Shown here: piece by piece, positions 1 through 64,000 of the stretch
Numbering within the stretch: the stretch's first letter is position 1
How the letters are laid out: every line of letters begins with the position of its first letter
DNA from: Cellulomonas sp. C5510
GTDB lineage: Bacteria > Actinomycetota > Actinomycetes > Actinomycetales > Cellulomonadaceae
Length of the DNA stretch: 64,000 bases
Direction of reading: 5' to 3'
Assembly: GCF_019797765.1 (NCBI RefSeq)
Contig: NZ_CP081862.1
Location: forward strand, 3,720,001-3,784,000
Made by a program: the position numbers and the translations under genes
The notes under the pieces: generated by a model
Told to the model about the DNA's origin: nothing
Databases searched by the model: none
The model's input: the letters and a program-made list of their open reading frames with translations, nothing else

Positions 1-2269
1 GCATCCGCTCCGCGACCGTCCGGTCCTCGCCGGCACCGGGGGTCTCGGTTCCACCCGCGGCGGGGCCGCGGGTCGGCAGCGCCGGGCCGCGGCTGGGGAG
101 CGCGGCGGGAGCACCGCTCGGTGCGACCATCGGCGTCCAGCCGCCCGCCTCCGCGGCCACCTCGGGGGCCAGGGTCGCCTCGGCGGGCGCGGGCAGCACC
201 ACGTCCTGCTCGGCGGGCGCCCCGTCGGGCGACGCGCCCGGCGTGCGTCGGCGCGGCAGGCCCGTGGGGGTCGCGCCGTCGGTCAGCGCGGCGAGGTCGA
301 CGGGCACGGCGACGGGCGGCTCCGCGACCGGCAGCGCGCCCGTCTCGGGCCCGGCGGCACGCTGCGGCCCGGCGAGCCCGCCGGCGAGCGCCGGGTCGTG
401 GGCCGTGAACAGCGCGACGGGGAACTCGACCACGGCGAGCGTGCCGGACGACGAGGTGGAGCGGGAGCGCTCCAGCCGGACCCGCGCACCGAGGCGCTGC
501 GACAGCCGGGCGACCACGTACAGGCCGAGCCGCTGGGCTCCGAGCGCCTCGGTGGGCGACGTCGACCGGATCGTGGTGTTCGCCGCGGACAGCTCGTCGG
601 GGGCCATGCCGAGGCCCTGGTCGGCGATGCGCACCACGACGTGGTCGCCCTCGACCGCCGTGGCGACCAGCACCGGCGTGCCGGGCTCCGAGAAGAGGGT
701 GGCGTTCTCGAGCAGCTCCGCGAGCAGGTGCGCCGCGGCGAGCGCGTTGAACCCGTGCATCAGCGGGTCGGCGCCGAGGTCGAGCTGCACCCGGTCGTAC
801 TGCTCGATCTCGGAGGACGCTGTGCGGACCACGTCGGACAGGGGCATCGCCTCGCGGAGGCGGCGGCCGGAGTCGATGCCGGCGAGCACGAGCAGCGACT
901 CGGCGTTGCGGCGCATGCGGGTGGCGAGGTGGTCGAGGCGGAACAGGTTCGCCAGCGTCGCCGGGTCCTCCTCCGACCGCTCGAGGGAGTCGATGAACGC
1001 CAGCTGGCGGCCGAGGAGGACCTGGTCGCGACGGGCGACGTTGACGAACATCTCGGCGATCGACCCGCGCAGGGCCGCCTGCTCGCGGGCGACCTCGATG
1101 GTGGTCGCGTTGACGTCGTTGAACGCCTGCGCGAGCCGCCCGACCTCGTCCCGCGACTCCACGGGCAGGTTCGCCAGCGTCAGGTCGGGGGTCTCGCCGG
1201 GCACCGCCACCTGCTCGACCAGGCGCGGCAGCTCCTCGCGGACCTGGCCGGCCGCGACGGTCAGGCGCCGCAGCGGGACGACGATCCCGCGGGAGACGAC
1301 CAGCGCGATGAGGATCGACAGCGCGGCGGCGACGGCCGCGATGCCGCCGGTGATGAGGGCCTGCTCCCGGGCCTGGCTCGCGATGGTGTCGGCGCGGTCG
1401 CCCGCGGCGGTGAGGACCTGCGACGCGACGGGGCGCAGCACCGCGAGCTCGGCGTTCACCAGCGAGTTCCACCGCGTGGCGTCGACCTCGGCGATCGTCG
1501 CCGGGTTCCCCGACTCCAGGGCGAGCTGCATCGCCGTCAGGTCGGCGTCGCGCGAGGCGAGCTGCAGGCCGGGCAGACGCAGGGTGTTCGTGATCGACCG
1601 CGCGTCGTCGCGCGCCTGGTCCTGCACGGCGAACAGGGACGAGAGCTCGCGCACCTGGGCGCCGTCGGCACCGTCGGTCGCGATGACCTCGGCGGCCACC
1701 GGCTGGGCGCGCAGCACCTGCTCGATCGTGTCGGCGACCGCGCCGAAGGCCGACATGCGGCTCGCCAGGGACCGCTCGGACAGCGTCTCGGCGACCGTGA
1801 CGGGCACCTGGTTGTCCGCCCGGACGATGTCGGTGTAGTTGCTGTCGACCAGCGAGGGCGGGATGGAGCCCGCGTCCACGCGGTCGCGGATCTCGATGAG
1901 GCGGGTGTGCTGGTTGCTCGCGTTCTTCACCGCGTCGGCCACGCGCGCGTCCAGCCCGGACAGGTCCACCGACCGCAGCGCGACGCCCAGCGCCGCCACG
2001 GCGTCGTCCGTCGCGGAGCGCGACACGGTGAGGTTGCCGCCGAGCGCGCTGTCGCTGGCCTGCTGCACGGACAGGGTGCGCTCCTGCTGCAGCGCCTCGG
2101 CCGCGCGGGAGTACTGCGGCAGGGTGGCCACGATGTCGCGGACGGTCGCCGCGGTCCGGGCCTCGGCGACGGACTGCGCGGCGATGTACCCCGCGGCGAG
2201 CAGCAGGACGAGCACGGGCACCGCGAGGACCGCCAGCACCTTGGCGCGGATGCCGAGCCTGCGCAGCAT
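1..2269 (-). CDS. NIT/HAMP sensor histidine kinase (CvnA-like), C-terminus beyond window
   Basis: Membrane sensor kinase. The 756 visible codons show a TM segment at about 10-31, an extracellular mostly helical region of about 270 residues resembling a nitrate/nitrite-sensing (NIT) domain, a second TM at about 302-325, HAMP, a His-containing helix (LDHLATRMRRNAESLL, about 448) and an HATPase_c domain with N-box ELLENATLFSEP and G-box DQGLGM. An Ala/Pro-rich tail runs off the left edge with no stop reached. The ATG is preceded by GGGAGG nine bases upstream. Family knowledge: this architecture is the kinase of actinobacterial 'conservons' (cvnA with a roadblock protein, a DUF742 protein and a Ras-like GTPase), which would lie to the left. 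The ligand is unknown. Confidence 0.9.
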   Translation of the reverse strand, partial: MLRRLGIRAKVLAVLAVPVLVLLLAAGYIAAQSVAEARTAATVRDIVATLPQYSRAAEALQQERTLSVQQASDSALGGNLTVSRSATDDAVAALGVALRSVDLSGLDARVADAVKNASNQHTRLIEIRDRVDAGSIPPSLVDSNYTDIVRADNQVPVTVAETLSERSLASRMSAFGAVADTIEQVLRAQPVAAEVIATDGADGAQVRELSSLFAVQDQARDDARSITNTLRLPGLQLASRDADLTAMQLALESGNPATIAEVDATRWNSLVNAELAVLRPVASQVLTAAGDRADTIASQAREQALITGGIAAVAAALSILIALVVSRGIVVPLRRLTVAAGQVREELPRLVEQVAVPGETPDLTLANLPVESRDEVGRLAQAFNDVNATTIEVAREQAALRGSIAEMFVNVARRDQVLLGRQLAFIDSLERSEEDPATLANLFRLDHLATRMRRNAESLLVLAGIDSGRRLREAMPLSDVVRTASSEIEQYDRVQLDLGADPLMHGFNALAAAHLLAELLENATLFSEPGTPVLVATAVEGDHVVVRIADQGLGMAPDELSAANTTIRSTSPTEALGAQRLGLYVVARLSQRLGARVRLERSRSTSSSGTLAVVEFPVALFTAHDPALAGGLAGPQRAAGPETGALPVAEPPVAVPVDLAALTDGATPTGLPRRRTPGASPDGAPAEQDVVLPAPAEATLAPEVAAEAGGWTPMVAPSGAPAALPSRGPALPTRGPAAGGTETPGAGEDRTVAERM

Positions 2270-2473
2270 GTCGACCTGCCTCCCGAGTCCCTGGTCGCCC
2301 GCGGGGGCCCGTGACGGCGCCCCCCGTCCGACATGCATCGGCGCGCCGAGGGGCGGACATGAGGGCTCCGGGCGGATTGCTCCCGGTCCGGGGGCGCGGG
2401 AGACGTGCCGGGGTCGCCCGGACGGGTGACCCGCTCCGCCCGGCGGGCCGGTGGCGGTCACCCGTCCCGTGCG

Positions 2474-2479
2474 TAGCCT
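2474..2479 (+). promoter_or_regulatory. -10 hexamer TAGCCT, leaderless-type
   Basis: TAGCCT ends six bases before the GTG start of the quinone oxidoreductase, so the transcript probably starts at or next to the start codon. No Shine-Dalgarno sequence lies between. Confidence 0.55.
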
Positions 2480-2485
2480 GGGCGG

Positions 2486-3469
2486 GTGCGCGTCGTGGAG
2501 GTCGTCCGTCCGGGTGGTCCGGAGCAGCTCGCGGTCGCGGACCGCCCCGACCCGGTGCCCGGCCCGGGCGAGGTGCTGGTCCGCACCGCCGCCGCGGGCG
2601 TGAACCGCGCGGACGTCCTGCAGCGGCAGGGGCACTACCCGCCGCCCGCCGGCGCGCCCGACTGGCCGGGGCTCGAGATCTCCGGCGAGGTCGCCGGTCA
2701 CGGCCCGGGCGTCGACGCCGCCGCCTGGCCGCTCGGCGCCCGGGTCGCGGCCCTGCTGCCCGGTGGCGGGTACGCGACGGCCGCGGCCGTGCCCGCCGGC
2801 CTGCTGCTGCCGGTCCCGGAGGGGATCGAGCTCGTCGACGCCGCCGGGCTGCCGGAGGCGGTGTGCACGGCCTGGTCGAACCTCGTGGACGCGGGGCGGC
2901 TGCGTGCCGGCGAGACGCTGCTCGTCCAGGGCGGCTCCGGGGGCGTCGGATCCGTCGCGGTCCAGCTCGGCGCCGCGCTGGGGGCGCACGTCGTGGCCAC
3001 CGCCGGCGGCCCCGACCGCGCTGCCCGCTGCCGGGAGCTCGGCGCCCGGACCGTCGTCGACCACCGCGCCACCGACGTGGGCCAGGCGGTGCGCGAGGCC
3101 ACCGGGGGGCACGGCGCGGACGTGGTGCTCGACGTGCTGGGGGCCGGGGGCCTCGCCACGAACCTGGGGGCGCTCGCCACGGGCGGGCGCCTGGTCGTCA
3201 TCGGCACGCAGCGCGGCACCCGCGGGGAGATCGACCTGGGCCTGCTCCTCGCCCGGCGCGCCAGCGTCATCGGCACGACCCTGCGGTCCCGCCCGGTCGC
3301 CGAGCGGGCCCGGATCGTCGCCGACGTCCGCGCGCACGCCTGGCCGCTGCTGACGGACGGCCGGTTGCGACCGGTGGTCCACGCGCGGCTGCCTCTGGAG
3401 CGGGCGGGCGACGCGCACCGCCTGCTCGACTCCGGCGAGGTGTTCGGCAAGGTCGTGCTCACCGTCTGA
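2486..3469 (+). CDS. NAD(P)H-quinone oxidoreductase (zinc-less MDR family, PIG3-like)
   Basis: 327-residue medium-chain dehydrogenase/reductase. The N-terminal GroES-like part carries the quinone-reductase signature (AAAGVNRADVLQRQGHYPPP, residues 36-55). A Rossmann domain follows with the nucleotide-binding stretch VQGGSGGVGSVAVQLG and ends in VFGKVVLTV. Structural-zinc cysteines are absent, as expected for the quinone reductase branch. It probably reduces quinones with NADPH in the cytosol. It starts with GTG directly behind a TAGCCT hexamer and is divergent from the sensor kinase. Family certain, substrate unknown. Confidence 0.9.
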   Translation: MRVVEVVRPGGPEQLAVADRPDPVPGPGEVLVRTAAAGVNRADVLQRQGHYPPPAGAPDWPGLEISGEVAGHGPGVDAAAWPLGARVAALLPGGGYATAAAVPAGLLLPVPEGIELVDAAGLPEAVCTAWSNLVDAGRLRAGETLLVQGGSGGVGSVAVQLGAALGAHVVATAGGPDRAARCRELGARTVVDHRATDVGQAVREATGGHGADVVLDVLGAGGLATNLGALATGGRLVVIGTQRGTRGEIDLGLLLARRASVIGTTLRSRPVAERARIVADVRAHAWPLLTDGRLRPVVHARLPLERAGDAHRLLDSGEVFGKVVLTV

Positions 3470-3560
3470 GGGCCGGACCGCGATCGCCCGAGCGCCCGCG
3501 CCCGTGGGTCCGGCGCGCGGGGCGCGTGCCGGGCGGGGCCACGCGCGAGAGGATGGCGGC

Positions 3561-4145
3561 ATGAGCGAGCCCAGCGTCCCCGGCCGGAACCCGCGCATCG
3601 TCGTGCTCGGCGGCGACGACCCCGGCGCGGAGCAGGCACCCGGTGCGACGGACGGCCCGTCCGGCCCGTCCGGCCCGGCGGACGACGCCACCGAGGACCC
3701 GGCCGCGGTCGTCGGCCAGCCGGCGAAGGTCATGCGGATCGGCACGATGATCAAGCAGCTGCTCGAGGAGGTGCGCAGCGCCCCGCTCGACGAGGCGGCA
3801 CGCGCGCGGCTCGCCGAGGTGCACGAGCGGTCCCTGCACGAGCTGGAGGACGGCCTGTCCCCCGAGCTCATCGACGAGCTGCACCGCATCACCCTGCCGT
3901 TCGCCGACGAGCAGACCCCGAGCGACGCGGAGCTCCGCATCGCGCAGGCCCAGCTCGTCGGCTGGCTCGAGGGTCTGTTCCACGGCATCCAGACCGCCCT
4001 GGTCGCCCAGCAGATGGCCGCGCAGGCGCAGCTCACGCAGATGCGGCGGGCCCTGCCGGGCGGGCGGCCGGTGCCGGGCGGCCCGGGCGTGCCCGGCGCG
4101 GCGGGCGGCCCCACGGGCGACCCCGGACCCGGTCAGTACCTCTAG
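3561..4145 (+). CDS. bpa: Bacterial proteasome activator Bpa (DUF2587)
   Basis: 194 residues. A disordered acidic, Gly/Pro-rich N-terminus (about 1-55) precedes a helical core (KVMRIGTMIKQLLEEVRSAPLD to QLTQMRRALPG), a Gly/Pro linker and the C-terminal tetrapeptide GQYL. In mycobacteria (Rv3780) the same GQYL end docks into the 20S proteasome and opens the gate independently of ATP. The core helices form the dodecameric ring. GAGAGG lies eight bases before the ATG. No proteasome gene is in this window, so the partner must be encoded elsewhere. Intact C-terminal motif and length close to the family (about 175-195) make the call firm. Confidence 0.95.
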   Translation: MSEPSVPGRNPRIVVLGGDDPGAEQAPGATDGPSGPSGPADDATEDPAAVVGQPAKVMRIGTMIKQLLEEVRSAPLDEAARARLAEVHERSLHELEDGLSPELIDELHRITLPFADEQTPSDAELRIAQAQLVGWLEGLFHGIQTALVAQQMAAQAQLTQMRRALPGGRPVPGGPGVPGAAGGPTGDPGPGQYL

Positions 4146-4184
4146 GCCGCCGGCCGGTCCGAGCGGCCCGAGCGGCCCGCGACG

Positions 4185-5249
4185 TCAGCCGTCCGCGCGG
4201 CCCGGGTCGCGGCGGGTCGCGGTCAGGACGATCGCCACCGACACGCACGCCAGCCCGACGACCTCCCACCCGTGCGGCCACTGCCGCAGGGCGACCGCCC
4301 CGACCACGGCCGCCGTCGCCGGGAGCATCGCGAGCAGGACCGCGAACGTCGCGGCGGTGACCCGGCGCAGCACCACCTGCTCGATCGCGTACGGCACCAC
4401 GGACGACAGCACGGCGATGCCGAGCACGGCGAGCGCCAGGCGCGCGTCGTGCAGGACGGGCGCGGAGGGCGCGGCGAGGAACGGCGCCCCGACGAGGGCG
4501 CCCGTGGTCATGCCGACGGCCAGCGAGGTGATCCCGTCGGGCCGTGCAGGCGAGGTGCCTGCCGCGGCGGCGCCGACCTCCCCGTCCGCCCCGGCGGGCC
4601 GGCGGGCGCTCCCCTGCGCCACGCGGCGCCCGAGCACGATGTAGCCCGCCCAGCACGCCGCGGCCAGGCCGATGGCGACGAGCCCGCGCAGGCTGTCCTC
4701 GCCGCCGCCGCTCAGCTCCACGCCGGCCAGCGCCACGACGCCGGCCGCGGCCACGACGATGCCGAGCCGCTCCCGCCACGTCCGCCCGGTGACGGCCGCC
4801 ACGGCGACCGGGCCGATGAACTCGATCGCCACGGCGGTGCCCAGGGGCAGCACGTCGATCGCCACGTAGAACGTCACGTTCATGGCGGCGAGCACCACCC
4901 CGAACAGCGCGGCCGCGCCGAGGTCCGCGCGGGTCCAGCGCGCGCGCCACGGCCGGCGCCACGCGAGCAGCACGAGCGCCGCGACCGCGATCCGCAGCCA
5001 CGCCACGGTGGGGGACGGGACGACGGCGAACAGCGCCACCGCCAGGGCGGCGCCGCCGTACTGCGCGAGGCCGGAGACGAGGAACAGCGCCGGCGCCGGG
5101 ACCCGGGCGAGCGCACCGCCCGGACCACCGCCGAGGCGGCCACCGCCCGCGCCGTCGCCACCCGTGCCGCCCGGGCCGGCGTCCGTCCGCGACCCCGGCG
5201 CGGCCGGCTCCCCGGGGGCCGAGGGCGTCCCCTCCGTCGTCGCGCGCAT
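4185..5249 (-). CDS. EamA/DMT-family metabolite exporter
   Basis: 354 residues with about ten hydrophobic helices forming two EamA repeats (about 55-190 and 205-345), after a 45-residue Gly/Ala/Pro-rich cytosolic leader. Stretches such as AVAIEFIGPVAVAAVTGR and GTAVAIEFIGP are typical of RhtA/threonine-homoserine exporter-like DMT proteins. The substrate cannot be read from sequence. A TAGAGT hexamer lies nine bases before the ATG, implying a near-leaderless transcript. It is convergent with bpa with only 39 bases between stop codons. Confidence 0.85.
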   Translation of the reverse strand: MRATTEGTPSAPGEPAAPGSRTDAGPGGTGGDGAGGGRLGGGPGGALARVPAPALFLVSGLAQYGGAALAVALFAVVPSPTVAWLRIAVAALVLLAWRRPWRARWTRADLGAAALFGVVLAAMNVTFYVAIDVLPLGTAVAIEFIGPVAVAAVTGRTWRERLGIVVAAAGVVALAGVELSGGGEDSLRGLVAIGLAAACWAGYIVLGRRVAQGSARRPAGADGEVGAAAAGTSPARPDGITSLAVGMTTGALVGAPFLAAPSAPVLHDARLALAVLGIAVLSSVVPYAIEQVVLRRVTAATFAVLLAMLPATAAVVGAVALRQWPHGWEVVGLACVSVAIVLTATRRDPGRADG

Positions 5250-5281
5250 CGACGTCGCACTCTACGCACCGCTCGGGCAGC

Positions 5282-5319
5282 ACGACGCCCCGGTGCGGAC
5301 GTGCGCACCGGGGCGTCGT
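5282..5319 (-). terminator. Strong intergenic hairpin after the ABC operon
   Basis: Perfect 16-bp stem (5282-5297 with 5304-5319) and a 6-base loop, four bases past the stop of the last permease gene. It lacks a long T tract, like many high-GC terminators. It separates the sugar operon from the eamA promoter. Confidence 0.7.
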
Positions 5320-5323
5320 CGCG

Positions 5324-6301
5324 TCAGCCCTTCACGGACCCCGCGAGCAGGCCGCGGACGAAGTACCGCTGCAGCGAGATGAACACGATCAGCGGCACGA
5401 CCATCGAGATGAACGCGCCGGCCGTGAGCACGTGCCAGTCGCCGCCGCGGGTGCCCGCCATCTCGGCGACCGCCACCGTCAGAGGCCGCGAGGTCGGGTT
5501 GGCGAACGTGAGGCCGACGAGCAGGTCGTTCCACACCCACAGGAACTGGAAGATGCCGAACGCCGCGATGGCCGGCACCAGGAGCGGCAGGAGCACCCGG
5601 AAGAAGATCTTCACGTGGCCCGCGCCGTCGACCCGCGCCGCCTCGACGAGCGACGACGGGATCTCCTTCATGAAGTTGTGGAGCAGGAAGATCGCCAGCG
5701 GCAGCGCGAAGATCGAGTGCGACAGCCACACCGTCCAGAACGACCCCTCGACGCCGACGCTCACGTAGTCGCGCAGCAGCGGGACGAGCGCGACCTGGAG
5801 CGGGACGATCTGCAGGGCGAACACGGCGACGAACAGGAACTCGCGACCCTTGAAGTCGATCCACGCGAACGCGTACGCCGCCAGCAGCGCGATCGTGATC
5901 GGGATGACCACGGCCGGGAGCGTGATGACGAACGAGTTGACGAAGTACGTCGCCAGGTCCGCGCCCGACCCGAACAGCGCCTGGTCGTAGTTGTCGAGCG
6001 TGAACTCGGCGTCACCGGAGAACAGCCCGCCGAACACCGTCCACCAGCCGGAGCGCCGGATGTCGAGCTCGGGCCGGAACGACGTGACGAGCAGGCCGAT
6101 CGAGGGGATCGTCCACAGGACCGCGATGAGGATCGCCGCGAACGAGGCCCAGGGCGACGACAGCTTGCCCTTGGTGGCGATGGCCCGGCGCTCGAGGCGG
6201 CTGAGCCGGCGCGAGCCGACTGACGTCGAGCCGGTTCCCGAGGCCGCCTCGTCGATGGCGGCGGCCGTGGGGACCACAGGGGGCGGGGGTGTGGACGTCA
6301 T
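5324..6301 (-). CDS. Carbohydrate ABC transporter permease, AglG/MalG type
   Basis: 325-residue inner-membrane permease with six predicted TM helices and the EAA loop that contacts the ATPase (EAARVDGAGHVKIFFRVLLPLLVPA, near residues 220-245). An N-terminal cytosolic leader of about 50 residues is Ser/Thr/Pro-rich. The ATG overlaps the stop of the upstream permease as ATGA, so the two are translationally coupled. A much longer upstream reading frame exists but only duplicates the neighbouring gene out of frame. With the other permease and the binding protein it forms a CUT1 importer, most like the alpha-glucoside AglEFG group. No ATPase is encoded here, as usual for actinobacteria using a shared MsiK. 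Confidence 0.92.
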   Translation of the reverse strand: MTSTPPPPVVPTAAAIDEAASGTGSTSVGSRRLSRLERRAIATKGKLSSPWASFAAILIAVLWTIPSIGLLVTSFRPELDIRRSGWWTVFGGLFSGDAEFTLDNYDQALFGSGADLATYFVNSFVITLPAVVIPITIALLAAYAFAWIDFKGREFLFVAVFALQIVPLQVALVPLLRDYVSVGVEGSFWTVWLSHSIFALPLAIFLLHNFMKEIPSSLVEAARVDGAGHVKIFFRVLLPLLVPAIAAFGIFQFLWVWNDLLVGLTFANPTSRPLTVAVAEMAGTRGGDWHVLTAGAFISMVVPLIVFISLQRYFVRGLLAGSVKG

Positions 6302-7287
6302 CGGATCTCCTCCGCCTTCCGCAGCTGCCGCACGTTGTAGATGACGATCGGGATCACCAGGATGAACAGGATCACCGCGAGCGCGGCGCCCAGGCCCTGG
6401 TTGTTCTGCCGGAAGGACTGCGTGTAGAACTCGTTCGCGATGACCTGGGTGTTGAACTGCCCGCCGGTCATGGTGCGCACGATGTCGAAGACCTTGAGCG
6501 TGCCGATGGCGATGGTGGTCAGCACGACGACCATCGCGGGGCGGATGGACGGCACGGTGATGTACCGGAACATCCGCATGCCGCCGAGACCGTCGAGGCG
6601 CGCGGCCTCGACGATGTCGTCCGGGATCGCCTTGATGGCCGCGGAGAGCACGGTCATCGCGAAACCGGTCTGGATCCACACCATCACGACGATGAGGAAC
6701 ATGGTGTTCCACGGCGAGTTGATGAGGAACTGCTGGGGTTCGAGGCCGATCCACACCAGCACCTGGTTCAGCAGACCCGTCTGCTTGACCCCGGGCTGGT
6801 TCGGCTTGAACTCGTAGACGAACTTCCAGATGATCGAGGCGCCCACCATCGAGATGGCCATGGGCACGAACACGAGCGCCTTGGCGAGCTTCTCGAACCG
6901 CGTCCGGTCCACCAGCACCGCGTAGACCAGACCGATGCCGGTGGACAGCAGCGGGACGAGCACGACCCACATCGCGGTGTTGACGAGGACGTTCTGGAAC
7001 TGCCCCTCGGTCAGGGCGCGCTGGTAGTTGTCGAGCCCGATGAACTCGTTGCCGCGCTTGTCGAAGAACGAGTTCCAGAACGTGATGATCGCCGGCCGCA
7101 CCAGCCCGAAGGCCAGCAGCAGCAGCGCCGGCCCGGCGAACGCCGTGGCCACCACCCAGCGCGGGATCCTCTTGGGGCGGTCCACCAGGAAGAGGATCGC
7201 GCCCATCACGACGACGAACAGGACGATGGCGAACCCCATGAGGGCGAACTTCTCGCCAGGCGTCGATGCTTGCGTCAGCCAGTCCAT
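6298..7287 (-). CDS. Carbohydrate ABC transporter permease, AglF/MalF type
   Basis: 329-residue permease with an N-terminal TM, the usual six-helix core and the EAA motif (DDIVEAARLDGLGGMRMFRYITVPSI). Sequence character matches alpha-glucoside AglF-type permeases (a charged segment between TM1 and the core, and DNYQRALTEG). The ATG is preceded by GGAGGGG (complement of cccctcc). It sits 99 bases behind the binding-protein gene, across a strong hairpin, and overlaps the next permease by four bases. Confidence 0.92.
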   Translation of the reverse strand: MDWLTQASTPGEKFALMGFAIVLFVVVMGAILFLVDRPKRIPRWVVATAFAGPALLLLAFGLVRPAIITFWNSFFDKRGNEFIGLDNYQRALTEGQFQNVLVNTAMWVVLVPLLSTGIGLVYAVLVDRTRFEKLAKALVFVPMAISMVGASIIWKFVYEFKPNQPGVKQTGLLNQVLVWIGLEPQQFLINSPWNTMFLIVVMVWIQTGFAMTVLSAAIKAIPDDIVEAARLDGLGGMRMFRYITVPSIRPAMVVVLTTIAIGTLKVFDIVRTMTGGQFNTQVIANEFYTQSFRQNNQGLGAALAVILFILVIPIVIYNVRQLRKAEEIR

Positions 7288-7309
7288 GTGCCCCTCCGAG
7301 CCACGTCGG

Positions 7310-7352
7310 CCTGCCCGGCCGGCCGGGGCGGACCCCCGGCCGGCCGAGCAGG
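7310..7352 (-). other. Intercistronic hairpin between binding-protein and permease genes
   Basis: Perfect 13-bp stem (7316-7328 with 7334-7346), 5-base loop, extended by five more pairs across one mismatch. It lies inside the operon, so it probably acts as a partial terminator or 3' stabiliser that keeps binding-protein mRNA in excess. This is inference from position. Confidence 0.6.
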
Positions 7353-7386
7353 CCGCTTGCCGATCAGGTGATGTCGACCGTGCAGG

Positions 7387-8775
7387 TCAGGACGACGGCC
7401 AGGAGGCCTCGATCGCGTCCGTGACCTCCTCGGTGGAGGAGCCCGTCAGCCAGTTGACGATGCCGGTCCAGAAGGTGCCGGCACCCACCTCGCCGGGCAT
7501 CAGGTCGGACGCGTCGAACCGGATGACGGCGTCGGGGTCGGAGAGGATCTCGGCCGACAGCTTGTCGAAGTCGGTGGCGAGGTTCTCGGTGTCGAGCCCG
7601 TTGTTGGCGCTGACCCAGCCGCCCATCGGGGTGGCCTTGGCCTTGGCGTTGGCCCAGTCCGCGGAGGACAGGTAGGTCTGGAACGCCTGGACCTCGGGAC
7701 GGTCGTTGAAGGCCGCCACGAACTCACCGCCGCCGAGCACCGGCTTGATGTCGGTCTGGTTGGTCGGCAGGTAGAACGCGTAGACGTCACCGTCCGGCGC
7801 GACCTCGGTGCCCTCCGGCCACTGCGTGGCGTAGAAGTTCGCCGCGCGGTGCATCCAGCAGGTGCCGTCGAGGATCGGGTAGCCCGCGTCCGTCCACGGG
7901 GTGGTGGCGATGGAGTCCACGCCGCCGAGGCCCGCGTTCACGTAGTCGGGGTTCTTGAGGATCTCGCCGACCGTGTCGAAGGCCTCGTTGACCTGCGGGT
8001 CGTTGAACGGGATCTCGTGCGAGTACCACTGGTCGTAGACGTCCGGGCCCGCGGTGCGGAGCATGACGTCCTCGACCCAGTCGGTGCCCGGCCAGCCGGT
8101 GGCGTCGCCGGACTCCACGCCCGCGCACCACGGCATGGCACCGGCGTCGACGATCTGCTGGGACAGGTCCATCATGTCGTCCCAGGTCTCCGGGATCTCG
8201 TACCCGGCGTCCTCGAACATCGCCGGCGAGTACCAGACGAACGACTTCGCGTTGGCGCCGAGCGGGGCCGCGTAGAACGTGCCGTCGACCGACCCGTAGT
8301 CCTTCCACGACTCGGAGAAGAACTCGTCCACGTTGGCCGCGGTCGCGTCGGGCGCCGGGACGATCGCGTCCGGGAAGTCCTGGACGATCGTCTTCAGCAG
8401 GCCGGGCTGCGGCAGGTACGCGATGTCCGGGGCGTTGCCGGCCTGGATGCGGACCAGCAGCTGGGCCTCGAACTCACGGGAGCCCTCGTACTCCACCGTG
8501 ACGCCGGTGCACTCCTCGAACGGGGTGTACGAGTCCTCCTGGGTCTTCTGCTCGGGCTCGACGATCGACGTGTAGACGGTCACCGTGGTGCCGTCGAGGT
8601 CGCCGAACTCGTCGTAGGCGGAGCAGTCGATCTCGGACGACGCGCCGGTGTCCCCGCCGCTGCCCCCCGTGCTCTCGTCGCCCGAGTCGCCCCCGGAACA
8701 TGCCGTCAGCGCGAGCGCGAACCCGAGCCCGCCGGCGACGACGACGCCTGCCCGGCGTCGACGAATCCTGGTCAT
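7387..8775 (-). CDS. Sugar ABC transporter substrate-binding lipoprotein (AglE-like)
   Basis: 462-residue extracytoplasmic solute-binding protein, CUT1 family. The signal peptide is Arg-rich (MTRIRRRR) with lipobox LTAC, so Cys about 26 is the lipidated residue, followed by a Ser/Gly/Asp linker. The start of the mature domain (GTTVTVYTSIVEPEQ) and AGNAPDIAYLPQPG are typical of alpha-glucoside-binding AglE-type proteins. The ATG at 8775 is chosen over one 30 codons upstream because GGTGGAGG precedes it and it gives a proper signal peptide. First gene of the operon, with a LacI-type operator 63 bases upstream. Confidence 0.93.
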   Translation of the reverse strand: MTRIRRRRAGVVVAGGLGFALALTACSGGDSGDESTGGSGGDTGASSEIDCSAYDEFGDLDGTTVTVYTSIVEPEQKTQEDSYTPFEECTGVTVEYEGSREFEAQLLVRIQAGNAPDIAYLPQPGLLKTIVQDFPDAIVPAPDATAANVDEFFSESWKDYGSVDGTFYAAPLGANAKSFVWYSPAMFEDAGYEIPETWDDMMDLSQQIVDAGAMPWCAGVESGDATGWPGTDWVEDVMLRTAGPDVYDQWYSHEIPFNDPQVNEAFDTVGEILKNPDYVNAGLGGVDSIATTPWTDAGYPILDGTCWMHRAANFYATQWPEGTEVAPDGDVYAFYLPTNQTDIKPVLGGGEFVAAFNDRPEVQAFQTYLSSADWANAKAKATPMGGWVSANNGLDTENLATDFDKLSAEILSDPDAVIRFDASDLMPGEVGAGTFWTGIVNWLTGSSTEEVTDAIEASWPSS

Positions 8776-8837
8776 GCTGTGCCTCCACCTCGTCGTGGTT
8801 GCCGACCGGGGCGGGTACGCCCGGTCCGTGCTCCCTA

Positions 8838-8851
8838 TGCAAGCGTTTACA
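8838..8851 (-). promoter_or_regulatory. LacI-family operator upstream of the ABC operon
   Basis: TGTAAACGCTTGCA on the minus strand is a 14-base palindrome-like site with central CG, matching the LacI/CcpA-type consensus TGNAANCGNWNNCA. It lies between the regulator gene and the binding-protein gene, where it would overlap or follow the core promoter. The adjacent LacI protein is the likely ligand-responsive repressor (inference). Confidence 0.75.
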
Positions 8852-8876
8852 TGGCCGGTGCACAACCGGTTCCGGG

Positions 8877-9899
8877 CTACGGACCGGTCACGATTTGGTC
8901 ACGCACCCGGGCGGTCGACCCGCGCTCCACCAGCGTCGTCGGGAACAGCACCTCCCGCGGCACCGGCGCGCCGGTGATCATCTCGAGCAGCATCGAGGCC
9001 GCGGTGACGCCCTGGTCGTGCGCGTTCTGCGCCATCGTCGTCAGGTCGAGGTGCTCGGCCATCTCGTGCCCGTCGACCCCCACCACCGACACGTCGTCCG
9101 GCACCCGCAGGCCCCGGTCGCGCAGCGCGAGGATCGCGCCCATCGCCATCTCGTCCGACGCCGCGAACACGGCGGTGACGTCCGGGCGGCGGTCGAGCAG
9201 CGCGTGCATCGACGCCCGCCCCCCGGCCACGTCGAAGTGCCCGTGCACCTCCAGGCCCTCGACCGCCAGGCCACGGGCGGACATCTCGGCGCGCCAGCCG
9301 GCCGCGCGCCGCACCGCCGGGGACCAGGGCAGGCAGTCGTCGGGTTCGCCCGACAGGTGCGCGATCGTCCGGTGCCCCAGGTCCGCCAGGTGCGCGACCG
9401 CCGTGCGCGCGGTCGCCACGTCGTCCAGCCCGACCGTGACCCGGCCCGGTGCCCCCGCGCCCACGAACACCAGCGGGTAGCCGAGGTCCTCCAGCGCCGC
9501 GACCTCCTCGGCCTCGAGCGGCAGGCCGACCACGAGCACGCCGTCCACCCGCCGCCGCAGCACGTCCGGGTCCACGCGCAGCCGGCGCACGTCGCGGCTC
9601 AGCTCGAACGTGTAGAGCAGGGCGTCGAAGTCCTCGACCCGCAGCGCCCGCTCCGCGCCCTCGATGACGTGGGCGAAGAACCAGTGCGCGACCCAGGGCG
9701 TGATGAGGCCGATCGTCCGCGTCCGGCCCGAGGCGAGCGACGCGGCCGACGGCGACGGCACGTAGCCGAGCTCGTCCGCGGCCCGGCGCACCCGCTCGCG
9801 CGTGGCGGCGGTGACGTTCGGCAGGCCCCGCAGGGCGCGCGACACGGTCGCGGTGGACACCCCGGCTGCCCGGGCCACGTCGACGATGCCGTGCGCCAT
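8877..9899 (-). CDS. LacI-family transcriptional regulator of the alpha-glucoside operon
   Basis: 340 residues: N-terminal LacI helix-turn-helix (IVDVARAAGVSTATVSRALRGL, with the hinge helix around residue 50) and a periplasmic-binding-protein-like sensor domain (GLITPWVAHWFFAHVIEGAERAL to VSVVGVDGHEMAEHLDLTTM). The start at 9899 is chosen because the HTH begins five residues later. A longer frame adds only low-complexity sequence. CACAAT lies seven bases before the ATG, a leaderless-type arrangement. It precedes the ABC genes in the same direction with 101 bases containing a LacI-type operator. It probably represses the operon until sugar binds. Confidence 0.92.
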   Translation of the reverse strand: MAHGIVDVARAAGVSTATVSRALRGLPNVTAATRERVRRAADELGYVPSPSAASLASGRTRTIGLITPWVAHWFFAHVIEGAERALRVEDFDALLYTFELSRDVRRLRVDPDVLRRRVDGVLVVGLPLEAEEVAALEDLGYPLVFVGAGAPGRVTVGLDDVATARTAVAHLADLGHRTIAHLSGEPDDCLPWSPAVRRAAGWRAEMSARGLAVEGLEVHGHFDVAGGRASMHALLDRRPDVTAVFAASDEMAMGAILALRDRGLRVPDDVSVVGVDGHEMAEHLDLTTMAQNAHDQGVTAASMLLEMITGAPVPREVLFPTTLVERGSTARVRDQIVTGP

Positions 9900-9949
9900 G
9901 GCGGGGATTGTGCTCCGCGGGCCCGTGCCCGGTCCACCGTGCGACCCCG

Positions 9950-9963
9950 TGGGAGCGCTACCG
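9950..9963. promoter_or_regulatory. CelR-like operator half-degenerate palindrome
   Basis: TGGGAGCGCTACCG matches 12 of 14 positions of TGGGAGCGCTCCCA, the operator of the actinobacterial LacI-family cellulase regulator CelR. It is 51 bases upstream of the LacI start, so it could mediate autoregulation or link the operon to cellulose-derived signals. Recognition is by eye. Confidence 0.5.
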
Positions 9964-10019
9964 CTTTTGCCGCGCCGCAGGACGGCCGGGGCCGCGTCCG
10001 CCGACACGGGCCGGCGGTG

Positions 10020-10832
10020 TCAGTGGCCGATGCTGCGCAGCACCGCGACGACGCCGTCGTCCGCGATCGTGCCGGTGACCTCGTCCGCCGCCTGCCGCAC
10101 CGCGTCGGGCGCGTGCCCCATGGCCACCCCGCGCGCCGCCCAGCGCAGCATCTCGACGTCGTTGCCCCCGTCGCCGACCGCGACGGTCGCGAACGGCTCC
10201 ACGCCGAGCCGCCGGCGCAGCTCCTCCAGCGTGCTGCCCTTCGACACGCCACCGGGGGTCAGGTCCAGCCACGCGCTCCAGCCGACCGCGTACGACACCT
10301 GGTGCAGGCCCACTCGCTCGACCAGGGCGTGGAACTCCTCGGGCGTGCTGCCCGGGTCGCGGATGACGACACGCGTCGCCGGGCTCGCGCACAGCTCCTC
10401 GAACGTCGACACGCGCTGCTCCCCCGTCAGCTCGCCGTCCGGGAACGGCCGGGACACCAGGAACCCGCGCCCCAGGTCCTCCACCGCGAAGAACGCATCG
10501 GGCAGCTCCATCTGCAGCACCCGCAGCACGGGCTCGGGGTCGAACGTCGTGAGCTCGACGACCTCGTAGCCCTCCGGCCGCTCCGGGGCGACCCGTGCGA
10601 GCACCGCCCCGTTCGAGCACACCAGCCAGCCGTCGTCGATGCCGAGGTCGCGCGCCACCGGGACGGTCGCCAGGACGGCGCGGCCCGTCGCGAGCACGAC
10701 GTGGGCGCCCGCCTCCCGCAGGGACGCGACACACGCGCGCACGTCGTCCGAGACGACGCCGTCGTAGGTCATGAGCGTGCCGTCGACGTCCAGGGCGACG
10801 AGCGTGCCGGCCACGGTGCGCGGGTGGGTCAT
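10020..10832 (-). CDS. HAD-superfamily hydrolase, Cof-type sugar phosphatase
   Basis: 270 residues with motif I DVDGTL (residues 14-19, nucleophile and acid aspartates), motif II in VVLATGR, the Lys of motif III (SKGSTLEEL) and motif [13 protein letters not shown], with a cap domain between. This is subclass IIB (Cof/YbiV), which dephosphorylates small phospho-sugars or flavin nucleotides. The exact substrate is not deducible. The ATG overlaps the serS stop as ATGA, so it is co-translated with seryl-tRNA synthetase, a common pairing in actinobacteria. Confidence 0.9.
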
Positions 10833-12142
10833 CGCGACCCGCCCCCCGCGGCCGCCGCGGCCCGCACCGGCTCCAGGACCTCCAGGCCGCCGAGGTACGG
10901 CCGCAGCCCCTCCGGCACCCGGACCGAGCCGTCCGCCTGCTGGTGGTTCTCGAGGATCGCGACGATCCACCGCGTGGTCGCGAGCGTGCCGTTCAGCGTC
11001 GCGACCGGGCGGACCTCGCCGTCCGCCGTGCGCTCCCGGACGCCCAGACGGCGGGCCTGGAACGTCGTGCAGTTGGACGTGCTCGTCAGCTCGAGGTAGC
11101 GCTGCTGGCTCGGCAGCCACGCCTCGCAGTCGAACTTGCGTGCGGCGCTGGACCCGAGGTCGCCCGCCGCGGTGTCGATGACGCGGTACGGCAGGTCGAC
11201 CAGCGCGAGCATCTCCTCCTCCCAGCCGAGGATGCGCCGGTGCTCCGCCGCGGCGTCCTCGACGGTGGTGTAGGAGAACGCCTCCACCTTGTGGAACTGG
11301 TGCACGCGGATGATGCCGCGGGTGTCCTTGCCGTACGACCCGGCCTCGCGCCGGTAGCACGCCGACCAGCCCGCGTACCGGCGCGGCCCCGCCGACAGGT
11401 CGAGGATCTCCCCCGAGTGGTAGCCCGCGAGCGCCACCTCGCTGGTGCCCACCAGGTACAGGTCGTCGGCCTCGAGCCGGTAGATCTCGTCCGCGTGCGC
11501 CCCGAGGAACCCGGTGCCCGCCATGATCTCCGGCTTCACCAGGGTCGGCGTGATGACCGGGGTGAAGCCCACCGCCAGCGCCCGGTCCACGGCCGCGTTC
11601 AGCAGCGCGAGCTCCAGACGGGCGCCGATGCCCGTGAGGTAGTAGAACCGCGCGCCGGAGACCTTCGCGCCGCGCTCGGTGTCGATCGCTGCGAGCCCCT
11701 CGCCGAGCTCCAGGTGGTCCCGCACCGCGAAGTCCGGCCCGTACTCGGCGGCGAAGTCGCGCGGCGTGCCCTCGTGCCGCAGCACCACGTAGTCGTCCTC
11801 GCCGCCGGCGGGCACACCCTCCTCGACGACGTTGCCGATCCGCCGCGCGAGCTCGGTCGCGAGCGCGTCCGCCGCCTCCGCGTCGGCCTGCAGCGCCTTC
11901 ACCTGCTCCGCGAGCGTCTTCGCGCGGGCCAGCAGCGCCTGCTTCTCGTCGCCCTGCGCGGACGCGACCTGCTTGCCGAGGGACTTCTGCTCGGCACGGA
12001 GCGTCTCGAAGTCGGTGAGCGCCGCGCGGCGGCGGGCGTCGGCGTCGAGCACCTGGTCGACCAGCCCGGGGTCGTCGCCGCGGGCCACCTGGCTCGCACG
12101 CACGACGTCCGGATCCTGGCGCAGCAGCTTCAGATCGATCAC
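10829..12142 (-). CDS. serS: Seryl-tRNA synthetase
   Basis: 437-residue class II synthetase charging tRNA-Ser. An N-terminal coiled-coil arm (about 30-105) for the long variable arm of tRNA-Ser is followed by the catalytic core. Motif 2 is visible around [21 protein letters not shown] and motif 3 near the C-terminus ([17 protein letters not shown]), with [15 protein letters not shown] and [15 protein letters not shown] typical of SerRS. The GTG start is preceded by TAGGCT and six bases, so it is leaderless-type. A tRNA-Ser gene lies elsewhere in this window. Confidence 0.97.
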
Positions 12143-12148
12143 ACGGCG

Positions 12149-12154
12149 AGCCTA
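12149..12154 (-). promoter_or_regulatory. -10 hexamer TAGGCT for serS
   Basis: On the minus strand TAGGCT is followed by six bases and the GTG start. It belongs to the recurrent leaderless pattern of this window. Confidence 0.55.
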
Positions 12155-12190
12155 CCGACCGCGGGCCCCGACCGGCGGAGCCGGCCCCGA

Positions 12191-12230
12191 CCGGCCCGGT
12201 CCGCGCCCGCTCCGGCGCGGACCGGGCCGG
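12191..12230. repeat. Perfect 17-bp inverted repeat between divergent serS and lipid-kinase genes
   Basis: Arms 12191-12207 and 12214-12230 are perfect reverse complements with a 6-base loop. It lies between two divergent promoters rather than after a gene, so it is not an obvious terminator. It may be an operator, an insulating terminator or a repetitive palindrome. Confidence 0.75.
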
Positions 12231-12258
12231 AGCGTGGGCGCGACCGGGCGCCGCGCCG

Positions 12259-12264
12259 TAGATT
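12259..12264 (+). promoter_or_regulatory. -10 hexamer TAGATT, leaderless-type
   Basis: TAGATT followed by six bases and the ATG of the diacylglycerol-kinase-family gene. Confidence 0.55.
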
Positions 12265-12270
12265 CCTCGC

Positions 12271-13428
12271 ATGACCTGGGAAGCCTGGCTGTCCGTCACC
12301 GCTCTCGTGCTGTCGGTGGTGGCCACCGGGGTCGCGGTGGCCGCGTGGCGGGGCGGCGCCGCGCGACGCACCGGGGCCGGGCGCCCCGCCCCCGCCCCGG
12401 GCACCCCGACGGGCGGACGCGACGAGCCGGACCGGCAGCCCCCGCTCGTCGCGTTCGTCGCCAACCCGTCCAAGCCGGGCGTGCCGGACCTGCGCGCGAC
12501 CGTCCGCCGGGCGTGCGCCGAGCAGTACCTGCCCGAGCCGCTCTGGCTCGAGACCACCCCGGAGGACCCGGGCATCGGCCAGGCGCGGGACGCCGTGGCC
12601 CGGGGCGCGGACGTCGTGGTCGCGCTGGGCGGCGACGGGACGGTGCGCGCGGTCGCCGAGGCCCTCGTCGGGACCGGCGTCCCGATGGGCCTGGTCCCGG
12701 TCGGCACCGGCAACCTCCTGGCCCGCAACCTCGACATCCCGCTCGGCGACCCGCTGGCGGCCCTGCAGATCGCGCTCGACGGCACGGACCGGACCATCGA
12801 CGTCGGCTGGCTCCGCGTGATCCGGTACGAGTCGCTGGTGGACGACGACATCGCGGAGGCCGCCGACGAGCTGCCCGCGGACACCGACGTCCCCCGCGAC
12901 CACATCTTCCTCGTCATCGCCGGGCTGGGCTTCGACGCGGCGATGGTCGCCGACGCGGACGACGAGCTCAAGGCGCGGGTCGGCTGGATCGCGTACTTCG
13001 TCGCCGGCATCAAGCACCTGCACGGCCGGCGGCTGCGGACCGTGCTGCGGCTCGACGACGCCCCGCCGGCGAACGCCCGGGTCCGCTCGCTGCTGATCGG
13101 GAACTGCGGGCGCCTGCCCGGCGGGATCACGCTGCTGCCCGATGCCGAGCTCGACGACGGCTGGCTCGACATCGCCGCGATCGACACCCGGGGCGGGGTG
13201 GCCGGCTGGGCCCAGCTGTTCGGGGAGGTCGTGCTGCAGGGGGTCGGCGTCCGCAACCAGCTCCCGGCCAAGATCGGCCGCATCGACCACACCCGCGCCC
13301 GCGAGGTCCACCTCACGGTGGCCGGCGGCGAGTACGTGCAGGTCGACGGCGACGTCCTCGGCCACGTGACGGAGCTGTCGGCGCGCGTCGACCCGGCTGC
13401 GCTCGTCGTGCGGGTGGCGCGCGCCTGA
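12271..13428 (+). CDS. Diacylglycerol/lipid kinase family protein (YegS/DagK-like)
   Basis: 385 residues. A single N-terminal TM (about 5-27) and a 30-residue Gly/Pro/Arg linker tether a cytosolic lipid kinase domain: FVANPSKPG for the phosphate loop, VVVALGGDGTVRAVAEAL (GGDGT nucleotide-binding motif) and VPVGTGNLLARNL. The second beta domain follows (LIGNCGRLPGG, LLPDAELDDGWLDI). It likely phosphorylates diacylglycerol or another membrane lipid in phospholipid recycling. Family members usually lack the membrane anchor, so the TM is a local addition. Confidence 0.9.
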   Translation: MTWEAWLSVTALVLSVVATGVAVAAWRGGAARRTGAGRPAPAPGTPTGGRDEPDRQPPLVAFVANPSKPGVPDLRATVRRACAEQYLPEPLWLETTPEDPGIGQARDAVARGADVVVALGGDGTVRAVAEALVGTGVPMGLVPVGTGNLLARNLDIPLGDPLAALQIALDGTDRTIDVGWLRVIRYESLVDDDIAEAADELPADTDVPRDHIFLVIAGLGFDAAMVADADDELKARVGWIAYFVAGIKHLHGRRLRTVLRLDDAPPANARVRSLLIGNCGRLPGGITLLPDAELDDGWLDIAAIDTRGGVAGWAQLFGEVVLQGVGVRNQLPAKIGRIDHTRAREVHLTVAGGEYVQVDGDVLGHVTELSARVDPAALVVRVARA

Positions 13429-13448
13429 CGGCCCGGGCACCCCGCCCG

Positions 13449-14399
13449 TCAGACGCTCGTGCCGCCCCGCACCGACCGCAGCCACTCCCGGGCGCCGCGG
13501 AAGTCGGCGTCGGACGTCCCGAGGTGCACGTCGGCGGCCTGCCCGTCCGCCCGCGGGTAGGAGCCGAGGTACCGCACGTGCGGGCACACCCGGTGCAGCC
13601 CCATGAACGCCTCGCCCATGCGCTCCTCGGCGATGTGCCCCTCGGCGTCCATCGAGAACGAGTACCGGCCGAGCGAGTCCCCGATGGGCCGGGACTCGAT
13701 GCGGGACAGGTTGACGCCCCGCGCGGCGAACTGCTCGAGCATCGTCAGCAGCGCGCCCGCCTCGTTCGACGGCAGGTGCACCACCAGGGTCGTCTTGTCC
13801 GCGCCGGTGGGCGCCGGCACCGCGCCGGGCGTGCCCACGACGACGAACCGGGTCACGGCGTGCGGGTTGTCCGCGACCCCCTCCGCGAGCGCCGCCAGGC
13901 CGTAGTGCGCCGTCGCCGCCGGCGGCACGAGCGCCGCGTCGAAGCCCAGCGCCCCCTCGGCGCCCGCGTCCGCCAGCAGGGCGGCGGGTGCCGTGTTCGA
14001 GGCCGCCGGCACGTGGACGGCACCCGGCAGGTGCTGCGCGAGCCACCGGCGGCACTGCACCCACGCGTGCGGGTGCGCGGCGACGCGCCGCACGTCCGCG
14101 AGAGCGACGCCCGGCCGGCCCACCAGCGAGAAGCCCACCGGTACCAGCACCTCGCGCTGCAGCACCAGCGGGGTGCCCACCGCGAGGGCGTCCAGCGTCG
14201 CGGTGACGCCGCCCTCCACCGTGCTCTCGATCGCGACGACCGCGTGGTCGGCCTCCCCGGAGCGCACCGCCTCGATGGCGGTGACGACGTCGGGCTGCGG
14301 CAGGTAGACGGCCTCCTCGGGGCTCGCCACCTGCCGCAGCGCCACCTCCGTGAAGGTGCCCGCGGGGCCCAGGTAGGCGTAGCGGGGACGACCGGGCAT
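13449..14399 (-). CDS. pheA: Prephenate dehydratase
   Basis: 316-residue monofunctional PheA converting prephenate to phenylpyruvate in phenylalanine synthesis. The catalytic domain shows YLGPAGTFTEVAL at the start, VAIESTVEGGVTATLDAL and the essential Thr motif (VTRFVVVG). A C-terminal ACT domain follows (residues about 205-285) with the ESRP phenylalanine-binding motif (LSRIESRPI), so feedback inhibition by Phe is expected. The ATG is preceded by GGAGGTCCCC. It is convergent with the lipid kinase (20 bases apart). Confidence 0.96.
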   Translation of the reverse strand: MPGRPRYAYLGPAGTFTEVALRQVASPEEAVYLPQPDVVTAIEAVRSGEADHAVVAIESTVEGGVTATLDALAVGTPLVLQREVLVPVGFSLVGRPGVALADVRRVAAHPHAWVQCRRWLAQHLPGAVHVPAASNTAPAALLADAGAEGALGFDAALVPPAATAHYGLAALAEGVADNPHAVTRFVVVGTPGAVPAPTGADKTTLVVHLPSNEAGALLTMLEQFAARGVNLSRIESRPIGDSLGRYSFSMDAEGHIAEERMGEAFMGLHRVCPHVRYLGSYPRADGQAADVHLGTSDADFRGAREWLRSVRGGTSV

Positions 14400-14561
14400 G
14401 GGGACCTCCGGGTCGGGCGGTGGCGGTGCGGCGGGACGGACGGGGCGACAGGGACGGGCGGACGCGTGGGACGCGTGGGGACGGCGTGAGCACGCTGTGG
14501 GGCGGGCGTGCACGTGCCGACCGGGGGCGCCCTGGCGACCCGCCCGAGCGTAGTGCGCCCG

Positions 14562-14567
14562 TACGCT
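14562..14567 (+). promoter_or_regulatory. -10 hexamer TACGCT, leaderless-type
   Basis: TACGCT followed by six bases and the GTG start at 14574. It supports this start over an in-frame codon 66 bases upstream. Confidence 0.55.
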
Positions 14568-14573
14568 GGGCCG

Positions 14574-17111
14574 GTGCCCCTGCCCACGCCTGCCGCCGCC
14601 CTGCCCGCCGCCCGGGCGCCCCGGGGGACGCGCGCCGCCCGGGTGGCGGCGCTGCTCGCGGCGCTGCTGGTGCTGGCCCTGGGGTGGTCCCCGGCACCGG
14701 CGGTGGCCGGCACCGGCACGACGGCCCCGGCCGCCGCCGACGACGAGCACCCCGTCGTCCTCGTCGGCGCGACCGGCCTGCGCTGGGACGACCTCGGCTC
14801 GCTGACGACGCCGGCGCTGTGGCAGCTCTCCCGGGAGGGTTCGCTCGGCACGACCGTCGTCCGGTCGGTGGGGTCGTACACGTGCCCGAGCGCGGGGTGG
14901 CTCGCGGTGTCGGCGGGCGGTCGCGCGGACGACCTCCGCGTGCCGGACGGCACGTGCCGGACGCTGCGCGACCCGCTCGCGAACGGCGCCGTCCCGGGCT
15001 GGGCGGACTACGTCGCCGCGACGGACGCGTCCTCGTACGCCTCGCGCCTGGGGCTGCTGGGCGACACGCTCGCGGACGCGGGGGTCCCGGTCGCCGGCAT
15101 CGGCCCCGGCGCGGCGATCGCCCTGGCCGGGTCGGACGGGACGCCGGTGGGGACGCACGTGCGCAAGCCGGCGGACGCGCGGGCGCTCGAGACCGCCGTC
15201 ACCGCCGCGCTCGCCGACGCGCGCCTGCTCGTCGTGGACGTCGGGACGGTCCGCGACCCGGGCTACCAGACCCGTGGCAGGGTCGAGTCCGACGGCACCG
15301 CCGACCCGGACGCCGAGCAGGAGGTCCCGGACCTGTCGGGGACGGACGTCGTCACCGCGCCGACCCGCGCCGAGCAGGTGCAGGACATCGACTCCCGCGT
15401 GGGCGCCGTCGTGGCGGCGACCCGGCGCGCGGACCCGGACGCGACCGTCCTGGTGGCGTCCGTCGCGGACTCCAGCCGCCGGGCGCACCTGCAGCTCGCG
15501 CTGGCCACGGGGCCGGGGTACGAGGGCGGGACGATCGGCTCGCCGTCCACGCGCCAGACCGGGTACCTGCAGGCCACGGACCTGACCCCGACCCTGCTGG
15601 ACGCGCTCGGGATCCGCGACCGGGCGCCGTCGGGCGCGCTCGTCGGCTCCACCGTCCGGCAGGCACCGGACGACGCCCCCGCCGGGCAGCGCGTCGCGTA
15701 CCTCATCGACCAGAACCGGCACGCGCAGGCCGCCAAGCCGCTCGTCGGCGGGTTCTACGTGTTCTGGGTCGGGATGAACCTCGCCCTGTACCTGCTCGTG
15801 ATGGTCGGGCTGAACCACCGGGTGCGCACGGCCTGGTCGGCGCTGCTCCACCGGTTCTGGCCGCGGCGGGTCACGGGCTCGGCGCACCCGGCGCGCGTCC
15901 TGCACGGCCTGCGCATGGGTGCGGTCGTCGTGGCGGCGGTCCCGGTGTCGACGTTCCTGGCGAACCTGCTGCCCTGGTGGCGGGCCGCCACCCCCGGGTG
16001 GGCGCTGGCCGGCGCCGTCGCCCTGTCCGCCGCCGCCGTGACCGCCCTGGCGCTGCTGCCGCCGTGGTGGGGCGGGCGGCTGCTCGGACCGCTCGGCGTG
16101 GTCAGCGGCGTGACGGCCGCGGTGCTGGCCCTCGACGTCGCGACCGGTGCGCGCCTCGCGCTCGACTCGATGATGGGCCCCGGGTCGCTGGTGGCCGGGC
16201 GGTTCTACGGCTTCGGCAACCCGGCGTTCGCCCTGTTCGCGACGGCGATGATCCTGACGGCCGTGGCGCTCGCGGACCCGCTGCTGCGGGCGGGCCGCAG
16301 GGGCCTGGCGGTCGGCGTGGTCGCCGCCACGGGCCTGGTCGCGACGGTGGTGAACGGCCTGCCGTCCCTCGGGGCCGACTTCGGCGGACCGCCGGCGCTG
16401 GTCCCGGGCTTCCTGATCCTGGGCCTGCTCACCGCGGGACTGCGGCTCAGCTGGCGCCGGGTGGTGGCGGTGCTCGGCGCGGGCGCCGTGACGGTCGTCG
16501 GCATCGCGGTCGTGGACTGGATGCGGCCCGCGGACGACCGCACCCACCTCGGGCGGTTCATCGAGACCGTGCTCGACGGCGGGCTGACCACCGTGCTCGC
16601 CCGCAAGGCGGAGACGAACCTGCGCATCCTGTTCGGCAGCGAGCAGACCCTCCTGGCGATCGGCGGCCTGCTGCTGGTCGTGCTGCTGGTCGGGCGTCCC
16701 GCGCGGTCGGCGGTGCGCGCCGACGACGGCGGACCGTACGCGTGGCTGTCCGCGGGCGCCCCGCTGCGGCGCCTGGCGACGGACGCCCCGGTGCTGCTCA
16801 AGGGCCTGACGGCGCTGGCGGTCACGCTCGGCATCGGCTTCGCCCTGAACGACTCGGGCGTGGTGGTGCCGGCCACCGGCATCGGGCTGGCCGTCCCGCT
16901 GCTCGCCGCGACGTGCGCCACGTGGATGCTCTCGCTCCAGCCGGCCACCGCCGCACGCCCCGGCGGTGGCGGTACGGGTCAGCGGCCGCCGGCCGTCCCT
17001 GCCGCGTCGCCCGCGGGGACGGAGACGGACGACGCCGCGGGGACGGGCCCGTCCACGACGGCCGGCGGCCGCACCGCGTCGGCGAACGCGCAGGGCCGCC
17101 CGAACAGGTAG
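14574..17111 (+). CDS. Large membrane protein with extracellular phosphatase-like domain
   Basis: 845 residues. A signal-anchor (LLAALLVLALGWSPAPAVA) leads into an extracellular domain of about 320 residues resembling the alkaline-phosphatase/sulfatase superfamily by its start (HPVVLVGATGLRWDDL and a SVGSYTCPSAGWLAVS region). About ten TM helices follow (from about residue 395), then a disordered Gly/Thr/Ala tail. The last 133 bases are antisense to the conserved end of the facing GGDEF-EAL gene, which suggests that the tail arose by loss of an earlier stop. Conserved in actinobacteria; function unknown. A role in envelope polymer or lipid processing is only a guess. Confidence 0.8.
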   Translation: MPLPTPAAALPAARAPRGTRAARVAALLAALLVLALGWSPAPAVAGTGTTAPAAADDEHPVVLVGATGLRWDDLGSLTTPALWQLSREGSLGTTVVRSVGSYTCPSAGWLAVSAGGRADDLRVPDGTCRTLRDPLANGAVPGWADYVAATDASSYASRLGLLGDTLADAGVPVAGIGPGAAIALAGSDGTPVGTHVRKPADARALETAVTAALADARLLVVDVGTVRDPGYQTRGRVESDGTADPDAEQEVPDLSGTDVVTAPTRAEQVQDIDSRVGAVVAATRRADPDATVLVASVADSSRRAHLQLALATGPGYEGGTIGSPSTRQTGYLQATDLTPTLLDALGIRDRAPSGALVGSTVRQAPDDAPAGQRVAYLIDQNRHAQAAKPLVGGFYVFWVGMNLALYLLVMVGLNHRVRTAWSALLHRFWPRRVTGSAHPARVLHGLRMGAVVVAAVPVSTFLANLLPWWRAATPGWALAGAVALSAAAVTALALLPPWWGGRLLGPLGVVSGVTAAVLALDVATGARLALDSMMGPGSLVAGRFYGFGNPAFALFATAMILTAVALADPLLRAGRRGLAVGVVAATGLVATVVNGLPSLGADFGGPPALVPGFLILGLLTAGLRLSWRRVVAVLGAGAVTVVGIAVVDWMRPADDRTHLGRFIETVLDGGLTTVLARKAETNLRILFGSEQTLLAIGGLLLVVLLVGRPARSAVRADDGGPYAWLSAGAPLRRLATDAPVLLKGLTALAVTLGIGFALNDSGVVVPATGIGLAVPLLAATCATWMLSLQPATAARPGGGGTGQRPPAVPAASPAGTETDDAAGTGPSTTAGGRTASANAQGRPNR

Positions 17112-19816
17112 CCCTGCACGAGGTCGCAGCCGAGCTCCCGCAGCGCGACGTACTGGCTGCGGTCCTCGACGCCCTCGGCGATGACGTCGGCGCCGAGCGA
17201 CCGGCCGAGCGCGACCACCGCCTCCACCACGCCCGCCGCGCGGGGACCGACCGGCCCGGAGCCGCCGAGGCCGTGCACGAACGACTGGTCGATCTTCAGC
17301 AGCGTCACCGGGTAGTCGTGCAGGCGGGACAGGGAGGAGTACCCGGTCCCGAAGTCGTCGACCGCCACCCCGACGCCGAGCTCCCTCAGCGCGCGCAGCA
17401 TCGGCACCACGCGCGTGTCGTCGGCCAGCGCGCTCTCGGTGACCTCGATGCCGAGCCACGCCGCCGGCGCGTCGTGCGCCGCGAGCAGGTCCACCACGAG
17501 CGTGACCAGGTCGGGGCGGTCCTTCTGGCCGACGAACTGCCGCGGGGAGACGTTGACCCACACCCGCAGGTCGGCCCCGGTGCCGCGGTTGTGCGCCACG
17601 ACCTCGCCGAGCGCACGGTCCAGCGCCCACGCCCCGAGCTCGCCGATCAGCCCGGTCTCCTCCGCGACCGGGATGAACTCCGACGGAGGCACCGGGCCGC
17701 GGGAGCGCCTCGTCCAGCGCATGAGGGCCTCGACGCCCTCGACCCGGCCGTGCGCGAGGTCGACCTCCGCCTGGTAGACGAGGGCCATCTCGCCCTCCGC
17801 GACCGCACGGCGCAGGTCGGCGGCCATCGTGAGCCGCTGTCGCGCGCGGTCGGCGGTGTGCTCCTCGTACCACTCGTGGCATCCGCCGCCGGCGGCCTTC
17901 GCCCGGTACATCGCGACGTCCGCGCAGCGCAGCAGCTCGTCCCAGGGCATGGTCCCCGGCGGGGCGTGGACGACACCCACGCTGCACCCGACGGCGAACT
18001 CCTCGTCGTGCAGCGCGAACGGCTCGTCGAAGGCGGCGACCAGGCGGGACGCCACGGCGTCCGCCACCGCGGGGGTGGCGTCCGGCAGCAGCACCACGAA
18101 CTCGTCGCCGCCCACCCGGGCGGGCGTGGCGCGGTGCGGCAGGCCCCCGGCGACCCGGGCGGCCGCGCGGCGCAGCAGCTCGTCACCCACCACGTGCCCG
18201 TAGGAGTCGTTGACGAGCTTGAACCGGTCCAGGTCCAGCAGGAGCAGGGCGGTCCCGACGCGCGAGGTGGCCAGCGCCGCCACGGCCCGCTCGCGGGCGA
18301 CGTCCCGGTTCGCCAGCCCGGTGAGCGGGTCGTGGGTCGCGGCGTGCGTGAGCCGGTCCTGCGCGTCCCGGAACCGGGTGACGTCCCGCGCGACGACCAG
18401 CACCGAGTCGACGGTCCCCGCCGGGCTCCGCTCGGGCACGGCCCGCACCTCGTACCAGCTGCCGTCGTGCGCCGCGGACATGCTGATGAGGCGGCGCGGG
18501 TCGTGCTCGACGTCGACGCCCGGGTCGGAGGCGAGCGCGAGCATGTGGTTCGCGAGCGCGCGCACGGCGTCCATCACCGGGGAGCGGGACGCGAGCTCGG
18601 CCGCCCGCACGCCGATGTCGTCCTCGGTGAGCTGCGCCGCCCGGCGCATGGCGACGTTCGCGAACCGCAGCCGGGCGTCGCCGTCCACGCGGGCGATCGC
18701 GTCCGGGGTGTTGCGCGTGATGGACTCCAGGTCGCGCGTCCGGTCCGCGAGCGCGCGGGTCCGCTCGGCGGCCAGATCGACAGCGCGGTTCTCCGCCGCG
18801 GCGCGGGACGTCAGCAGCCCCACGACGAGGGCGGTGAGCACCGACCCCGCGAGCAGCGGGAACCACGTCAGGGGCCCGGGGACGTCGGACTGCGCCGCGA
18901 CGAGGGTCCAGGTGCGCCCCGCGACGGGCACGTCCCGGGTGCGGATCACCGGGGCCTGGACCGCGGCGGAGCCCGTCCCCGCGGGCACCGCCCCCAGCAG
19001 GCGGTCGCCGTCCAGCACCGCGGTCGGCTCCTCCGGCTCGTCCAGGAGGGCGAGCAGGGAGTCGAGCCGCACGGTCGTCACCGTCCACCCCAGGAGGCGG
19101 CGGACGCGCTCGTCGCGCCCCACCGGGGCGTCCGGGCCGTCGAACACCGGCGTGACGGCCGCCGTCTCCAGGCCGCCCACGGCGCCGGCCCGCGCCACCA
19201 GCCCCGCGTCCGCCGGGCCGTAGGCGGCGCCGACGTCGGCGGGGTAGGGCTCGGACACGACGAGGTCCCCCCGGTCGCGGGACGCGGCCAGCGCCTCCTC
19301 GACGGCCTGCACGGCACCGGGGTCCGGGGTGCGACCGGCGGCCAGCTCGTCGACCAGCGAGGCCGGCCCGAGCCGCACGACCCGGGTGGCCGCGACGGCA
19401 TCCGGCGACGGCTCCGTCCCGCCGCCCACGAGGTCGACGAGCCCGGCACGGTCCGCCGGGCTCGCCGGCGCCGGGATCCAGGCGACCCCGCCGACCGCGT
19501 CGGTCCGGCCGCCCGGGCCGGCGAGCACCCGCAGGTGCGCCTCCCAGGCGCCGCCGGCCTCGGCCCACGCGTCGTCGGCGCCCGGCGTCAGCATCAGCGC
19601 CGAGGTGCGCGCGAGGCGCAGCTGCATGTCCCACCGCGCGAGCAACGCCTCCGCCGTGACGGCCAGCCGGGCGCGGGCCTCGTCCGCCGCGTGGTCGCGG
19701 CGCTGGTGCCCGTCGAACACCGACACCGCCAGGGACAGCACCAGCCCGACCGGCACGGCCACCGCGACGATCCCGCGCACGCGCGCGCGGGCACGGCGGC
19801 GCGCGTCGAGCGGCAT
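16979..19816 (-). CDS. Membrane GGDEF-EAL protein (c-di-GMP cyclase/phosphodiesterase)
   Basis: 945 residues: TM1 (about 15-33), an extracytoplasmic CHASE-like sensor region (about 40-315), TM2 (about 318-338), a PAS domain, GGDEF (about 480-650) and EAL (about 670-915). The cyclase active site is intact (VGGDEF). The phosphodiesterase residues are also present: GVEALMRW, NVSPRQF, EVTESAL, DDFGTGYSSL, LKIDQSFV, AEGVED and QGYLFGRP. Both activities are therefore possible. The ATG at 19816 has a strong AAGGAGGT. The 3' end overlaps the convergent upstream gene by 133 bases. Confidence 0.93.
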   Translation of the reverse strand: MPLDARRRARARVRGIVAVAVPVGLVLSLAVSVFDGHQRRDHAADEARARLAVTAEALLARWDMQLRLARTSALMLTPGADDAWAEAGGAWEAHLRVLAGPGGRTDAVGGVAWIPAPASPADRAGLVDLVGGGTEPSPDAVAATRVVRLGPASLVDELAAGRTPDPGAVQAVEEALAASRDRGDLVVSEPYPADVGAAYGPADAGLVARAGAVGGLETAAVTPVFDGPDAPVGRDERVRRLLGWTVTTVRLDSLLALLDEPEEPTAVLDGDRLLGAVPAGTGSAAVQAPVIRTRDVPVAGRTWTLVAAQSDVPGPLTWFPLLAGSVLTALVVGLLTSRAAAENRAVDLAAERTRALADRTRDLESITRNTPDAIARVDGDARLRFANVAMRRAAQLTEDDIGVRAAELASRSPVMDAVRALANHMLALASDPGVDVEHDPRRLISMSAAHDGSWYEVRAVPERSPAGTVDSVLVVARDVTRFRDAQDRLTHAATHDPLTGLANRDVARERAVAALATSRVGTALLLLDLDRFKLVNDSYGHVVGDELLRRAAARVAGGLPHRATPARVGGDEFVVLLPDATPAVADAVASRLVAAFDEPFALHDEEFAVGCSVGVVHAPPGTMPWDELLRCADVAMYRAKAAGGGCHEWYEEHTADRARQRLTMAADLRRAVAEGEMALVYQAEVDLAHGRVEGVEALMRWTRRSRGPVPPSEFIPVAEETGLIGELGAWALDRALGEVVAHNRGTGADLRVWVNVSPRQFVGQKDRPDLVTLVVDLLAAHDAPAAWLGIEVTESALADDTRVVPMLRALRELGVGVAVDDFGTGYSSLSRLHDYPVTLLKIDQSFVHGLGGSGPVGPRAAGVVEAVVALGRSLGADVIAEGVEDRSQYVALRELGCDLVQGYLFGRPCAFADAVRPPAVVDGPVPAASSVSVPAGDAAGTAGGR

Positions 19817-19968
19817 GCCCACCTCCTTCGCGACCGGCGTCTCCCTCCCATCGGCCGGTGCACGCCCGCGCGCGACCAGGCACGGGCACATTCACCCGAT
19901 GCGCTGCTCCGGCGCCGCGGTTCGTCCCCGCCCCGCGAGCCGCAGCGCGGCGCCCCGCGGCTCTCACC

Positions 19969-19974
19969 TACACT
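19969..19974 (+). promoter_or_regulatory. -10 hexamer TACACT, leaderless-type
   Basis: TACACT is followed by seven bases and the GTG of the small VapB-like gene. Confidence 0.55.
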
Positions 19975-19981
19975 CGCCAGC

Positions 19982-20290
19982 GTGATCTTCAAGTCGGTGG
20001 GCGAGGGCAGGCCCTATCCCGACCACGGGCTCGTGACGCCCAAGCAGTGGGCGGACGTGCCCCCGCGGCAGGTGCGCCTCGACGAGCTGGTCACCACCAA
20101 GCGCACCCTGAACCTCGACAACCTGCTGTCCGAGGACTCCACGTTCTACGGCGACCTGTTCGCGCACGTCGTGCAGTGGCGCGGCGTGCTCTACCTGGAG
20201 GACGGCCTGCACCGGGCGGTGCGCGCCGCGCTGCAGCAGCGGCCCGTGCTGCACGCGCGCGTCCTGGTGATCGAGACCGATGAGCACTGA
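19982..20290 (+). CDS. Small conserved actinobacterial protein, VapB-antitoxin-like
   Basis: 102 residues starting VIFKSVGEGRPYPDHG and containing LVTTKRTLNLDNLL and STFYGDLFAHVVQWRG. Proteins of this type are conserved across actinobacteria and are often labelled VapB-family antitoxin, but no PIN-domain VapC toxin is adjacent, so a toxin-antitoxin role is doubtful. The gene overlaps the next one (LytR_C protein) by 11 bases and therefore shares its transcript. That conserved pairing rather hints at a housekeeping or envelope role. GTG start directly behind a TACACT hexamer. Confidence 0.8.
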   Translation: MIFKSVGEGRPYPDHGLVTPKQWADVPPRQVRLDELVTTKRTLNLDNLLSEDSTFYGDLFAHVVQWRGVLYLEDGLHRAVRAALQQRPVLHARVLVIETDEH

Positions 20291-20945
20291 CCGTACGCCC
20301 GCCGCCGCACGGCAGCGGCGCCGCCGGCACACCCGTGAGCGCCAGGCCGTCGTGTTCGGCGTGCTGCTGGCGGGCCTCGGCGTCGCCGCCGCCGGCGCGG
20401 GGGCCGTCTACGCGGGCAACCTCGAGCTGCCGTTCCTGGCCCGCGACTTCTCGTCGCCGGAGCCGACCGGCCTGGCCGTCGCCGACTCGCCCTGCCCTCC
20501 CGAGGGCGCGACGCCGGTGCCCTACGGGCAGATCACCGTGAACGTCTACAACAGCACGAACCGCATCGGGCTGGCCGGTGACACCGGCGACGCCCTGGAG
20601 TCCCGGGGCTTCGTCATCGGCGCCGAGGCGAACGCCCGCGGCGCCGGCTACGCCGCGTACTCGGACACCGCGCTCATCCAGTTCGGCTCGCAGGGTGTCG
20701 CCGCCGCGTACACCGTCGCCGCGCAGTTCGACTCGCCGCAGCTCGTGCTCGACACCCGCGAGGACGCGACCGTCGACGTGGTGGTCGGCGCCGCGTTCAA
20801 CAACCTGGTCGCCGCCGCGGACGTCGTCCTGGAGCCGGACCAGCCGTTCGCCGTGCCGGAGGGCTGCATCGCCCTGGACCAGGTCACGGCGCGTCCGCAG
20901 CCGACGCCGACCGCCCCGGCGACCACCCCGCCGCCCGCGGGCTGA
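20280..20945 (+). CDS. LytR_C-domain membrane protein
   Basis: 221 residues. A basic N-terminus (RQRRRRHTRERQ) is followed by one TM (about 24-45) and an extracytoplasmic LytR C-terminal domain (ITVNVYNSTNRIGLAGDTGDALESRGF to VDVVVGAAFNNLV), ending in a Pro/Thr-rich tail. LytR_C domains accompany LCP cell-wall ligases but here the ligase domain is missing, so this stand-alone form probably binds or assists at the wall. The ATG lies inside the end of the upstream gene (11-base overlap), giving translational coupling. Confidence 0.88.
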   Translation: MSTDRTPAAARQRRRRHTRERQAVVFGVLLAGLGVAAAGAGAVYAGNLELPFLARDFSSPEPTGLAVADSPCPPEGATPVPYGQITVNVYNSTNRIGLAGDTGDALESRGFVIGAEANARGAGYAAYSDTALIQFGSQGVAAAYTVAAQFDSPQLVLDTREDATVDVVVGAAFNNLVAAADVVLEPDQPFAVPEGCIALDQVTARPQPTPTAPATTPPPAG

Positions 20946-20953
20946 CGCCGGAG

Positions 20954-20996
20954 CGGCACGCGGCGCGGACCCGCCGGGGACCCGCGCCGCGTGCCG
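20954..20996. terminator. Bidirectional hairpin between convergent genes
   Basis: Perfect 15-bp stem (20954-20968 with 20982-20996) and 13-base loop fill the 54-base gap between the LytR_C gene and the permease gene that face each other. Acts for both (inference). Confidence 0.7.
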
Positions 20997-20999
20997 TCG

Positions 21000-22346
21000 T
21001 CAGCGAGCCCTGCCCTCGAGCTCCGTGCCCCCCGGCACCGACGCCGGCGACGCGGGCTCCTGGCTCGTCCCGCGCCACCGGGCCACGGCCCGCATGACGT
21101 GGTGGACGCCGATCGCCGCGGCCGTGCCCAGCGCGATGCCGGCGAACTGCAGGTCGCCCGCCGTCCACGTGAAGTTCGCGATGCCGATGACCAGCGCGAC
21201 GGCGGCGGTCGTGAGGTTCACGGGGTCCGAGAAGTCGACCTTGTTCTGCACCCAGATCCGGGCGCCGAGCACGCCGATCATGCCGTAGAGGACCGTGGTG
21301 GCGCCGCCGAGCACCCCGGGCGGGATGGTGTTGATGAGCTCGCCGAACTTGGGCGACAGGCTGAGCACCAGCGCGGTCGCGGCCGCGACCCAGTACGCGG
21401 CAGTCGAGTACACCTTGGTCGCCGCCATGACGCCGATGTTCTCGGCGTACGTGGTGGTGCCCGAGCCGCCGCCGAGGCCCGCGAACGTGGTGGCCAGGCC
21501 GTCGGCGAGCAGCGCCCGGCCGGTGAGGTGGTCGAGGTTGCGGTCCGTCATCGCGGCGACCGACTTCACGTGCCCCACGTTCTCCGCGATCAGCACGAAG
21601 ACGACCGGGAGGAACAGGCCGAGCAGGTGCGGCTCGAACGTCGGCGTGACGAAGTCCGGCAGGCCGAACCAGGCCGCGTCGCCCACGGCGGTGAAGTCGA
21701 CCTCGCCGCGCAGCCACGCCACGACGTAGCCCACGACGACGCCGACCAGGATGGACAGCCGGCCGAGGATGCCGCGAAACAGCACGGCCGCGAGGACGAT
21801 CGCACCGAGGGTCGCGAGCGCCGTGACGGGGGCCGCGCGGAACCCGCTGCACACGCCCTCCGCGTCGCACGAGCCCCACGCCGTCGGCGCGAGGTTGAAG
21901 CCGATCAGCGCGACGACCGTGCCGGTCACCACGGGCGGCATGACGACGTCGATCCACCGGGACCCCGCCAGGTGCACCACCAGGCCGACGACCGCGAGCA
22001 GGACACCGGTCACCAGGATGCCGCCGACGGCGGCGGACTGGCCGCCCGAGGCGGTCGCCGCGACGATCGGGCCGATGAACGCGAAGCTCGACCCGAGGTA
22101 GGACGGCAGCCGGTTCCCCGTGACGAGCAGGAACGTCACCGTCCCGATCGCCGAGAACAGCAGCGTGGTCGCCGGCGAGAACCCGGTCAGCAACGGCACC
22201 AGGAACGTCGCGCCGAACATCGCGACGACGTGCTGCATGCCGATCCCGATGGTCCGGGGCCAGCTCAACCGCTCCTCCGGGGCGACGACCGCCCCCGGGG
22301 CGACGCTCCTGCCGTCGCCGTGCACCCGCCACCCGAACGCGCTCAC
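21000..22346 (-). CDS. Uracil-xanthine permease, NCS2 family
   Basis: 448 residues with about 14 membrane segments. Family marks include FLVPLLTGFSPATTLLFSAIGT, the helix-8 region VFVLIAENVGHVKSVAAMT and GLGGGSGTTTYAENIGVMAATKVYS, where UraA/PyrP-type uracil carriers bind the base. The Glu in IAENVGH matches the nucleobase-coordinating position. It likely imports uracil or a related base by proton symport. The GTG at 22346 is preceded by GGAGG at good spacing. No pyrimidine genes are adjacent. Confidence 0.9.
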   Translation of the reverse strand: MSAFGWRVHGDGRSVAPGAVVAPEERLSWPRTIGIGMQHVVAMFGATFLVPLLTGFSPATTLLFSAIGTVTFLLVTGNRLPSYLGSSFAFIGPIVAATASGGQSAAVGGILVTGVLLAVVGLVVHLAGSRWIDVVMPPVVTGTVVALIGFNLAPTAWGSCDAEGVCSGFRAAPVTALATLGAIVLAAVLFRGILGRLSILVGVVVGYVVAWLRGEVDFTAVGDAAWFGLPDFVTPTFEPHLLGLFLPVVFVLIAENVGHVKSVAAMTDRNLDHLTGRALLADGLATTFAGLGGGSGTTTYAENIGVMAATKVYSTAAYWVAAATALVLSLSPKFGELINTIPPGVLGGATTVLYGMIGVLGARIWVQNKVDFSDPVNLTTAAVALVIGIANFTWTAGDLQFAGIALGTAAAIGVHHVMRAVARWRGTSQEPASPASVPGGTELEGRAR

Positions 22347-22448
22347 GCGGTCCCGCCTCCTCGCTGCCCGGCCCGGTCCGTCCGGGCGCGCCGGACGGCA
22401 GGCTAGCGGCTCGCTCCCCGGGCCCGTCGGGACGGTCCGCCGCGTAGG

Positions 22449-23816
22449 GTGTCCCGCGCCCTGACTCACACGCGGAGGTGCACCATCGACCGCCTGCTGC
22501 GCTCCCGCGCTGCGCTGTGGACCGCGTTCGTCGCGGTGCACGCCTGGATCGGGTACGTCGGGACGGTGCTGATACCGGCGAAGGCGTTCTGGGACGTCGA
22601 CCTGTACCGCTGGTGGATGTGGCAGGGCCTGCACGAGGGCGTGTGGCCGGTCCTGGGCGGCGACTGGGTGTACCCGGCCGGCGCCGTGCTGCCGATGCTG
22701 GCGCCGGCGCTGGTGGTCGACGCCGTCGACACCCGCGCGTACGCCGTGGCGTGGACGCTGCTGGTCGCGGGGGCGAACGCGGCGGCCGTCGGGGTGCTGC
22801 TGCGGGGTGCGCGCGCGACGGACCCCGGGGCGAGGCCGGCGGCGGACGGCGCCGTCTCGGGCGTGGTCGCCGGGCCGCCCCGCCACGACCCGGCGCTCGG
22901 CGCGTGGTGGTGGCTGGCGTTCGTGCTGCTGCTCGGCCCCGTGGCGGTGGGTCGGCTGGACGCGGTGGTCGCGCCGGTGGTGGTCGTCGCGCTCACGCTG
23001 GCGCTGCGCCGGCCGGCGGTCGCCTCGGCCCTCCTGACGGCCGGCGCGTGGATCAAGGTCGCCCCGGGCGCCCTGCTGCTGCCGCTGGTGCTCGTGGTGC
23101 GGCGGCCGTGGCGCGACCTCGTGCTGCCCGCCGCGCTGGTGTGCGCCGCTGTGTCGACGGCCGTCGTCGCAGGCGGCGGGGCCGCGCACCTGACGTCGTT
23201 CCTGACCGAGCAGGGCGACCGGGGGCTGCAGGTCGAGGCGGTCGCGGCCACGCCGTGGGTGCTGGCCGGGCTCGGGTCGCCGGACGTTCGGGTCGTGCTC
23301 AACCAGGCGATCACGACGTGGGAGATCACCGGACCGGGCACGGCCGCCGTGGCCGGGGCGCTCGGCGCGCTGCTGCCGCTGGCCCTCGCTGCGGTCACCG
23401 CCCTGCTCGCGTGGGTGCGACGGCGCGCCGGGGACCGGCTGGACACCGCGGGGTTCCTCGCCCGTGGCGCACTGCTGGTGGCCGTGACGCTGATCGTCGC
23501 GAACAAGGTCGGGTCGCCGCAGTTCGTCGGCTGGCTCGCGGGGCCGGTGGTCGTCGGGCTGGCCCGGCCCGGCGCCTCGGGGGTGCGCCCGTGGCGCGTG
23601 CCGGCGGTGCTGGTGCTGGTGGTCGCGGCGCTCACCCAGTGGGTGTTCCCGCTGACCTACGACGGGATCACGGCGCAGCAGGCCGGGCCGTCGCTCCTGC
23701 TCGTGCTGCGCAACCTGCTGCTGGTGGCGCTGGCGGTCGTGGTGGCGCGGGACGTCCTCCGCACAGGACGCGCCCCGGCCACCACGACCGAGCGGCTCAG
23801 CGCACCTGCGGCATGA
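22449..23816 (+). CDS. GT87-like polyprenyl-phosphate-dependent mannosyltransferase, membrane enzyme
   Basis: Polytopic protein of about 440-455 residues with the early motif FWDVDLYRWWMW (Asp-rich first loop, as in GT-C enzymes), WIKVAPGALLLPL and a Lys-Val-Gly-Ser loop (NKVGSPQFVGWL) found in actinobacterial GT87 alpha-mannosyltransferases. It probably adds mannose to lipid-linked glycans outside the membrane. The start is uncertain: the first in-frame GTG (given here) overlaps a TAGGGT hexamer that looks like the promoter, whereas GGAGG at 22474 points to an in-frame AUC at 22485 (...ATC GAC CGC). The C-terminus overlaps the facing LLM gene by 20 bases. Confidence 0.8.
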   Translation: MSRALTHTRRCTIDRLLRSRAALWTAFVAVHAWIGYVGTVLIPAKAFWDVDLYRWWMWQGLHEGVWPVLGGDWVYPAGAVLPMLAPALVVDAVDTRAYAVAWTLLVAGANAAAVGVLLRGARATDPGARPAADGAVSGVVAGPPRHDPALGAWWWLAFVLLLGPVAVGRLDAVVAPVVVVALTLALRRPAVASALLTAGAWIKVAPGALLLPLVLVVRRPWRDLVLPAALVCAAVSTAVVAGGGAAHLTSFLTEQGDRGLQVEAVAATPWVLAGLGSPDVRVVLNQAITTWEITGPGTAAVAGALGALLPLALAAVTALLAWVRRRAGDRLDTAGFLARGALLVAVTLIVANKVGSPQFVGWLAGPVVVGLARPGASGVRPWRVPAVLVLVVAALTQWVFPLTYDGITAQQAGPSLLLVLRNLLLVALAVVVARDVLRTGRAPATTTERLSAPAA

Positions 23817-24741
23817 CCTGCGAGGCCACCAGCTCCAGGTGGTCGAGGTCGTGCAGGTCGAGCACCTGCAGGTAGACGCGGCCCACACCCAGCTCCGCGA
23901 GCGCGCCGAGCCGGTCGACGACGGCCGTGGGCGTGCCGGCGACGCCGACCTCCCGGAGCTCCTTCGGGTCGCGGCCGATGGCGGCGGCGCGACGGTCCAC
24001 CTCCGCGTCGTCCTTCCCGACCGCCGCCACCAGGGCCACCGACATCGTGAGGGACTGCGGGTCACGCCCGATCGCCCGGCACGCCTCCCGCACCGTCTCC
24101 AGCTTCTCGCCGACCTGGTCCAGCGGCGGGAAGGACAGGTTGAACTCGCTCGCGAACCGGGCGGCGAGCGCCGGCGTCCGCCGCGGGCCCAGGCCGCCGA
24201 CGATCACCGGCACGCCCGCACGCGACGGGTCGAGGGGCGAGCGCTGCACGGGCTTGGGCAGGGCCGGGCTGTCGGTGAGCGTGTAGTGCTCGCCGTCGTA
24301 GGAGAACCGCTCCCCCACGGGCGTGCCCCACAGCCCGGTGACGACCTCGAGCTGCTCGGTCAGCGGCCCGAAGCGCTTGGCCGGGAACGGGATGCCGTAC
24401 GCCGCGTGCTCCTGGGCGAACCACCCGGCGCCCAGGCCGAGCTCGACGCGGCCGCCCGACATCTGGTCCACCTGCGCCACCTGGATCGCGAGCACGCCGG
24501 GGTGCCGGAACGTGGCCGACGTGACGAGCGTGCCGAGCCGGATGCGGCTCGTCTCCCGCGCCAGGCCGGCGAGCGTCGTCCACGCGTCCGTCGGGCCGGG
24601 GAGCCCGTCGCCGCCCATGCTCAGGTAGTGGTCGGAACGGAAGAAGGCGTCGAAGCCCAGCTCCTCGGTGGCGCGCGCGACGGCGAGGATGTCGTCGTAC
24701 GAGGCGCCCTGCTGCGGTTCGGTGAAGATCCTCAGGTCCAT
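23797..24741 (-). CDS. LLM-class F420-dependent oxidoreductase (Rv1855c-like)
   Basis: 314-residue luciferase-like TIM barrel. Visible family features: FDAFFRSDHYL near the start, RLGTLVTSATFRHPGVLAIQVAQVDQMSGGRVELGLGAGW (the GRVxLGxGxGW motif) and VIVGGLGPRRTPALAARFASEFN. It resembles the actinobacterial F420-dependent group typified by Rv1855c. Substrate unknown. No operon partner: the downstream neighbour is convergent and the upstream one divergent. Confidence 0.9.
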   Translation of the reverse strand: MDLRIFTEPQQGASYDDILAVARATEELGFDAFFRSDHYLSMGGDGLPGPTDAWTTLAGLARETSRIRLGTLVTSATFRHPGVLAIQVAQVDQMSGGRVELGLGAGWFAQEHAAYGIPFPAKRFGPLTEQLEVVTGLWGTPVGERFSYDGEHYTLTDSPALPKPVQRSPLDPSRAGVPVIVGGLGPRRTPALAARFASEFNLSFPPLDQVGEKLETVREACRAIGRDPQSLTMSVALVAAVGKDDAEVDRRAAAIGRDPKELREVGVAGTPTAVVDRLGALAELGVGRVYLQVLDLHDLDHLELVASQVMPQVR

Positions 24742-24859
24742 GCCGCCGAGCCTTTCACGTCACCGGCCCGTGGTCGTCCGCACCGGGACCGCGTCCGCGA
24801 GGTGCAGGTCGCAGGGCCTCTGGATGCCGCCGCCCGGCGGCGCGTGAGACGGTGAGGGC

Positions 24860-25525
24860 ATGGTGACGCAGCTCGGTCTCGCCCTCGACGTGCTGGCCGT
24901 CGTCGACTGGCGGCGGCGGACCGCGCAGACGTACGCGGACGTCCGCCGGATCGCCGCGGACGACCCCGCCGCCGCGCACGCCGAGTGGGTGGCACGCCGC
25001 GACGAGCTGTTCGCCGAGCACGCCGCCTCCCCGCTGCGCCCGGCCGCCAAGGCGGTGTTCCGCGGCCTCGACGTCGCGCCCTACGACCCGGCCTACCGGT
25101 TCGAGGTCCGGGTGCGCTCCACGTCGGCGCAGCGGCTCGAGGTCACCACCGGGACGGACGGCGTCGTGCCGTTCGACCGGGTCGGGCGCGTCGAGCTCGA
25201 GGGCCTGGGCGGGCTGTCGGTGTGGGCGCTGCGCACGTACGGCGGCGGGGTCTTCGTGCCCGTGAAGGACCGGACCTCCGGCCGCGGGAGCTACGGCGGC
25301 GGCCGGTACGTCCTCGACACGGTCAAGGGCGCCGACCTGGGGCGCGCGGCGGACGGCAGCCTCGTGGTCGACCTGAACTTCGCCTACAACCCGTCGTGCG
25401 CGTACGACCCCGCGTGGGCGTGCCCGCTCGCCACCCGCGGCAACGTGCTCGACGCCGAGGTGCCCGTCGGCGAGCGGCAGCCCGACCCGATGCTGGTGAT
25501 CGACGTGGAGGGCGAGGACGGCTGA
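24860..25525 (+). CDS. DUF1684 domain protein
   Basis: 221 residues of DUF1684: W-x(2)-R region at the N-terminus, FRGLDVAPYDPAYRFEV, VFVPVKDRTSGRGSYGGGRYVLD, and the conserved end LNFAYNPSCAYDPAWACPLATRGNVLDAEVPVGE with two cysteines. Biochemical function is not established. The conserved FNxAYNPxCAY segment suggests an enzyme or metal-binding fold. It is divergent from the LLM oxidoreductase. The ATG follows GTGAGGG. Confidence 0.88.
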   Translation: MVTQLGLALDVLAVVDWRRRTAQTYADVRRIAADDPAAAHAEWVARRDELFAEHAASPLRPAAKAVFRGLDVAPYDPAYRFEVRVRSTSAQRLEVTTGTDGVVPFDRVGRVELEGLGGLSVWALRTYGGGVFVPVKDRTSGRGSYGGGRYVLDTVKGADLGRAADGSLVVDLNFAYNPSCAYDPAWACPLATRGNVLDAEVPVGERQPDPMLVIDVEGEDG

Positions 25526-25540
25526 CCGCGGCCGCCGGGC

Positions 25541-25610
25541 GCGCCGCCTGTCCGGACGCGCCGCGTGTCCTGGTGCGCCGCCTGTCCTGGCAGGCGCCGC
25601 CTAGGCTGAC
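25541..25610 (+). repeat. Four imperfect 17-bp tandem repeats merging into a promoter
   Basis: Copies at 25541-25557, 25558-25574, 25575-25593 (two extra bases) and 25594-25610 each start GCGCCGC. The last copy contains the -10 hexamer TAGGCT of the GNAT gene. Expansion or contraction would change the upstream promoter region. Confidence 0.7.
25602..25607 (+). promoter_or_regulatory. -10 hexamer TAGGCT, leaderless-type
   Basis: TAGGCT then six bases then the GTG start of the GNAT gene at 25614. The hexamer lies in the fourth copy of the upstream tandem repeat. Confidence 0.55.
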
Positions 25611-25613
25611 GCG

Positions 25614-26135
25614 GTGCCCGACCAGCCCCGCCGGCCCGACGCCGCCGCGTCCGTCCCCGCGTCCGTCCGCACCGTCCGCACCGTCCGCGCCGGCGACCTG
25701 GTGGTCGAGACCCGCACCGCCGCCGACGTCACCGCTGCCGAGCTGTACCCCCTGCTGCGGCTGCGCGTCGACGTGTTCGTGGTCGAGCAGGCGTGCCCGT
25801 ACCCGGACCTCGACGGCCGGGACCTGCTGCCGGACACGCTCCAGGTCTGGGCGCACGACGACGGAGAGGTGCTGGGGTGCCTGCGCGTGCTCCGCGCCGG
25901 CAGCACCTCGCCCGCGATCGGCCGCGTCGTCACGGCGCCGGCAGCCCGCGGGCGCGGGGTGGCCGCGACGCTGATCGAGCACGCGGTGGCCCTGTGCGGG
26001 CCGGACGCGGCGATCGACCTGCACGCGCAGGCGCACCTCGAGCGCTGGTACGCCCGGTTCGGGTTCGAGCGGGCGGGCGCGGGCTACGACGAGGACGGCA
26101 TCCCGCACGTGCCCATGGTCCGGCGGCCCGCCTGA
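25614..26135 (+). CDS. GNAT-family N-acetyltransferase (ElaA-like)
   Basis: 173 residues. A 25-residue Pro/Arg/Val-rich leader precedes the ElaA-type acetyltransferase fold: LYPLLRLRVDVFVVEQACPYPDLDGRD, then VLGCLRVL and the acetyl-CoA loop VVTAPAARGRGVAATLIEHAV, with the C-terminal HAQAHLERWYARFGFERAG. Acetylates an unknown amine. GTG start immediately behind TAGGCT. Confidence 0.9.
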   Translation: MPDQPRRPDAAASVPASVRTVRTVRAGDLVVETRTAADVTAAELYPLLRLRVDVFVVEQACPYPDLDGRDLLPDTLQVWAHDDGEVLGCLRVLRAGSTSPAIGRVVTAPAARGRGVAATLIEHAVALCGPDAAIDLHAQAHLERWYARFGFERAGAGYDEDGIPHVPMVRRPA

Positions 26136-26166
26136 CGCGACGGCTGCCGCCCGGCGGGACCCGGCG

Positions 26167-27132
26167 TCACCGCTGGCAGGTCGGGCACCAGTACAGCTTG
26201 CGCCCGGCCATCTCCTCGACGGCGACCGGCGTGCCGCACGTCCGGCACGGCTCCCCCGCCCGGCCGTAGACCCAGTGCCGCTCGGCCGGGTCCGCGAGCG
26301 CCGCGGCCCGGCCCGCCTGGTCGAGGTCCTCGCGCGTGAGCATGACGCCGGTGCGGATGCCGTCCGCGAGCAGCAGCGCCCAGTCGTCCCACAGCGCCCG
26401 GGCGGTGCCGGGCGGCACCCGCGTCCCCGGGGTGTGCGGGTCGAGACGCGCGCGGTACAGCAGCTCGGCGCGGTAGATGTTGCCGATGCCGGCGACGACC
26501 GCCTGGTCCATGAGGAGCTGGCCCACGGGCGTGCGGCGCGCGGTGAGCCGCTGCACCACGACGTCGGCCGCCGCGGGGCGGGAGGTGTCCGGCGGCGTGC
26601 CCGTGACCCGGGCGCGGACGTCGTCCTCGACCGCCGGGTCGGGCCCGAGCCGGTCGAGAGCGGCCGCCGTCGCGACCGGGTCGAGCACCTCGCACACCGT
26701 CGGGCCGCGCAGGTCGGCCACCGTCGCGTCCGTGGCGATGCGGACGCGCACCTGACCGACCGGCTCCGGCGGGAAGTCCTCGACCTCGGCGCCGACGTCG
26801 CCCTCCCGCTCTCCCTCGCCCATGCGCAGCCGGCGACGGACGCGCGGGGCACCGAGGCTCGCCACCGCGTCGGCGCCGTCCTCCAGCGGCGACACGACGC
26901 CCGCGAAGTCCCACGCGCCGTACAGCCCGAGGTGCACCCGCAGCACGTGGCCGCCCTCGAAGCCGAGGAACAGCTGCTTGCCGACGGCGGCGGAGGTCAG
27001 CAGCTCGCGGCCGTCGAGCAGCGCGGCCCCGGCGGCGAAGCGCCCCTGCGGGGACGACACCGCCGGGCGGCGCCCGACGAGGTCGCGGGCGAACTGGCGG
27101 GCGATGCGGTGGACGGTGTGACCCTCGGGCAT
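26167..27132 (-). CDS. nei: Endonuclease VIII-type DNA glycosylase (Nei1)
   Basis: 321-residue Fpg/Nei glycosylase-AP lyase for oxidised pyrimidines. The N-terminus MPEGHTVHRIARQ supplies the catalytic Pro2 and Glu3; SSPQGRF, VGKQLFLGF with the conserved Lys, and MDQAVVAGIGNIYRAELLYRARLDP (helix-two-turn-helix) match mycobacterial Nei1 closely. A C-terminal zinc finger has four cysteines (CRTCG...CPTCQR). About 30 residues near position 105-135 form an acidic insertion compared with mycobacteria. The ATG follows TAGCCT by six bases. Confidence 0.94.
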   Translation of the reverse strand: MPEGHTVHRIARQFARDLVGRRPAVSSPQGRFAAGAALLDGRELLTSAAVGKQLFLGFEGGHVLRVHLGLYGAWDFAGVVSPLEDGADAVASLGAPRVRRRLRMGEGEREGDVGAEVEDFPPEPVGQVRVRIATDATVADLRGPTVCEVLDPVATAAALDRLGPDPAVEDDVRARVTGTPPDTSRPAAADVVVQRLTARRTPVGQLLMDQAVVAGIGNIYRAELLYRARLDPHTPGTRVPPGTARALWDDWALLLADGIRTGVMLTREDLDQAGRAAALADPAERHWVYGRAGEPCRTCGTPVAVEEMAGRKLYWCPTCQR

Positions 27133-27138
27133 GCGCCC

Positions 27139-27144
27139 AGGCTA
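27139..27144 (-). promoter_or_regulatory. -10 hexamer TAGCCT for nei
   Basis: On the minus strand TAGCCT is followed by six bases and the ATG of nei, indicating its own leaderless-type promoter. Confidence 0.5.
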
Positions 27145-27160
27145 GGTGCGGGGTCGGACG

Positions 27161-27358
27161 TCAGTCGTCCCAGAACGCCGTCCACGCGCCCAGCACGAGC
27201 GCCACCGCGACGAGTCCGAGCGCCGGGCCCACGACCGTCCACGACCACGCGGCCGCGAGCTCCGTGACCGCGCCCCGGCCGGCGACGACGCGCTCGACGA
27301 GCGCCGAGGCGAGGCGCAGCACGATCTCCACCAGCGCGTCGGTCGACCCGCTCAGCAC
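27161..27358 (-). CDS. Small single-pass membrane protein, hypothetical
   Basis: 65 residues: an amphipathic N-terminal part, then one hydrophobic segment (TVVGPALGLVAVALVLGAWTAF, about 41-62) ending WDD. GTG start. A 14-codon upstream reading frame (ATG at 27396) ends with TGA overlapping this start, which could couple translation. It lies 29 bases upstream of nei on the same strand. Not recognised; could be spurious. Confidence 0.45.
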   Translation of the reverse strand: MLSGSTDALVEIVLRLASALVERVVAGRGAVTELAAAWSWTVVGPALGLVAVALVLGAWTAFWDD

Positions 27359-27525
27359 GGGCCCACCAGGCGCGCGGGGACGTCCGGGCTGGTCATGGCG
27401 ACCATCCTGTCAGCCACAGCCCGCTCTCAGGAAGTCCTCGGGCGCGTGTCGGCGGAGGTCCCCCGCCACCAGCCGCCCCGAGGGGGGAGGATGGTGTCCT
27501 CCCGGACCCGAGCCGCAGGACCCGC

Positions 27526-28254
27526 ATGCCTCCCACGACGCCCGCCCCCGACCCGGCCGCTGCGCCGCCGGAGCCGCCCGCGCCCAGCGAGCGCGGCCTC
27601 CGCGCGACGGCCCTCGTCGCGCTGCTCGTCCTCGCGCTCGCCGCCGGCGGGGGCGCGTGGCTGCTGCGCCACCAGCAGCAGGTCGCCCACGAGGAGCGGG
27701 CGCTGGCCGCGGCGCAGGAGGAGCTCGGCGCCGCGGTCGCCGACCTGGGAGCGGCGACCGCGGCCGGGGAGCAGGTGCTGCTCAGCACCGCCGGGCGGGT
27801 CGAGTCCGACGCGACGCGCGCCGCGCTCGCCGAGGCGCTCGAGGAGGCCACCGCGCTGGGGCCGGGCCCCGGCACGACCGGGTCGCGCGCGGAGCGCGCC
27901 GCGGCCGCCCGGGACCACGCCCGCGCCGCCGGACGCCGTGCCGCCGAGGTCCGTGCGGCGTCCGCGGACGCCGCGGAGTCCTCCGCCGCCTGGGAGCTGG
28001 CCCAGGCCGTCACGGGGCTCGCGGCCGCCCGGGACGCGCTGCGGGGCGCGGTGGCTCCCGCCGCCGCAGCGCTGGCCGAGGGGCGCGGGACGCCCGGGCA
28101 GCGCGCGGCGCTCGGTGCGGCGCTGACCGGGGCCGAGAGCGTCCTCGCCGCGCCGGTCGACCTGGCCGACGTCGACGCGGTGCTGGCCGCGACGCGCGAG
28201 GCGGACGGCGCCCGCGGGGCGGTCGAGCAGGCCGCGGGGCCCCTGCACGGCTGA
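27526..28254 (+). CDS. Hypothetical protein with one TM and an Ala-rich coiled coil
   Basis: 242 residues. A Pro-rich cytosolic start is followed by one TM (ATALVALLVLALAAGGGAWLL, about 27-47) and a long Ala/Glu-rich helical extracytoplasmic region (HEERALAAAQEELGAAVADL and similar) likely to form a coiled coil. No enzymatic motif. The upstream sequence has only a weak AGGA. It precedes the SNF2 gene by 49 bases in the same direction. Function unknown. Confidence 0.75.
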   Translation: MPPTTPAPDPAAAPPEPPAPSERGLRATALVALLVLALAAGGGAWLLRHQQQVAHEERALAAAQEELGAAVADLGAATAAGEQVLLSTAGRVESDATRAALAEALEEATALGPGPGTTGSRAERAAAARDHARAAGRRAAEVRAASADAAESSAAWELAQAVTGLAAARDALRGAVAPAAAALAEGRGTPGQRAALGAALTGAESVLAAPVDLADVDAVLAATREADGARGAVEQAAGPLHG

Positions 28255-28291
28255 CGCCCGGCCCGCCGCCGGGGGTGTCGGCCGCCTGTGG

Positions 28292-28297
28292 CACGAT
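28292..28297 (+). promoter_or_regulatory. -10-like hexamer CACGAT
   Basis: CACGAT lies six bases before the GTG start of the SNF2 helicase gene, a weaker version of the leaderless pattern. Confidence 0.35.
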
Positions 28298-28303
28298 CGC
28301 CCG

Positions 28304-31300
28304 GTGCCTGAGCCCGCCACCTCGCCGGAGCCGTGGCACGCCGTGCTCGACGGGTTGCTGGCGTGGGGCGGCACCCAGGACGCGGCACGCTCCGGGCGGG
28401 CGGCGCTCCAGCTGGAGGTGCGGGAGCTGACGCCCCGGACGCGGGACCGCTGGAACGGCCCGACGTCGCGCGCGGCCGGCCGGCGGGCTCCGGCGGACGG
28501 CGCCCCGGGCAGCGGCGAGCTGCGCCTCGGCGCCCGGCCCGTGGTCCGCACCACGCGCGGCTGGGCTCGCGCCGGCCTGACGTGGTCGAACCTGCCGCAC
28601 CTCCAGGAGCGGCTCGACCTGGACGACGCGCAGCACCGGTGGCTGTGCCAGCTCGGCGCGCTGCACCGGGCGGGGCGCCCGCCCCGACCCGGGGACGACC
28701 CGGGCTGGCTGTTCCTCGACGACTTCGTGAACCCCGTGCTCTGGGAGCTGCTCGCGCAGGCGGACGCCCTGGGGCTGCCGCTCGTGGGCGCCTCCGCGCG
28801 GGCCGTCGTCCGCGTCGGCGCCCGGGCCGCAGTGGGCATCGACGCCGCCCGGGTGGCCGGCGGCATCCGGCTCGGCGCCCGCGTGACGGTCGACGACGTC
28901 GCGGTGCCCGTCCGGCACGCGCACCCGGTCGGCACGCACGGCGTGTGGGTGGCCGACCCGACCCGACCGCGCGACGTCGTGCTCGCCCCCGTGGCCGAGC
29001 CGCTGACGCCGCAGCACCTCGCGCTGCTCGGCGCGGCCGGCGGCAGGACCGTCGGCCACGCCCTCGGGGCCGGCGTCGTGGTGCCCGACCACGAGGCGCC
29101 CGCGTTCCTCGCCGAGCACCTGCCGGCGCTGCGGGCCGGCATGGAGGTCACGAGCGCGGACGGGACGGTGGACCTGCCGCCGCCCGCCCCGCCGACGCTG
29201 GTGCTGACCGCGACCCACTCCCCCGGCCACGTGCTCGACCTGGCGTGGCGCTGGGACGCCGGGCGTGCGGCGGCTCCCGCGCCGGACCCGCGGCGGCTGC
29301 TCGCCGGCGTGGTACCCGAGGAGTGGTGGCCGCGGGACCCGGCCGGGGGCCCCGCTCCGGCCGGCGTGCTGCCCCGGCGGCTCACCCTGCGCGACGTGGA
29401 CGCCGCGGAGGCCGCCACGACCGTCCTGCCACGGCTCGCGGGCCTGCCGGGCGTGCGCGTGGACGTCGTCGGCGACGCACCGGCGTACCGCGAGCTGAGG
29501 GGGACGCCCGTGCTCACCGTCACCGCGCAGCCGACCGAGCAGAACGACTGGTTCGACCTCGGCGTCACCGTCACGCTGGAGGGCCGGACGGTGCCGTTCG
29601 TCCCGCTCTTCACGGCGCTCGCGAAGGGCCGGCGCAGGCTCCTGCTGGTCGACCACACCTACCTGTCCCTGGACCACCCCGCGCTCCAGCCCCTCGTCGA
29701 GCTCATCGCGGAGGCCCGCGACCTCGCCGAGTGGGAGACGGGGCTGCGGATCAGCCGGCACCAGACGTCCCTGTGGGAGGACCTGGCCGGGCTCGCGGAC
29801 GAGGCGGAGGCCGCCCCCGCCTGGCAGGCGCTCCTGGCCGAGGCGCAGGACCCCGCCGGCGGGACGGTGCCGCTGCCCGCGGGGCTGCAGGCGGAGCTGC
29901 GGCCGTACCAGGCCGAGGGGTTCCGGTGGCTGACGTTCCTCTGGCGGCACCGGGTCGGGGGCGTGCTGGCCGACGACATGGGACTCGGCAAGACGGTGCA
30001 GACCCTCGCCCTCGTGCAGCACGCCGTCGAGCAGCGCGGGCCCACGGAGCCGCGCCGGCCGTTCCTCGTGGTGGCGCCGACGTCGGTCGTCCCGAACTGG
30101 GTCGCGGAGGCGGCGCGGTTCACCCCGGGGCTGACCGTCCGCCGCGTGGCCGGCACCGAGGCGACCGCGCCCGTCCCCCTCGCGGACGTCGCCCGCGGGG
30201 CCGACGTCGTCGTCACCAGCTACGCGCTGCTCCGGCTCGACGCTGACGCGTACGCCGGGGTCGCGTCCGGCGACGGCTGGGCGGGCGTCGTCCTGGACGA
30301 GGCGCAGCAGGTGAAGAACGCCGCCTCCCGGGGGCACCGGGCCGTGCGGGACCTCGGCGTCCCGTTCACGCTGGCCGTCACGGGCACGCCCGTCGAGAAC
30401 TCGCTGACCGAGCTGCACGCGCTGCTGGCCCTCACGACACCCGGCCTGCTGCCGTCCGCGCGGCGGTTCGCCGAGCAGTACGTCCGGCCCGTCGAAGGCG
30501 TCCACGCGGGCATCAGCACCGGCCCCGGGGCGGGTGACCTGCCCGCGAGCGCCGAGCGTCTGCGGTCCCAGCGGCTCGACCGGCTCCGGCGCCGGGTGCG
30601 GCCGTTCCTGCTGCGTCGCACCAAGGACCTGGTCGCCGCCGACCTGCCCGACCGCCAGGAGCAGACCCTCGCCGTCGAGCTGTCCCCGGAGCACCGAGCG
30701 GTGTACGACCGGTACCTCCAGCTCGAGCGGCAGAAGGTCCTCGGGCTCGTCGACGACCTGGACCGGCAGCGGTTCATCGTCTACCGCTCGCTCACCCTGC
30801 TGCGGATGCTGGCCCTCGACGCCTCCCTCGTCGACCCGGCCCTGGCCGGCGTGCCGTCGGCGAAGACCGACGCGCTGGTGGAGCAGATCGCCGACGTCGT
30901 GGCCGAGGGTCACCGGGCGCTCGTGTTCAGCCAGTTCACGTCGTACCTGGCGCTCGTCGCCGAGAGGCTGACCGGTGCGGGCGTCGAGCACGCCTACCTG
31001 GACGGCTCGACGACCCGGCGCGAGGAGGTCGTCGACGGGTTCCGCACCGGCGACGCCCCCGTGTTCCTGCTGAGCCTGCGCGCGGGCGGCACCGGCCTGA
31101 ACCTCACCGAGGCCGACTACGTGTTCCTGCTCGACCCGTGGTGGAACCCGGCGGTCGAGCAGCAGGCCGTCGACCGCGCGCACCGCATCGGGCAGCACCG
31201 CACCGTCATGGTCTACCGGCTCATCGCGGCCGGCACGATCGAGGAGAAGGTCGTGGCGCTCCAGCGCCGCAAGGCCGCCCTGGTCGACGCGGTGGTCGAC

Positions 31301-31360
31301 GACGGCGACCTGTTCGCGGCGGCGGTCACCGCGGCGGAGGTGCGGGAGCTGCTCGGGTGA
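28304..31360 (+). CDS. SNF2-family DEAD/DEAH-box helicase (HepA-like)
   Basis: 1018 residues. The N-terminal half (1-510) is an uncharacterised region typical of bacterial SNF2 proteins. The motor follows: LQAELRPYQAEGFRWL (motif Q region), Walker A DDMGLGKT at about 556-563, DEAQ box at about 664, SAT-like VTGTPVENSLTELHALL, a second RecA lobe with VFSQFTSYLALV, and the end motifs RAGGTGLNLTEADYVFLLDPWWNPAVEQQAVDRAHRIGQ (spread over about 925-965). It uses ATP to translocate on DNA, probably in transcription recycling or repair. No restriction or phage-defence partner is adjacent. Confidence 0.93.
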   Translation: MPEPATSPEPWHAVLDGLLAWGGTQDAARSGRAALQLEVRELTPRTRDRWNGPTSRAAGRRAPADGAPGSGELRLGARPVVRTTRGWARAGLTWSNLPHLQERLDLDDAQHRWLCQLGALHRAGRPPRPGDDPGWLFLDDFVNPVLWELLAQADALGLPLVGASARAVVRVGARAAVGIDAARVAGGIRLGARVTVDDVAVPVRHAHPVGTHGVWVADPTRPRDVVLAPVAEPLTPQHLALLGAAGGRTVGHALGAGVVVPDHEAPAFLAEHLPALRAGMEVTSADGTVDLPPPAPPTLVLTATHSPGHVLDLAWRWDAGRAAAPAPDPRRLLAGVVPEEWWPRDPAGGPAPAGVLPRRLTLRDVDAAEAATTVLPRLAGLPGVRVDVVGDAPAYRELRGTPVLTVTAQPTEQNDWFDLGVTVTLEGRTVPFVPLFTALAKGRRRLLLVDHTYLSLDHPALQPLVELIAEARDLAEWETGLRISRHQTSLWEDLAGLADEAEAAPAWQALLAEAQDPAGGTVPLPAGLQAELRPYQAEGFRWLTFLWRHRVGGVLADDMGLGKTVQTLALVQHAVEQRGPTEPRRPFLVVAPTSVVPNWVAEAARFTPGLTVRRVAGTEATAPVPLADVARGADVVVTSYALLRLDADAYAGVASGDGWAGVVLDEAQQVKNAASRGHRAVRDLGVPFTLAVTGTPVENSLTELHALLALTTPGLLPSARRFAEQYVRPVEGVHAGISTGPGAGDLPASAERLRSQRLDRLRRRVRPFLLRRTKDLVAADLPDRQEQTLAVELSPEHRAVYDRYLQLERQKVLGLVDDLDRQRFIVYRSLTLLRMLALDASLVDPALAGVPSAKTDALVEQIADVVAEGHRALVFSQFTSYLALVAERLTGAGVEHAYLDGSTTRREEVVDGFRTGDAPVFLLSLRAGGTGLNLTEADYVFLLDPWWNPAVEQQAVDRAHRIGQHRTVMVYRLIAAGTIEEKVVALQRRKAALVDAVVDDGDLFAAAVTAAEVRELLG

Positions 31361-31429
31361 CCCGGCACCGCGCTGCTCCGGGCGGGTGACGGCGGCGGGC
31401 GGCGCTCCCGTCCGCCGCCGGGCCGCCGG

Positions 31430-31435
31430 TAGGGT
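31430..31435 (+). promoter_or_regulatory. -10 hexamer TAGGGT of the serralysin-like gene
   Basis: TAGGGT lies 47 bases before the ATG at 31483, so this gene would have a 5' leader of about 40 bases. No clear -35. Confidence 0.35.
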
Positions 31436-31482
31436 CGGCAGGTCTGCGACCAGGACCTTCATCCCTTCCGATTCGGATCCCC

Positions 31483-34251
31483 ATGCCCCGCGCCCTGACC
31501 GTCCCGGCCACCGCCTGGCGCCGACGCGTCTGCGCCGCCGCCCTCGCCCTCGTCGCGGGAGCGCCGCTGGCCGCCGGTCCCCTCGTGCACGCCGCCCCCG
31601 CCGCCGCCCTCGCGGTGCCCCCGTCCGGGGACCCGGCCGTCGACTCGCTGCTCAGCGGGGCGCGCTGGTCCGGTACCGCCCTCACCTACGCGTTCCCGGA
31701 GGACGCCGCCGCCCTCACCGACGTGGACGCCGCGTACGTGACGGCGCTCGACGCGGACGAGCGCGACCGGCTCCGCCAGCAGCTCGACCGGTGGGCGCGC
31801 CCGTCCGGTCTGACGTTCACCGAGGTCACGGACCCCGCCGCCGCGGACATCCGGGTGTACTGGTACCGCTCGCCGGACAACCTGACGGCCCGGGTGCCGC
31901 AGACGCCCGGGGACGGTCCGGTCGACGTGCAGCTCGGAGCGGGGCTGACGAGCGGTCAGCTCGCCGGCGCGGGGACCTACACCGGCTTCACCGTGCTGCA
32001 CGAGCTGGGGCACGCGCTGGGCCTGAAGCACCCGCACGACGCCGTCGGGGGCTTCCCCGCGGCCGAACCCGGGACGCACTCCGTCGCGACGACGGTCATG
32101 AGCTACTCGAGCTGGCCCGGCGCCCCCGCGGGTGCCTACAGCATCGCCGACGGCAGCTACCCGTCGTCCCCGATGCTGCAGGACGTCTCCGCGATCCAGC
32201 ACCTCTACGGCGTGGGGGCGAACAACGCCTGGGACACCACCTACATGTTCGACCCCGGTGCCGAGGTCGTCTTCACGACGATCTGGGACAGCGCCGGCAC
32301 GGACACGTACAGCTTCGCGTCGTACACCACCGACCTGCGCGTGGACCTGCGCCCCGGCGGCTGGACCGACCTCGGGGGGCAGTACCCGGTGCTCGACACC
32401 GACGACGTCACCCGCCGGTCGCCGAACATCGCCACGGCGCACCTGCCCGCCGGCAGCACGGAGGGCCTGATCGAGGACGCCGTCGGCGGGTCCGGCGACG
32501 ACGTGCTGATCGGCAACCAGGCCGACAACCGGCTCACCGGCAGGGCGGGCGCGGACGTCGTCGTCGTGCCCGCCGCCGGCCCGTCCGGCACCGACACGAT
32601 CACCGACCTCGGGGTCGAGGACGCCGTCGAGGTGCGCGACCTCGCGACGCCCGGCGAGCCCCGCGTCCCGCTGACCGCCGTGCTGGGCGAGGGGGACGGC
32701 TCGGCGCTCGGGGCGGGACAGGTCCAGGTCCAGGCCGACCCGGGCGGGACCCGCGTGCACCTCGGGATCGACGCCGCCGCGGGAGCGGACGCCACCCTCG
32801 TCGTGCCCGGGTCGGCGACCCCCGCGTCGTACGTCGTGGTCGACGGCCGGCTCCGGCTCTCCCCGGCCGCGCCGCCCGCCCCCCGCGCGCTCCGGCTCGA
32901 CCCCGCGAGCGACACCGGTGGCGCGGGCACGCACACCTCCGACACCACCCCCACCGTGACCGGCACCGCGTGGCCGGGGAGCACCGTGACCCTGCTGGAC
33001 GGGGGCACCGAGCTCGGCACCGGCACCGCGGACGCCGCGGGGTCCTGGACCATCACCGCGCCGACCCGGCCGGAGGGCGAGCGCACGTTCACCGCGCGGG
33101 CGACCGCCTCCGTCCTCGGCAGCGTCCTGACCTCCTCGGCCGGCGAGCCGCTGACGGTGGTCGTCGACACCACGTCTCCCGAGGCCCCGCGTCTGGTGCC
33201 GGCGACCCTCCGGGCGAGCGCGGCGCCGGACGCCACCGCGGGGACGCTCGTCGCGCAGGACGCCCACGGGCCCGTCGCGTTCACCCTGGTCCCGGGCGCG
33301 GGCGACGCCGACAACGCCCTGTTCCGGGTCTCCGACGGCACCCTCCTGCTCAGCGATCCCGCCACCGCCGGCCCGGGCGAGCGCCGGGTGCGGGTGGCCG
33401 CGACCGACCGCGCCGGGAACCGCGGCGAGGCCCCGCTCGTCGTGACGGTGCTGCCCGCGGCGACGCCGGTCGTGTCGGCCCAGCCGGGCGACACCGGACC
33501 TGTCGTCCCCGGCGGCTCCGCGACGTTCACCGTCGCTGCCGCGGACCCCGCGTCGGTCGGGTCGGTGGTCTGGGAGACCGCCGCCTCACCGACGGCCCCC
33601 GACGCGGCCTGGCAGCGGGTGCCGGGTGCCGCCGCGCTCACGCTGCGGGTGACCGCCGGCCCCGGTCCGGACACCTGGTTCCGCGCGCGGCTCGCCGGGA
33701 GCGACGGGACGGAGGCGGTCACGCGCGCGGCCCTGCTGCGGGTGTGGGACGTCGCCACGGAGGTGGCCGCCGACACCGCCGGGCTCGTCGCGCGCCACCC
33801 CGACGCGCCCGGGCTCGCGGACGTCGCCCTCGGCTTCGACCCGGCCGCCCTGCCCGGGACGGTGGACCTGACCGTCCCCTGGGCGGAGGCCGACGCCGCG
33901 GTGACCGTGTACGCGTACTCGACGCCGCGGCTGCTGGGGACGTTCCCGGTCCGCGACGGCCGGGCCGTCCTGGCCGGTCTGGACCTCGAGGCCGGCGCCC
34001 ACCACCTGGTCCTGGTCGGCGTCGACACGACCACCACCGTCGTCCTGCGGTACGACACGGCGGCACCCGCCGTCCAGCCCGCGGCCCCTCCGGTGGCGGT
34101 CGGGCCGGCCGGCGCGTCCCCGGTGACCGCGCGCGTCCCGCTGGCCGTCACCGGGACGACGGCCGCCGGGGCCGCGGTCCCGGCCGTCCTCCTGGTGGGT
34201 GCGGGCCTGCTGCTGCGGGCCGCGGCCACGCGGCGGCGGCGCGCGAGCTGA
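31483..34251 (+). CDS. Serralysin-like zinc metalloprotease with RTX-like repeats and LAVTG sorting signal
   Basis: 922 residues. Signal peptide (about 1-42), then an M10-type catalytic domain with HELGHALGLKH at 173-183 (three zinc His and the Glu) and Met-turn VMSYSS at about 205. Next comes a serralysin C-domain-like region with one or two Gly/Asp-rich calcium repeats (GGSGDDVLIGNQADNRLTG, about 335). Ig-like surface domains follow. The end has LAVTG (887-891), a hydrophobic stretch and RRRR, the arrangement of a sortase class E substrate. So it is probably secreted by Sec and linked to peptidoglycan. Monocistronic, after the helicase gene. Confidence 0.88.
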   Translation: MPRALTVPATAWRRRVCAAALALVAGAPLAAGPLVHAAPAAALAVPPSGDPAVDSLLSGARWSGTALTYAFPEDAAALTDVDAAYVTALDADERDRLRQQLDRWARPSGLTFTEVTDPAAADIRVYWYRSPDNLTARVPQTPGDGPVDVQLGAGLTSGQLAGAGTYTGFTVLHELGHALGLKHPHDAVGGFPAAEPGTHSVATTVMSYSSWPGAPAGAYSIADGSYPSSPMLQDVSAIQHLYGVGANNAWDTTYMFDPGAEVVFTTIWDSAGTDTYSFASYTTDLRVDLRPGGWTDLGGQYPVLDTDDVTRRSPNIATAHLPAGSTEGLIEDAVGGSGDDVLIGNQADNRLTGRAGADVVVVPAAGPSGTDTITDLGVEDAVEVRDLATPGEPRVPLTAVLGEGDGSALGAGQVQVQADPGGTRVHLGIDAAAGADATLVVPGSATPASYVVVDGRLRLSPAAPPAPRALRLDPASDTGGAGTHTSDTTPTVTGTAWPGSTVTLLDGGTELGTGTADAAGSWTITAPTRPEGERTFTARATASVLGSVLTSSAGEPLTVVVDTTSPEAPRLVPATLRASAAPDATAGTLVAQDAHGPVAFTLVPGAGDADNALFRVSDGTLLLSDPATAGPGERRVRVAATDRAGNRGEAPLVVTVLPAATPVVSAQPGDTGPVVPGGSATFTVAAADPASVGSVVWETAASPTAPDAAWQRVPGAAALTLRVTAGPGPDTWFRARLAGSDGTEAVTRAALLRVWDVATEVAADTAGLVARHPDAPGLADVALGFDPAALPGTVDLTVPWAEADAAVTVYAYSTPRLLGTFPVRDGRAVLAGLDLEAGAHHLVLVGVDTTTTVVLRYDTAAPAVQPAAPPVAVGPAGASPVTARVPLAVTGTTAAGAAVPAVLLVGAGLLLRAAATRRRRAS

Positions 34252-34263
34252 CGCCGCGCCGCC

Positions 34264-36534
34264 TCACACCTCCACCCGCGGCAGCACCCGGTCGAGGCGG
34301 CGCGGCAGCCACCAGGTCCAGCGGCCCATCAGCACCATGACCGCCGGGCCCAGCACGCACCGGACCAGCGTCGCATCCACGAGCACCGCCACCGCCAGCC
34401 CGACGCCGAACACCTTGATGGTCGGGTCGTCGACCCGCACGAACGACACGAACACCGCGAGCATGATGGCCGCCGCCGCCGTGATCACGCGCCCCGTCGA
34501 CGCGACGCCCCGGCGCACCGCGAGCGTGGTGTCACCCGTCGCGCGCCAGTGCTCGCGCACCGACGACAGCAGGAACACCTCGTAGTCCATCGACAGGCCG
34601 AACAGCACCGCGAACAGCATCATCGGCACGTAGGCGTCCACCGACACCGGACCGTCCAGGCCGAGCAGCCCGACGCCCCAGCCCCACTCGAACACCGCCG
34701 TGACGACGCCGTACGCCGCGGCCACCGACACCAGGTCCATCGCGGCGGCCTTGAGCGCCACCGCGACCGACCGGAACGCGAGGACCAGCAGCAGCGCCGC
34801 CACCGCGACCGTCGCGAGCACGAGCCACGGCAGCCGCGCGGCGATGCGGTCCGACAGGTCCAGCCGCACCGCGGTCTGGCCGCCGACGTGGACCTCGGCG
34901 CCGTCCGGGTCGAGCGCCCGCAGCCGCGTGACGAGGTCGGCCGTCGCCGGGTCGGTCGGGTCCGTCGTCGGCGTGACACGCAGTGTGAGGGCGGAGCCGT
35001 CGGCGGCGAGCTGCGGCGCGGCGACGGCCGCCACGCCCTCGACCGCAGCCACCTCCTCGCGGACGGCAGCCACCCGCGGGTCCTGCCCGTCGCTCACCGC
35101 CGGGTCGAGCGTCGCCGCGACGACGAGGGTCGCGTTGGCCCCGGCCCCGAGGTGCTCGGCCGTCAGGTCGTAGGCCGTCCGTCGCTCCGTGCCCGGCGGC
35201 CGGTCCCCGTCGCTGCCCTGCCCGAGCGTCATCGAGGCGGCCGGCAGGGCCATCGCCCCCAGGACGAGGGCGCTGACCGCGACGGACACCCACGGGCGGC
35301 GCGTGACGAGCCGCGCGAAGCCCGCCCACCGCGTCGCGTCGAGTGCCGCGGCGGGGTCGTCCGCGCCTGCCTGGCCGGGCAGGGCGGCGGACCCGGGCAG
35401 GGCGACCGGGTCGGTCCGGGTGGCGGGCTCCGCCGGGACGGTGCCGTCGGTCCGGGCGGCGGGACCCGCCGGCGCGGCCCGGTCGGCCGCCGCGACACGT
35501 CGCCGGGCCCACCGGCGTCGCGGCCGCACCAGGCGGGGGGCCAGCGTCGCGAGCAGGGCCGGGGTGAAGGTCAGCGCCGCGAGCAGCACGACGAGCACGA
35601 CCACCGCCGTCCCGAACCCGAGCCAGGAGACGAAGTCGACCCCGGTCACCGCCAGCGCGGAGATGGCGACCGCGACGGTGAGGCCGGCGAACGCCACGGC
35701 GGAGCCCGACGTCGCCGCGGTGACCGCGGCGGCCTCGACGCGGTCGGGAGCCGCGCGCAGGCTGTCGGTGTGCCGGGCGACCTGGAACAGCGCGTAGTCG
35801 ATGCCGACGCCCAGGCCGATCATCGTCGCCAGCGTGGGGACCACCGTCGGGATGGTGACCGCGTGCCCGAGCAGCTGCAGGGCCGACAGACCGCTCACCA
35901 CACCGACCAGCGCGGTCGCGATCGGGACCGTCATGGCGACCGCCGAGCCCAGCGCGACGAGCAGCACCAGCACGGCGGCGGCGAGCCCGACCAGCTCGCT
36001 GACGCGCGAGTCCGCGGCCGGTTCGAGATCACGGACCAGCGGCTGCCCGACGCCCACGTCGAGCCCGGCCTCGCGGGCGGCGGTGACGGCGTCGCGCAGG
36101 GCCGCGTCGTCGACGTCGTCCTCGGCGGTGACCCGGAGCGTGACGGCCCGGCCGTCCGGGCTGACGCCGGCGGGCCGCCCGCCGTCCGCGGCCGCCGCCA
36201 GCGGGTCGGTGACCTCGGTGACGCCGTCCACCTCGCGCAGGGCCGCCGCCAGGCCCGAGACGTCCGCCGCCCGGGAGGTGATCGGGTCGCCGGACGCGAC
36301 GAGCACGCTGGACGTCGACGCCCCGGACGGTGCGCCGTCGGAGCCTCCGACGGTGCCGGCGATCCCGGTCGCCACGGCGCTGTCGCTGCCGGGCACCTCG
36401 AGGTCGTCGTCGAGCGCGGAGCCGAGCGCACGGCTCCCGGCCAGCAGGGCGAGGGCGAGCAGCACCCAGACGGCCAGCACCAGGCGCCGGTGGCGGGCGC
36501 TGAACCGGGCGAGGGCGATCACAGGACGGGGCAC
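34264..36534 (-). CDS. MMPL/RND-family transporter
   Basis: 756 residues. Two repeated halves, each with one TM, a large extracytoplasmic loop and five TMs; the first domain has GLGVGIDYALFQVARHTD and the second MLFAVLFGLSMDYEVFLLSSVREHW, the signature motif IV of MMPL proteins (GLSMDYEVFLLSR). A central Pro/Ala/Thr-rich cytosolic linker (about 330-390) is longer than usual. It exports lipids or hydrophobic compounds with the proton gradient. GTG start with GAGAGG seven bases upstream. It lies 84 bases after the LmeA-like gene, on the same strand as the two-component system. Confidence 0.92.
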   Translation of the reverse strand: MPRPVIALARFSARHRRLVLAVWVLLALALLAGSRALGSALDDDLEVPGSDSAVATGIAGTVGGSDGAPSGASTSSVLVASGDPITSRAADVSGLAAALREVDGVTEVTDPLAAAADGGRPAGVSPDGRAVTLRVTAEDDVDDAALRDAVTAAREAGLDVGVGQPLVRDLEPAADSRVSELVGLAAAVLVLLVALGSAVAMTVPIATALVGVVSGLSALQLLGHAVTIPTVVPTLATMIGLGVGIDYALFQVARHTDSLRAAPDRVEAAAVTAATSGSAVAFAGLTVAVAISALAVTGVDFVSWLGFGTAVVVLVVLLAALTFTPALLATLAPRLVRPRRRWARRRVAAADRAAPAGPAARTDGTVPAEPATRTDPVALPGSAALPGQAGADDPAAALDATRWAGFARLVTRRPWVSVAVSALVLGAMALPAASMTLGQGSDGDRPPGTERRTAYDLTAEHLGAGANATLVVAATLDPAVSDGQDPRVAAVREEVAAVEGVAAVAAPQLAADGSALTLRVTPTTDPTDPATADLVTRLRALDPDGAEVHVGGQTAVRLDLSDRIAARLPWLVLATVAVAALLLVLAFRSVAVALKAAAMDLVSVAAAYGVVTAVFEWGWGVGLLGLDGPVSVDAYVPMMLFAVLFGLSMDYEVFLLSSVREHWRATGDTTLAVRRGVASTGRVITAAAAIMLAVFVSFVRVDDPTIKVFGVGLAVAVLVDATLVRCVLGPAVMVLMGRWTWWLPRRLDRVLPRVEV

Positions 36535-36576
36535 GGGAGGACCTCTCGAGAGCAGGAGCGGGCGGGGGGAGGGGGC

Positions 36577-36620
36577 GGGCGAGGGACGGGCGAGGGACGC
36601 GTGAGGGACGGGCGGGGGCT
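36577..36620. repeat. Four 11-bp G-rich tandem repeats
   Basis: Units near GGGCGAGGGAC at 36577-36587, 36588-36598, 36599-36609 and 36610-36620 (last degenerate), in the gap between the LmeA-like stop and the MMPL start. The G-runs could form a G-quadruplex on the plus strand. Confidence 0.65.
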
Positions 36621-37395
36621 ACGGGGCGGGCGGCTCCGGGACGGGCGCCGTCGCCCTCGGAGCCGCCGACGACGGCAGCGCGTCGCCGGGGACGGCGACC
36701 GCGATCGCCACCCCCTCCGCGGTCACGGAGGCGGAACGCACCTCGGCACCGTCGAGCCGCTCCGGCGCGAGCGCCCCGACGTCGACGCGGCGGGGCTGGA
36801 GCAGGTCCCCGAGACGGGCCGGCAGCACGCCGGCGGCACGGTCGACCGGGAGGGTCACGCCCGACACGGTGACCGTGCGCGGCGTGAGGACGAGGACCCC
36901 GTCGGCCGCGGAGACCTCGGACGCGACCGCGACCGGCAGGGTCAGCGACCGGCGCGTCAGCTCGCCGCGTGCGACGAGCAGGCCGTCCTCGCCGGACCAC
37001 CGCAGGCCGTCCAGCGACCCGGCAGCCCCGGAGCCGGAGCCGCCGCCCCAGGGCAGGACCGCGGCGTCGAGCACGTCGAACGGCACCAGCGCCGAGACGA
37101 CCACCCCGTCGAGGTGACCGCGGAGGAGCTGCGGCAGCACCAGGACGCCGCCGAGGTGCACGTCGACGTCCCGCAGCCCGCGCCCGGCGAGCTCGGTGGC
37201 GAGCCGGTCGGCGGCGCGACCCTCCGCCCACCACCGGACGGCGACGTCGGCTCCGGCCACCACGACGAGCAGCCCCGCGAGGACCGCGCCCAGGACCGCC
37301 AGCCGCCGCCGGGGGCGGGGACCGGCGGGCCGTCGTCGTGGCGCACGGTCGGGCGCCGTGGCGCGGGCTCGGTCGGGACCGGGGTGTCGGGTCAC
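36619..37395 (-). CDS. LmeA/DUF2993 phospholipid-binding family protein
   Basis: 258 residues. Arg/Pro-rich cytosolic start, one TM (about 32-52), then a DUF2993 domain (ADRLATELAGRGLRDVDVHLGGVLVLPQLLRGHLDGVVVSA), ending in an Ala/Pro tail. The mycobacterial relative LmeA binds phosphoinositides and supports lipomannan elongation in the periplasm. A lipid-handling role next to the MMPL transporter fits, but this organism's lipids are unknown. GTG start; same strand and order: response regulator, kinase, this gene, MMPL. Confidence 0.85.
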   Translation of the reverse strand: MTRHPGPDRARATAPDRAPRRRPAGPRPRRRLAVLGAVLAGLLVVVAGADVAVRWWAEGRAADRLATELAGRGLRDVDVHLGGVLVLPQLLRGHLDGVVVSALVPFDVLDAAVLPWGGGSGSGAAGSLDGLRWSGEDGLLVARGELTRRSLTLPVAVASEVSAADGVLVLTPRTVTVSGVTLPVDRAAGVLPARLGDLLQPRRVDVGALAPERLDGAEVRSASVTAEGVAIAVAVPGDALPSSAAPRATAPVPEPPAP

Positions 37396-37485
37396 GTCGC
37401 GCAGCAGACCAGGGCAGCCTGCGCGACGGCTCCCGCGGACCTGACCGGACGCTGACCTCCCGCCCCCGGCTCCCTGGGAGCGGCG

Positions 37486-38925
37486 TCAGCGGAGCAGCGG
37501 CAGCTCCACCGTCACCGTCGTCCCCTCGCCGGGGACGGAGTCGAGGCCGACCGTCCCGCCGTGCGCCCGGACGAGGGCGGCGACGATCGCCAGACCGAGC
37601 CCGGAGCCCTCGCGGCGGGGACCGCCGGCCGCGTCCTCCGGGTCGGTCCCGGGCGTCCCGCGCGACCGCACGAAGCGGTCGAAGGCCCGGGAGACGAGCT
37701 CGGGCGGCACGCCCGGTCCGTCGTCGTGGACGACGAGGCGGGCGGTGGGGCCCGGCGCGGCGAGCGTCACGGTGAGGCACGCCGTCGCCGGGGTGTGCCG
37801 CAGGACGTTGCCGACGAGGTTCTGCACCACCTGCACCAGGCGGTCCCGGTCACCGGCGACGACCACCGGCCGCGCGGGCGCTCGCCACACCACCGGGCGC
37901 CCGGGCGCGAGGACGCCGAGGTCGGCCACCACCTCCCCCACGACGTCGCGGAGGTCCACCGGTCCGGTGCGCAGCGGGGCCTCCGCGTCGAGCCGCGCGA
38001 GCAGGGCCAGCTCGTCGACGAGGTGCCGCATCCGCGCGGTCTCCCGCCCGATGCGCTCCATCGCCCGGTCCAGCCCGTCCTCGTCGAGCGCGCCCTGCAG
38101 GTACAGGTCCGCCCAGCCGTGGACGCTGGTGAGCGGGGTCCGCAGCTCGTGCGCTGCATCCGCCACGAAGTCCCGCACCCGCTGCTCGGCGACAGCCCGC
38201 TGGTCGAGGGCGTCGTCGAGCGCCGTCGCGAGCAGCCGCGTCTCGCTGGGCGCGGCGGGCTCGCGGATCCGCACCGTCCGGTCGCCGTCCGCGATGCGCT
38301 CGGCGGACGCGGCCATCCGCCGCAGCGGGCGCAGGCCGGCGCCCGCCGCCCACCAGGCGAGCACCACGCCGACGACGGTCGCGCCGGCGCCCGCGGCCAG
38401 CTCGATCCGCGCGAGGGTCGTGACCGTCCGCCGGTCCTCCGAGACGTCGGCGACGAGCACGACCTCGTCCACAGCGGTCTGCGCGTCCCCCTCCGCCACC
38501 GTCAGGCCCGGGGTCTGCACGGTGAGCGCCCGGAGCGCGGGACCACCGGGCAACCACCCGGGCCCGTCGCGCAGGGCGTGCGCGTCGGCGACGGCCACCG
38601 GCGCGGGGACGGCACCGGACGCGGCGATCGTCTCCACGACCCGGTCCCCCGCGACGAGGTGCACCGCGAGGTCGGCCGTCGAGGCCTCGAGCAGCACCCG
38701 CACCCGGTCGTCCCGGACGAGCAGGCCGTCGTCGCCGGCTGCCGCGAGCGCCTGCCGGACCGTCCCCGCCCCGTCACGCAGCCGCTCGTCGGTCCGCGCG
38801 AGCAGGGAGGCGCGCAGCGCGACGACGCTGAGCAGCCCCGCGGCCAGGACCGCGAGGACGACCGCACCCGCGACACCCGCCACGACCCGGCCGCGGATGG
38901 ACCGGGGCAGCCGCGGCCGGGCCAT
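37486..38925 (-). CDS. Sensor histidine kinase, class I (HAMP, HisKA, HATPase_c)
   Basis: 479 residues: TM1 (about 13-35), extracytoplasmic sensor (about 36-170), TM2, HAMP, phosphorylation site VADAAHELRTPLTSVHGWADLYLQG (His near 256), N-box QNLVGNVLRHT, G1 HDDGPGVP and G2 GSGLGLAIVAALVRAHGG. It autophosphorylates and passes phosphate to the regulator encoded immediately upstream. The start overlaps the regulator's stop by one base (TGATG), so stoichiometry is coupled. The sensor domain gives no ligand clue. Confidence 0.93.
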   Translation of the reverse strand: MARPRLPRSIRGRVVAGVAGAVVLAVLAAGLLSVVALRASLLARTDERLRDGAGTVRQALAAAGDDGLLVRDDRVRVLLEASTADLAVHLVAGDRVVETIAASGAVPAPVAVADAHALRDGPGWLPGGPALRALTVQTPGLTVAEGDAQTAVDEVVLVADVSEDRRTVTTLARIELAAGAGATVVGVVLAWWAAGAGLRPLRRMAASAERIADGDRTVRIREPAAPSETRLLATALDDALDQRAVAEQRVRDFVADAAHELRTPLTSVHGWADLYLQGALDEDGLDRAMERIGRETARMRHLVDELALLARLDAEAPLRTGPVDLRDVVGEVVADLGVLAPGRPVVWRAPARPVVVAGDRDRLVQVVQNLVGNVLRHTPATACLTVTLAAPGPTARLVVHDDGPGVPPELVSRAFDRFVRSRGTPGTDPEDAAGGPRREGSGLGLAIVAALVRAHGGTVGLDSVPGEGTTVTVELPLLR

Positions 38926-39656
38926 CAGCCGCCGTCCCCCGCCCGCAGGGCGTACCCGAAGCCCCGCACCGTCCGCACCAGCGGCTCCTCGTCCGGCGGG
39001 TCCACCTTGCGCCGCAGGCGGGAGACCAGCTTCTCCACCACGGAGGTGTCGCCGCCGTAGTCGTACGCCCACACGCGGTCGAGCAGCTGCGCCTTGGACA
39101 GCACGCGCTCCGGGCTCGCGGCGAGCGCGGCGAGCAGCCGGAACTCGGCCGGGGACAGGTCCAGGTCCCGCCCGCCGCGGTGCGCCACCATGCGCGCCGT
39201 GTCGACGCGCAGGTCGCGGTAGCGCAGCACCTCGTCCGCCGCCGACGCCCCGTCCGGCACCGCACCCGGCGTCCCCGCCGCCCGGGTGCGCCGGAGCACC
39301 GCCTCCAGGCGGGCCACGACCTCGCTGAGGTCGAACGGCTTGGTCACGTAGTCGTCGCCGCCGACCGCCAGCCCCGCCACCCGGTCCGCCACGGCGTCGC
39401 GCGAGCTGAGGAGCACCACCGGCGTCCGGTCCCCGGACCGGCGCACGACGCGCAGCATGTCGACGCCGTCCGCGTCGGGCAGCACCACGTCGAGCACCAC
39501 CACGTCCGGCCGCTGCTCGCGCAGCGCGGTGAGCGCCGCCGCGACCGTGCCGACGGCCGTCACCTCGAAGCCGCAGAACGCGAGACCCGCGGCGAGCAGC
39601 TCCCGGATGCCCGGGTCGTCGTCGACGACCAGGACGTGCGGACGGTCGGCAGGCAC
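38925..39656 (-). CDS. OmpR/PhoB-family response regulator
   Basis: 243 residues. Receiver domain (VLVVDDDPGIRELL; acceptor Asp in VVVLDVVLP; Thr/Ser in VVLLSSRD; Lys in DDYVTKPFD) and a winged-helix effector (LDLSPAEFRLLAALAASPERVLSKAQLLDRVW, VVEKLVSRLRRKV, VRTVRGFGYAL). The GTG at 39656 is preferred because VPADRPHVLVVDD is the normal start and CAGGAT lies six bases before it. An upstream in-frame ATG would add an odd 22-residue extension. Paired with the downstream kinase; LmeA and MMPL genes follow and are plausible targets. Confidence 0.93.
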   Translation of the reverse strand: MPADRPHVLVVDDDPGIRELLAAGLAFCGFEVTAVGTVAAALTALREQRPDVVVLDVVLPDADGVDMLRVVRRSGDRTPVVLLSSRDAVADRVAGLAVGGDDYVTKPFDLSEVVARLEAVLRRTRAAGTPGAVPDGASAADEVLRYRDLRVDTARMVAHRGGRDLDLSPAEFRLLAALAASPERVLSKAQLLDRVWAYDYGGDTSVVEKLVSRLRRKVDPPDEEPLVRTVRGFGYALRAGDGG

Positions 39657-39799
39657 GGACCGATCCTGCCAGGCCCGGACCGCTCCGGCCGGAACGCGTC
39701 CGGACCGGTCGCTGCCCTGCACGCCGCCGATCGGGCGAACCGAGGGTCCGAGAGGCGAGAGGGCGAGCGCGAGCGGCTGTGACCTGCTGGGATGTCGGC

Positions 39800-40306
39800 A
39801 TGACGTTCCCTGTGCACCACCTGTCCCGTCCCGCCGGCGTGCTCGCGGGTGCCGCGGCGCTCGTGCTGTCCGTCTCCGCCTGCGGCGTGCTGGGCGGCCC
39901 CGACGACGCCCAGCGCGACTCCGCCTCCGGTGAGATCACGGAATCCGCCGAGGCCAGCGTCTTCTCGCTCGAGGTGAAGGACTGCCTCGTCATGCCGTCG
40001 GCCGACGAGACGATGGTCGAGTCCCTCCAGGCGCTGCCGTGCGACCAGCCGCACGACGGCCAGATCTACGCCGAGCAGACGCTCACCGAGCTGCCCGAGC
40101 AGACCGAGCTGGACGCGATGGCCCAGGAGTTCTGCCTCACGGAGTTCGAGCCGTTCGTCGGCGCGGCGTACGAGAGCTCGGTGCTCGAGGTGACGTTCCT
40201 GTACCCGACCGAGGAGAGCTGGGACCAGGGCGACGACGCGCTGCAGTGCGTGGCGCAGCACCCGTCCGAGATGGTGACGCAGTCGTTCGAGGGCTCCGCG
40301 CTCTGA
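39800..40306 (+). CDS. Secreted lipoprotein, septum-formation-like domain
   Basis: 168 residues. Signal peptide with lipobox LSVSAC (Cys at about 28), an acidic linker, then a domain with pairwise cysteines (VKDCLV, LPCDQPHDGQIYAEQTL, FCLTEF, LQCVAQHP) matching the actinobacterial Septum_form family. Probably a cell-surface lipoprotein with disulphides. The ATG at 39800 is chosen over an in-frame GTG seven codons upstream. It is divergent from the two-component operon. Confidence 0.85.
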   Translation: MTFPVHHLSRPAGVLAGAAALVLSVSACGVLGGPDDAQRDSASGEITESAEASVFSLEVKDCLVMPSADETMVESLQALPCDQPHDGQIYAEQTLTELPEQTELDAMAQEFCLTEFEPFVGAAYESSVLEVTFLYPTEESWDQGDDALQCVAQHPSEMVTQSFEGSAL

Positions 40307-40330
40307 CGGTGCTCCGCCGGTCGTCCGGCG

Positions 40331-41437
40331 TCACGGCCGGTCCGGCCGCACCCGCTCCCGTGGCGCGGCGACGGAGTCCCTGCGCACCAGCCGTGCGCGC
40401 AGCGCACGCGTGCTGGACCCGGCCGCCCGCCCCTCGATCCGCTGCACGAGCCGCCCGGCGGCTGCCCGCCCGAGCTGCCGCACCGGCTGCTCGACCATCG
40501 TCAGCGCGGGCACGGTGACGGTCGCCCACGGGTTGTCGTCGAACCCGACGACGGACAGGTCCTCGGGCACCCGGAGACCGAGGTCCCGGGCAGCGGCCAG
40601 CGTGCCGAGCACGGCGTCCGTCTCGGTGGCGAACACCGCCGTCGCGGGGTCGTCCCCGCCCAGCTGGCGCGTGACGAACCGGCGCACGCCCTCGATCGTC
40701 TGGCTGCCGGTCATCACCAGCGCCGGGTCGGGGTCGTGGCCGGCCTCGGCGAGGGCGTCGGCCCAGCCCAGCAGGCGGGCCCCGCTCGTCGGGAGGTCCC
40801 GGCGGCCGGCGTCGAGCAGCGTCCTCAGGGTCCGCGGTCGGTGCGGGAGCGCCGGCCCCCACGCCAGGGCGACGCGCCGGTGCCCGGCGGACGTGAGGTG
40901 CCGGACGGCCTCCGCCGCGATGTCGTGGTTGTCGATCACGACCGCGTCGACGTCGAGGCCCGGGAGCTCCCGGTCGACGGCGACGACGGGGACGCCGCGC
41001 TCCACGGCGGCCCGCAGGTGCGCGGGGTCCTCGGCGGCCCCGACCGCGGAGGCGACGATCAGGCCGTCGATCTGCTTCCCGAGCAGGACGCGGACGGCGT
41101 CCCGCTCGCGGTCGGCGCTCTCGTCGGTGTTCACCACGATGGTGTCGTAGCCGGCGGAGCGCGCCGCGTCGGCGATGCCCCGGACGACGCCGGCGAAGAA
41201 GGGGTTCCCGATGTCGGCGACGACGACGCCGATCGTGTGCGTGACGCCCGTCGCCATCGACCGGGCGAGGGTGTTCGGCTGGTAGCCGAGCGCGGCGGCG
41301 GCTTCCCGCACCCGCTCCTGCAGCCCGGCGTGGACGGAGCCGTAGCCGCCGAGCACCCGGGCCGCCGTCGCACGGGCCACACCTGCCGCCTGGGCGACGT
41401 CGGTGACCGTGACTCGGGAGGGTGACGCGCCGGACAC
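40331..41437 (-). CDS. LacI-family regulator of the fructosamine-type operon
   Basis: 368 residues: LacI HTH (VTVTDVAQAAGVARATAARVLGGYGSV; note ARATAARVL where most have TVSRAL) and a sugar-binding domain (TIGVVVADIGNPFFAGVVRGI to LSVVGFDDNPWATVTVPALTMVEQPV). It follows the amidohydrolase-like gene by 32 bases on the same strand, but also has its own leaderless-type signal (TAGGCT, seven bases, GTG). The palindromes with central CG in front of the operon's first gene are its likely targets (inference), giving negative control relieved by the substrate or a phosphorylated intermediate. Confidence 0.9.
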   Translation of the reverse strand: MSGASPSRVTVTDVAQAAGVARATAARVLGGYGSVHAGLQERVREAAAALGYQPNTLARSMATGVTHTIGVVVADIGNPFFAGVVRGIADAARSAGYDTIVVNTDESADRERDAVRVLLGKQIDGLIVASAVGAAEDPAHLRAAVERGVPVVAVDRELPGLDVDAVVIDNHDIAAEAVRHLTSAGHRRVALAWGPALPHRPRTLRTLLDAGRRDLPTSGARLLGWADALAEAGHDPDPALVMTGSQTIEGVRRFVTRQLGGDDPATAVFATETDAVLGTLAAARDLGLRVPEDLSVVGFDDNPWATVTVPALTMVEQPVRQLGRAAAGRLVQRIEGRAAGSSTRALRARLVRRDSVAAPRERVRPDRP

Positions 41438-41444
41438 GCCGGTG

Positions 41445-41450
41445 AGCCTA
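41445..41450 (-). promoter_or_regulatory. -10 hexamer TAGGCT for the second lacI gene
   Basis: Minus-strand TAGGCT, seven bases, then GTG. It lies in the short gap after the amidohydrolase-like gene, so the regulator may be expressed independently of the operon. Confidence 0.5.
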
Positions 41451-41469
41451 TCCGACGCGTCACCCCTGA

Positions 41470-43008
41470 TCACGACTCGTGCACCACGGTCCCGCCGGCG
41501 ACCGTGAGCACCGCTGCCGCCCCGGCGAGCCCGTCGGCGGGCACGCGCAGCAGGTCGCGGTCGAACACCGCGACGTCCGCACGCAGACCGGGTCGCAACG
41601 CCCCGGTCCAGCCGTCGAGGCCCATCGCGGCCGCCGCCGTGCCCGTCCAGGAGTCGACGACCTGGGCACGGCTCAGCCCGCGCTCCGGGTGCCAGCCGCC
41701 GGCCGGTCCGCCGCCCGGGAACCGCCGCTCGGCGGCCGACAGCATCGCCTCCCCGAGAGACGGGAAGAACAGCGGCAGGTCCGTCCCGGAGGTCAGTCGG
41801 GCGCCGGCGGAGAGCAGGCGGGCGTGGTTGCCGAGGCGCTGCTCCCGCTCGGGTCCGAGGATGTCCCGGACCAGGTCCGGGGTGTACCCCTCGATGAGCA
41901 GGAGCTGCGTGTACACCTCGCAGAACACGCCCAGCGCGCCGGCCCGCCGGGCGTCCTCGTCGGTGATCAACGAGACGTCGGACAGGGAGAGCAGGTCCGG
42001 CAGGGCCATGCCGTCGAGCAGCATCTCCTCGATGACGTCGAGGCAGCGCCCGACGGCACCGTCCCCGTCGGCGTTGAGCGCGAGGTTGTGCCCGGCGGCC
42101 ACGATCCTCCGGGCCTCGCGCCGGAGAGCGGCGTAGTCCACGGTGGGGTGCTGGCGCGCGGTCCACTCGTCGGCGGGTCCGGCGAGGTCACCGGTGTACT
42201 CGTCGAAGGAGCCGTCGGTCATGAGCTTGAACCCGTGGAACCGCAGACGGGGAGACGCGTGCGCGGCACGTGCCCGGTCCCCGAAGGCGAGGTCCGCCGG
42301 CGCCTGCACCGGCTGCGAGGCGAAGCTGATCCGCAGGTGCACGTCGCCGGAACGGGTCAGGTCGTCGAGGACGGGGAGCATGCCGAGGTAGTCGTCGAAC
42401 GCGATCTCCTTGACGGACACCACGCCCTGGGCCGCCATGCGCCGGGCCGTGTCGGTGTAGGTGCGTCGCACCACGCCGGCGTCCCGGGCGAGGGCCGCGT
42501 AGAGCGGGGCGAGCGCCTCGTTCGATCCCGGGTCCAGCCCGTCGCCGAGCTCGGCCCGGGCGGCGCGTCCGGCGACCAGCCACTCCCGGCCCGCCCCCAG
42601 CACCACCGCGGCGCTGCCGGGGAAGGCCGCGTCGAGCGCGTCGGGCAGACCCGCCCGCGCGGCGTCGCCGAGGACCGCGTCCCGGGCGAGCAGCACCCCG
42701 CCGGCCGGTGGTTCCGGCGCGGACCGCAGCGCGTCGACGACCTCGGACGCCGTGGTGCACCCGGAGACGTCCGCACCCGCGTGCTCGAGCATGAGGGCCG
42801 TCACGAACGTGTGGTTGTCGTGCAGCCCCGGCACCACGAGCCCGTCACCGGCGTCCACGACGCGGGTGCGGGGGCCGACGTGCTCGTCCCCCGGGCCCCG
42901 GCCCGCCGACAGGATGCGGTCGCCCGCGACGGCCACGTGGCCCGGGGACGCCGTCCCCGTCGCCGCGTCGTAGACCGCCTCGGACCGGATGATCAGGTCC
43001 ACGGCCAT
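41470..43008 (-). CDS. Amidohydrolase-fold protein (YtcJ/Amidohydro_3-like) with altered metal ligands
   Basis: 512 residues. The family frame is clear: N-terminal AVDLIIRSEAVYDAATGTA, PGLHDNHTFV at the first barrel strand, HGFKLMTDGSFDEYTG in the middle, SGTDLPLFFPSLGEAML and GLRADVAVFDRDLL at the end. By eye the usual metal-binding HxH is HTF, the HAIGD motif is NADGD, and the EH-type motif is replaced (SLSDVSLI), so it may use fewer metals or be non-hydrolytic. Its start overlaps the transporter's stop by one base (TGATG), so it is co-translated in the operon. It may act on the amine or amino acid released from the sugar adduct, a guess. Confidence 0.8.
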   Translation of the reverse strand: MAVDLIIRSEAVYDAATGTASPGHVAVAGDRILSAGRGPGDEHVGPRTRVVDAGDGLVVPGLHDNHTFVTALMLEHAGADVSGCTTASEVVDALRSAPEPPAGGVLLARDAVLGDAARAGLPDALDAAFPGSAAVVLGAGREWLVAGRAARAELGDGLDPGSNEALAPLYAALARDAGVVRRTYTDTARRMAAQGVVSVKEIAFDDYLGMLPVLDDLTRSGDVHLRISFASQPVQAPADLAFGDRARAAHASPRLRFHGFKLMTDGSFDEYTGDLAGPADEWTARQHPTVDYAALRREARRIVAAGHNLALNADGDGAVGRCLDVIEEMLLDGMALPDLLSLSDVSLITDEDARRAGALGVFCEVYTQLLLIEGYTPDLVRDILGPEREQRLGNHARLLSAGARLTSGTDLPLFFPSLGEAMLSAAERRFPGGGPAGGWHPERGLSRAQVVDSWTGTAAAAMGLDGWTGALRPGLRADVAVFDRDLLRVPADGLAGAAAVLTVAGGTVVHES

Positions 43009-44537
43009 CACGCACCCACCAGTCCGACCACGGCGAACCCGGCCGCCGCCACGACGAAGGCGATGGCCTGGTACGGCAGGTTCGTGATCCAGTGCCGGAA
43101 GAGGCCCACCTCGGTCGACGAAGCCGTGAGCAGGCCGACGTCGGAGGAGATCGATGCCGTCAGCCCCCAGGTGCCGGCGCTCAGCAGCGCGGCCACGGTG
43201 GCCCACAGGTTGGCGCCGGTCTGCTCGCAGAGCGGGACGAGCACCGGGATGAGCAGGATGTACAGGCTCCAGTTCAGCGTGACCAGGAGCTCGGTCACGC
43301 CGAACACGAGGAACACCGCGAGCGGCAGCCAGGCCGGGGCGACGACGCCCGACACGTGCTGGATGACGAACCCGGCGAAGTCCAGGTCCGCGATGAACGA
43401 GACCAGGATGTACGCGATGGCCATGAGCAGCACGAGGGAGAAGATGTCCTTCATCCCCTCGAGGACGGCGTCCAGGTAGCCGCTGGGCGAGGTCAGCCGC
43501 TGCGCGAGCAGCACGACGCCGGTGACGACGAGCGCGATGATGAAGGCATGCTGCACGCTGCCGGTGATCAGCATGCCGACGATGACGGCCGCGATCGAGG
43601 CGACCATGTTCAGCCAGTGCGGTGCGCGGCCGGCGGGCTCCGTGGCGGACGACGGCCCAGCCGCTTCGGCCCCAGCCGTCTGCCCGGCCTCCTCCTGTGC
43701 CTCGGCGGCCGCCGCGCGGCGCATCGCGCTGAGCATCGGGAGCACGCCGGCAGCGGTGAGGAGGGCGACCAGCACGATCGCCAGTGAGAAGAACAGGTAC
43801 GGGAGGACGTGCAGGTAGGCGGAGACCTGCTCGTCCGCGCTGACGACTCCCGCCGTGACCAGGAGGCCCGTCACCAGGACCGGGGTGGAGCCGATCGGGT
43901 TCAGCGTGCAGGCAGGCTCCGCGGTCGAGCGGATGAGCATCGCGCTGTACGCGCGCGGCAGACCGAAGCCCTTGTTCACGGGCGTCATCGAGACGCCGAC
44001 GCCGGATGTCGACAGGTAGGAGTCGTTCGAGAGCAGCCCGGTCGCCACGACGGTGACGAGCGAGGACCGCTTCGGACCGCGGGCCAGCCGCGCGGCGGCC
44101 TCGGCGAACGACGCGGCGAGCCCCATGTGCTCGAACACCCCGATGAGCCCGCCGATGAGCAGCAGCAGCACCAGCAGCTGGAGGTGATCGGCCACCGCCA
44201 CCTCGGTGAACAGGCGGTCGATCCAGAACCCGAAGAAGGCGCCACGCGCGAGCATCACCGCGCCGAGGAGCGATGCCCAGATGAACCCCTCGAGGACCTG
44301 CTGCGTCATGAGGATGAAGATGAACAGCGTCCCGGCGGGCAGCAGCGACCACGCACCGTACGTCGCGCCCTCACCCTGCGGGGCGAAGGCGAGGACCAGG
44401 AGGAAGATGACGGCCAGGCCGGCGTAGGCGAGCAGCGTCCGGCGGTCGCCGAGCCGCCGGACCAGGGCGGACCACGGCCCCTGCGGCTGCTGCGGCGCCC
44501 CGGTCATGGAACCCTCGGAAGCGAGTGTCGAGCTCAT
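43008..44537 (-). CDS. NhaC-family sodium/proton antiporter-like transporter
   Basis: 509 residues with about 12 TMs. NhaC marks: GGLIGVFEHMGLAASFAEAAARL, LLSNDSYLSTSGVGVSMTPVNKGFGL, and the second-half LGMKD-like region DAVLEGMKDIFSLVLLMAIAYILVSFIADLD. A cytosolic Glu/Ala-rich loop (about 265-300) splits the halves. Family members exchange sodium for protons or organic ions. In this operon it replaces the APC permease (FrlA) of classic frl operons, so it is the probable substrate or product carrier. AAGGAG lies seven bases before the ATG. It begins one base after the kinase stop. Confidence 0.85.
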   Translation of the reverse strand: MSSTLASEGSMTGAPQQPQGPWSALVRRLGDRRTLLAYAGLAVIFLLVLAFAPQGEGATYGAWSLLPAGTLFIFILMTQQVLEGFIWASLLGAVMLARGAFFGFWIDRLFTEVAVADHLQLLVLLLLIGGLIGVFEHMGLAASFAEAAARLARGPKRSSLVTVVATGLLSNDSYLSTSGVGVSMTPVNKGFGLPRAYSAMLIRSTAEPACTLNPIGSTPVLVTGLLVTAGVVSADEQVSAYLHVLPYLFFSLAIVLVALLTAAGVLPMLSAMRRAAAAEAQEEAGQTAGAEAAGPSSATEPAGRAPHWLNMVASIAAVIVGMLITGSVQHAFIIALVVTGVVLLAQRLTSPSGYLDAVLEGMKDIFSLVLLMAIAYILVSFIADLDFAGFVIQHVSGVVAPAWLPLAVFLVFGVTELLVTLNWSLYILLIPVLVPLCEQTGANLWATVAALLSAGTWGLTASISSDVGLLTASSTEVGLFRHWITNLPYQAIAFVVAAAGFAVVGLVGA

Positions 44538-44538
44538 C

Positions 44539-45420
44539 TCAGAACTCCTTCCCGTAGCCGAACGCACCCTCGACGAGGCACTGCTTCGCGGCGAAGTCGG
44601 CCGCGAGAGCGAGTGCCTCCTGAAGGTCGACCACGGGCGGGAGGGCGCCCCGGCGCCACCCGGACCGCAGGCAGCTCACCGCGAACGCCGTGGAGAACGC
44701 GTCCCCACACCCCATGGTGTCGTACGCCTCGATGGGCGTCGCCGTCCCGTGCAGCGTCCCGCGTCCGTCCACCAGCACGGATCCGTGCATGCCGCGCGTC
44801 GCGAGCACCAGGGCCGGGCCCCGGCGGCGGACGTCGTGCGCGAGGGAGATCGTGTCGTCCAGGGTCAGGTGCTCGCACGACAGGAGCGCCAGGTCGACGG
44901 CCGGGCACACCTCATCCAGGTACGGGGCGGTCCGGAACTCGTCCTCGTCGGAGAAGTCGAAGAACACGAGCGCGGACGTGGAACGCAGCTGACCGAGCTG
45001 GTCGGCCACGCCTCCGTAGACGCCGGAGTGCACGAGGTCGAAGCCGGCCAGGTAGGCGATGTCGTCGCTCTCGAGCCTGAACGGGTCGGCGGTGGTGACA
45101 CCACCCTCGTTCCAGTCGCCGAACACGCGGTCGCCGTCGACGACGGTGACGTCGCAGTACCCGGTCTCGCCGGGCTTCTCCTGGCACCGGTCGAGGGCCA
45201 CGCCCTGGTCGACGAGCGCCTCGCGGACGTGTGCGGCGGCCTCATCGGTGCCGAAGACGCCGAGGTAGGCCGCCTCCGCCCCGAGCTGGCCGGCGTACAC
45301 AGCGAAGTTCACGCTGTTGCCGCCGGGGTACATGACCCGGCGGTCGAGGAAGCGGTCGACGACGTTGTCGCCGAAGCCGACCACGCGAGGGGGCGTGGCC
45401 GCCTGCGTCGTTGCAGACAT
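44539..45420 (-). CDS. PfkB-family fructosamine kinase, FrlD-like
   Basis: 293-residue ribokinase-fold enzyme. FrlD-type marks: VVGFGDNVVDRFLDRRVMYPGGNSVNFAVYAGQLG, VFGDWNEGGVTTADPF, LVFFDFSDEDEF and the catalytic loop IEAYDTMGCGDAFSTAF with the general-base Asp, ending AAKQCLVEGAFGYG. E. coli FrlD phosphorylates fructoselysine at O6. The sugar adduct used here is unknown. It sits between the deglycase and the transporter with 15-base and 1-base gaps. Confidence 0.88.
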   Translation of the reverse strand: MSATTQAATPPRVVGFGDNVVDRFLDRRVMYPGGNSVNFAVYAGQLGAEAAYLGVFGTDEAAAHVREALVDQGVALDRCQEKPGETGYCDVTVVDGDRVFGDWNEGGVTTADPFRLESDDIAYLAGFDLVHSGVYGGVADQLGQLRSTSALVFFDFSDEDEFRTAPYLDEVCPAVDLALLSCEHLTLDDTISLAHDVRRRGPALVLATRGMHGSVLVDGRGTLHGTATPIEAYDTMGCGDAFSTAFAVSCLRSGWRRGALPPVVDLQEALALAADFAAKQCLVEGAFGYGKEF

Positions 45421-45435
45421 GGGGAGGTCCTCTTC

Positions 45436-46449
45436 TCAGTACTCGACGACGCGGTAGTAGCGCCGGGTGTCCAGGGGGTGGTTCCGCACCTGCTCCAGGT
45501 GCTTGGAGATGCGGATGGTGATGGAGTCCATGACCAGCGGCGCGAACAGCCCGCGCAGGTCGGCGTCGACGCCCTCGAGCGGGTAGTCGGCGGAGTCGAG
45601 GACGGTGACCTGGTCGGAGTAGGTCTCGGCGAAGCGGCGCACCCGCTCCATGAGCGGCCGGCTCTCGTCCTCGCCGACGAACAGCATGAGGCTGGTGTCC
45701 TTCTCGACCAGCTCGAGCGAGCCGTGGAAGAACTCCGCCCCGTGCACACGCGTGGTGTGCAGCCACTGCATCTCCTCGAGAATGCACATCGAGTAGTTGT
45801 AGGCGAAGCCCCACAGGTTCCCGGCTCCGACGAGCATGTGGTAGCCGGTGTCCCGGTGCCGTTCGGCGAACGCCGCCGCGACCGGCTCCGCCTGCTGCTG
45901 GATCGCGAGCAGGATCTCCTCGGACCGGTCCACGGCGGCGGCGAGACGGGGGTAGCCGTCGAACTCGCCGCGGCGCGCGAGGATCGCGGTCATCAGCAGC
46001 GTGAGCTGGATGTCGTAGGACTCCGACGCCGTCTCGTCGTCGGCCGGGTTCACCAGCACGTGGTCGACGATCCGCGCCAGCGGGGACTCCGGGTCGCCGG
46101 TCATGCCGATCGTGGTGACCCCTCGCTCGCGGCAGTACTCGGCCGCGGCGACCGTCTCCTTGGTCGTGCCGGAGAGCGACGCCAGCACGACGACCGACTC
46201 GGCGGTCAGGTGGCGGTCGCCGGAGACGACGAGCTCCGCCGCGATCGGGGTGCGGGTGAGCAGCGTCGAGCGGGTCGACATCAGCAGGGCGTAGGGCCAC
46301 ATCGCGGCGTGCGAACCGCCGGAGCCGATGAGGAAGAGGGCGTTCGGGTCGCGGTCCACGACGAGCTCGGCGAGCTCCTCGATGCGCGGGCGGAGGCGGA
46401 CGGCGCCGCCGACCACCGTGGAGAACCGGTCCGGGTCGAAGCCGAGCAT
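45436..46449 (-). CDS. SIS-domain sugar-phosphate deglycase, FrlB-like
   Basis: 337 residues with two SIS domains. Matches FrlB/FraB-type deglycases: LFLIGSGGSHAAMWPYALLM, VVVLASLSGTTKETVAAAEYC, and the catalytic stretch VHGAEFFHGSLELVEKDTSLMLFVGEDESR with the Glu and His of the known EFxHG motif, ending RRYYRVVEY as in FrlB (RRYYGGLVEY). It would cleave a fructosamine 6-phosphate to glucose 6-phosphate plus the amine. Start at the ATG 46449 with AGAGAGG upstream. An open frame continues upstream into a dehydrogenase fragment but that is chance. First gene of the operon. Confidence 0.87.
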   Translation of the reverse strand: MLGFDPDRFSTVVGGAVRLRPRIEELAELVVDRDPNALFLIGSGGSHAAMWPYALLMSTRSTLLTRTPIAAELVVSGDRHLTAESVVVLASLSGTTKETVAAAEYCRERGVTTIGMTGDPESPLARIVDHVLVNPADDETASESYDIQLTLLMTAILARRGEFDGYPRLAAAVDRSEEILLAIQQQAEPVAAAFAERHRDTGYHMLVGAGNLWGFAYNYSMCILEEMQWLHTTRVHGAEFFHGSLELVEKDTSLMLFVGEDESRPLMERVRRFAETYSDQVTVLDSADYPLEGVDADLRGLFAPLVMDSITIRISKHLEQVRNHPLDTRRYYRVVEY

Positions 46450-46469
46450 GGAAGACCTCTCTGTCGGGT

Positions 46470-46483
46470 GGAGACCGCTCTCT
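46470..46483 (-). promoter_or_regulatory. Operator copy 2 (proximal) of the fructosamine-type operon
   Basis: Minus strand AGAGAGCGGTCTCC, 12 of 14 identical to the perfect upstream palindrome and with the same central CG. Centre-to-centre distance is 17 bases. It lies 21 bases upstream of the deglycase start. Confidence 0.65.
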
Positions 46484-46486
46484 TTG

Positions 46487-46500
46487 AGAGACCGGTCTCT
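46487..46500. promoter_or_regulatory. Operator copy 1, perfect 14-bp palindrome AGAGACCGGTCTCT
   Basis: Perfect palindrome with central CG, the form expected for LacI-family repressors. With the proximal copy it forms a tandem pair just upstream of the operon, suggesting cooperative binding. Presumed ligand: the LacI protein encoded last in the operon. Confidence 0.7.
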
Positions 46501-46535
46501 GGCGCGCACAAAGTAGCGCCCACAGCCGCGGACGG

Positions 46536-46782
46536 TCAACACGCCCGCGGTCGTGGGCGCCAGGTCCAGGTCCGGGTGGGCGGCGAGCACCTCGTCGCGG
46601 GCGCGCAGCACCGACGCGGGGTCGGTGACGTCGACCTGCACCTGCTCCAGGCCGTCGACGGGGGCGGGCCGGCGCCCCCCGACGACGACGGTGCTGCCCA
46701 GGCGGGCCAGCCGGTGCGCGAGGCCGAGCCCGATGCCGGACGTGCCGCCGACGACCAGCGCGGTGCGGCGCGAGACGTCCAT
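46536..46782 (-). pseudogene. 5' fragment of a short-chain dehydrogenase/reductase gene
   Basis: The first about 80 codons encode an SDR start: MDVSRRTALVVGGTSGIGLGLAHRLARLG (TGxxxGxG NAD(P)-binding loop), VVVGGRRP, VQVDVTDPASVLRARDEV and HPDLDLAPTTAGV, where the NNAG region ends and homology stops. The YxxxK catalytic part is absent. A good ribosome site (AGAAGGA) and the normal divergent arrangement with an XRE regulator remain. The fragment meets the operator region of the fructosamine-type operon at about 46536. It is a remnant truncated by insertion or deletion; the missing 3' part is not in this window. Confidence 0.75.
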
Positions 46783-46898
46783 GGTCGTTCCTTCTCTCCG
46801 TGTGGGGGACCTCCAGGTTCGGCGCGGCCCCGCGCGCGGGGGACGGCCCCGCGGTTCCTGGGAGTGCCGGGACCACCCCGGGGGGCGCGCAGCGCGCC

Positions 46899-46904
46899 TA
46901 CCGT
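46899..46904 (+). promoter_or_regulatory. -10 hexamer TACCGT, leaderless-type
   Basis: TACCGT then six bases then the GTG start of the XRE regulator. Confidence 0.55.
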
Positions 46905-46910
46905 GGTCCG

Positions 46911-47807
46911 GTGAGCACCGACGACGGCACCCGGCGGCTCGGCGCGTACCTGCGCGCCCGCCGCGCGCTCGTCACGCCCGAGCAGGCCGGCATCCCCGGC
47001 GGCGCGAACCGGCGGGTCGCCGGGCTGCGCCGCGAGGAGGTCGCACTGCTCGCCGGCATCAGCGCCGACTACTACCTGCGGCTCGAGCAGGGCCGCGACC
47101 GCAACCCGTCCGCCCAGGTGCTCGACGCGCTGGCGCGGGTGCTGCGGCTCGACGACGTCGAGACCGCGTACCTGCGGGACCTCGCCGCACCCCGGCCCCG
47201 CTCCCGGCCCCGCCGCCGGCCGCCCGAGCGGGTGCCGGAGCGGCTGCACCACCTGCTCGCGGCGCTCGACGTCCCGGCGTTCGTCGAGGGCCGCGCGTTC
47301 GACGTCCTCGCCGCCAACCCGCTCGCCGTCGCGTTCTCGCCGCGGCTGCGACCGGGCGAGAACCGGCTCCGGTCCCTCCTGCTCGACCCCGAGGAGCGGG
47401 CCTTCCACACCGACTGGGACGCCGCCGTCGCCGGGTTCGTGGGAGCGTTCCGGCAGAGCGTCGGGGACGACGCCGACGACCCGCGCGTGGTCGAGCTGGT
47501 CGGCGAGCTGTCCCTGTCCAGCGCCCGGTTCCGCTCCCTGTGGGCGCGCCAGGACGTGCGCCCGCTCACCGGCGGCACGACGGTCGTGCACCACCCCGTG
47601 GTCGGCGAGCTGACGCTGCACCGCGACAAGCTGCCGGTCGAGGGCGTGGTGCTCGTCGTGTACTACGCCGACGCGGGCAGCCCCAGCGCGGAGCGGCTGC
47701 GGCTGCTGGGGGCGCTCGCGGCGGAGGCCGCGGGGGTGCCGGGGGACGTGGCTGGTCGTCGTGGAGGTGGCGCTGCTGGCGCTGGCGCTACGGGCGGGGC
47801 GGCGTGA
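46911..47807 (+). CDS. XRE-family regulator with MmyB-like ligand-binding domain
   Basis: 298 residues: helix-turn-helix (VAGLRREEVALLAGISADYYLRLEQGRDRNPSAQVLDALARVL) and a C-terminal MmyB-type domain (FVEGRAFDVLAANPLAVAFSP to VVGELTLHRDKLPVEG). Such regulators typically face an SDR gene and control it; here that partner is broken, so the regulator may be orphaned. The C-terminal 20 residues are Gly/Ala-rich and atypical. GTG start directly after TACCGT. The stop overlaps the next start as GTGA. Confidence 0.9.
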   Translation: MSTDDGTRRLGAYLRARRALVTPEQAGIPGGANRRVAGLRREEVALLAGISADYYLRLEQGRDRNPSAQVLDALARVLRLDDVETAYLRDLAAPRPRSRPRRRPPERVPERLHHLLAALDVPAFVEGRAFDVLAANPLAVAFSPRLRPGENRLRSLLLDPEERAFHTDWDAAVAGFVGAFRQSVGDDADDPRVVELVGELSLSSARFRSLWARQDVRPLTGGTTVVHHPVVGELTLHRDKLPVEGVVLVVYYADAGSPSAERLRLLGALAAEAAGVPGDVAGRRGGGAAGAGATGGAA

Positions 47808-48622
47808 GCAGGCCGGCGCTGTGGGCGGTCGTCGTCGGCAACGCGCTGCTCGGCTCGGCCCTGACGTTGCTCGCCGTCGCCCTGCTGGTGGCCTCGCCAG
47901 GCACGTGGGCTCCCGCGACCTGCGTGGTCGTCGCCGGGGCGGGACTGCTGTGGGTCGGCGCCGGCGCGGTCGGGTTCCACCGGACGTACCTGCGCCGACC
48001 GCCTCTCGACGGCCGGCGCGTGACGGTCGAGACGCTCCCCGACGGCAGCCGCGCCACCGTGCTCACGTGGTCCACGACCCTGCTCACCGTGCCCGCGGCG
48101 ACGATCGGCGGCCTCGTCGTCGTGCTGCTCGCGGGGGCCACGCTCCAGCTCGGCGATCCCGCGCCGATCACGTGGGTCATGATCGGCGCCGCCGTGCTGC
48201 TCGCGCTGCCGCTCCCCGACAGCCTGCTGCGCCTGCGCCGCCGTCCGCACCGCCTCGTCCTGGACGCCCGCGGCGTCACCGTGCACGGCTGGGACGGCGA
48301 CGGCCACCTCGCCTGGGACGACCTCGCGGACGTCCGGCTCGGCGACACCGGCTCCTGGCCGGTGCTCCACCTCATCGCGAGGCCGGGCGCCCGCTCGGCC
48401 CCCTGGCGGCGGCGCGGTCGGTTCCTGAGCGCCCCGGTGCCCGGAGGGCTGGGCTCGCCCCAGGGCGCGGTGCTCGGCGTGCCGACCCCGGTGCTCGACG
48501 TCGACCCGCTGTTCCTCGCCGGGACGCTGCTCTTCTACGCCGCCACCCCGGGCGCCCGGCACGAGCTCGGCGACGGCACGGGACGGACCCGCCTGGTCGA
48601 CCGCGTGCGGCCCGTGGCCTGA
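47804..48622 (+). CDS. Hypothetical membrane protein
   Basis: 272 residues. Four hydrophobic segments lie in the first 150 residues (ALWAVVVGNALLGSALTLLAVALLVA, a second near 35-50, one near 95-115 and one near 122-140). A soluble C-terminal half (RLVLDARGVTVHGWDGDGHLAWDDLADVRLGD) resembles bacterial PH-like domains. Function unknown. It overlaps the XRE regulator's stop by four bases, so they are co-translated. Confidence 0.75.
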   Translation: MSRPALWAVVVGNALLGSALTLLAVALLVASPGTWAPATCVVVAGAGLLWVGAGAVGFHRTYLRRPPLDGRRVTVETLPDGSRATVLTWSTTLLTVPAATIGGLVVVLLAGATLQLGDPAPITWVMIGAAVLLALPLPDSLLRLRRRPHRLVLDARGVTVHGWDGDGHLAWDDLADVRLGDTGSWPVLHLIARPGARSAPWRRRGRFLSAPVPGGLGSPQGAVLGVPTPVLDVDPLFLAGTLLFYAATPGARHELGDGTGRTRLVDRVRPVA

Positions 48623-48760
48623 CGGCCGGCGCCTCCGCGGTGACGCCCCTCGGCCTCGTCTCGGTCAGCGACGACGCCGGGGCCCCTGCTCCGGTCCATC
48701 GTCCCCACACCGGGCGTCATCCGACGTCGCCACACCCAGACCGCGAAAAGCGGCGCCTCC

Positions 48761-49117
48761 TCACAGCCACTTCGCCGACACCCACAAATCAGCAGCAGAC
48801 GGCCATTCGTCCGGCAGGTCGTTGGAGTACCATACCAGCTCGATTTCGCCGACTTCTCCGGTGTCCTTGACCCAGAAAATCATCTCGCCCATCGGAAATC
48901 CAGAGTCATCGCGTCCACAGAAAAGCTGGCTATCGGCCGGAACAGGCCGCTGAACAGAAGAGTCGTCGGGGCCGAGCCGAGCGAAGGTTGAGACCTCTTC
49001 CTGCACCACCTCGGAGATGCCCGAATAAGGGGACATGGATTCGAACCCGAGCAGTTCACGGGCGCGCTCAATCAACGCGATTGCTCTTTGCGTGGAAAGC
49101 AATCGGGGAGCCATCAC
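48761..49117 (-). CDS. Putative immunity protein for the RHS toxin
   Basis: 118 residues, acidic and aromatic at the C-terminus (VGEIELVWYSNDLPDEWPSAADLW). No family recognised. The call rests on context: its ATG overlaps the RHS toxin stop by four bases (ATGA) at the 3' end of the toxin gene, the usual position of a cognate immunity gene. Like the toxin tip it is visibly richer in A and T than neighbouring genes, consistent with recent modular exchange. An alternative reading as an unrelated small protein is less likely. Confidence 0.75.
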   Translation of the reverse strand: MMAPRLLSTQRAIALIERARELLGFESMSPYSGISEVVQEEVSTFARLGPDDSSVQRPVPADSQLFCGRDDSGFPMGEMIFWVKDTGEVGEIELVWYSNDLPDEWPSAADLWVSAKWL

Positions 49118-49420
49118 TTCCCCTTCCGGAATATGCTCCCGATTAGGAGCCGTCCCTCCATCACGGAGCCTCGCACTTCGAGTTGGTAGCCGTAGACCCG
49201 CACGATTCGCGCGAACGGACCTCGAGCGGGTAGAGACGGGCGAACGGCGCCGATCACGGCACGCAGGAGGGCTCGCTCAGAGCCCGCACGTGTCAACACG
49301 GGACCCAGAAGGTGTTTAGCGCGGAAGATGTGCCCGTACCTCTGAGGTGTCATCGCGTAAGCGATGGCATCATCCGTGAAGGTAGCAGCCGAGGCGCCCG
49401 ACGCCTTCGGTGGCGCCTGG
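49114..49420 (-). other. C-terminal toxin tip of the RHS protein, AT-richer module
   Basis: About the last 95 codons, following the linker with SGSHATQAPPKASG. Base use is less GC-biased than the rest of the gene and matches that of the immunity gene. His about 2183 in HIFRAKH followed by Lys and His, and the basic end, are compatible with a metal-independent RNase. No named toxin family was assigned. Confidence 0.6.
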
Positions 49421-52400
49421 GTGGCGTGAGATCCAGACGTCACCTGGCCCGACCGACCCACGGTCGACCGTCCGCTCGGATTACGCCTCGCGGCGGCCTG
49501 GGCTGCACGCTGAGCTTGCGCTGCCCGGTGTGCTGCGGTGATGCGGTTACCCACCGCTCGCAGCCCCGACGTCACCCCGTAGCCGAGACCGCCGGTTGCT
49601 GCCCCGGCGGCGGCTCCGAGGCCGACTTGCGTGCCGAAGCCGCCCCAGGAGTACTGCCCGTTGCTCCCGGTGACGGCGTAGCTGGCTGCCGCCCCGGCTG
49701 CTCCGGCTGCAGCACCGCCGGCAACCGCGACCGCGACACCCGCGACCACGCCACCGCAGATCCCGGCGGTCGCGGCGATGCACGCGCCGACAGCGACGCC
49801 CACCGCGATACCCGCGGCCACGCCTGCGACGGCTCCCCCGACCTCGCGCCAGTTCACGTCGTCCAGCCAGTCCGGCCAGTACCCGAGCACGTCGACTGTG
49901 GTCAGCGGGTCGGCAAGGACGTAGGCGTAGGCGTTGAGGGTGCCGGGGGCGGTGAGGAGTCCCTCCCAGGCGTCCTGGGTCGTGAACGTCCCGGTGGTCG
50001 GGTCGAACGTGCGCGCGTAGAACCACACCTCACCGAGCCCGAGGTCGGCCGTCTGGGAGGTGTACCCGTGATCGGCGTCCCACCCCGCGGTGCGGGTAGT
50101 GGCGTCGCCCCACGGGTCGTAGGAGGCGACCTGGGTGATCGTGTCCCCCACCGCCTGGGCGATCACGGAGCCGAGGGCGTCCGTCAGCTCCCACACCGCC
50201 CCGGACGTCACCCCGCCGGGCAGGACGGTCGGGTCGTTGTTCCCCACGCCACCCGTCGTCGCCGTCCGGGCCGACGACTGGACCGCGAGGTCCCCGGTCA
50301 CATCCCGCGCGTACGTGGTGGTGCCGAACTGGTCGTCGGTGGTGGCGACCTGGGTCAACCCGTCCCACGTCGCGGTGGCGGTGTGCGTCACGAACTCGGT
50401 CGCCGTCGTCGTGGTCACCGTGCGCCCAAGGCCGTCGCGGGTGAACGCGACGGTCCGGTCCAGGTCGGTGACCTGTCCGAGGCGCCCGTCCGGCCCGTAG
50501 ACGTAGTCGCGCACGAACGTTCCCGCGGTGAGAAGGCCCCCGCCGGCCGGGGTCGTGGCCTCGCGGGTGCGGTTGCCCGCCTCGTCGTACCGGTACTCGG
50601 TCACCGACCCGCCCCGGGCGGCTGCCATCAGCCCGGACAGGACGTCGGCGCCGTCGTCCTGCTGCGTGGTGGTGTCGGTGGTGCGGGTGAGCCGGTCCGC
50701 CTGGTCGAAGACCGCAGCCCGGGTACGGGTGGTCCCGTCCGGGCCTGTGGCCCTAGCGGCGGTGCGGTTGCCGGCCGCGTCGTAGGCGTACGTCAGCTGC
50801 GTGGCCGGCGTCTCGGGAGCCGTCTCGCCCGATCCGGCGTCCGAGGCCGCGGGGGTGTCCGGCGCGCGCGGAGCCGGCACCACGGGGACCTGCGCGAGGT
50901 CCCACGCCTCCGCCTCGTCGGTGGCTTCAGGACCGGGGATCCGGTCGGTCTCGGTGCCGCCGGTCAGCCGCCCGAGCGGGTCGTAGGTGTACGCACCGGA
51001 CAGGGTCCGTCCGCCCGCGTCGACACGGGTGCGCGTGGCGACGTGGCCGGTGGGCGTGTACGTCTGGTCGATCTGGATGTCCCAGACCCCGGACCCGGAT
51101 GTGCCGGTCCCCGGCAGGGTGCGTCCGGCGAGGTAGTCCGGCCCCGGCAGGCAGGTGTCGCACGTCAGCGCCACCTCGCCGGGCTCGGGCGCGATGAACG
51201 GGTCGACTTCGGTGACGCGGTGGCGGATGCCGGTGGTGCGCCCCGCGGGATCGTAGGCGAAGGCGGTCATCGGGCCGGGCGTGCCGTCCGCGTTGGTGCG
51301 GCTGATCGCGGTGACCTGGTCGGTCTGGTCGTACGCGTAGGTCATGACCCCGGCCGGGGTGCCCTGCTCGGCCACGCGGCCTGCGGCGTCGTGCGCCCAC
51401 GTCTGCGTCGTCCCGTCGGGGGTGGTCAGGCTGACCTGACGGCCCGCAGCGCTGTAGGCGGTGCTCACCGTGCCTGCGACGGTCCGCTGGGCGGTGCGGC
51501 GGCCCTCGGCGTCGTAGGTCCACCCGGTGACGCCCGTGGGGTCGGTCATCGCGATCGCGTTCCCGGTGGCGTCGTACTCCAGCTCGACCCGCAGCGGCTC
51601 GTCACGGGCGGCACGCGCCGCACGACGGCCCTGGGTGTACTCCACCGACCGGACCCGTCCCGCGTCGTCGTACGCGTACGTGACGGTCCGGGCGTCCGGG
51701 TCCGTCTCTCGCGCGAGCCGTCCCGCGTCGTCGTAGGCGGAGGTCCAGGTGTGGCCCAGCGGATCGGTCTCGGCCACGAGCCGCCCACCGGGGGTGTAGG
51801 CGTACCTAGTCACGGCGCCGCGCGGGCCAGTGACCTGCGACAGGTCCCCGACGGGGGTGTAGGCGTACGTGGTGGTGACGTTCTCGTCATCGGAGGCGTC
51901 GCCTGTGCCGGTGGCGTTCTGCACGACCTCGACGAGCTGCCCGGCCCGGTCGTAGGAGTACGCGGTCACCACCCCGTCGGGGTCCGTGGTCGCGGTCTGC
52001 CTCCCCGCACCGTCGTAGGCGAACGTCGTGACGGAGCCGGTCGGGTCGGTGACCCCCATCAGCTGCCCGGCCGGGTCGTAGGAGTACGCCGTGGCGGCAC
52101 CCAGGCCGTCGGTCTCGGCGGTCACCCGACCAGCGGCGTCGTAGGTGTACTCCCGCACCGCGCCGCCCTCGACACCGGCGGCCAGGACCCTCCCCGCGAG
52201 GTCGAGGTTCCCGGTCTGGCGCACACCGTCGGCGTCCAGGGTCGCGACCTGGTGACCGTCTGCGTCGTACTCGAAAGCCGTGGTGGCTCCGGTCCGGTCG
52301 GTGACGGCCGTGACCTGCCCGGCGGCGTCGACGGCGACCTCGGTGGTGCGCCCCGCCGGGTCCGTGGTCGCGATGAGCCGTCCGACCGCGTCGTAGGCGT

Positions 52401-55400
52401 ACCGGGTCGTCCCGGCCGGACCGGACTCGGCGACGACGCGGCCTGCGGCGTCGTAGGTGAACGTCGTCGTGGCACCGGCCGCGTCGCGGGTCTCCAGAAG
52501 CCCGCCACCCGGGGCGTAGGCGAAGGCGGTGACGACCCCGTCGGGATCGCTCTGGGCGATGAGCCGCCCGCCCTGGTCGTACTCCCAGGTCGACACCCCG
52601 CCGCCCGGGTCGGTCTGGGCGACCACGTTGCCGGACTCGTCGAGGGTCCGCTCCCAGACTCCGCCGTTCGGATCGGTCACAGCGACCACCCGGTGCGCGG
52701 CGTCGAGGGTGTATGCGGTCGTCGCACCGGTCGGGTCGGTCTCGCGCACCACGACGTCCTCGCCGTTGTAGGCGTACGTCGTCACCCCGCCGTTCGGGTC
52801 GGTGACACGGGTCAGGCGCCGGCCGGTGTCCCAGGTCTGGCGGGTCACGGCCCCGGTGGGATCGGTGATCCGGGTGAGGTTGTCGTTCGCGTCGTACCCG
52901 TAGGTGGTGGCCGCCCCGGTGGGGTCGGTCTCCGACACCAGACGCCCCACCGCGTCGTACCCGTATCCCCAGGTGGCGCCGGAGGGCAGAGTGCGGGCAG
53001 TCAGGCGGTTGCCGGCGTCGTAGGCGAACGTCGTGGTCCGCCCGAGCGGATCGGTGCTCGACGTCTGGTTCCCGCGGGCGTCGAATGTCGCCGTCCAGGT
53101 CTCGTCGGCGGCATCGGTGAACGCGACAGGGTTACCGGCGGCGTCGTACCGCGTGACCTCGACCACCCCGTCGGGGTGCTGCACCTGGGTGGGCCGCCCC
53201 GCCCCGTCCCGCTCGATGCGGGTCGTCACGGCGGCACCGCCGGCGCCAGGTGCGGTCACCTGCGTGACCCGGCCGAGCGCGCCGAGCACCAGCTCCGTCG
53301 CACCAGTCCCGGGGACGTCGACGGCTGTGGGCCGGCCCTGGGCGTCCAGCTCGTAGGTGATGCGTTCCCCGTCGGGGCCGACCACGGCGGTCGGTGCGTC
53401 GAGCGCCCCGTACTCCACTCTGGTGGTGTGCCCGAGGGGGTCGGTGAACCCGGTGACCCGGGACCGCGCGTCGACCTGGTACCGCCAGACGGACCCGGCG
53501 GCGTCGGTGTAGTCCGTCCCGCCCGTGCGGTACGCGAAGGTGCGCGTCCCACCGACGCCGTCCCCCTGGGACACCACACGGCCGGCCGCGTCGTAGCTGT
53601 TCGTCAGGTACACCGCTCCCGCGGCGTCCCGGGCGACCGTGATCCGGTGGGCGGTGTCGTAGTCGAAGCCGCGCACGCGCCCGTCAGGCAGGGTGATCGT
53701 GCGCAGGTCGAGGGCGTCGTCGTACCCCAGCCGCCAGGCCCTCCCGTCGGGTGCGGTCAGCGCCGTCACGAGCCCGCGCGCGTCGGACTCCACGGCGATC
53801 CGCTGGTCGCCGGGCAGCACCACGGCGGTCAGCGAGCGGAACAACGGGTCCCCCGACAGTGGCGCGTACTCGAACCGGGTGACCGCGCCGGTGGGGTCGC
53901 GGCGCTCGACCACGTCCCCGACGCCCTCGGGATGGGACGTGTCGAACCGCCACCTGGTGCCATCGTCCACGGTCAGGACCAGCTGCCCGCTGCCGGCCTC
54001 GGCCAGGGCCGCCCCGGTATTGGGGTCCGCGCTGTACCCACCGGTCCCGTCGGGCGTGAAGACGAACGACGCGCCGTCGCCGCGCACGACCATGACAGAC
54101 CCGTCGGCGAACCGCTGGGCCCTCGCGGTCAGGTCGCTCGTCCACCCGGCCCCGAACCGGCTGACCCGCCCGTCCTGGGAGTTGTGGATCAGCGCGATCT
54201 GCGTGTCCGACCCGCCGGGGCCGGTCAGGTGGAACAGGTCCTCGAGCTCGACCAGGTTGCCGGTGGCGAAGCTGACGGGGTCGGCGCCGTAGGCGGCGTA
54301 GTTCTTGAACCCCAGCTGCATCCACGTCGCGACCTGCGCCGCCGACGGCGGTGACGGCCACCCGCCCCCGCGGTCGGGGTCCGAGCAGTCGAACCCTTGG
54401 TTCTCCAGCTGGAGGCCCAGCGAGGTGAAGACCCCGTCGACGATGAAGGAGAACCCGTTGTCGATGACGGGCCGGTCGAAGTTGTGGTCGAGGAACAGCG
54501 CCTCGAGGTGGATCAGGGCGCCCGGAAGGCCCGCGTACTCGGGGTAGGTCAGGTTGACCCGCGACTTCGGGTTCGCCGGGCGACCGGTGTAGACGGGCAG
54601 GACGTTCAGCATCGTGGCGCGGGCCTGCTCGTCGAGGCCGCCGCCGCGCGAGTACACCTCGGACCCACCGTTGCCGACGTTCCCCCACGCGTCCCCGTCG
54701 TTGCCGTTGAACCCGAACGTCACGGTCAGGTCCGGGTGGTGGGCGACCGCCATCCCCGCCCGGATGTCGCGCCCCAGGTCCGGGATCGGAGTGGTGCGGG
54801 TGACGACGACGTCGGCGTTGCAGGTCTGGGTGAGTCGGGCCGCGACCTGGTTCGCGAGGGCGACGTTGTACCCGACCTCCGTCACGCGCGGACCCGGGGA
54901 GTTCGCGAACGCCCGGTCGTTGTCCGGGTCGAGCACGACGCGCGGGCGTGGGTCGCCGAGGTCCTTGCCGCCGATGACGACGAACTGCGACAGGTGGTCC
55001 AGCTCGCCCACCACCACCGACCGCGCGGCGTCGAGGTACGACGGGACGACGGTCCACCGGTCGGCGTCGGACTCACGGGTCATCAACCGCACCGACCCGG
55101 GACGGATGCCGTCCAGCTCGGTCGGCGCGACCTGCACCTCGATCCGGACGCCCGGCGTGGTCTCGCCGTCGTCGCCGGCCATCGCCTCACCCAGCCCGGC
55201 GTCCAGGTTCGCCGCGTCCGGGTGCGGCGCCTGCCCCACGGGCAGCCCGCCGATCAGCGTGGAGCCGTCCTCGGCCTGCGTCACCGGCAGCCCGGAGGCA
55301 CCCGCTCGACGAGCTGCCGCGGCAGTGCCAGGCTCCGGGGCGTCCGGGGAGTCGTGGGGGAACGCAGTGACCTGCTCGCCGTCCGGGTCGAGCGCCGTCA

Positions 55401-55878
55401 CGTCGAAACCCGGCGCGAGGACGACGGTGGTGTCCCCATCGGCCGCCGTCGCCGCCACGGCGTCGTCCAGGGCCGTGACGATCACGTCGACCGGAGCGGT
55501 CAGTCCGTGGCCCGAGAACTCGACCGAGGCCACGTCGCCGCTGACCTGCCCACCCGCACCCGGCGTGACCGCGCCGGTCCCCCACACCGGCGCGGGGGCG
55601 TCGCCGGTGTGGTCAGGAGCGGGCCGGGGCTGCGGGTCGGGAGCGGGGTCGGTGGCGGTGGTCGCGGCGTGGGCGTTCGAGCGCGCCCACGCCAGCACCT
55701 CCGCCGCGGCCTGCGCCTGCTGGTGCGCCGCCGAGGGTTCCGCGGGGACCAGCATCACCGCGACCAGGGTGCCCGCGGCCACGGCGGCGACCACGCCGCG
55801 CCCGGTCCACCGGGCCAACGCCCCCTCGACACCGCCGCCGACCGCGCGGACCCGGCTGCTCGTGCGGGTGGTGTTCAC
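49114..55878 (-). CDS. RHS/YD-repeat polymorphic toxin with amidase-like N-terminal domain
   Basis: 2254 residues. Signal or anchor TM (about 29-49), an extracytoplasmic Pro/Asp-rich leader, then a region resembling an N-acetylmuramoyl-L-alanine amidase (Amidase_3) fold (about 305-490: RVVLDPDND, VVVTRTTPIPDLGRDIRAG, ALIHLEALFLDHNFD). A long YD-repeat shell follows (about 540-1900) and the RHS core with VWFYARTFDPTTGTFTTQDAWEG and LNAYAYVLADPLTTVD. A Gly/Ala-rich hydrophobic segment precedes the toxin tip (about 2160-2254). The tip shows HIFRAKH and an end VRGSVMEGRLLIGSIFRKGK, perhaps a BECR-type RNase, unproven. GTG start overlaps the upstream stop (GTGA); the immunity candidate overlaps downstream. 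Confidence 0.9.
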   Translation of the reverse strand: MNTTRTSSRVRAVGGGVEGALARWTGRGVVAAVAAGTLVAVMLVPAEPSAAHQQAQAAAEVLAWARSNAHAATTATDPAPDPQPRPAPDHTGDAPAPVWGTGAVTPGAGGQVSGDVASVEFSGHGLTAPVDVIVTALDDAVAATAADGDTTVVLAPGFDVTALDPDGEQVTAFPHDSPDAPEPGTAAAARRAGASGLPVTQAEDGSTLIGGLPVGQAPHPDAANLDAGLGEAMAGDDGETTPGVRIEVQVAPTELDGIRPGSVRLMTRESDADRWTVVPSYLDAARSVVVGELDHLSQFVVIGGKDLGDPRPRVVLDPDNDRAFANSPGPRVTEVGYNVALANQVAARLTQTCNADVVVTRTTPIPDLGRDIRAGMAVAHHPDLTVTFGFNGNDGDAWGNVGNGGSEVYSRGGGLDEQARATMLNVLPVYTGRPANPKSRVNLTYPEYAGLPGALIHLEALFLDHNFDRPVIDNGFSFIVDGVFTSLGLQLENQGFDCSDPDRGGGWPSPPSAAQVATWMQLGFKNYAAYGADPVSFATGNLVELEDLFHLTGPGGSDTQIALIHNSQDGRVSRFGAGWTSDLTARAQRFADGSVMVVRGDGASFVFTPDGTGGYSADPNTGAALAEAGSGQLVLTVDDGTRWRFDTSHPEGVGDVVERRDPTGAVTRFEYAPLSGDPLFRSLTAVVLPGDQRIAVESDARGLVTALTAPDGRAWRLGYDDALDLRTITLPDGRVRGFDYDTAHRITVARDAAGAVYLTNSYDAAGRVVSQGDGVGGTRTFAYRTGGTDYTDAAGSVWRYQVDARSRVTGFTDPLGHTTRVEYGALDAPTAVVGPDGERITYELDAQGRPTAVDVPGTGATELVLGALGRVTQVTAPGAGGAAVTTRIERDGAGRPTQVQHPDGVVEVTRYDAAGNPVAFTDAADETWTATFDARGNQTSSTDPLGRTTTFAYDAGNRLTARTLPSGATWGYGYDAVGRLVSETDPTGAATTYGYDANDNLTRITDPTGAVTRQTWDTGRRLTRVTDPNGGVTTYAYNGEDVVVRETDPTGATTAYTLDAAHRVVAVTDPNGGVWERTLDESGNVVAQTDPGGGVSTWEYDQGGRLIAQSDPDGVVTAFAYAPGGGLLETRDAAGATTTFTYDAAGRVVAESGPAGTTRYAYDAVGRLIATTDPAGRTTEVAVDAAGQVTAVTDRTGATTAFEYDADGHQVATLDADGVRQTGNLDLAGRVLAAGVEGGAVREYTYDAAGRVTAETDGLGAATAYSYDPAGQLMGVTDPTGSVTTFAYDGAGRQTATTDPDGVVTAYSYDRAGQLVEVVQNATGTGDASDDENVTTTYAYTPVGDLSQVTGPRGAVTRYAYTPGGRLVAETDPLGHTWTSAYDDAGRLARETDPDARTVTYAYDDAGRVRSVEYTQGRRAARAARDEPLRVELEYDATGNAIAMTDPTGVTGWTYDAEGRRTAQRTVAGTVSTAYSAAGRQVSLTTPDGTTQTWAHDAAGRVAEQGTPAGVMTYAYDQTDQVTAISRTNADGTPGPMTAFAYDPAGRTTGIRHRVTEVDPFIAPEPGEVALTCDTCLPGPDYLAGRTLPGTGTSGSGVWDIQIDQTYTPTGHVATRTRVDAGGRTLSGAYTYDPLGRLTGGTETDRIPGPEATDEAEAWDLAQVPVVPAPRAPDTPAASDAGSGETAPETPATQLTYAYDAAGNRTAARATGPDGTTRTRAAVFDQADRLTRTTDTTTQQDDGADVLSGLMAAARGGSVTEYRYDEAGNRTREATTPAGGGLLTAGTFVRDYVYGPDGRLGQVTDLDRTVAFTRDGLGRTVTTTTATEFVTHTATATWDGLTQVATTDDQFGTTTYARDVTGDLAVQSSARTATTGGVGNNDPTVLPGGVTSGAVWELTDALGSVIAQAVGDTITQVASYDPWGDATTRTAGWDADHGYTSQTADLGLGEVWFYARTFDPTTGTFTTQDAWEGLLTAPGTLNAYAYVLADPLTTVDVLGYWPDWLDDVNWREVGGAVAGVAAGIAVGVAVGACIAATAGICGGVVAGVAVAVAGGAAAGAAGAAASYAVTGSNGQYSWGGFGTQVGLGAAAGAATGGLGYGVTSGLRAVGNRITAAHRAAQAQRAAQAAARRNPSGRSTVGRSGQVTSGSHATQAPPKASGASAATFTDDAIAYAMTPQRYGHIFRAKHLLGPVLTRAGSERALLRAVIGAVRPSLPARGPFARIVRVYGYQLEVRGSVMEGRLLIGSIFRKGK

Positions 55879-56687
55879 GCCGCCATCCCCTCCGACGACG
55901 TCCCGTCCCGCTCCATCCGCAGGTCACGCCACCCGCGCAGCACCAGCCCCGCCCCACAGGCGACGCACGCGGCGGCCAGCAGCCACCACACCTCGGCACC
56001 GGTCGTCGCCAGCCTGTCGACCAGACGCAGGCACTCCATCAGCGCCGCCTCGTCCGCGATGCCGTCCCCGTCCAGGTCCTCCTGACCGGTGGCCCCCGTG
56101 GCGTCCCCGGCGATCAGCGCCTCGACCCAGTTCTCCACGCCGTCGCCGTCGACATCGCCGCGCAGCGTCCCCGCCGGGCACCCGGCCTCCCCGCACAGCA
56201 GCACGCCCACGAAGTCGGGGATCCGGTCGGCGTCCGCATCGACTCGAGCGTCCACGCAGCCCGCGGTCCCGCAGACCAGCACGTCGGCGGCGTCCGGAAC
56301 TCCGTCGGCATCGACGTCCGCCCACGGGACCGCGCACGTGGCCGAGCCGCACAGCGCCTGCTCGACACGGTCCGCGACGCCGTCCTCATCGGCGTCCGCC
56401 CACGCAGCGCGGTCGACGAGGCCCGTGCCGGCCAGCGACACGACGGCCTCCGGCGTCGCAGCCGAGGAGGTGCGCTCCCAGCCAGGCAGCAGCTCCGCCG
56501 CCTCCCGTGCGCCGGACTCCCTCGGAGCTGCCGTGGCAGTGACTGCGGCAACGGCCCCCAGGACGAGGAGCACGACGCCGGCCGCCACCACGGCCCTCGT
56601 CCGGGACAGCGCCCCCGTCGCGGCGGCGGACAAGCCGGACGGTCGCGGGCGTGCTGGAACGGGCAGCGGACGGCGACTCGGGTGCAC
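55875..56687 (-). CDS. Surface protein with TSP3-like calcium repeats and LATTG sorting signal
   Basis: 270 residues. Signal or anchor TM (about 30-54), then five calcium-loop repeats of the DxDxDG type (WADADEDGVADRVE, DVDADGVPDAAD, DADADRIPDFV, DVDGDGVENWVE, DLDGDGIADEA), several paired with cysteines (CGSATC, CGTAGC, CGEAGC). The C-terminus has LATTG (226-230), a hydrophobic stretch and a basic tail (RGWRDLRMER), the layout of a class-E sortase substrate. It overlaps the RHS gene start by four bases, so it is a component of the toxin cassette, perhaps anchoring or displaying the RHS protein (inference). GTG start; the upstream GGGGAAGG is distant. Confidence 0.75.
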   Translation of the reverse strand: MHPSRRPLPVPARPRPSGLSAAATGALSRTRAVVAAGVVLLVLGAVAAVTATAAPRESGAREAAELLPGWERTSSAATPEAVVSLAGTGLVDRAAWADADEDGVADRVEQALCGSATCAVPWADVDADGVPDAADVLVCGTAGCVDARVDADADRIPDFVGVLLCGEAGCPAGTLRGDVDGDGVENWVEALIAGDATGATGQEDLDGDGIADEAALMECLRLVDRLATTGAEVWWLLAAACVACGAGLVLRGWRDLRMERDGTSSEGMAA

Positions 56688-57014
56688 GCGGAAAGGGCCT
56701 TCCCCCTGGAGGCGAGCGGCGGTCCGGGCTCGGTCCGCCGGATCGCGACGCTAGGCGGGGGCACCACGCACCCACGGCCGACTCACAGCTTTCAGGTGCC
56801 CGAGTGCGGACGTTGAGTGGCGGGGAACCGCTGACCAGGTGGAGGCTCCCGCTCGGCGTTGAGTGGACCTGCGCGCACCGGCCGGCCACCTACCCGGCGA
56901 GCCTCTCCGCCGCCGTGCGCGGTCTGTGGCAGCGGCTGGCCGTCCGCCCCGGAGCCGGGGAGGTGCTCTGCGGTGGCCCGCGCGGATCGGACTGCCCCCG
57001 CGCGCCTGGAAACC
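56688..57014. other. Intergenic region upstream of the toxin cassette
   Basis: No gene seen. It should hold the promoter of the TSP3-RHS-immunity operon. A 10-base direct repeat CGTTGAGTGG occurs at 56811-56820 and 56857-56866, 46 bases apart. No clear -35/-10 pair could be chosen. Confidence 0.6.
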
Positions 57015-57050
57015 ACGACAGCCCGAACCCTGACGGGCTCGGGCTGTCGT
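57015..57050 (-). terminator. Terminator hairpin of the tRNA-Ser gene
   Basis: Perfect 12-bp stem (57015-57026 with 57039-57050), 12-base loop, located just past the 3' end of the tRNA on the minus strand and followed by GGTTTCC. Confidence 0.8.
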
Positions 57051-57072
57051 CGACGTCCTGCGACGTCTCGCG

Positions 57073-57159
57073 CGGTAGCGGTGGGATTTGAACCCACGGT
57101 GGACTTTCACCCACACACGCTTTCGAGGCGTGCTCCTTAGGCCGCTCGGACACGCTACC
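57073..57159 (-). tRNA. tRNA-Ser (anticodon CGA)
   Basis: Reads on the minus strand with a 7-bp acceptor stem (GGTAGCG with CGCTACC), D arm with GAGCGGCCTAAGGAG, anticodon stem CACGC/GCGTG with loop CTCGAAA (anticodon CGA), a long class-II variable arm and T arm GTGGG-TTCAAAT-CCCAC. Discriminator G, CCA not encoded. Decodes UCG. Serine identity agrees with the long variable arm. Confidence 0.97.
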
Positions 57160-57210
57160 TCGGCAGGAGAGACTACCGGATGCCGGGACGAACTCCCGCA
57201 TCGGCGGACG

Positions 57211-57216
57211 TAGCGT
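57211..57216 (+). promoter_or_regulatory. -10 hexamer TAGCGT, leaderless-type
   Basis: TAGCGT then six bases then the GTG of the sirtuin gene. Confidence 0.55.
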
Positions 57217-57222
57217 GGACCC

Positions 57223-58179
57223 GTGACGTCCCCGGACCCCGTGCCCCCCGCCCCCGCGCTGCCCCTCCCGCCCGTGACGCCGGCGCCGCCGGTGCGCCTG
57301 CCGGTGCCGGCGCACGACGACGTGCGGCCGAACCCGGGGACGGTGGACGACGTGGTGGCGCTGCTGCGGGGCAGCCGGGTGGCGGTGCTGACGGGCGCGG
57401 GGTTGTCGACGGACTCGGGGATCCCGGACTACCGGGGGCCGGACTCGCCGCCGCGCAACCCGATGACGTACCAGCAGTTCGTGGGGGACGCGGCGTTCCG
57501 GCGGCACTACTGGGCGCGCAACCACGTGGGGTGGCGGTACGTGCACCGGACGCACCCGAACGCCGGTCACCGGGCGCTGGCGTCGCTGGAGGCGCACGGG
57601 GCGGTCGTCGGGGTGATCACGCAGAACGTGGACCTGCTGCACGAGCAGGCGGGGTCGCGGCGGGTGATCGACCTGCACGGCCGGTACGACCGGGTGGTGT
57701 GCCTGCGGTGCGGGCGCACCGTGTCGCGCGCCGAGCTGGCGGAGCGGCTCGAGGCGGCGAACCCGGGGTTCGCGGAGTCGGTCGGCGCCGTCGGGGACGT
57801 GGAGATCGCGCCGGACGCGGACGCGGTGATCGAGCAGACCGCGCACTTCCGGGTCGTGGACTGCTGGCTGCCGGACCCGGACGGCGGCGACGGCCCGTGC
57901 GGCGGGATGCTGAAGCCGGACATCGTGTACTTCGGGGAGACCGTGCCGGCGCCGCGGGTCGCCGAGGCGTACGCGCTGGTGGACGACGCGGACGCGCTGC
58001 TCGTGGCCGGTTCGTCGCTGACGGTGCAGTCCGGGCTGCGGTTCGTGCGGCACGCGGCGGCGGGCGGCAAGCCGGTGGTGATCCTCAACCGGGGGGCGAC
58101 GCGGGGCGACCCGCTGGCGACGCTGACGCTGGACGCGGGCGCGTCGGAGGCGCTGACGGAGCTCGCGGCGCGGCTCTGA
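57223..58179 (+). CDS. Sir2-family NAD-dependent protein deacylase
   Basis: 318 residues. A Pro-rich leader of about 40 residues precedes the sirtuin core: VAVLTGAGLSTDSGIPDYRG (NAD loop), VITQNVDLLHEQAG, catalytic His in VIDLHGRYDRVVC, a four-cysteine zinc module (CLRC, then CWL...CGG after an insertion), LKPDIVYFGETVP and SSLTVQSGLRFVRHAA. It removes acyl groups from lysines using NAD. The zinc module contains a larger than usual insert (about 30 residues). GTG start directly behind TAGCGT; isolated between the tRNA and the sugar locus. Confidence 0.93.
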   Translation: MTSPDPVPPAPALPLPPVTPAPPVRLPVPAHDDVRPNPGTVDDVVALLRGSRVAVLTGAGLSTDSGIPDYRGPDSPPRNPMTYQQFVGDAAFRRHYWARNHVGWRYVHRTHPNAGHRALASLEAHGAVVGVITQNVDLLHEQAGSRRVIDLHGRYDRVVCLRCGRTVSRAELAERLEAANPGFAESVGAVGDVEIAPDADAVIEQTAHFRVVDCWLPDPDGGDGPCGGMLKPDIVYFGETVPAPRVAEAYALVDDADALLVAGSSLTVQSGLRFVRHAAAGGKPVVILNRGATRGDPLATLTLDAGASEALTELAARL

Positions 58180-58310
58180 CGCCGGGGTCGGCGGCGCGCC
58201 GGGTGCCGTGCCGGCGGCGTGGCCGGCACTCCGGTCGTGGGCCGGGGCGTGTCGTGCCACGCTGCCCCCGACAGCGCCCGTGAGGTAGTCCGCGGGCTCC
58301 GGCCGGTGTC

Positions 58311-58339
58311 TTGCGGCAGCACCCCCTGCGCCCTATAGT
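58311..58339 (+). promoter_or_regulatory. Sigma70-type promoter of the permease operon
   Basis: TTGCGG (58311-58316), 17-base spacer, TATAGT (58334-58339), unusually good for this GC-rich DNA. The predicted start lies at the operator that follows. Confidence 0.75.
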
Positions 58340-58346
58340 CGCGGCA

Positions 58347-58364
58347 TGTGGCATCGTTGCCACA
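58347..58364. promoter_or_regulatory. LacI-type operator TGTGGCATCGTTGCCACA
   Basis: An 18-base palindrome (7-bp arms TGTGGCA/TGCCACA, four central bases, central CG) seven bases after the -10 box, covering the expected transcription start, so bound repressor would block initiation. The cognate LacI protein is not adjacent in the window. Confidence 0.75.
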
Positions 58365-58392
58365 TCGCCGGGCAACGGAGCAGGGGCAGGCC

Positions 58393-58413
58393 TCGACCGG
58401 CGATATCGGTCGA
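58393..58413 (+). repeat. Inverted repeat in the 5' leader of the permease operon
   Basis: 7-bp arms (TCGACCG at 58393-58399 and CGGTCGA at 58407-58413) around 7 bases, just before the GGAGG ribosome site. Possible leader hairpin or second operator. Confidence 0.45.
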
Positions 58414-58425
58414 CTGGAGGCCCCG

Positions 58426-59400
58426 ATGACGCAGCTCAGAGCCGACGCCGCCCCGGCGGTCGCGCGCTCGCCCCGGGCCCCGCGCAAGCGGCGGGACAAG
58501 GTGCCCTACAACAAGCGCGAGGCGCTGTCCGGCTACCTGTTCATCTCGCCGTGGATCGTCGGGTTCCTGATCTTCACGGCCGGGGCGATGGTCTACAGCC
58601 TCGTGATCTCGTTCAGCCACTACAACCTGGCAACGAACACGGCCCGGCCCGCGGGGTTCGAGAACTACGCGCAGCTGTTCACCGACCCGCGCGTCGCCAC
58701 GGCCCTCGGCAACACGCTGTTCTACGCGGTGCTCGCGGTGCCGCTGGAGATCCTGGTGGCGCTGGGCCTGGCGTCGCTGCTCAACCAGGCCGGTCGCGGC
58801 GCCGGGTTCTTCCGGACGGTGTACTACCTGCCGAAGATGACGCCCGCCGTGGCGACCGCCGCGGTGTTCTTCCTGCTGCTCAACGGCAACACCGGGGCGC
58901 TCAACCAGTTCCTGCGGATCTTCGGCATCGAGGGGCCGCAGTGGCTCGTCGACCCGGCGTGGATCAAGCCGTCCATCGTGCTCATGACGTTGTGGGGCGT
59001 CTCCGGGACGATGGTGATCTTCCTGGCCGCCCTCAAGAACGTCCCGCGGGAGCTCTACGAGGTCGCGGAGCTCGACGGCGCGGGCATCTGGCAGCGGTTC
59101 CGCAACATCACGCTGCCGATGATCTCGAGCGCCATCTTCTTCAACGTGATCGTGCTGTCGATCGCCGCGTTCCAGGTGTTCGACCAGGCGTACCTGCTGT
59201 TCTGGCGCGACCAGTCCAACGCCTCGCCCGAGGCGTCCCTGTTCTACGCGATCTACCTGTTCCAGCAGGCGTTCCGGCAGTTCAACTTCGGGTTCGCCGC
59301 CGCCATGGCCTGGCTGCTGTTCCTGATCATCATGGCCATCACGGCGCTCCAGATGAAGTTCGGCAACCGGTTCGTCTACTACGAGGGGGGCAAGGACTGA
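58426..59400 (+). CDS. Carbohydrate ABC transporter permease, MalF/UgpA type
   Basis: 324 residues, six TMs after a basic cytosolic leader. ALSGYLFISPWIVGFLIFTAGAMVYSLVISF is TM1. The EAA loop region reads PRELYEVAELDGAGIWQRFRNITLPMIS. CUT1 family, probably for an oligosaccharide. The ATG at 58426 is chosen because GGAGG lies nine bases upstream and the earlier in-frame ATG falls inside the operator. The stop overlaps the next start (TGATG). No binding protein or ATPase gene is beside it. Confidence 0.92.
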   Translation: MTQLRADAAPAVARSPRAPRKRRDKVPYNKREALSGYLFISPWIVGFLIFTAGAMVYSLVISFSHYNLATNTARPAGFENYAQLFTDPRVATALGNTLFYAVLAVPLEILVALGLASLLNQAGRGAGFFRTVYYLPKMTPAVATAAVFFLLLNGNTGALNQFLRIFGIEGPQWLVDPAWIKPSIVLMTLWGVSGTMVIFLAALKNVPRELYEVAELDGAGIWQRFRNITLPMISSAIFFNVIVLSIAAFQVFDQAYLLFWRDQSNASPEASLFYAIYLFQQAFRQFNFGFAAAMAWLLFLIIMAITALQMKFGNRFVYYEGGKD

Positions 59401-60374
59401 TGGCCAGCACCGGCACCACGAACACGCCCGTCCGCCAGGTCCCCGGCCTCCCCGAGGACGCCGCCGGGCACGGCGACCGCCCCATCGACCCGACCGGTCC
59501 CGCGCCCAGCGAGGTCCGCGGCGGCGGGCGCACCGGCCGCAGGATCAGGCGCGGCGTCGTCATCGCGCTCCTCTCGGTCATCTCCCTGATGTTCCTGTAC
59601 CCGTTCGCGTGGCTGCTCTCGGCCAGCCTCAAGGGCCGCGGGCAGGTGTTCGACAACTCGCTGTGGCCCGGGACCTTCCACTGGGACAACTACGTCCGGG
59701 TGTTCGACGAGCTGCCGCTCGGCAGCTGGATGGTCAACAGCATCGGCATCGCGGTGCTGGCGGCCGTGACGGTCGCCGTGTCGTCCTCGCTGGTGGCGTG
59801 GGGCTTCGCGCACTTCCGGTTCCCGCTGCGCGGCCCGCTGTTCGGCCTCGTGCTCGCCACGATGATGCTTCCGGGCGCGGTCACGATGATCCCGATCTAC
59901 CTGATCTGGAAGGAGCTCGGGTTCCTCGGGACCTGGGTCCCGCTGTTCGGCGCGAACCTGTTCGGGTCGGCGTTCTACATCTTCCTGCAGCGGCAGTTCT
60001 ACCTGGGGCTGCCGCGGGAGCTGTTCGAGGCCGCGCGCATCGACGGCGCGAACCAGTGGCGCACGTACTGGCGGATCGCGTTCCCGCTGTCGGTGCCGTC
60101 GTTCATCATCGTGCTGCTGTTCGAGTTCCAGGCGTCCTGGAACAACCTGCAGGCCGCGCTGATCTACCTGAACGCCGGCAGCCCCGACGAGTTCACGGCG
60201 CCGCTCGGCATCGCGTACGCGATGACGAAGTACTCGCCGACGGCCGGCGGGCAGGGCGACTACCAGTACGTGATGGTCGCGTCGCTGCTGGTCACGCTGC
60301 CGATGCTGGCGCTGTTCGCCTTCGGGCAGCGGTACTTCATCGAGGGCGTGGCCACGCAGGGCCGCAAGGGCTGA
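59400..60374 (+). CDS. Carbohydrate ABC transporter permease, MalG/UgpE type
   Basis: 324 residues with a 55-residue Pro/Gly/Thr-rich leader and six TMs; EAA motif GLPRELFEAARIDGANQWRTYWRIAFPLSVPS; the end reads FGQRYFIEGVATQGRKG, typical of MalG-like proteins. Translationally coupled to the first permease. Substrate unknown; the neighbouring glycosidase-like gene hints at a plant-type oligosaccharide. Confidence 0.92.
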   Translation: MASTGTTNTPVRQVPGLPEDAAGHGDRPIDPTGPAPSEVRGGGRTGRRIRRGVVIALLSVISLMFLYPFAWLLSASLKGRGQVFDNSLWPGTFHWDNYVRVFDELPLGSWMVNSIGIAVLAAVTVAVSSSLVAWGFAHFRFPLRGPLFGLVLATMMLPGAVTMIPIYLIWKELGFLGTWVPLFGANLFGSAFYIFLQRQFYLGLPRELFEAARIDGANQWRTYWRIAFPLSVPSFIIVLLFEFQASWNNLQAALIYLNAGSPDEFTAPLGIAYAMTKYSPTAGGQGDYQYVMVASLLVTLPMLALFAFGQRYFIEGVATQGRKG

Positions 60375-60386
60375 CGCCCCGCACCG

Positions 60387-60430
60387 ACGACGAAGGGCCG
60401 GGTCGCCCGTCGCGACCCGGCCCTCGTCGT
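60387..60430. terminator. Strong bidirectional hairpin between convergent genes
   Basis: Stem of 18 pairs with one bulged A (60387-60405 with 60413-60430) and a 7-base loop, after the second permease and before the stop of the facing glycosidase-like gene. Confidence 0.8.
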
Positions 60431-60457
60431 GCGGCCCTCGTCGTGCGCGGGGGCGGC

Positions 60458-62479
60458 TCAGACCGGGTCGGGCAGCAGACCCGGCCGCGCCAGCACCTGC
60501 TCGCACGCCAGCAGCAGCACGCCCACGGTCCAGGCGTGCGACAGCGTGAGCAGCATGCCCTTCGGCTGGAAGCACGCCGTCTGGTAGTACCGCTCGGACG
60601 TCATGCCGCGGTAGGCGTTCATGTCGCCGTCGAACCGCGCGACCATCTGCCGGAAGCACGCGAGCGTCTCGGCGGCGCGCTCGGCGTACCAGGGGTCGCC
60701 CAGCGCCGCGGACAGCTCCGCGAGCTCGGCGGTGCACACCAGCCCGTACGCGTGCAGGTGCTGGTTGGACGGCGAGGCGTTGTCGGCGCCGCGGGTCGCG
60801 AACCCGTAGCGCTCCAGCATCGTGCCCGAGGGGAACCGTGTGTTGTACGAGTACCGGAACGTCAGCATCCAGTCCGCCGCGCGGCGCGCGAGGTCCAGCC
60901 AGCGCGGGTCGCCGGTGCGGCGGTGCAGCGCGACGTAGGACATCACGGCCACGTACCCGTCCTCGGACGTCGGCGCGAGGTCGACGTCCTCCGGGGCGCC
61001 GTGCAGGAACTCCCGGTCGACGAACTGCGCGTAGTACTCCCCCGCCCGCAGCGCGGCGTCGAGGTACGCCCCGCGCGCGCCGTCGGCACCGTCCCAGCGC
61101 TCCGCCTCCGCGAGCGCCGCGACCCAGGTCAGGCCCGCGGCGCCCTCCCAGGACAGCACCTCGCCGGTCTGCGCGTGGTGGGCGGAGCCGAGGTTGCCGT
61201 CGGAGCGCTGCCGGCGCACGACCGCGTCGAGGTTCGACCGCAGCGCCGCCTCCCACCCGGGGTGCGCGGCGCGCACGTCCGCCCCGAGCTCGAGCGAGCG
61301 CGCCAGGAACAGCGCCGCCTCCGCGAGCGTGCGGGAGTGCAGGGCGCCCTTGATGTGCGACCACGACTGCGACCAGCCGTGCTCGGCGTACCAGACGCCC
61401 CAGAACGTGCCGCAGGGCGCGAGGTTGTCGCAGATGACGTCGATGACGCGCGCGGCCGCGGCACCCGCGTCGGGGCGGTCGCGGCGGCGGGCGTGCGCGA
61501 GCAGGGCGTGCGCCCACGGGATGCCGCTGACCCAGCCGACGTGCATCGCCTGCCGGTCGACGGAGAGCCCGTCGCGGCCGCTGACCTCGCGGTCGAAGCC
61601 GACGGTCTCGAGCAGCACGCCCGGCTCGGCGTAGTGCCAGCGGTGCAGGCCCTCGGCCGTCAGGTCGGCGGCCTCGTCGACGCCCACCCACGGCGCGAGC
61701 GGCGAGCCGGCGCGGGTCCGTTCGTGCTCCTCCCGCAGGACGGCGGCGTACGCGTGGCGGTCCGGGCCGGTGGGGTGCACGGCGAACCGCAGCGACACCC
61801 GCTCGCCGGGCGCCCAGCGGTGGGTGGTGACCTCCGCCGGGGCGGGGGTGCCGGAGCCCGTGTACGACACGGGACCCTCGCGGAACGGGAACGTCAGGTG
61901 GACGCTGCCGACACCGGTCGCCGCGTCGTGCGCCAGGCCGAGCCCCGTCATGCCGAGCGGCGTCGTCTCGGGCGCGAGCAGCGCGACGCCGCCTGGACCG
62001 GCCCAGGCGAGCACCGCGGGCGTCGCGGCGCGGTCCGCCCGCAGCTCCCAGTGGTCGCTCACCATGCCGGCCGGGTCGTCGGCCCCGACCTCGAACCGCG
62101 GGAACGCCCGCTCGCAGCCGACGGGCCGGTTCTCGCCGTAGAACGCGCCGGGCACCAGCCACCACGGCGCCTGCGGGGCGGCGGGCAGCAGCACGCGGAC
62201 GCGCAGGCACGCGTCCCGCTCGCTGCCGCCGCGGTGCTCGACGTCGAGCCGTACGTCCACGCGGCCGGTGGCGCTGGGCGGCGACCACCAGGCGGTGGCA
62301 CGGAAGCCGGCGGCCTCGCCGGCGACCGCCCCGGGGCCGGGGGACGAGGCGGGCGGCACGGGCGTGACGGTGCCGTCCGGTGCCACCACCTCGACGACGT
62401 GCGGGACGGTGCCCACCACGGGCGCGTCGCCCCCCGGCCACCGGGTCCCGGCGGGTCGCAGCAGGACGCCCTGGTGCAC
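60458..62479 (-). CDS. Six-hairpin glycosidase-like protein
   Basis: 673 residues. An N-terminal beta-rich half (1-270: VRVLLPAAPQAPWWLVPGAFYG, VSLRFAVHPTGPDRHAYAAVL) and a C-terminal (alpha/alpha)6 barrel-like half (about 300-660) with repeats such as WSHIKGALHSRTLAEAALFLAR, VLSWEGAAGLTWVAALAEAE and SPSNQHLHAYGLVCTAELAELS. The fold resembles unsaturated-glucuronyl or rhamnogalacturonan-type hydrolases and cellobiose-epimerase-like enzymes, but no catalytic motif was identified with confidence. No signal peptide, so it probably acts on imported oligosaccharides. GTG start behind AGAGGAA. 32 bases after the SIS gene on the same strand. Confidence 0.75.
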   Translation of the reverse strand: MHQGVLLRPAGTRWPGGDAPVVGTVPHVVEVVAPDGTVTPVPPASSPGPGAVAGEAAGFRATAWWSPPSATGRVDVRLDVEHRGGSERDACLRVRVLLPAAPQAPWWLVPGAFYGENRPVGCERAFPRFEVGADDPAGMVSDHWELRADRAATPAVLAWAGPGGVALLAPETTPLGMTGLGLAHDAATGVGSVHLTFPFREGPVSYTGSGTPAPAEVTTHRWAPGERVSLRFAVHPTGPDRHAYAAVLREEHERTRAGSPLAPWVGVDEAADLTAEGLHRWHYAEPGVLLETVGFDREVSGRDGLSVDRQAMHVGWVSGIPWAHALLAHARRRDRPDAGAAAARVIDVICDNLAPCGTFWGVWYAEHGWSQSWSHIKGALHSRTLAEAALFLARSLELGADVRAAHPGWEAALRSNLDAVVRRQRSDGNLGSAHHAQTGEVLSWEGAAGLTWVAALAEAERWDGADGARGAYLDAALRAGEYYAQFVDREFLHGAPEDVDLAPTSEDGYVAVMSYVALHRRTGDPRWLDLARRAADWMLTFRYSYNTRFPSGTMLERYGFATRGADNASPSNQHLHAYGLVCTAELAELSAALGDPWYAERAAETLACFRQMVARFDGDMNAYRGMTSERYYQTACFQPKGMLLTLSHAWTVGVLLLACEQVLARPGLLPDPV

Positions 62480-62511
62480 GGCGGTGGTTCCTCTCGACTC
62501 GGGGAACGCGG

Positions 62512-63093
62512 TCAGGCGGTGGGCGCCTCGTCGGCGGCCCAGGCGTCCACCATCTCGCTGATGACGTGCAGCACCAACGTGTGCATCTCCTGGATGCGGG
62601 GGGTGGTGGCCGACGGCACCAGCAGCAGGTGGTCGGCGTGCTCCCGAGCCGGCCCGCCGTCGCCGCCGGCCAGCAGCAGCGTGGTCGCGCCGTTCGCGCG
62701 CGCCGCCGCCAGCCCCCCGACGACGTTCGGGGACCGGCCGCTGGTCGTGAACGCCACCACCAGGTCCCCGGGCCGGGCGAGGGCCTGCACCTGGCGGGCG
62801 AACACGTCGTCGTAGGCGTAGTCGTTCGCGATGCAGGTCATGGACGTCGGGTCGGTGCTCAGCGTGACGGCGGGCAGCGGCCGGCGGTCGCGCTTGTAGT
62901 GGCCGACGAGCTCTCCGGTGAGGTGCTGGGCGTCCGCGGCGCTGCCGCCGTTGCCGAACGTGTAGAGGGTGCCGCCGGCGGCGAACGTGTCGCGCACGAG
63001 CTCGCCCGCGGCGCGGATCTGCTCCGCGAGGCCCGACATCGCGTGGGCGACGTCGGTGTGCGCGGTCAGGTGGGCGTGCAGCCAGTCAGACAC
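62512..63093 (-). CDS. GmhA-like SIS-domain sugar-phosphate isomerase
   Basis: 193 residues, single SIS domain with the GmhA-type motif LYTFGNGGSAADAQHLTGELVGHY, a metal-site candidate, FTTSGRSPNVVGGLAAARANG and TTPRIQEMHTLVLHVISEMVDAW with the Glu and His seen in sedoheptulose-7-phosphate isomerases. A Gram-positive without LPS has no need of LPS heptose, so it probably isomerises a catabolic or wall sugar phosphate. It overlaps the ROK kinase stop by eight bases and precedes the glycosidase-like gene. Confidence 0.85.
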   Translation of the reverse strand: MSDWLHAHLTAHTDVAHAMSGLAEQIRAAGELVRDTFAAGGTLYTFGNGGSAADAQHLTGELVGHYKRDRRPLPAVTLSTDPTSMTCIANDYAYDDVFARQVQALARPGDLVVAFTTSGRSPNVVGGLAAARANGATTLLLAGGDGGPAREHADHLLLVPSATTPRIQEMHTLVLHVISEMVDAWAADEAPTA

Positions 63094-64000
63094 GGGCGGC
63101 CTCCGGGGCGGTGTGGGGCGGGGGTCCCGCGGGGGCGGTCCCGGCGGGGGGGGGGGGGGCGGGGGGGGGCGGGGCGGGCGGCTCCGCGCCCACGGCGGGC
63201 GCGGTGGCGTCGACGGGGGCGTCCGGCGCTGCGGGCGGCAGCACGTCGAGGGCGATCGCCCCGGCGCCCACCACGCACACCACGTCGCCGAGCGCCGCGA
63301 GCGTCACGGTGGCGGCGCGCGCGGCCGGCGGCATGGCCTCGCGGGCGACCAGGTCCCGCACGGGGTCCAGCAGCATCGCGCCGGAGCGGGTGACCCCGCC
63401 GCCGAGGACGACGAGCTCCGGCTCCAGCACGTTCACCAGGTCGGCGACGGCGCAGCCGAGCAGGTCGGTCGTCTCGTCCCACAGGCTCCGGGCGAGCGGG
63501 TCCCCCGCGGCGGCGGCCGCGCTGACGTCCGCGGCGGTGACCGCGGGCAGCCCCGCGAGCGACGAGGCCGGGTCCGCGGCCAGGGCCTCCCGGGCGCGCT
63601 GCGCGATCGACGTGCCGGAGGCGTAGGCCTCGATGCAGCCGGCGCGACCGCAGGAGCACGCGCGCCCGCCGCGGCGCACGGTGATGTGGCCGAGCTCGCC
63701 GCCGTTGCCCGCGGCGCCGCGGTGCAGCCGGCCCTCGAGGATCACGCCGCCGCCGATGCCGGTGGAGACCGTGAGGTAGACCAGCGACCGCAGGCCCCGG
63801 CCGGCGCCGTAGCGGTGCTCGGCGACGGCGGCGGCCGTCGCGTCGTTCTCCAGCGCGAACGGGGCGCCGAACTCCTGCGACGCCAGCGGGCCGATCGGGA
63901 TGTCGTCCCAGCCCGGCAGGTGCGGCGGGGACTGCAGCAGGCCGGCGGGGGCGTCGAGCGGCCCGCCGCACGCGATCCCGACCGCGCCGACCGGACCGAG
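63086..64000 (-). CDS. ROK-family sugar kinase, N-terminus beyond window
   Basis: 304 residues visible: LGPVGAVGIACGGPLD, ALENDATAAAVAEHRYG, VYLTVSTGIGGGVILEGRLHRG, then the ROK zinc motif CSCGRAGCIEAYASG and LVVLGGGVTRSGAMLL. It continues past the right edge; whether an N-terminal HTH exists cannot be seen. ROK kinases phosphorylate glucose or amino sugars. The C-terminal tail is coded by long C runs (G runs on the plus strand) giving Pro-rich residues. It overlaps the SIS gene by eight bases. Confidence 0.9.
   Translation of the reverse strand, partial: LGPVGAVGIACGGPLDAPAGLLQSPPHLPGWDDIPIGPLASQEFGAPFALENDATAAAVAEHRYGAGRGLRSLVYLTVSTGIGGGVILEGRLHRGAAGNGGELGHITVRRGGRACSCGRAGCIEAYASGTSIAQRAREALAADPASSLAGLPAVTAADVSAAAAAGDPLARSLWDETTDLLGCAVADLVNVLEPELVVLGGGVTRSGAMLLDPVRDLVAREAMPPAARAATVTLAALGDVVCVVGAGAIALDVLPPAAPDAPVDATAPAVGAEPPAPPPPAPPPPAGTAPAGPPPHTAPEAARV
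63146..63169. repeat. Poly-G tracts (G14 and G9) near the 3' end of the ROK gene
   Basis: Fourteen G (63146-63159), one C, then nine G (63161-63169) on the plus strand. They code for Pro-rich tail residues in the minus-strand ROK protein and are prone to slippage. Confidence 0.9.

What the first reader, a model, noticed from the sequence alone, without database searches (positions are those of the whole stretch)
40331..46449. Operon for an Amadori-type adduct with NhaC carrier and amidohydrolase-fold partner
Seen: FrlB-like SIS deglycase, FrlD-like kinase, NhaC transporter, amidohydrolase-like protein and LacI regulator in one direction, with gaps of 15 and 1 bases, a TGATG overlap, then 32 bases. 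Known: classic frl/fra operons use an APC or other carrier and a GntR-type regulator in E. coli. Inference: a variant pathway for a fructosamine in which the released amine or amino acid is handled by the amidohydrolase-like enzyme and the carrier exchanges sodium or product. The combination deserves a test.
Basis: partly seen in the sequence, partly recalled or inferred. Interest (0 to 1): 0.8.

Follow-up and report, generated by a model that had tools for sequence, protein, structure and literature searches.

The report
Sugar-amine operon with rebuilt amidohydrolase
Five neighbouring bacterial genes look like a transferable kit for feeding on sugar–amino-acid adducts (products of the browning reaction), and the kit carries a hydrolase-like protein whose metal-binding site has been replaced by a new, strictly conserved set of residues, so it probably does a step that has not been described.

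Summary
In detail: five co-directional genes at 40331-46449 (minus strand), gaps as stated. The SIS protein keeps the deglycase Glu/His pair; the kinase is FrlD-like. The same five-gene order occurs in 6 of 6 other actinobacterial loci found, and 6.2 kb of it lies in a second genome of the genus at another site (89% identity). A sister genome shows the empty site. Tandem LacI-type operators precede the operon.

The main finding is the amidohydrolase-like protein. In 55 non-redundant relatives its metal site is dismantled (HxH to HxF in all, His345 to Asp in 54) and Lys201, Tyr367 and Leu414 are invariant; none of 24 ordinary relatives has these. Of 31 loci with this clade, 31 have an FrlD-like kinase, 30 a SIS deglycase and 31 an NhaC or DcuC/YfcC carrier, across Actinomycetota, Bacillota and Enterobacteriaceae; the operon is also on Enterococcus plasmids.

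Amadori-type catabolism is well supported. The reshaped protein's reaction is unknown; I favour a metal-free cytoplasmic step on the amino-acid half of the adduct, the role FraE asparaginase has for fructose-asparagine. The papers I could search do not describe it. New variant of a known kind.

The parts
45436..46449 (-). SIS-domain protein, predicted 6-phospho-fructosamine deglycase; Glu226 and His242 match the acid/base pair of FraB/FrlB
   Evidence: Best solved relatives 8glr/2a3n 232/231 bits, 3eua 178, 3fkj 157, 9otj group about 130; E and H kept in 69 of 69 SIS rows compared. Below the NCBIfam FrlB equivalog cut-off (73 of 430 bits)
44539..45420 (-). PfkB-family kinase, FrlD-like
   Evidence: PF00294 93 bits; best NCBIfam model fructoselysine 6-kinase, 158 bits, below its cut-off of 247
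43008..44537 (-). NhaC-type carrier, predicted importer of the adduct
   Evidence: PF03553 49 bits, cut-off 23; 31-34% identical to the NhaC of L008, L026-L028 and L032 that also lie in such clusters
41470..43009 (-). Amidohydrolase-fold protein with rebuilt active site (Phe69, Lys201, Asp345, Tyr367, Leu414; numbering of P0004 from GTG 43011, subtract 1 for the ATG start)
40331..41437 (-). LacI-family regulator, last gene of the operon
   Evidence: PF00356 and Peripla_BP models; same position in 6 of 6 other actinobacterial loci
46487..46500 (.). Palindrome AGAGACCGGTCTCT, putative operator 1
   Evidence: tandem palindromes at the same place in G057, L003, L004, L029, and one perfect plus one imperfect copy in L005 and L015; L011 not tested because its ORF start was over-extended. 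Binding not shown
46470..46483 (.). Palindrome-like GGAGACCGCTCTCT (plus strand), putative operator 2
   Evidence: with 46487 the only two places in the window within 1 mismatch of AGAGANCGNTCTCT
46528..46782 (-). First 85 codons of a short-chain dehydrogenase gene, cut off by the operon; 246 codons in three sister genomes and 248 in a fourth
40309..46561 (.). Stretch that stands in place of 579 bases of the sister genome G001 (limits from blastn, so approximate)
   Evidence: window 39893-40308 = L100 1-416 (97%), window 46562-47751 = L100 996-2184 (95%)

Best explanation
A LacI-repressed, horizontally acquired operon that imports a fructosamine (Amadori-type) adduct through an NhaC carrier, phosphorylates its sugar with the FrlD-like kinase, and splits the 6-phosphate with the SIS deglycase into a hexose 6-phosphate and the free amine. 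The fourth protein descends from metal-dependent amidohydrolases but has lost most of the metal site and gained invariant Lys201 and Tyr367 and near-invariant Asp345 around the kept His67 and Asp411. I propose that it is an active metal-free enzyme that works in the cytoplasm on the amino-acid half of the imported adduct (or of its phosphate) and makes it acceptable to kinase and deglycase, the role that FraE asparaginase has for fructose-asparagine. Shown by sequence: gene content and order, the residue exchange, operator-like palindromes, transfer. Inferred from the families: import, kinase and deglycase steps, repression. Hypothesis: the reaction of the fourth protein and the identity of the amine (a basic amino acid such as lysine or arginine is my best guess).
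Against: SIS and kinase fall below the NCBIfam FrlB and FrlD cut-offs. No activity, substrate or binding data. The FraE analogy is weak in two ways: FraE is reported periplasmic while this protein looks cytoplasmic, and an asparaginase gene lies in only 6 of 15 fra-type loci seen. The fourth protein is dispensable with a related SIS and kinase. L008 has Asn at 345, and five Lachnospiraceae/Clostridiales rows lack Lys262 and Glu365. The basic amino acid guess rests on family resemblance: the window's NhaC is only 22% identical to a riboswitch-linked NhaC, and no lysine riboswitch lies in six related loci. No sigma-70-like promoter was found.
Confidence: 0.55

Rival explanations
1. The amidohydrolase-like protein acts after the deglycase, on the released amine or amino acid, and the carrier exports that product in exchange for new adduct.
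For: It goes with the carrier: 31 of 31 loci have NhaC or DcuC types, and both are missing in the 8 loci with a periplasmic binding protein. YfcC is named a putative basic amino acid antiporter by NCBIfam (match 398 bits, cut-off 500).
Against: No exchange shown; the carrier families are broad. A canonical amidohydrolase also lies beside a DcuC carrier without SIS or kinase (L117), so the pairing with the carrier may be inherited.
Confidence: 0.2
2. It acts on the sugar half, as an epimerase or isomerase that widens the range of adducts, as FrlC does for psicoselysine (FrlC role recalled).
For: FraB-type operons of two Bacillota genomes have an FrlC-like protein in the accessory slot (L073, L075); Lys, Asp, Tyr and His without metal would suit proton transfer.
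Against: Lachnospiraceae cluster L026 has FrlC-like proteins as well as the reshaped protein, so the roles are probably not the same. No direct evidence.
Confidence: 0.15
3. It is a pseudoenzyme: it binds the adduct or phosphate, or partners another protein, without catalysis.
For: Three of four ligand histidines are lost in most clade members (two of four where position 313 is His).
Against: New polar residues at strand ends are invariant over proteins only about 30-60% identical, which suits a working pocket better; binding alone could still explain it.
Confidence: 0.15
4. The operon's substrate is not an amino-acid Amadori compound but another amino-sugar-like adduct handled by the same enzyme folds.
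For: SIS and kinase are below the FrlB and FrlD equivalog cut-offs; the amine is not identified.
Against: The nearest relatives of both are Amadori enzymes, and L026 includes a kinase over the FrlD cut-off (340 of 247 bits).
Confidence: 0.12

Closest known systems
fra operon of Salmonella (fructose-asparagine; FraB, FraD, FraA, FraE, FraR)
   Same: SIS deglycase, PfkB kinase, an ion-coupled or exchange-type carrier, a regulator and one accessory enzyme; FraB is the closest solved relative of the SIS in the Bacillota and enterobacterial versions (328 bits)
   Different: Accessory enzyme is asparaginase, not an amidohydrolase fold; carrier is DcuA/DcuB (PF03605), not NhaC or DcuC; regulator GntR, not LacI; the window's SIS is nearer 8glr/2a3n than FraB
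frl operons of E. coli and B. subtilis (fructoselysine; alpha-glycated amino acids)
   Same: Deglycase and kinase types, catalytic Glu/His
   Different: Other importers (an ABC importer in B. subtilis, PMC12632257 passages; the E. coli permease is recalled), no amidohydrolase-fold partner described there, GntR-type FrlR
gfr operon of Salmonella (PTS; GfrE, GfrF)
   Same: The window's SIS is closest to 8glr/2a3n, which I recall to be a Salmonella Gfr-type protein (not confirmed: one search gave only noise)
   Different: PTS uptake with phosphorylation (PMC12675984 passages) instead of a carrier and a kinase; no amidohydrolase-fold partner named
Amidohydro_3 proteins such as 3icj and 3igh (uncharacterised metal-dependent hydrolases)
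   Different: Second His of HxH, usually the strand-5 His, and the strand-6 His are lost; Phe69, Lys201, Asp345 and Tyr367 are specific to the clade

Membership tests
FrlB/FraB/GfrF-type SIS deglycases | Full-length similarity to a solved or tested deglycase | tested here: met
   Residues 1-337 align to 8glr, 232 bits; 3eua, named putative fructose-aminoacid-6-phosphate deglycase, 178 bits
FrlB/FraB/GfrF-type SIS deglycases | General base Glu and general acid His, 16 residues apart | tested here: met
   Glu226 and His242; 69 of 69 rows keep both, 66 with EMQW-type and 3 with EMQR; residue numbers of FraB recalled
FrlB (NCBIfam NF008481 equivalog) | Score over curated cut-off | tested here: not met
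   73 of 430 bits
FrlB/FraB/GfrF-type SIS deglycases | Cleaves a 6-phospho-fructosamine | not testable with these tools
   Needs enzyme assay
FrlD fructoselysine 6-kinase (NF007321) | Score over curated cut-off | tested here: not met
   158 of 247 bits; still its best NCBIfam model
Amidohydrolase superfamily, Amidohydro_3 | Fold and family profile | tested here: met
Amidohydrolase superfamily, metal-dependent type | Metal ligands HxH, Lys, His, His, Asp | tested here: not met
   Window: His67, Phe69, Lys262, Asn313, Asp345, Asp411, so three of four ligand His are gone
NhaC-type Na+/H+ antiporter family | PF03553 profile | tested here: met
   49 bits, cut-off 23, residues 213-505
NhaC-type Na+/H+ antiporter family | Sodium or proton exchange | not testable with these tools
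   Needs transport assay
fra operon | FraE-type asparaginase and DcuA/DcuB carrier in the operon | tested here: not met
   The five window genes have neither
LacI-family autoregulated operon | LacI HTH and sensor domains | tested here: met
   PF00356 43 bits, Peripla_BP models
LacI-family autoregulated operon | Palindromic operators with central CG at the operon start | tested here: met
   Tandem sites in 7 of 8 actinobacterial loci counting window and G057; L011 not tested. Binding untested

The most novel reading that the evidence does not exclude
The protein at 41470-43009 founds a metal-independent branch of the amidohydrolase superfamily: the metal centre was swapped for a Lys/Asp/Tyr set when the protein, perhaps once a carrier-linked hydrolase, was recruited into the breakdown of glycation adducts, and it performs a reaction on Amadori compounds that is not yet known.
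Probability: 0.45. Interest if true: 0.78.

Novelty: new variant of a known kind. Interest (0 to 1): 0.6.

Why it matters
Glycated amino acids from heated food, plants and decaying matter feed gut and soil bacteria; known routes (frl, fra, gfr) matter for gut colonisation, and FraB is pursued as a drug target (PMC12051030, abstract start). This variant is widespread and mobile: 133 Enterococcus plasmid records match the operon at 95% identity or more (126 over at least 80% of it), 105 of them typed conjugative; it also lies between pyrB and argF in a Klebsiella pneumoniae record. Finding the adduct and the job of the metal-less protein would add a catabolic step, and the clade with its ordinary relatives offers a clean case of a metalloenzyme site being rebuilt, testable with one purified protein and a small panel of adducts.

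Tried and rejected
Lysine riboswitch as a substrate clue: none in six related loci. Five related genomes held six riboswitch matches; by the downstream frame only one of them (L111) precedes an NhaC-type gene, 22% identical to the window's NhaC. So the lysine idea rests on families, not on regulation here. In C. difficile an NhaC gene and yfcC lie under lysine riboswitches; its yfcC-linked amidohydrolase is M20D, another family (PMC11477304, passages). lysW as an NhaC-superfamily member: PMC5584792, passages.

Literature: ten searches, seen as listings. Among the papers listed (9 of 9; 20 of 99), only PMC5270733 holds amidohydrolase together with Amadori terms, and its passages do not connect them; 33 of 48 hits and 79 of 99 were not listed. 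Most subscription journals are not held. PMC12051030 does not hold E214 or H230. Papers looked at by passages only: PMC4072780, PMC9609667, PMC5270733, PMC12675984, PMC11477304, PMC5584792, PMC12632257.

Limits: L033 (amidohydrolase-like gene in two frames) and L001 (the window again) were left out of the residue tables; L034 is counted as canonical. Kinase rows under 150 bits and L028 were left out of the tree. Trees are quick ones (SH-aLRT only, LG+G4) with long-branch warnings. One search uses patterns drawn from the clade, so its linkage counts lean towards it; one search is the less biased check, with flanks of about 1.5 kb, in which the SIS gene is out of view for the three rebuilt cases too. 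Gene frames in fetched loci are mechanical ORFs, some over-extended. E214/H230, the role of FrlC and the Gfr identity of 2a3n/8glr are recalled.
Full report
What is there. The five genes exist as described: SIS 45436-46449, PfkB kinase 44539-45420, NhaC 43008-44537, amidohydrolase-like 41470-43009, LacI 40331-41437, all on the minus strand, with gaps of 15 and 1, a TGATG overlap and 32 bases. Pfam assigns each above its cut-off. The SIS protein matches solved SIS proteins over its whole length: 8glr and 2a3n (232 and 231 bits), 3eua (178), 3fkj (157), the 9otj group (about 130). I take the 9otj group to be FraB: SIS proteins of fra-type loci share its EMQWIHSACIHSGEFFHGPF stretch, and one chain, 9otu, has Ala for the Glu of that motif. 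In the window protein the Glu and His are at 226 and 242. PMC9609667 says that FraB and FrlB use a conserved general acid and base (passages); the FraB residue numbers are recalled. The kinase's best named model is fructoselysine 6-kinase, below its cut-off.

Control and mobility. Upstream of the SIS start lie two 14-base palindromes (46487-46500 and 46470-46483), the only two places in the window within one mismatch of AGAGANCGNTCTCT. Tandem palindromes sit at the same place in G057 and L003 (same motif) and in L004 and L029 (TGGTACCGGTACCA twice); L005 and L015 have one perfect and one imperfect copy. L011 was not tested because its frame start was over-extended. This fits repression by the operon's own LacI protein; binding is not shown. 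The operon is patchy in the genus: the amidohydrolase-like gene occurs in 2 of 60 genomes of the genus, own genome included. G057 has 6.18 kb of it (window 40357-46518) at 89% identity with no match in the flanks compared. G001 shows the empty site: 579 bases stand in place of window 40309-46561, and its SDR gene has 246 codons where the window keeps 85; two more genomes also have 246 and a fourth 248.

The neighbourhood test. A scan of one genome for each of 84,980 species gave 32 loci. One, L034, is an ordinary distant relative. Of the other 31, 31 have an FrlD-like kinase (cut by the contig end in L028), 30 a SIS deglycase (not L028), 12 an NhaC and 19 a DcuC-type carrier. The 6 actinobacterial loci have the window's five-gene order. 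Bacilli mostly have SIS-kinase-GntR-amidohydrolase-DcuC (L008: GntR-SIS-kinase-NhaC-amidohydrolase), Enterobacteriaceae SIS-kinase-amidohydrolase-DcuC-GntR, Lachnospiraceae larger clusters; in L026 there is a second kinase over the FrlD cut-off and an FrlC-like protein below the FrlC cut-off. The DcuC carrier of L006 scores 398 bits against the YfcC model, cut-off 500. The same operon lies on Enterococcus plasmids (133 records at 95% identity or more, 126 over at least 80%, annotated region), between pyrB and argF in a K. pneumoniae record and in 1 of 5,426 E. coli genomes.

A less biased check. One clade member searched in 398 Bacilli genomes at E <= 1e-40 gave 27 places in 21 genomes. Three have the rebuilt site (L114-L116), each beside kinase, GntR and DcuC. 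The other 24 have the ordinary site (L126 is broken and only partly readable), and 0 of 24 lies beside SIS or kinase within about 1.5 kb. One of them, L117, lies beside a DcuC carrier, which hints at an older partnership of hydrolase and carrier.

The rebuilt site. Numbering is that of P0004, from GTG 43011. Ordinary relatives have His67-x-His69, Lys262, His313, His345, Gln367 and Asp411. In 55 clade proteins (under 99.5% identity to each other) Phe69, Lys201, Tyr367 and Leu414 are invariant; none of 24 canonical rows has them. Asp345 is in 54 of 55 (Asn in L008) where 24 of 24 canonical rows have His. Position 313 is Asn in 32, Thr in 17, His in 6. Lys262 is kept in 49 and Glu365 is present in 50; five Lachnospiraceae/Clostridiales rows have neither. 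The AlphaFold2 model is confident (mean pLDDT 94.4); its nearest solved folds are the uncharacterised metal-dependent hydrolases 3icj and 3igh. Residues 201, 313, 345, 365 and 367 fall in or just after predicted barrel strands (197-205, 310-313, 342-344, 363-366). The pocket looks rebuilt rather than left to decay; this is inference, since I had no coordinates to inspect.

History. In SIS and kinase trees the operons fall into two lineages: Actinobacteria, Lachnospiraceae and Fontibacillus L008 (SIS nearest 8glr), and other Bacillota with Enterobacteriaceae (SIS nearest the FraB structures) (quick trees with long-branch warnings). Two operons of Fontibacillus phaseoli (L008, L010) have amidohydrolase-like proteins 54% identical, kinases 42% and SIS proteins 30%, so the SIS type can change while the reshaped protein stays. 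In Enterobacteriaceae 29 of 295 genomes had a close SIS, at 33 places: 3 with the amidohydrolase-like gene, 1 with neither partner (L040), 8 where a periplasmic protein 277 bits from the lysine/arginine/ornithine-binding protein precedes SIS and kinase, 15 fra-type and 6 PTS-type. Of the 15 fra-type loci, 15 have the DcuA/DcuB-type carrier and 6 an asparaginase by clustering; Pfam was run on one of each. In the 9 genomes of the second and third kinds the amidohydrolase-like gene is absent (E <= 1e-30). It therefore goes with the NhaC or DcuC carrier rather than with SIS and kinase as such.

Mechanism. Import, phosphorylation and deglycation are inferred from the families. For the fourth protein, the accessory slot in other FraB-type operons holds an asparaginase, which converts the adduct before the kinase (PMC4072780 and PMC9609667, passages), or an FrlC-like protein (L073, L075). 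The protein lacks the ordinary metal site, looks cytoplasmic, and goes with the carrier. A metal-free step on the amino-acid half of the imported adduct is the reading I prefer (about 0.4); action on the released amine 0.2, on the sugar 0.15, no catalysis 0.15. The amine may be a basic amino acid, by the binding protein of the sister lineage and the family names of the carriers; this is weak, and results against it are given above and under Tried and rejected.

Verdict. An Amadori-type operon, a known kind, in a version marked by a rebuilt amidohydrolase-fold protein. In ten searches of the held papers I saw no description of this link; long hit lists were seen only in part and subscription journals are largely missing.

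Noticed in passing
window 49114-55878 and 48761-49117: A 2254-aa frame full of YD-type repeats and, right behind it on the same strand, a 118-aa frame: it looks like an RHS-type protein with a small partner. Seen in the ORF list only.
   Followed up: no
window 46528-46782: SDR gene cut to 85 of 246 codons by the operon; its divergent HTH neighbour (46800-47807) is kept in sister genomes together with an uncut SDR.
   Followed up: yes
L104 10384-15939 and other Enterococcus plasmids: The operon is on 133 Enterococcus plasmid records; in some listed records an IS16 element lies within the matched stretch.
   Followed up: partly
L107 4568-14321: E. coli CT29 carries the operon with a piece of pyrB, next to IS elements, an integrase gene and tRNA-Phe, so probably on an island.
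   Followed up: no
L041-L048: Sister operons in which a lysine/arginine/ornithine-binding-like protein replaces both the carrier and the amidohydrolase-like protein.
   Followed up: partly
L026 8942-21085: A large Lachnospiraceae cluster adds a second kinase over the FrlD cut-off, two FrlC-like barrels, an Amidohydro_2 protein, a UPF0047 protein, BtpA and an FGGY kinase.
   Followed up: partly
L117 1495-4567: An ordinary Amidohydro_3 protein beside a DcuC carrier without SIS or kinase, perhaps the ancestral partnership.
   Followed up: partly
L033 10094-11224: The amidohydrolase-like gene of Paenibacillus sp. BJ-4 is in two separate frames.
   Followed up: no
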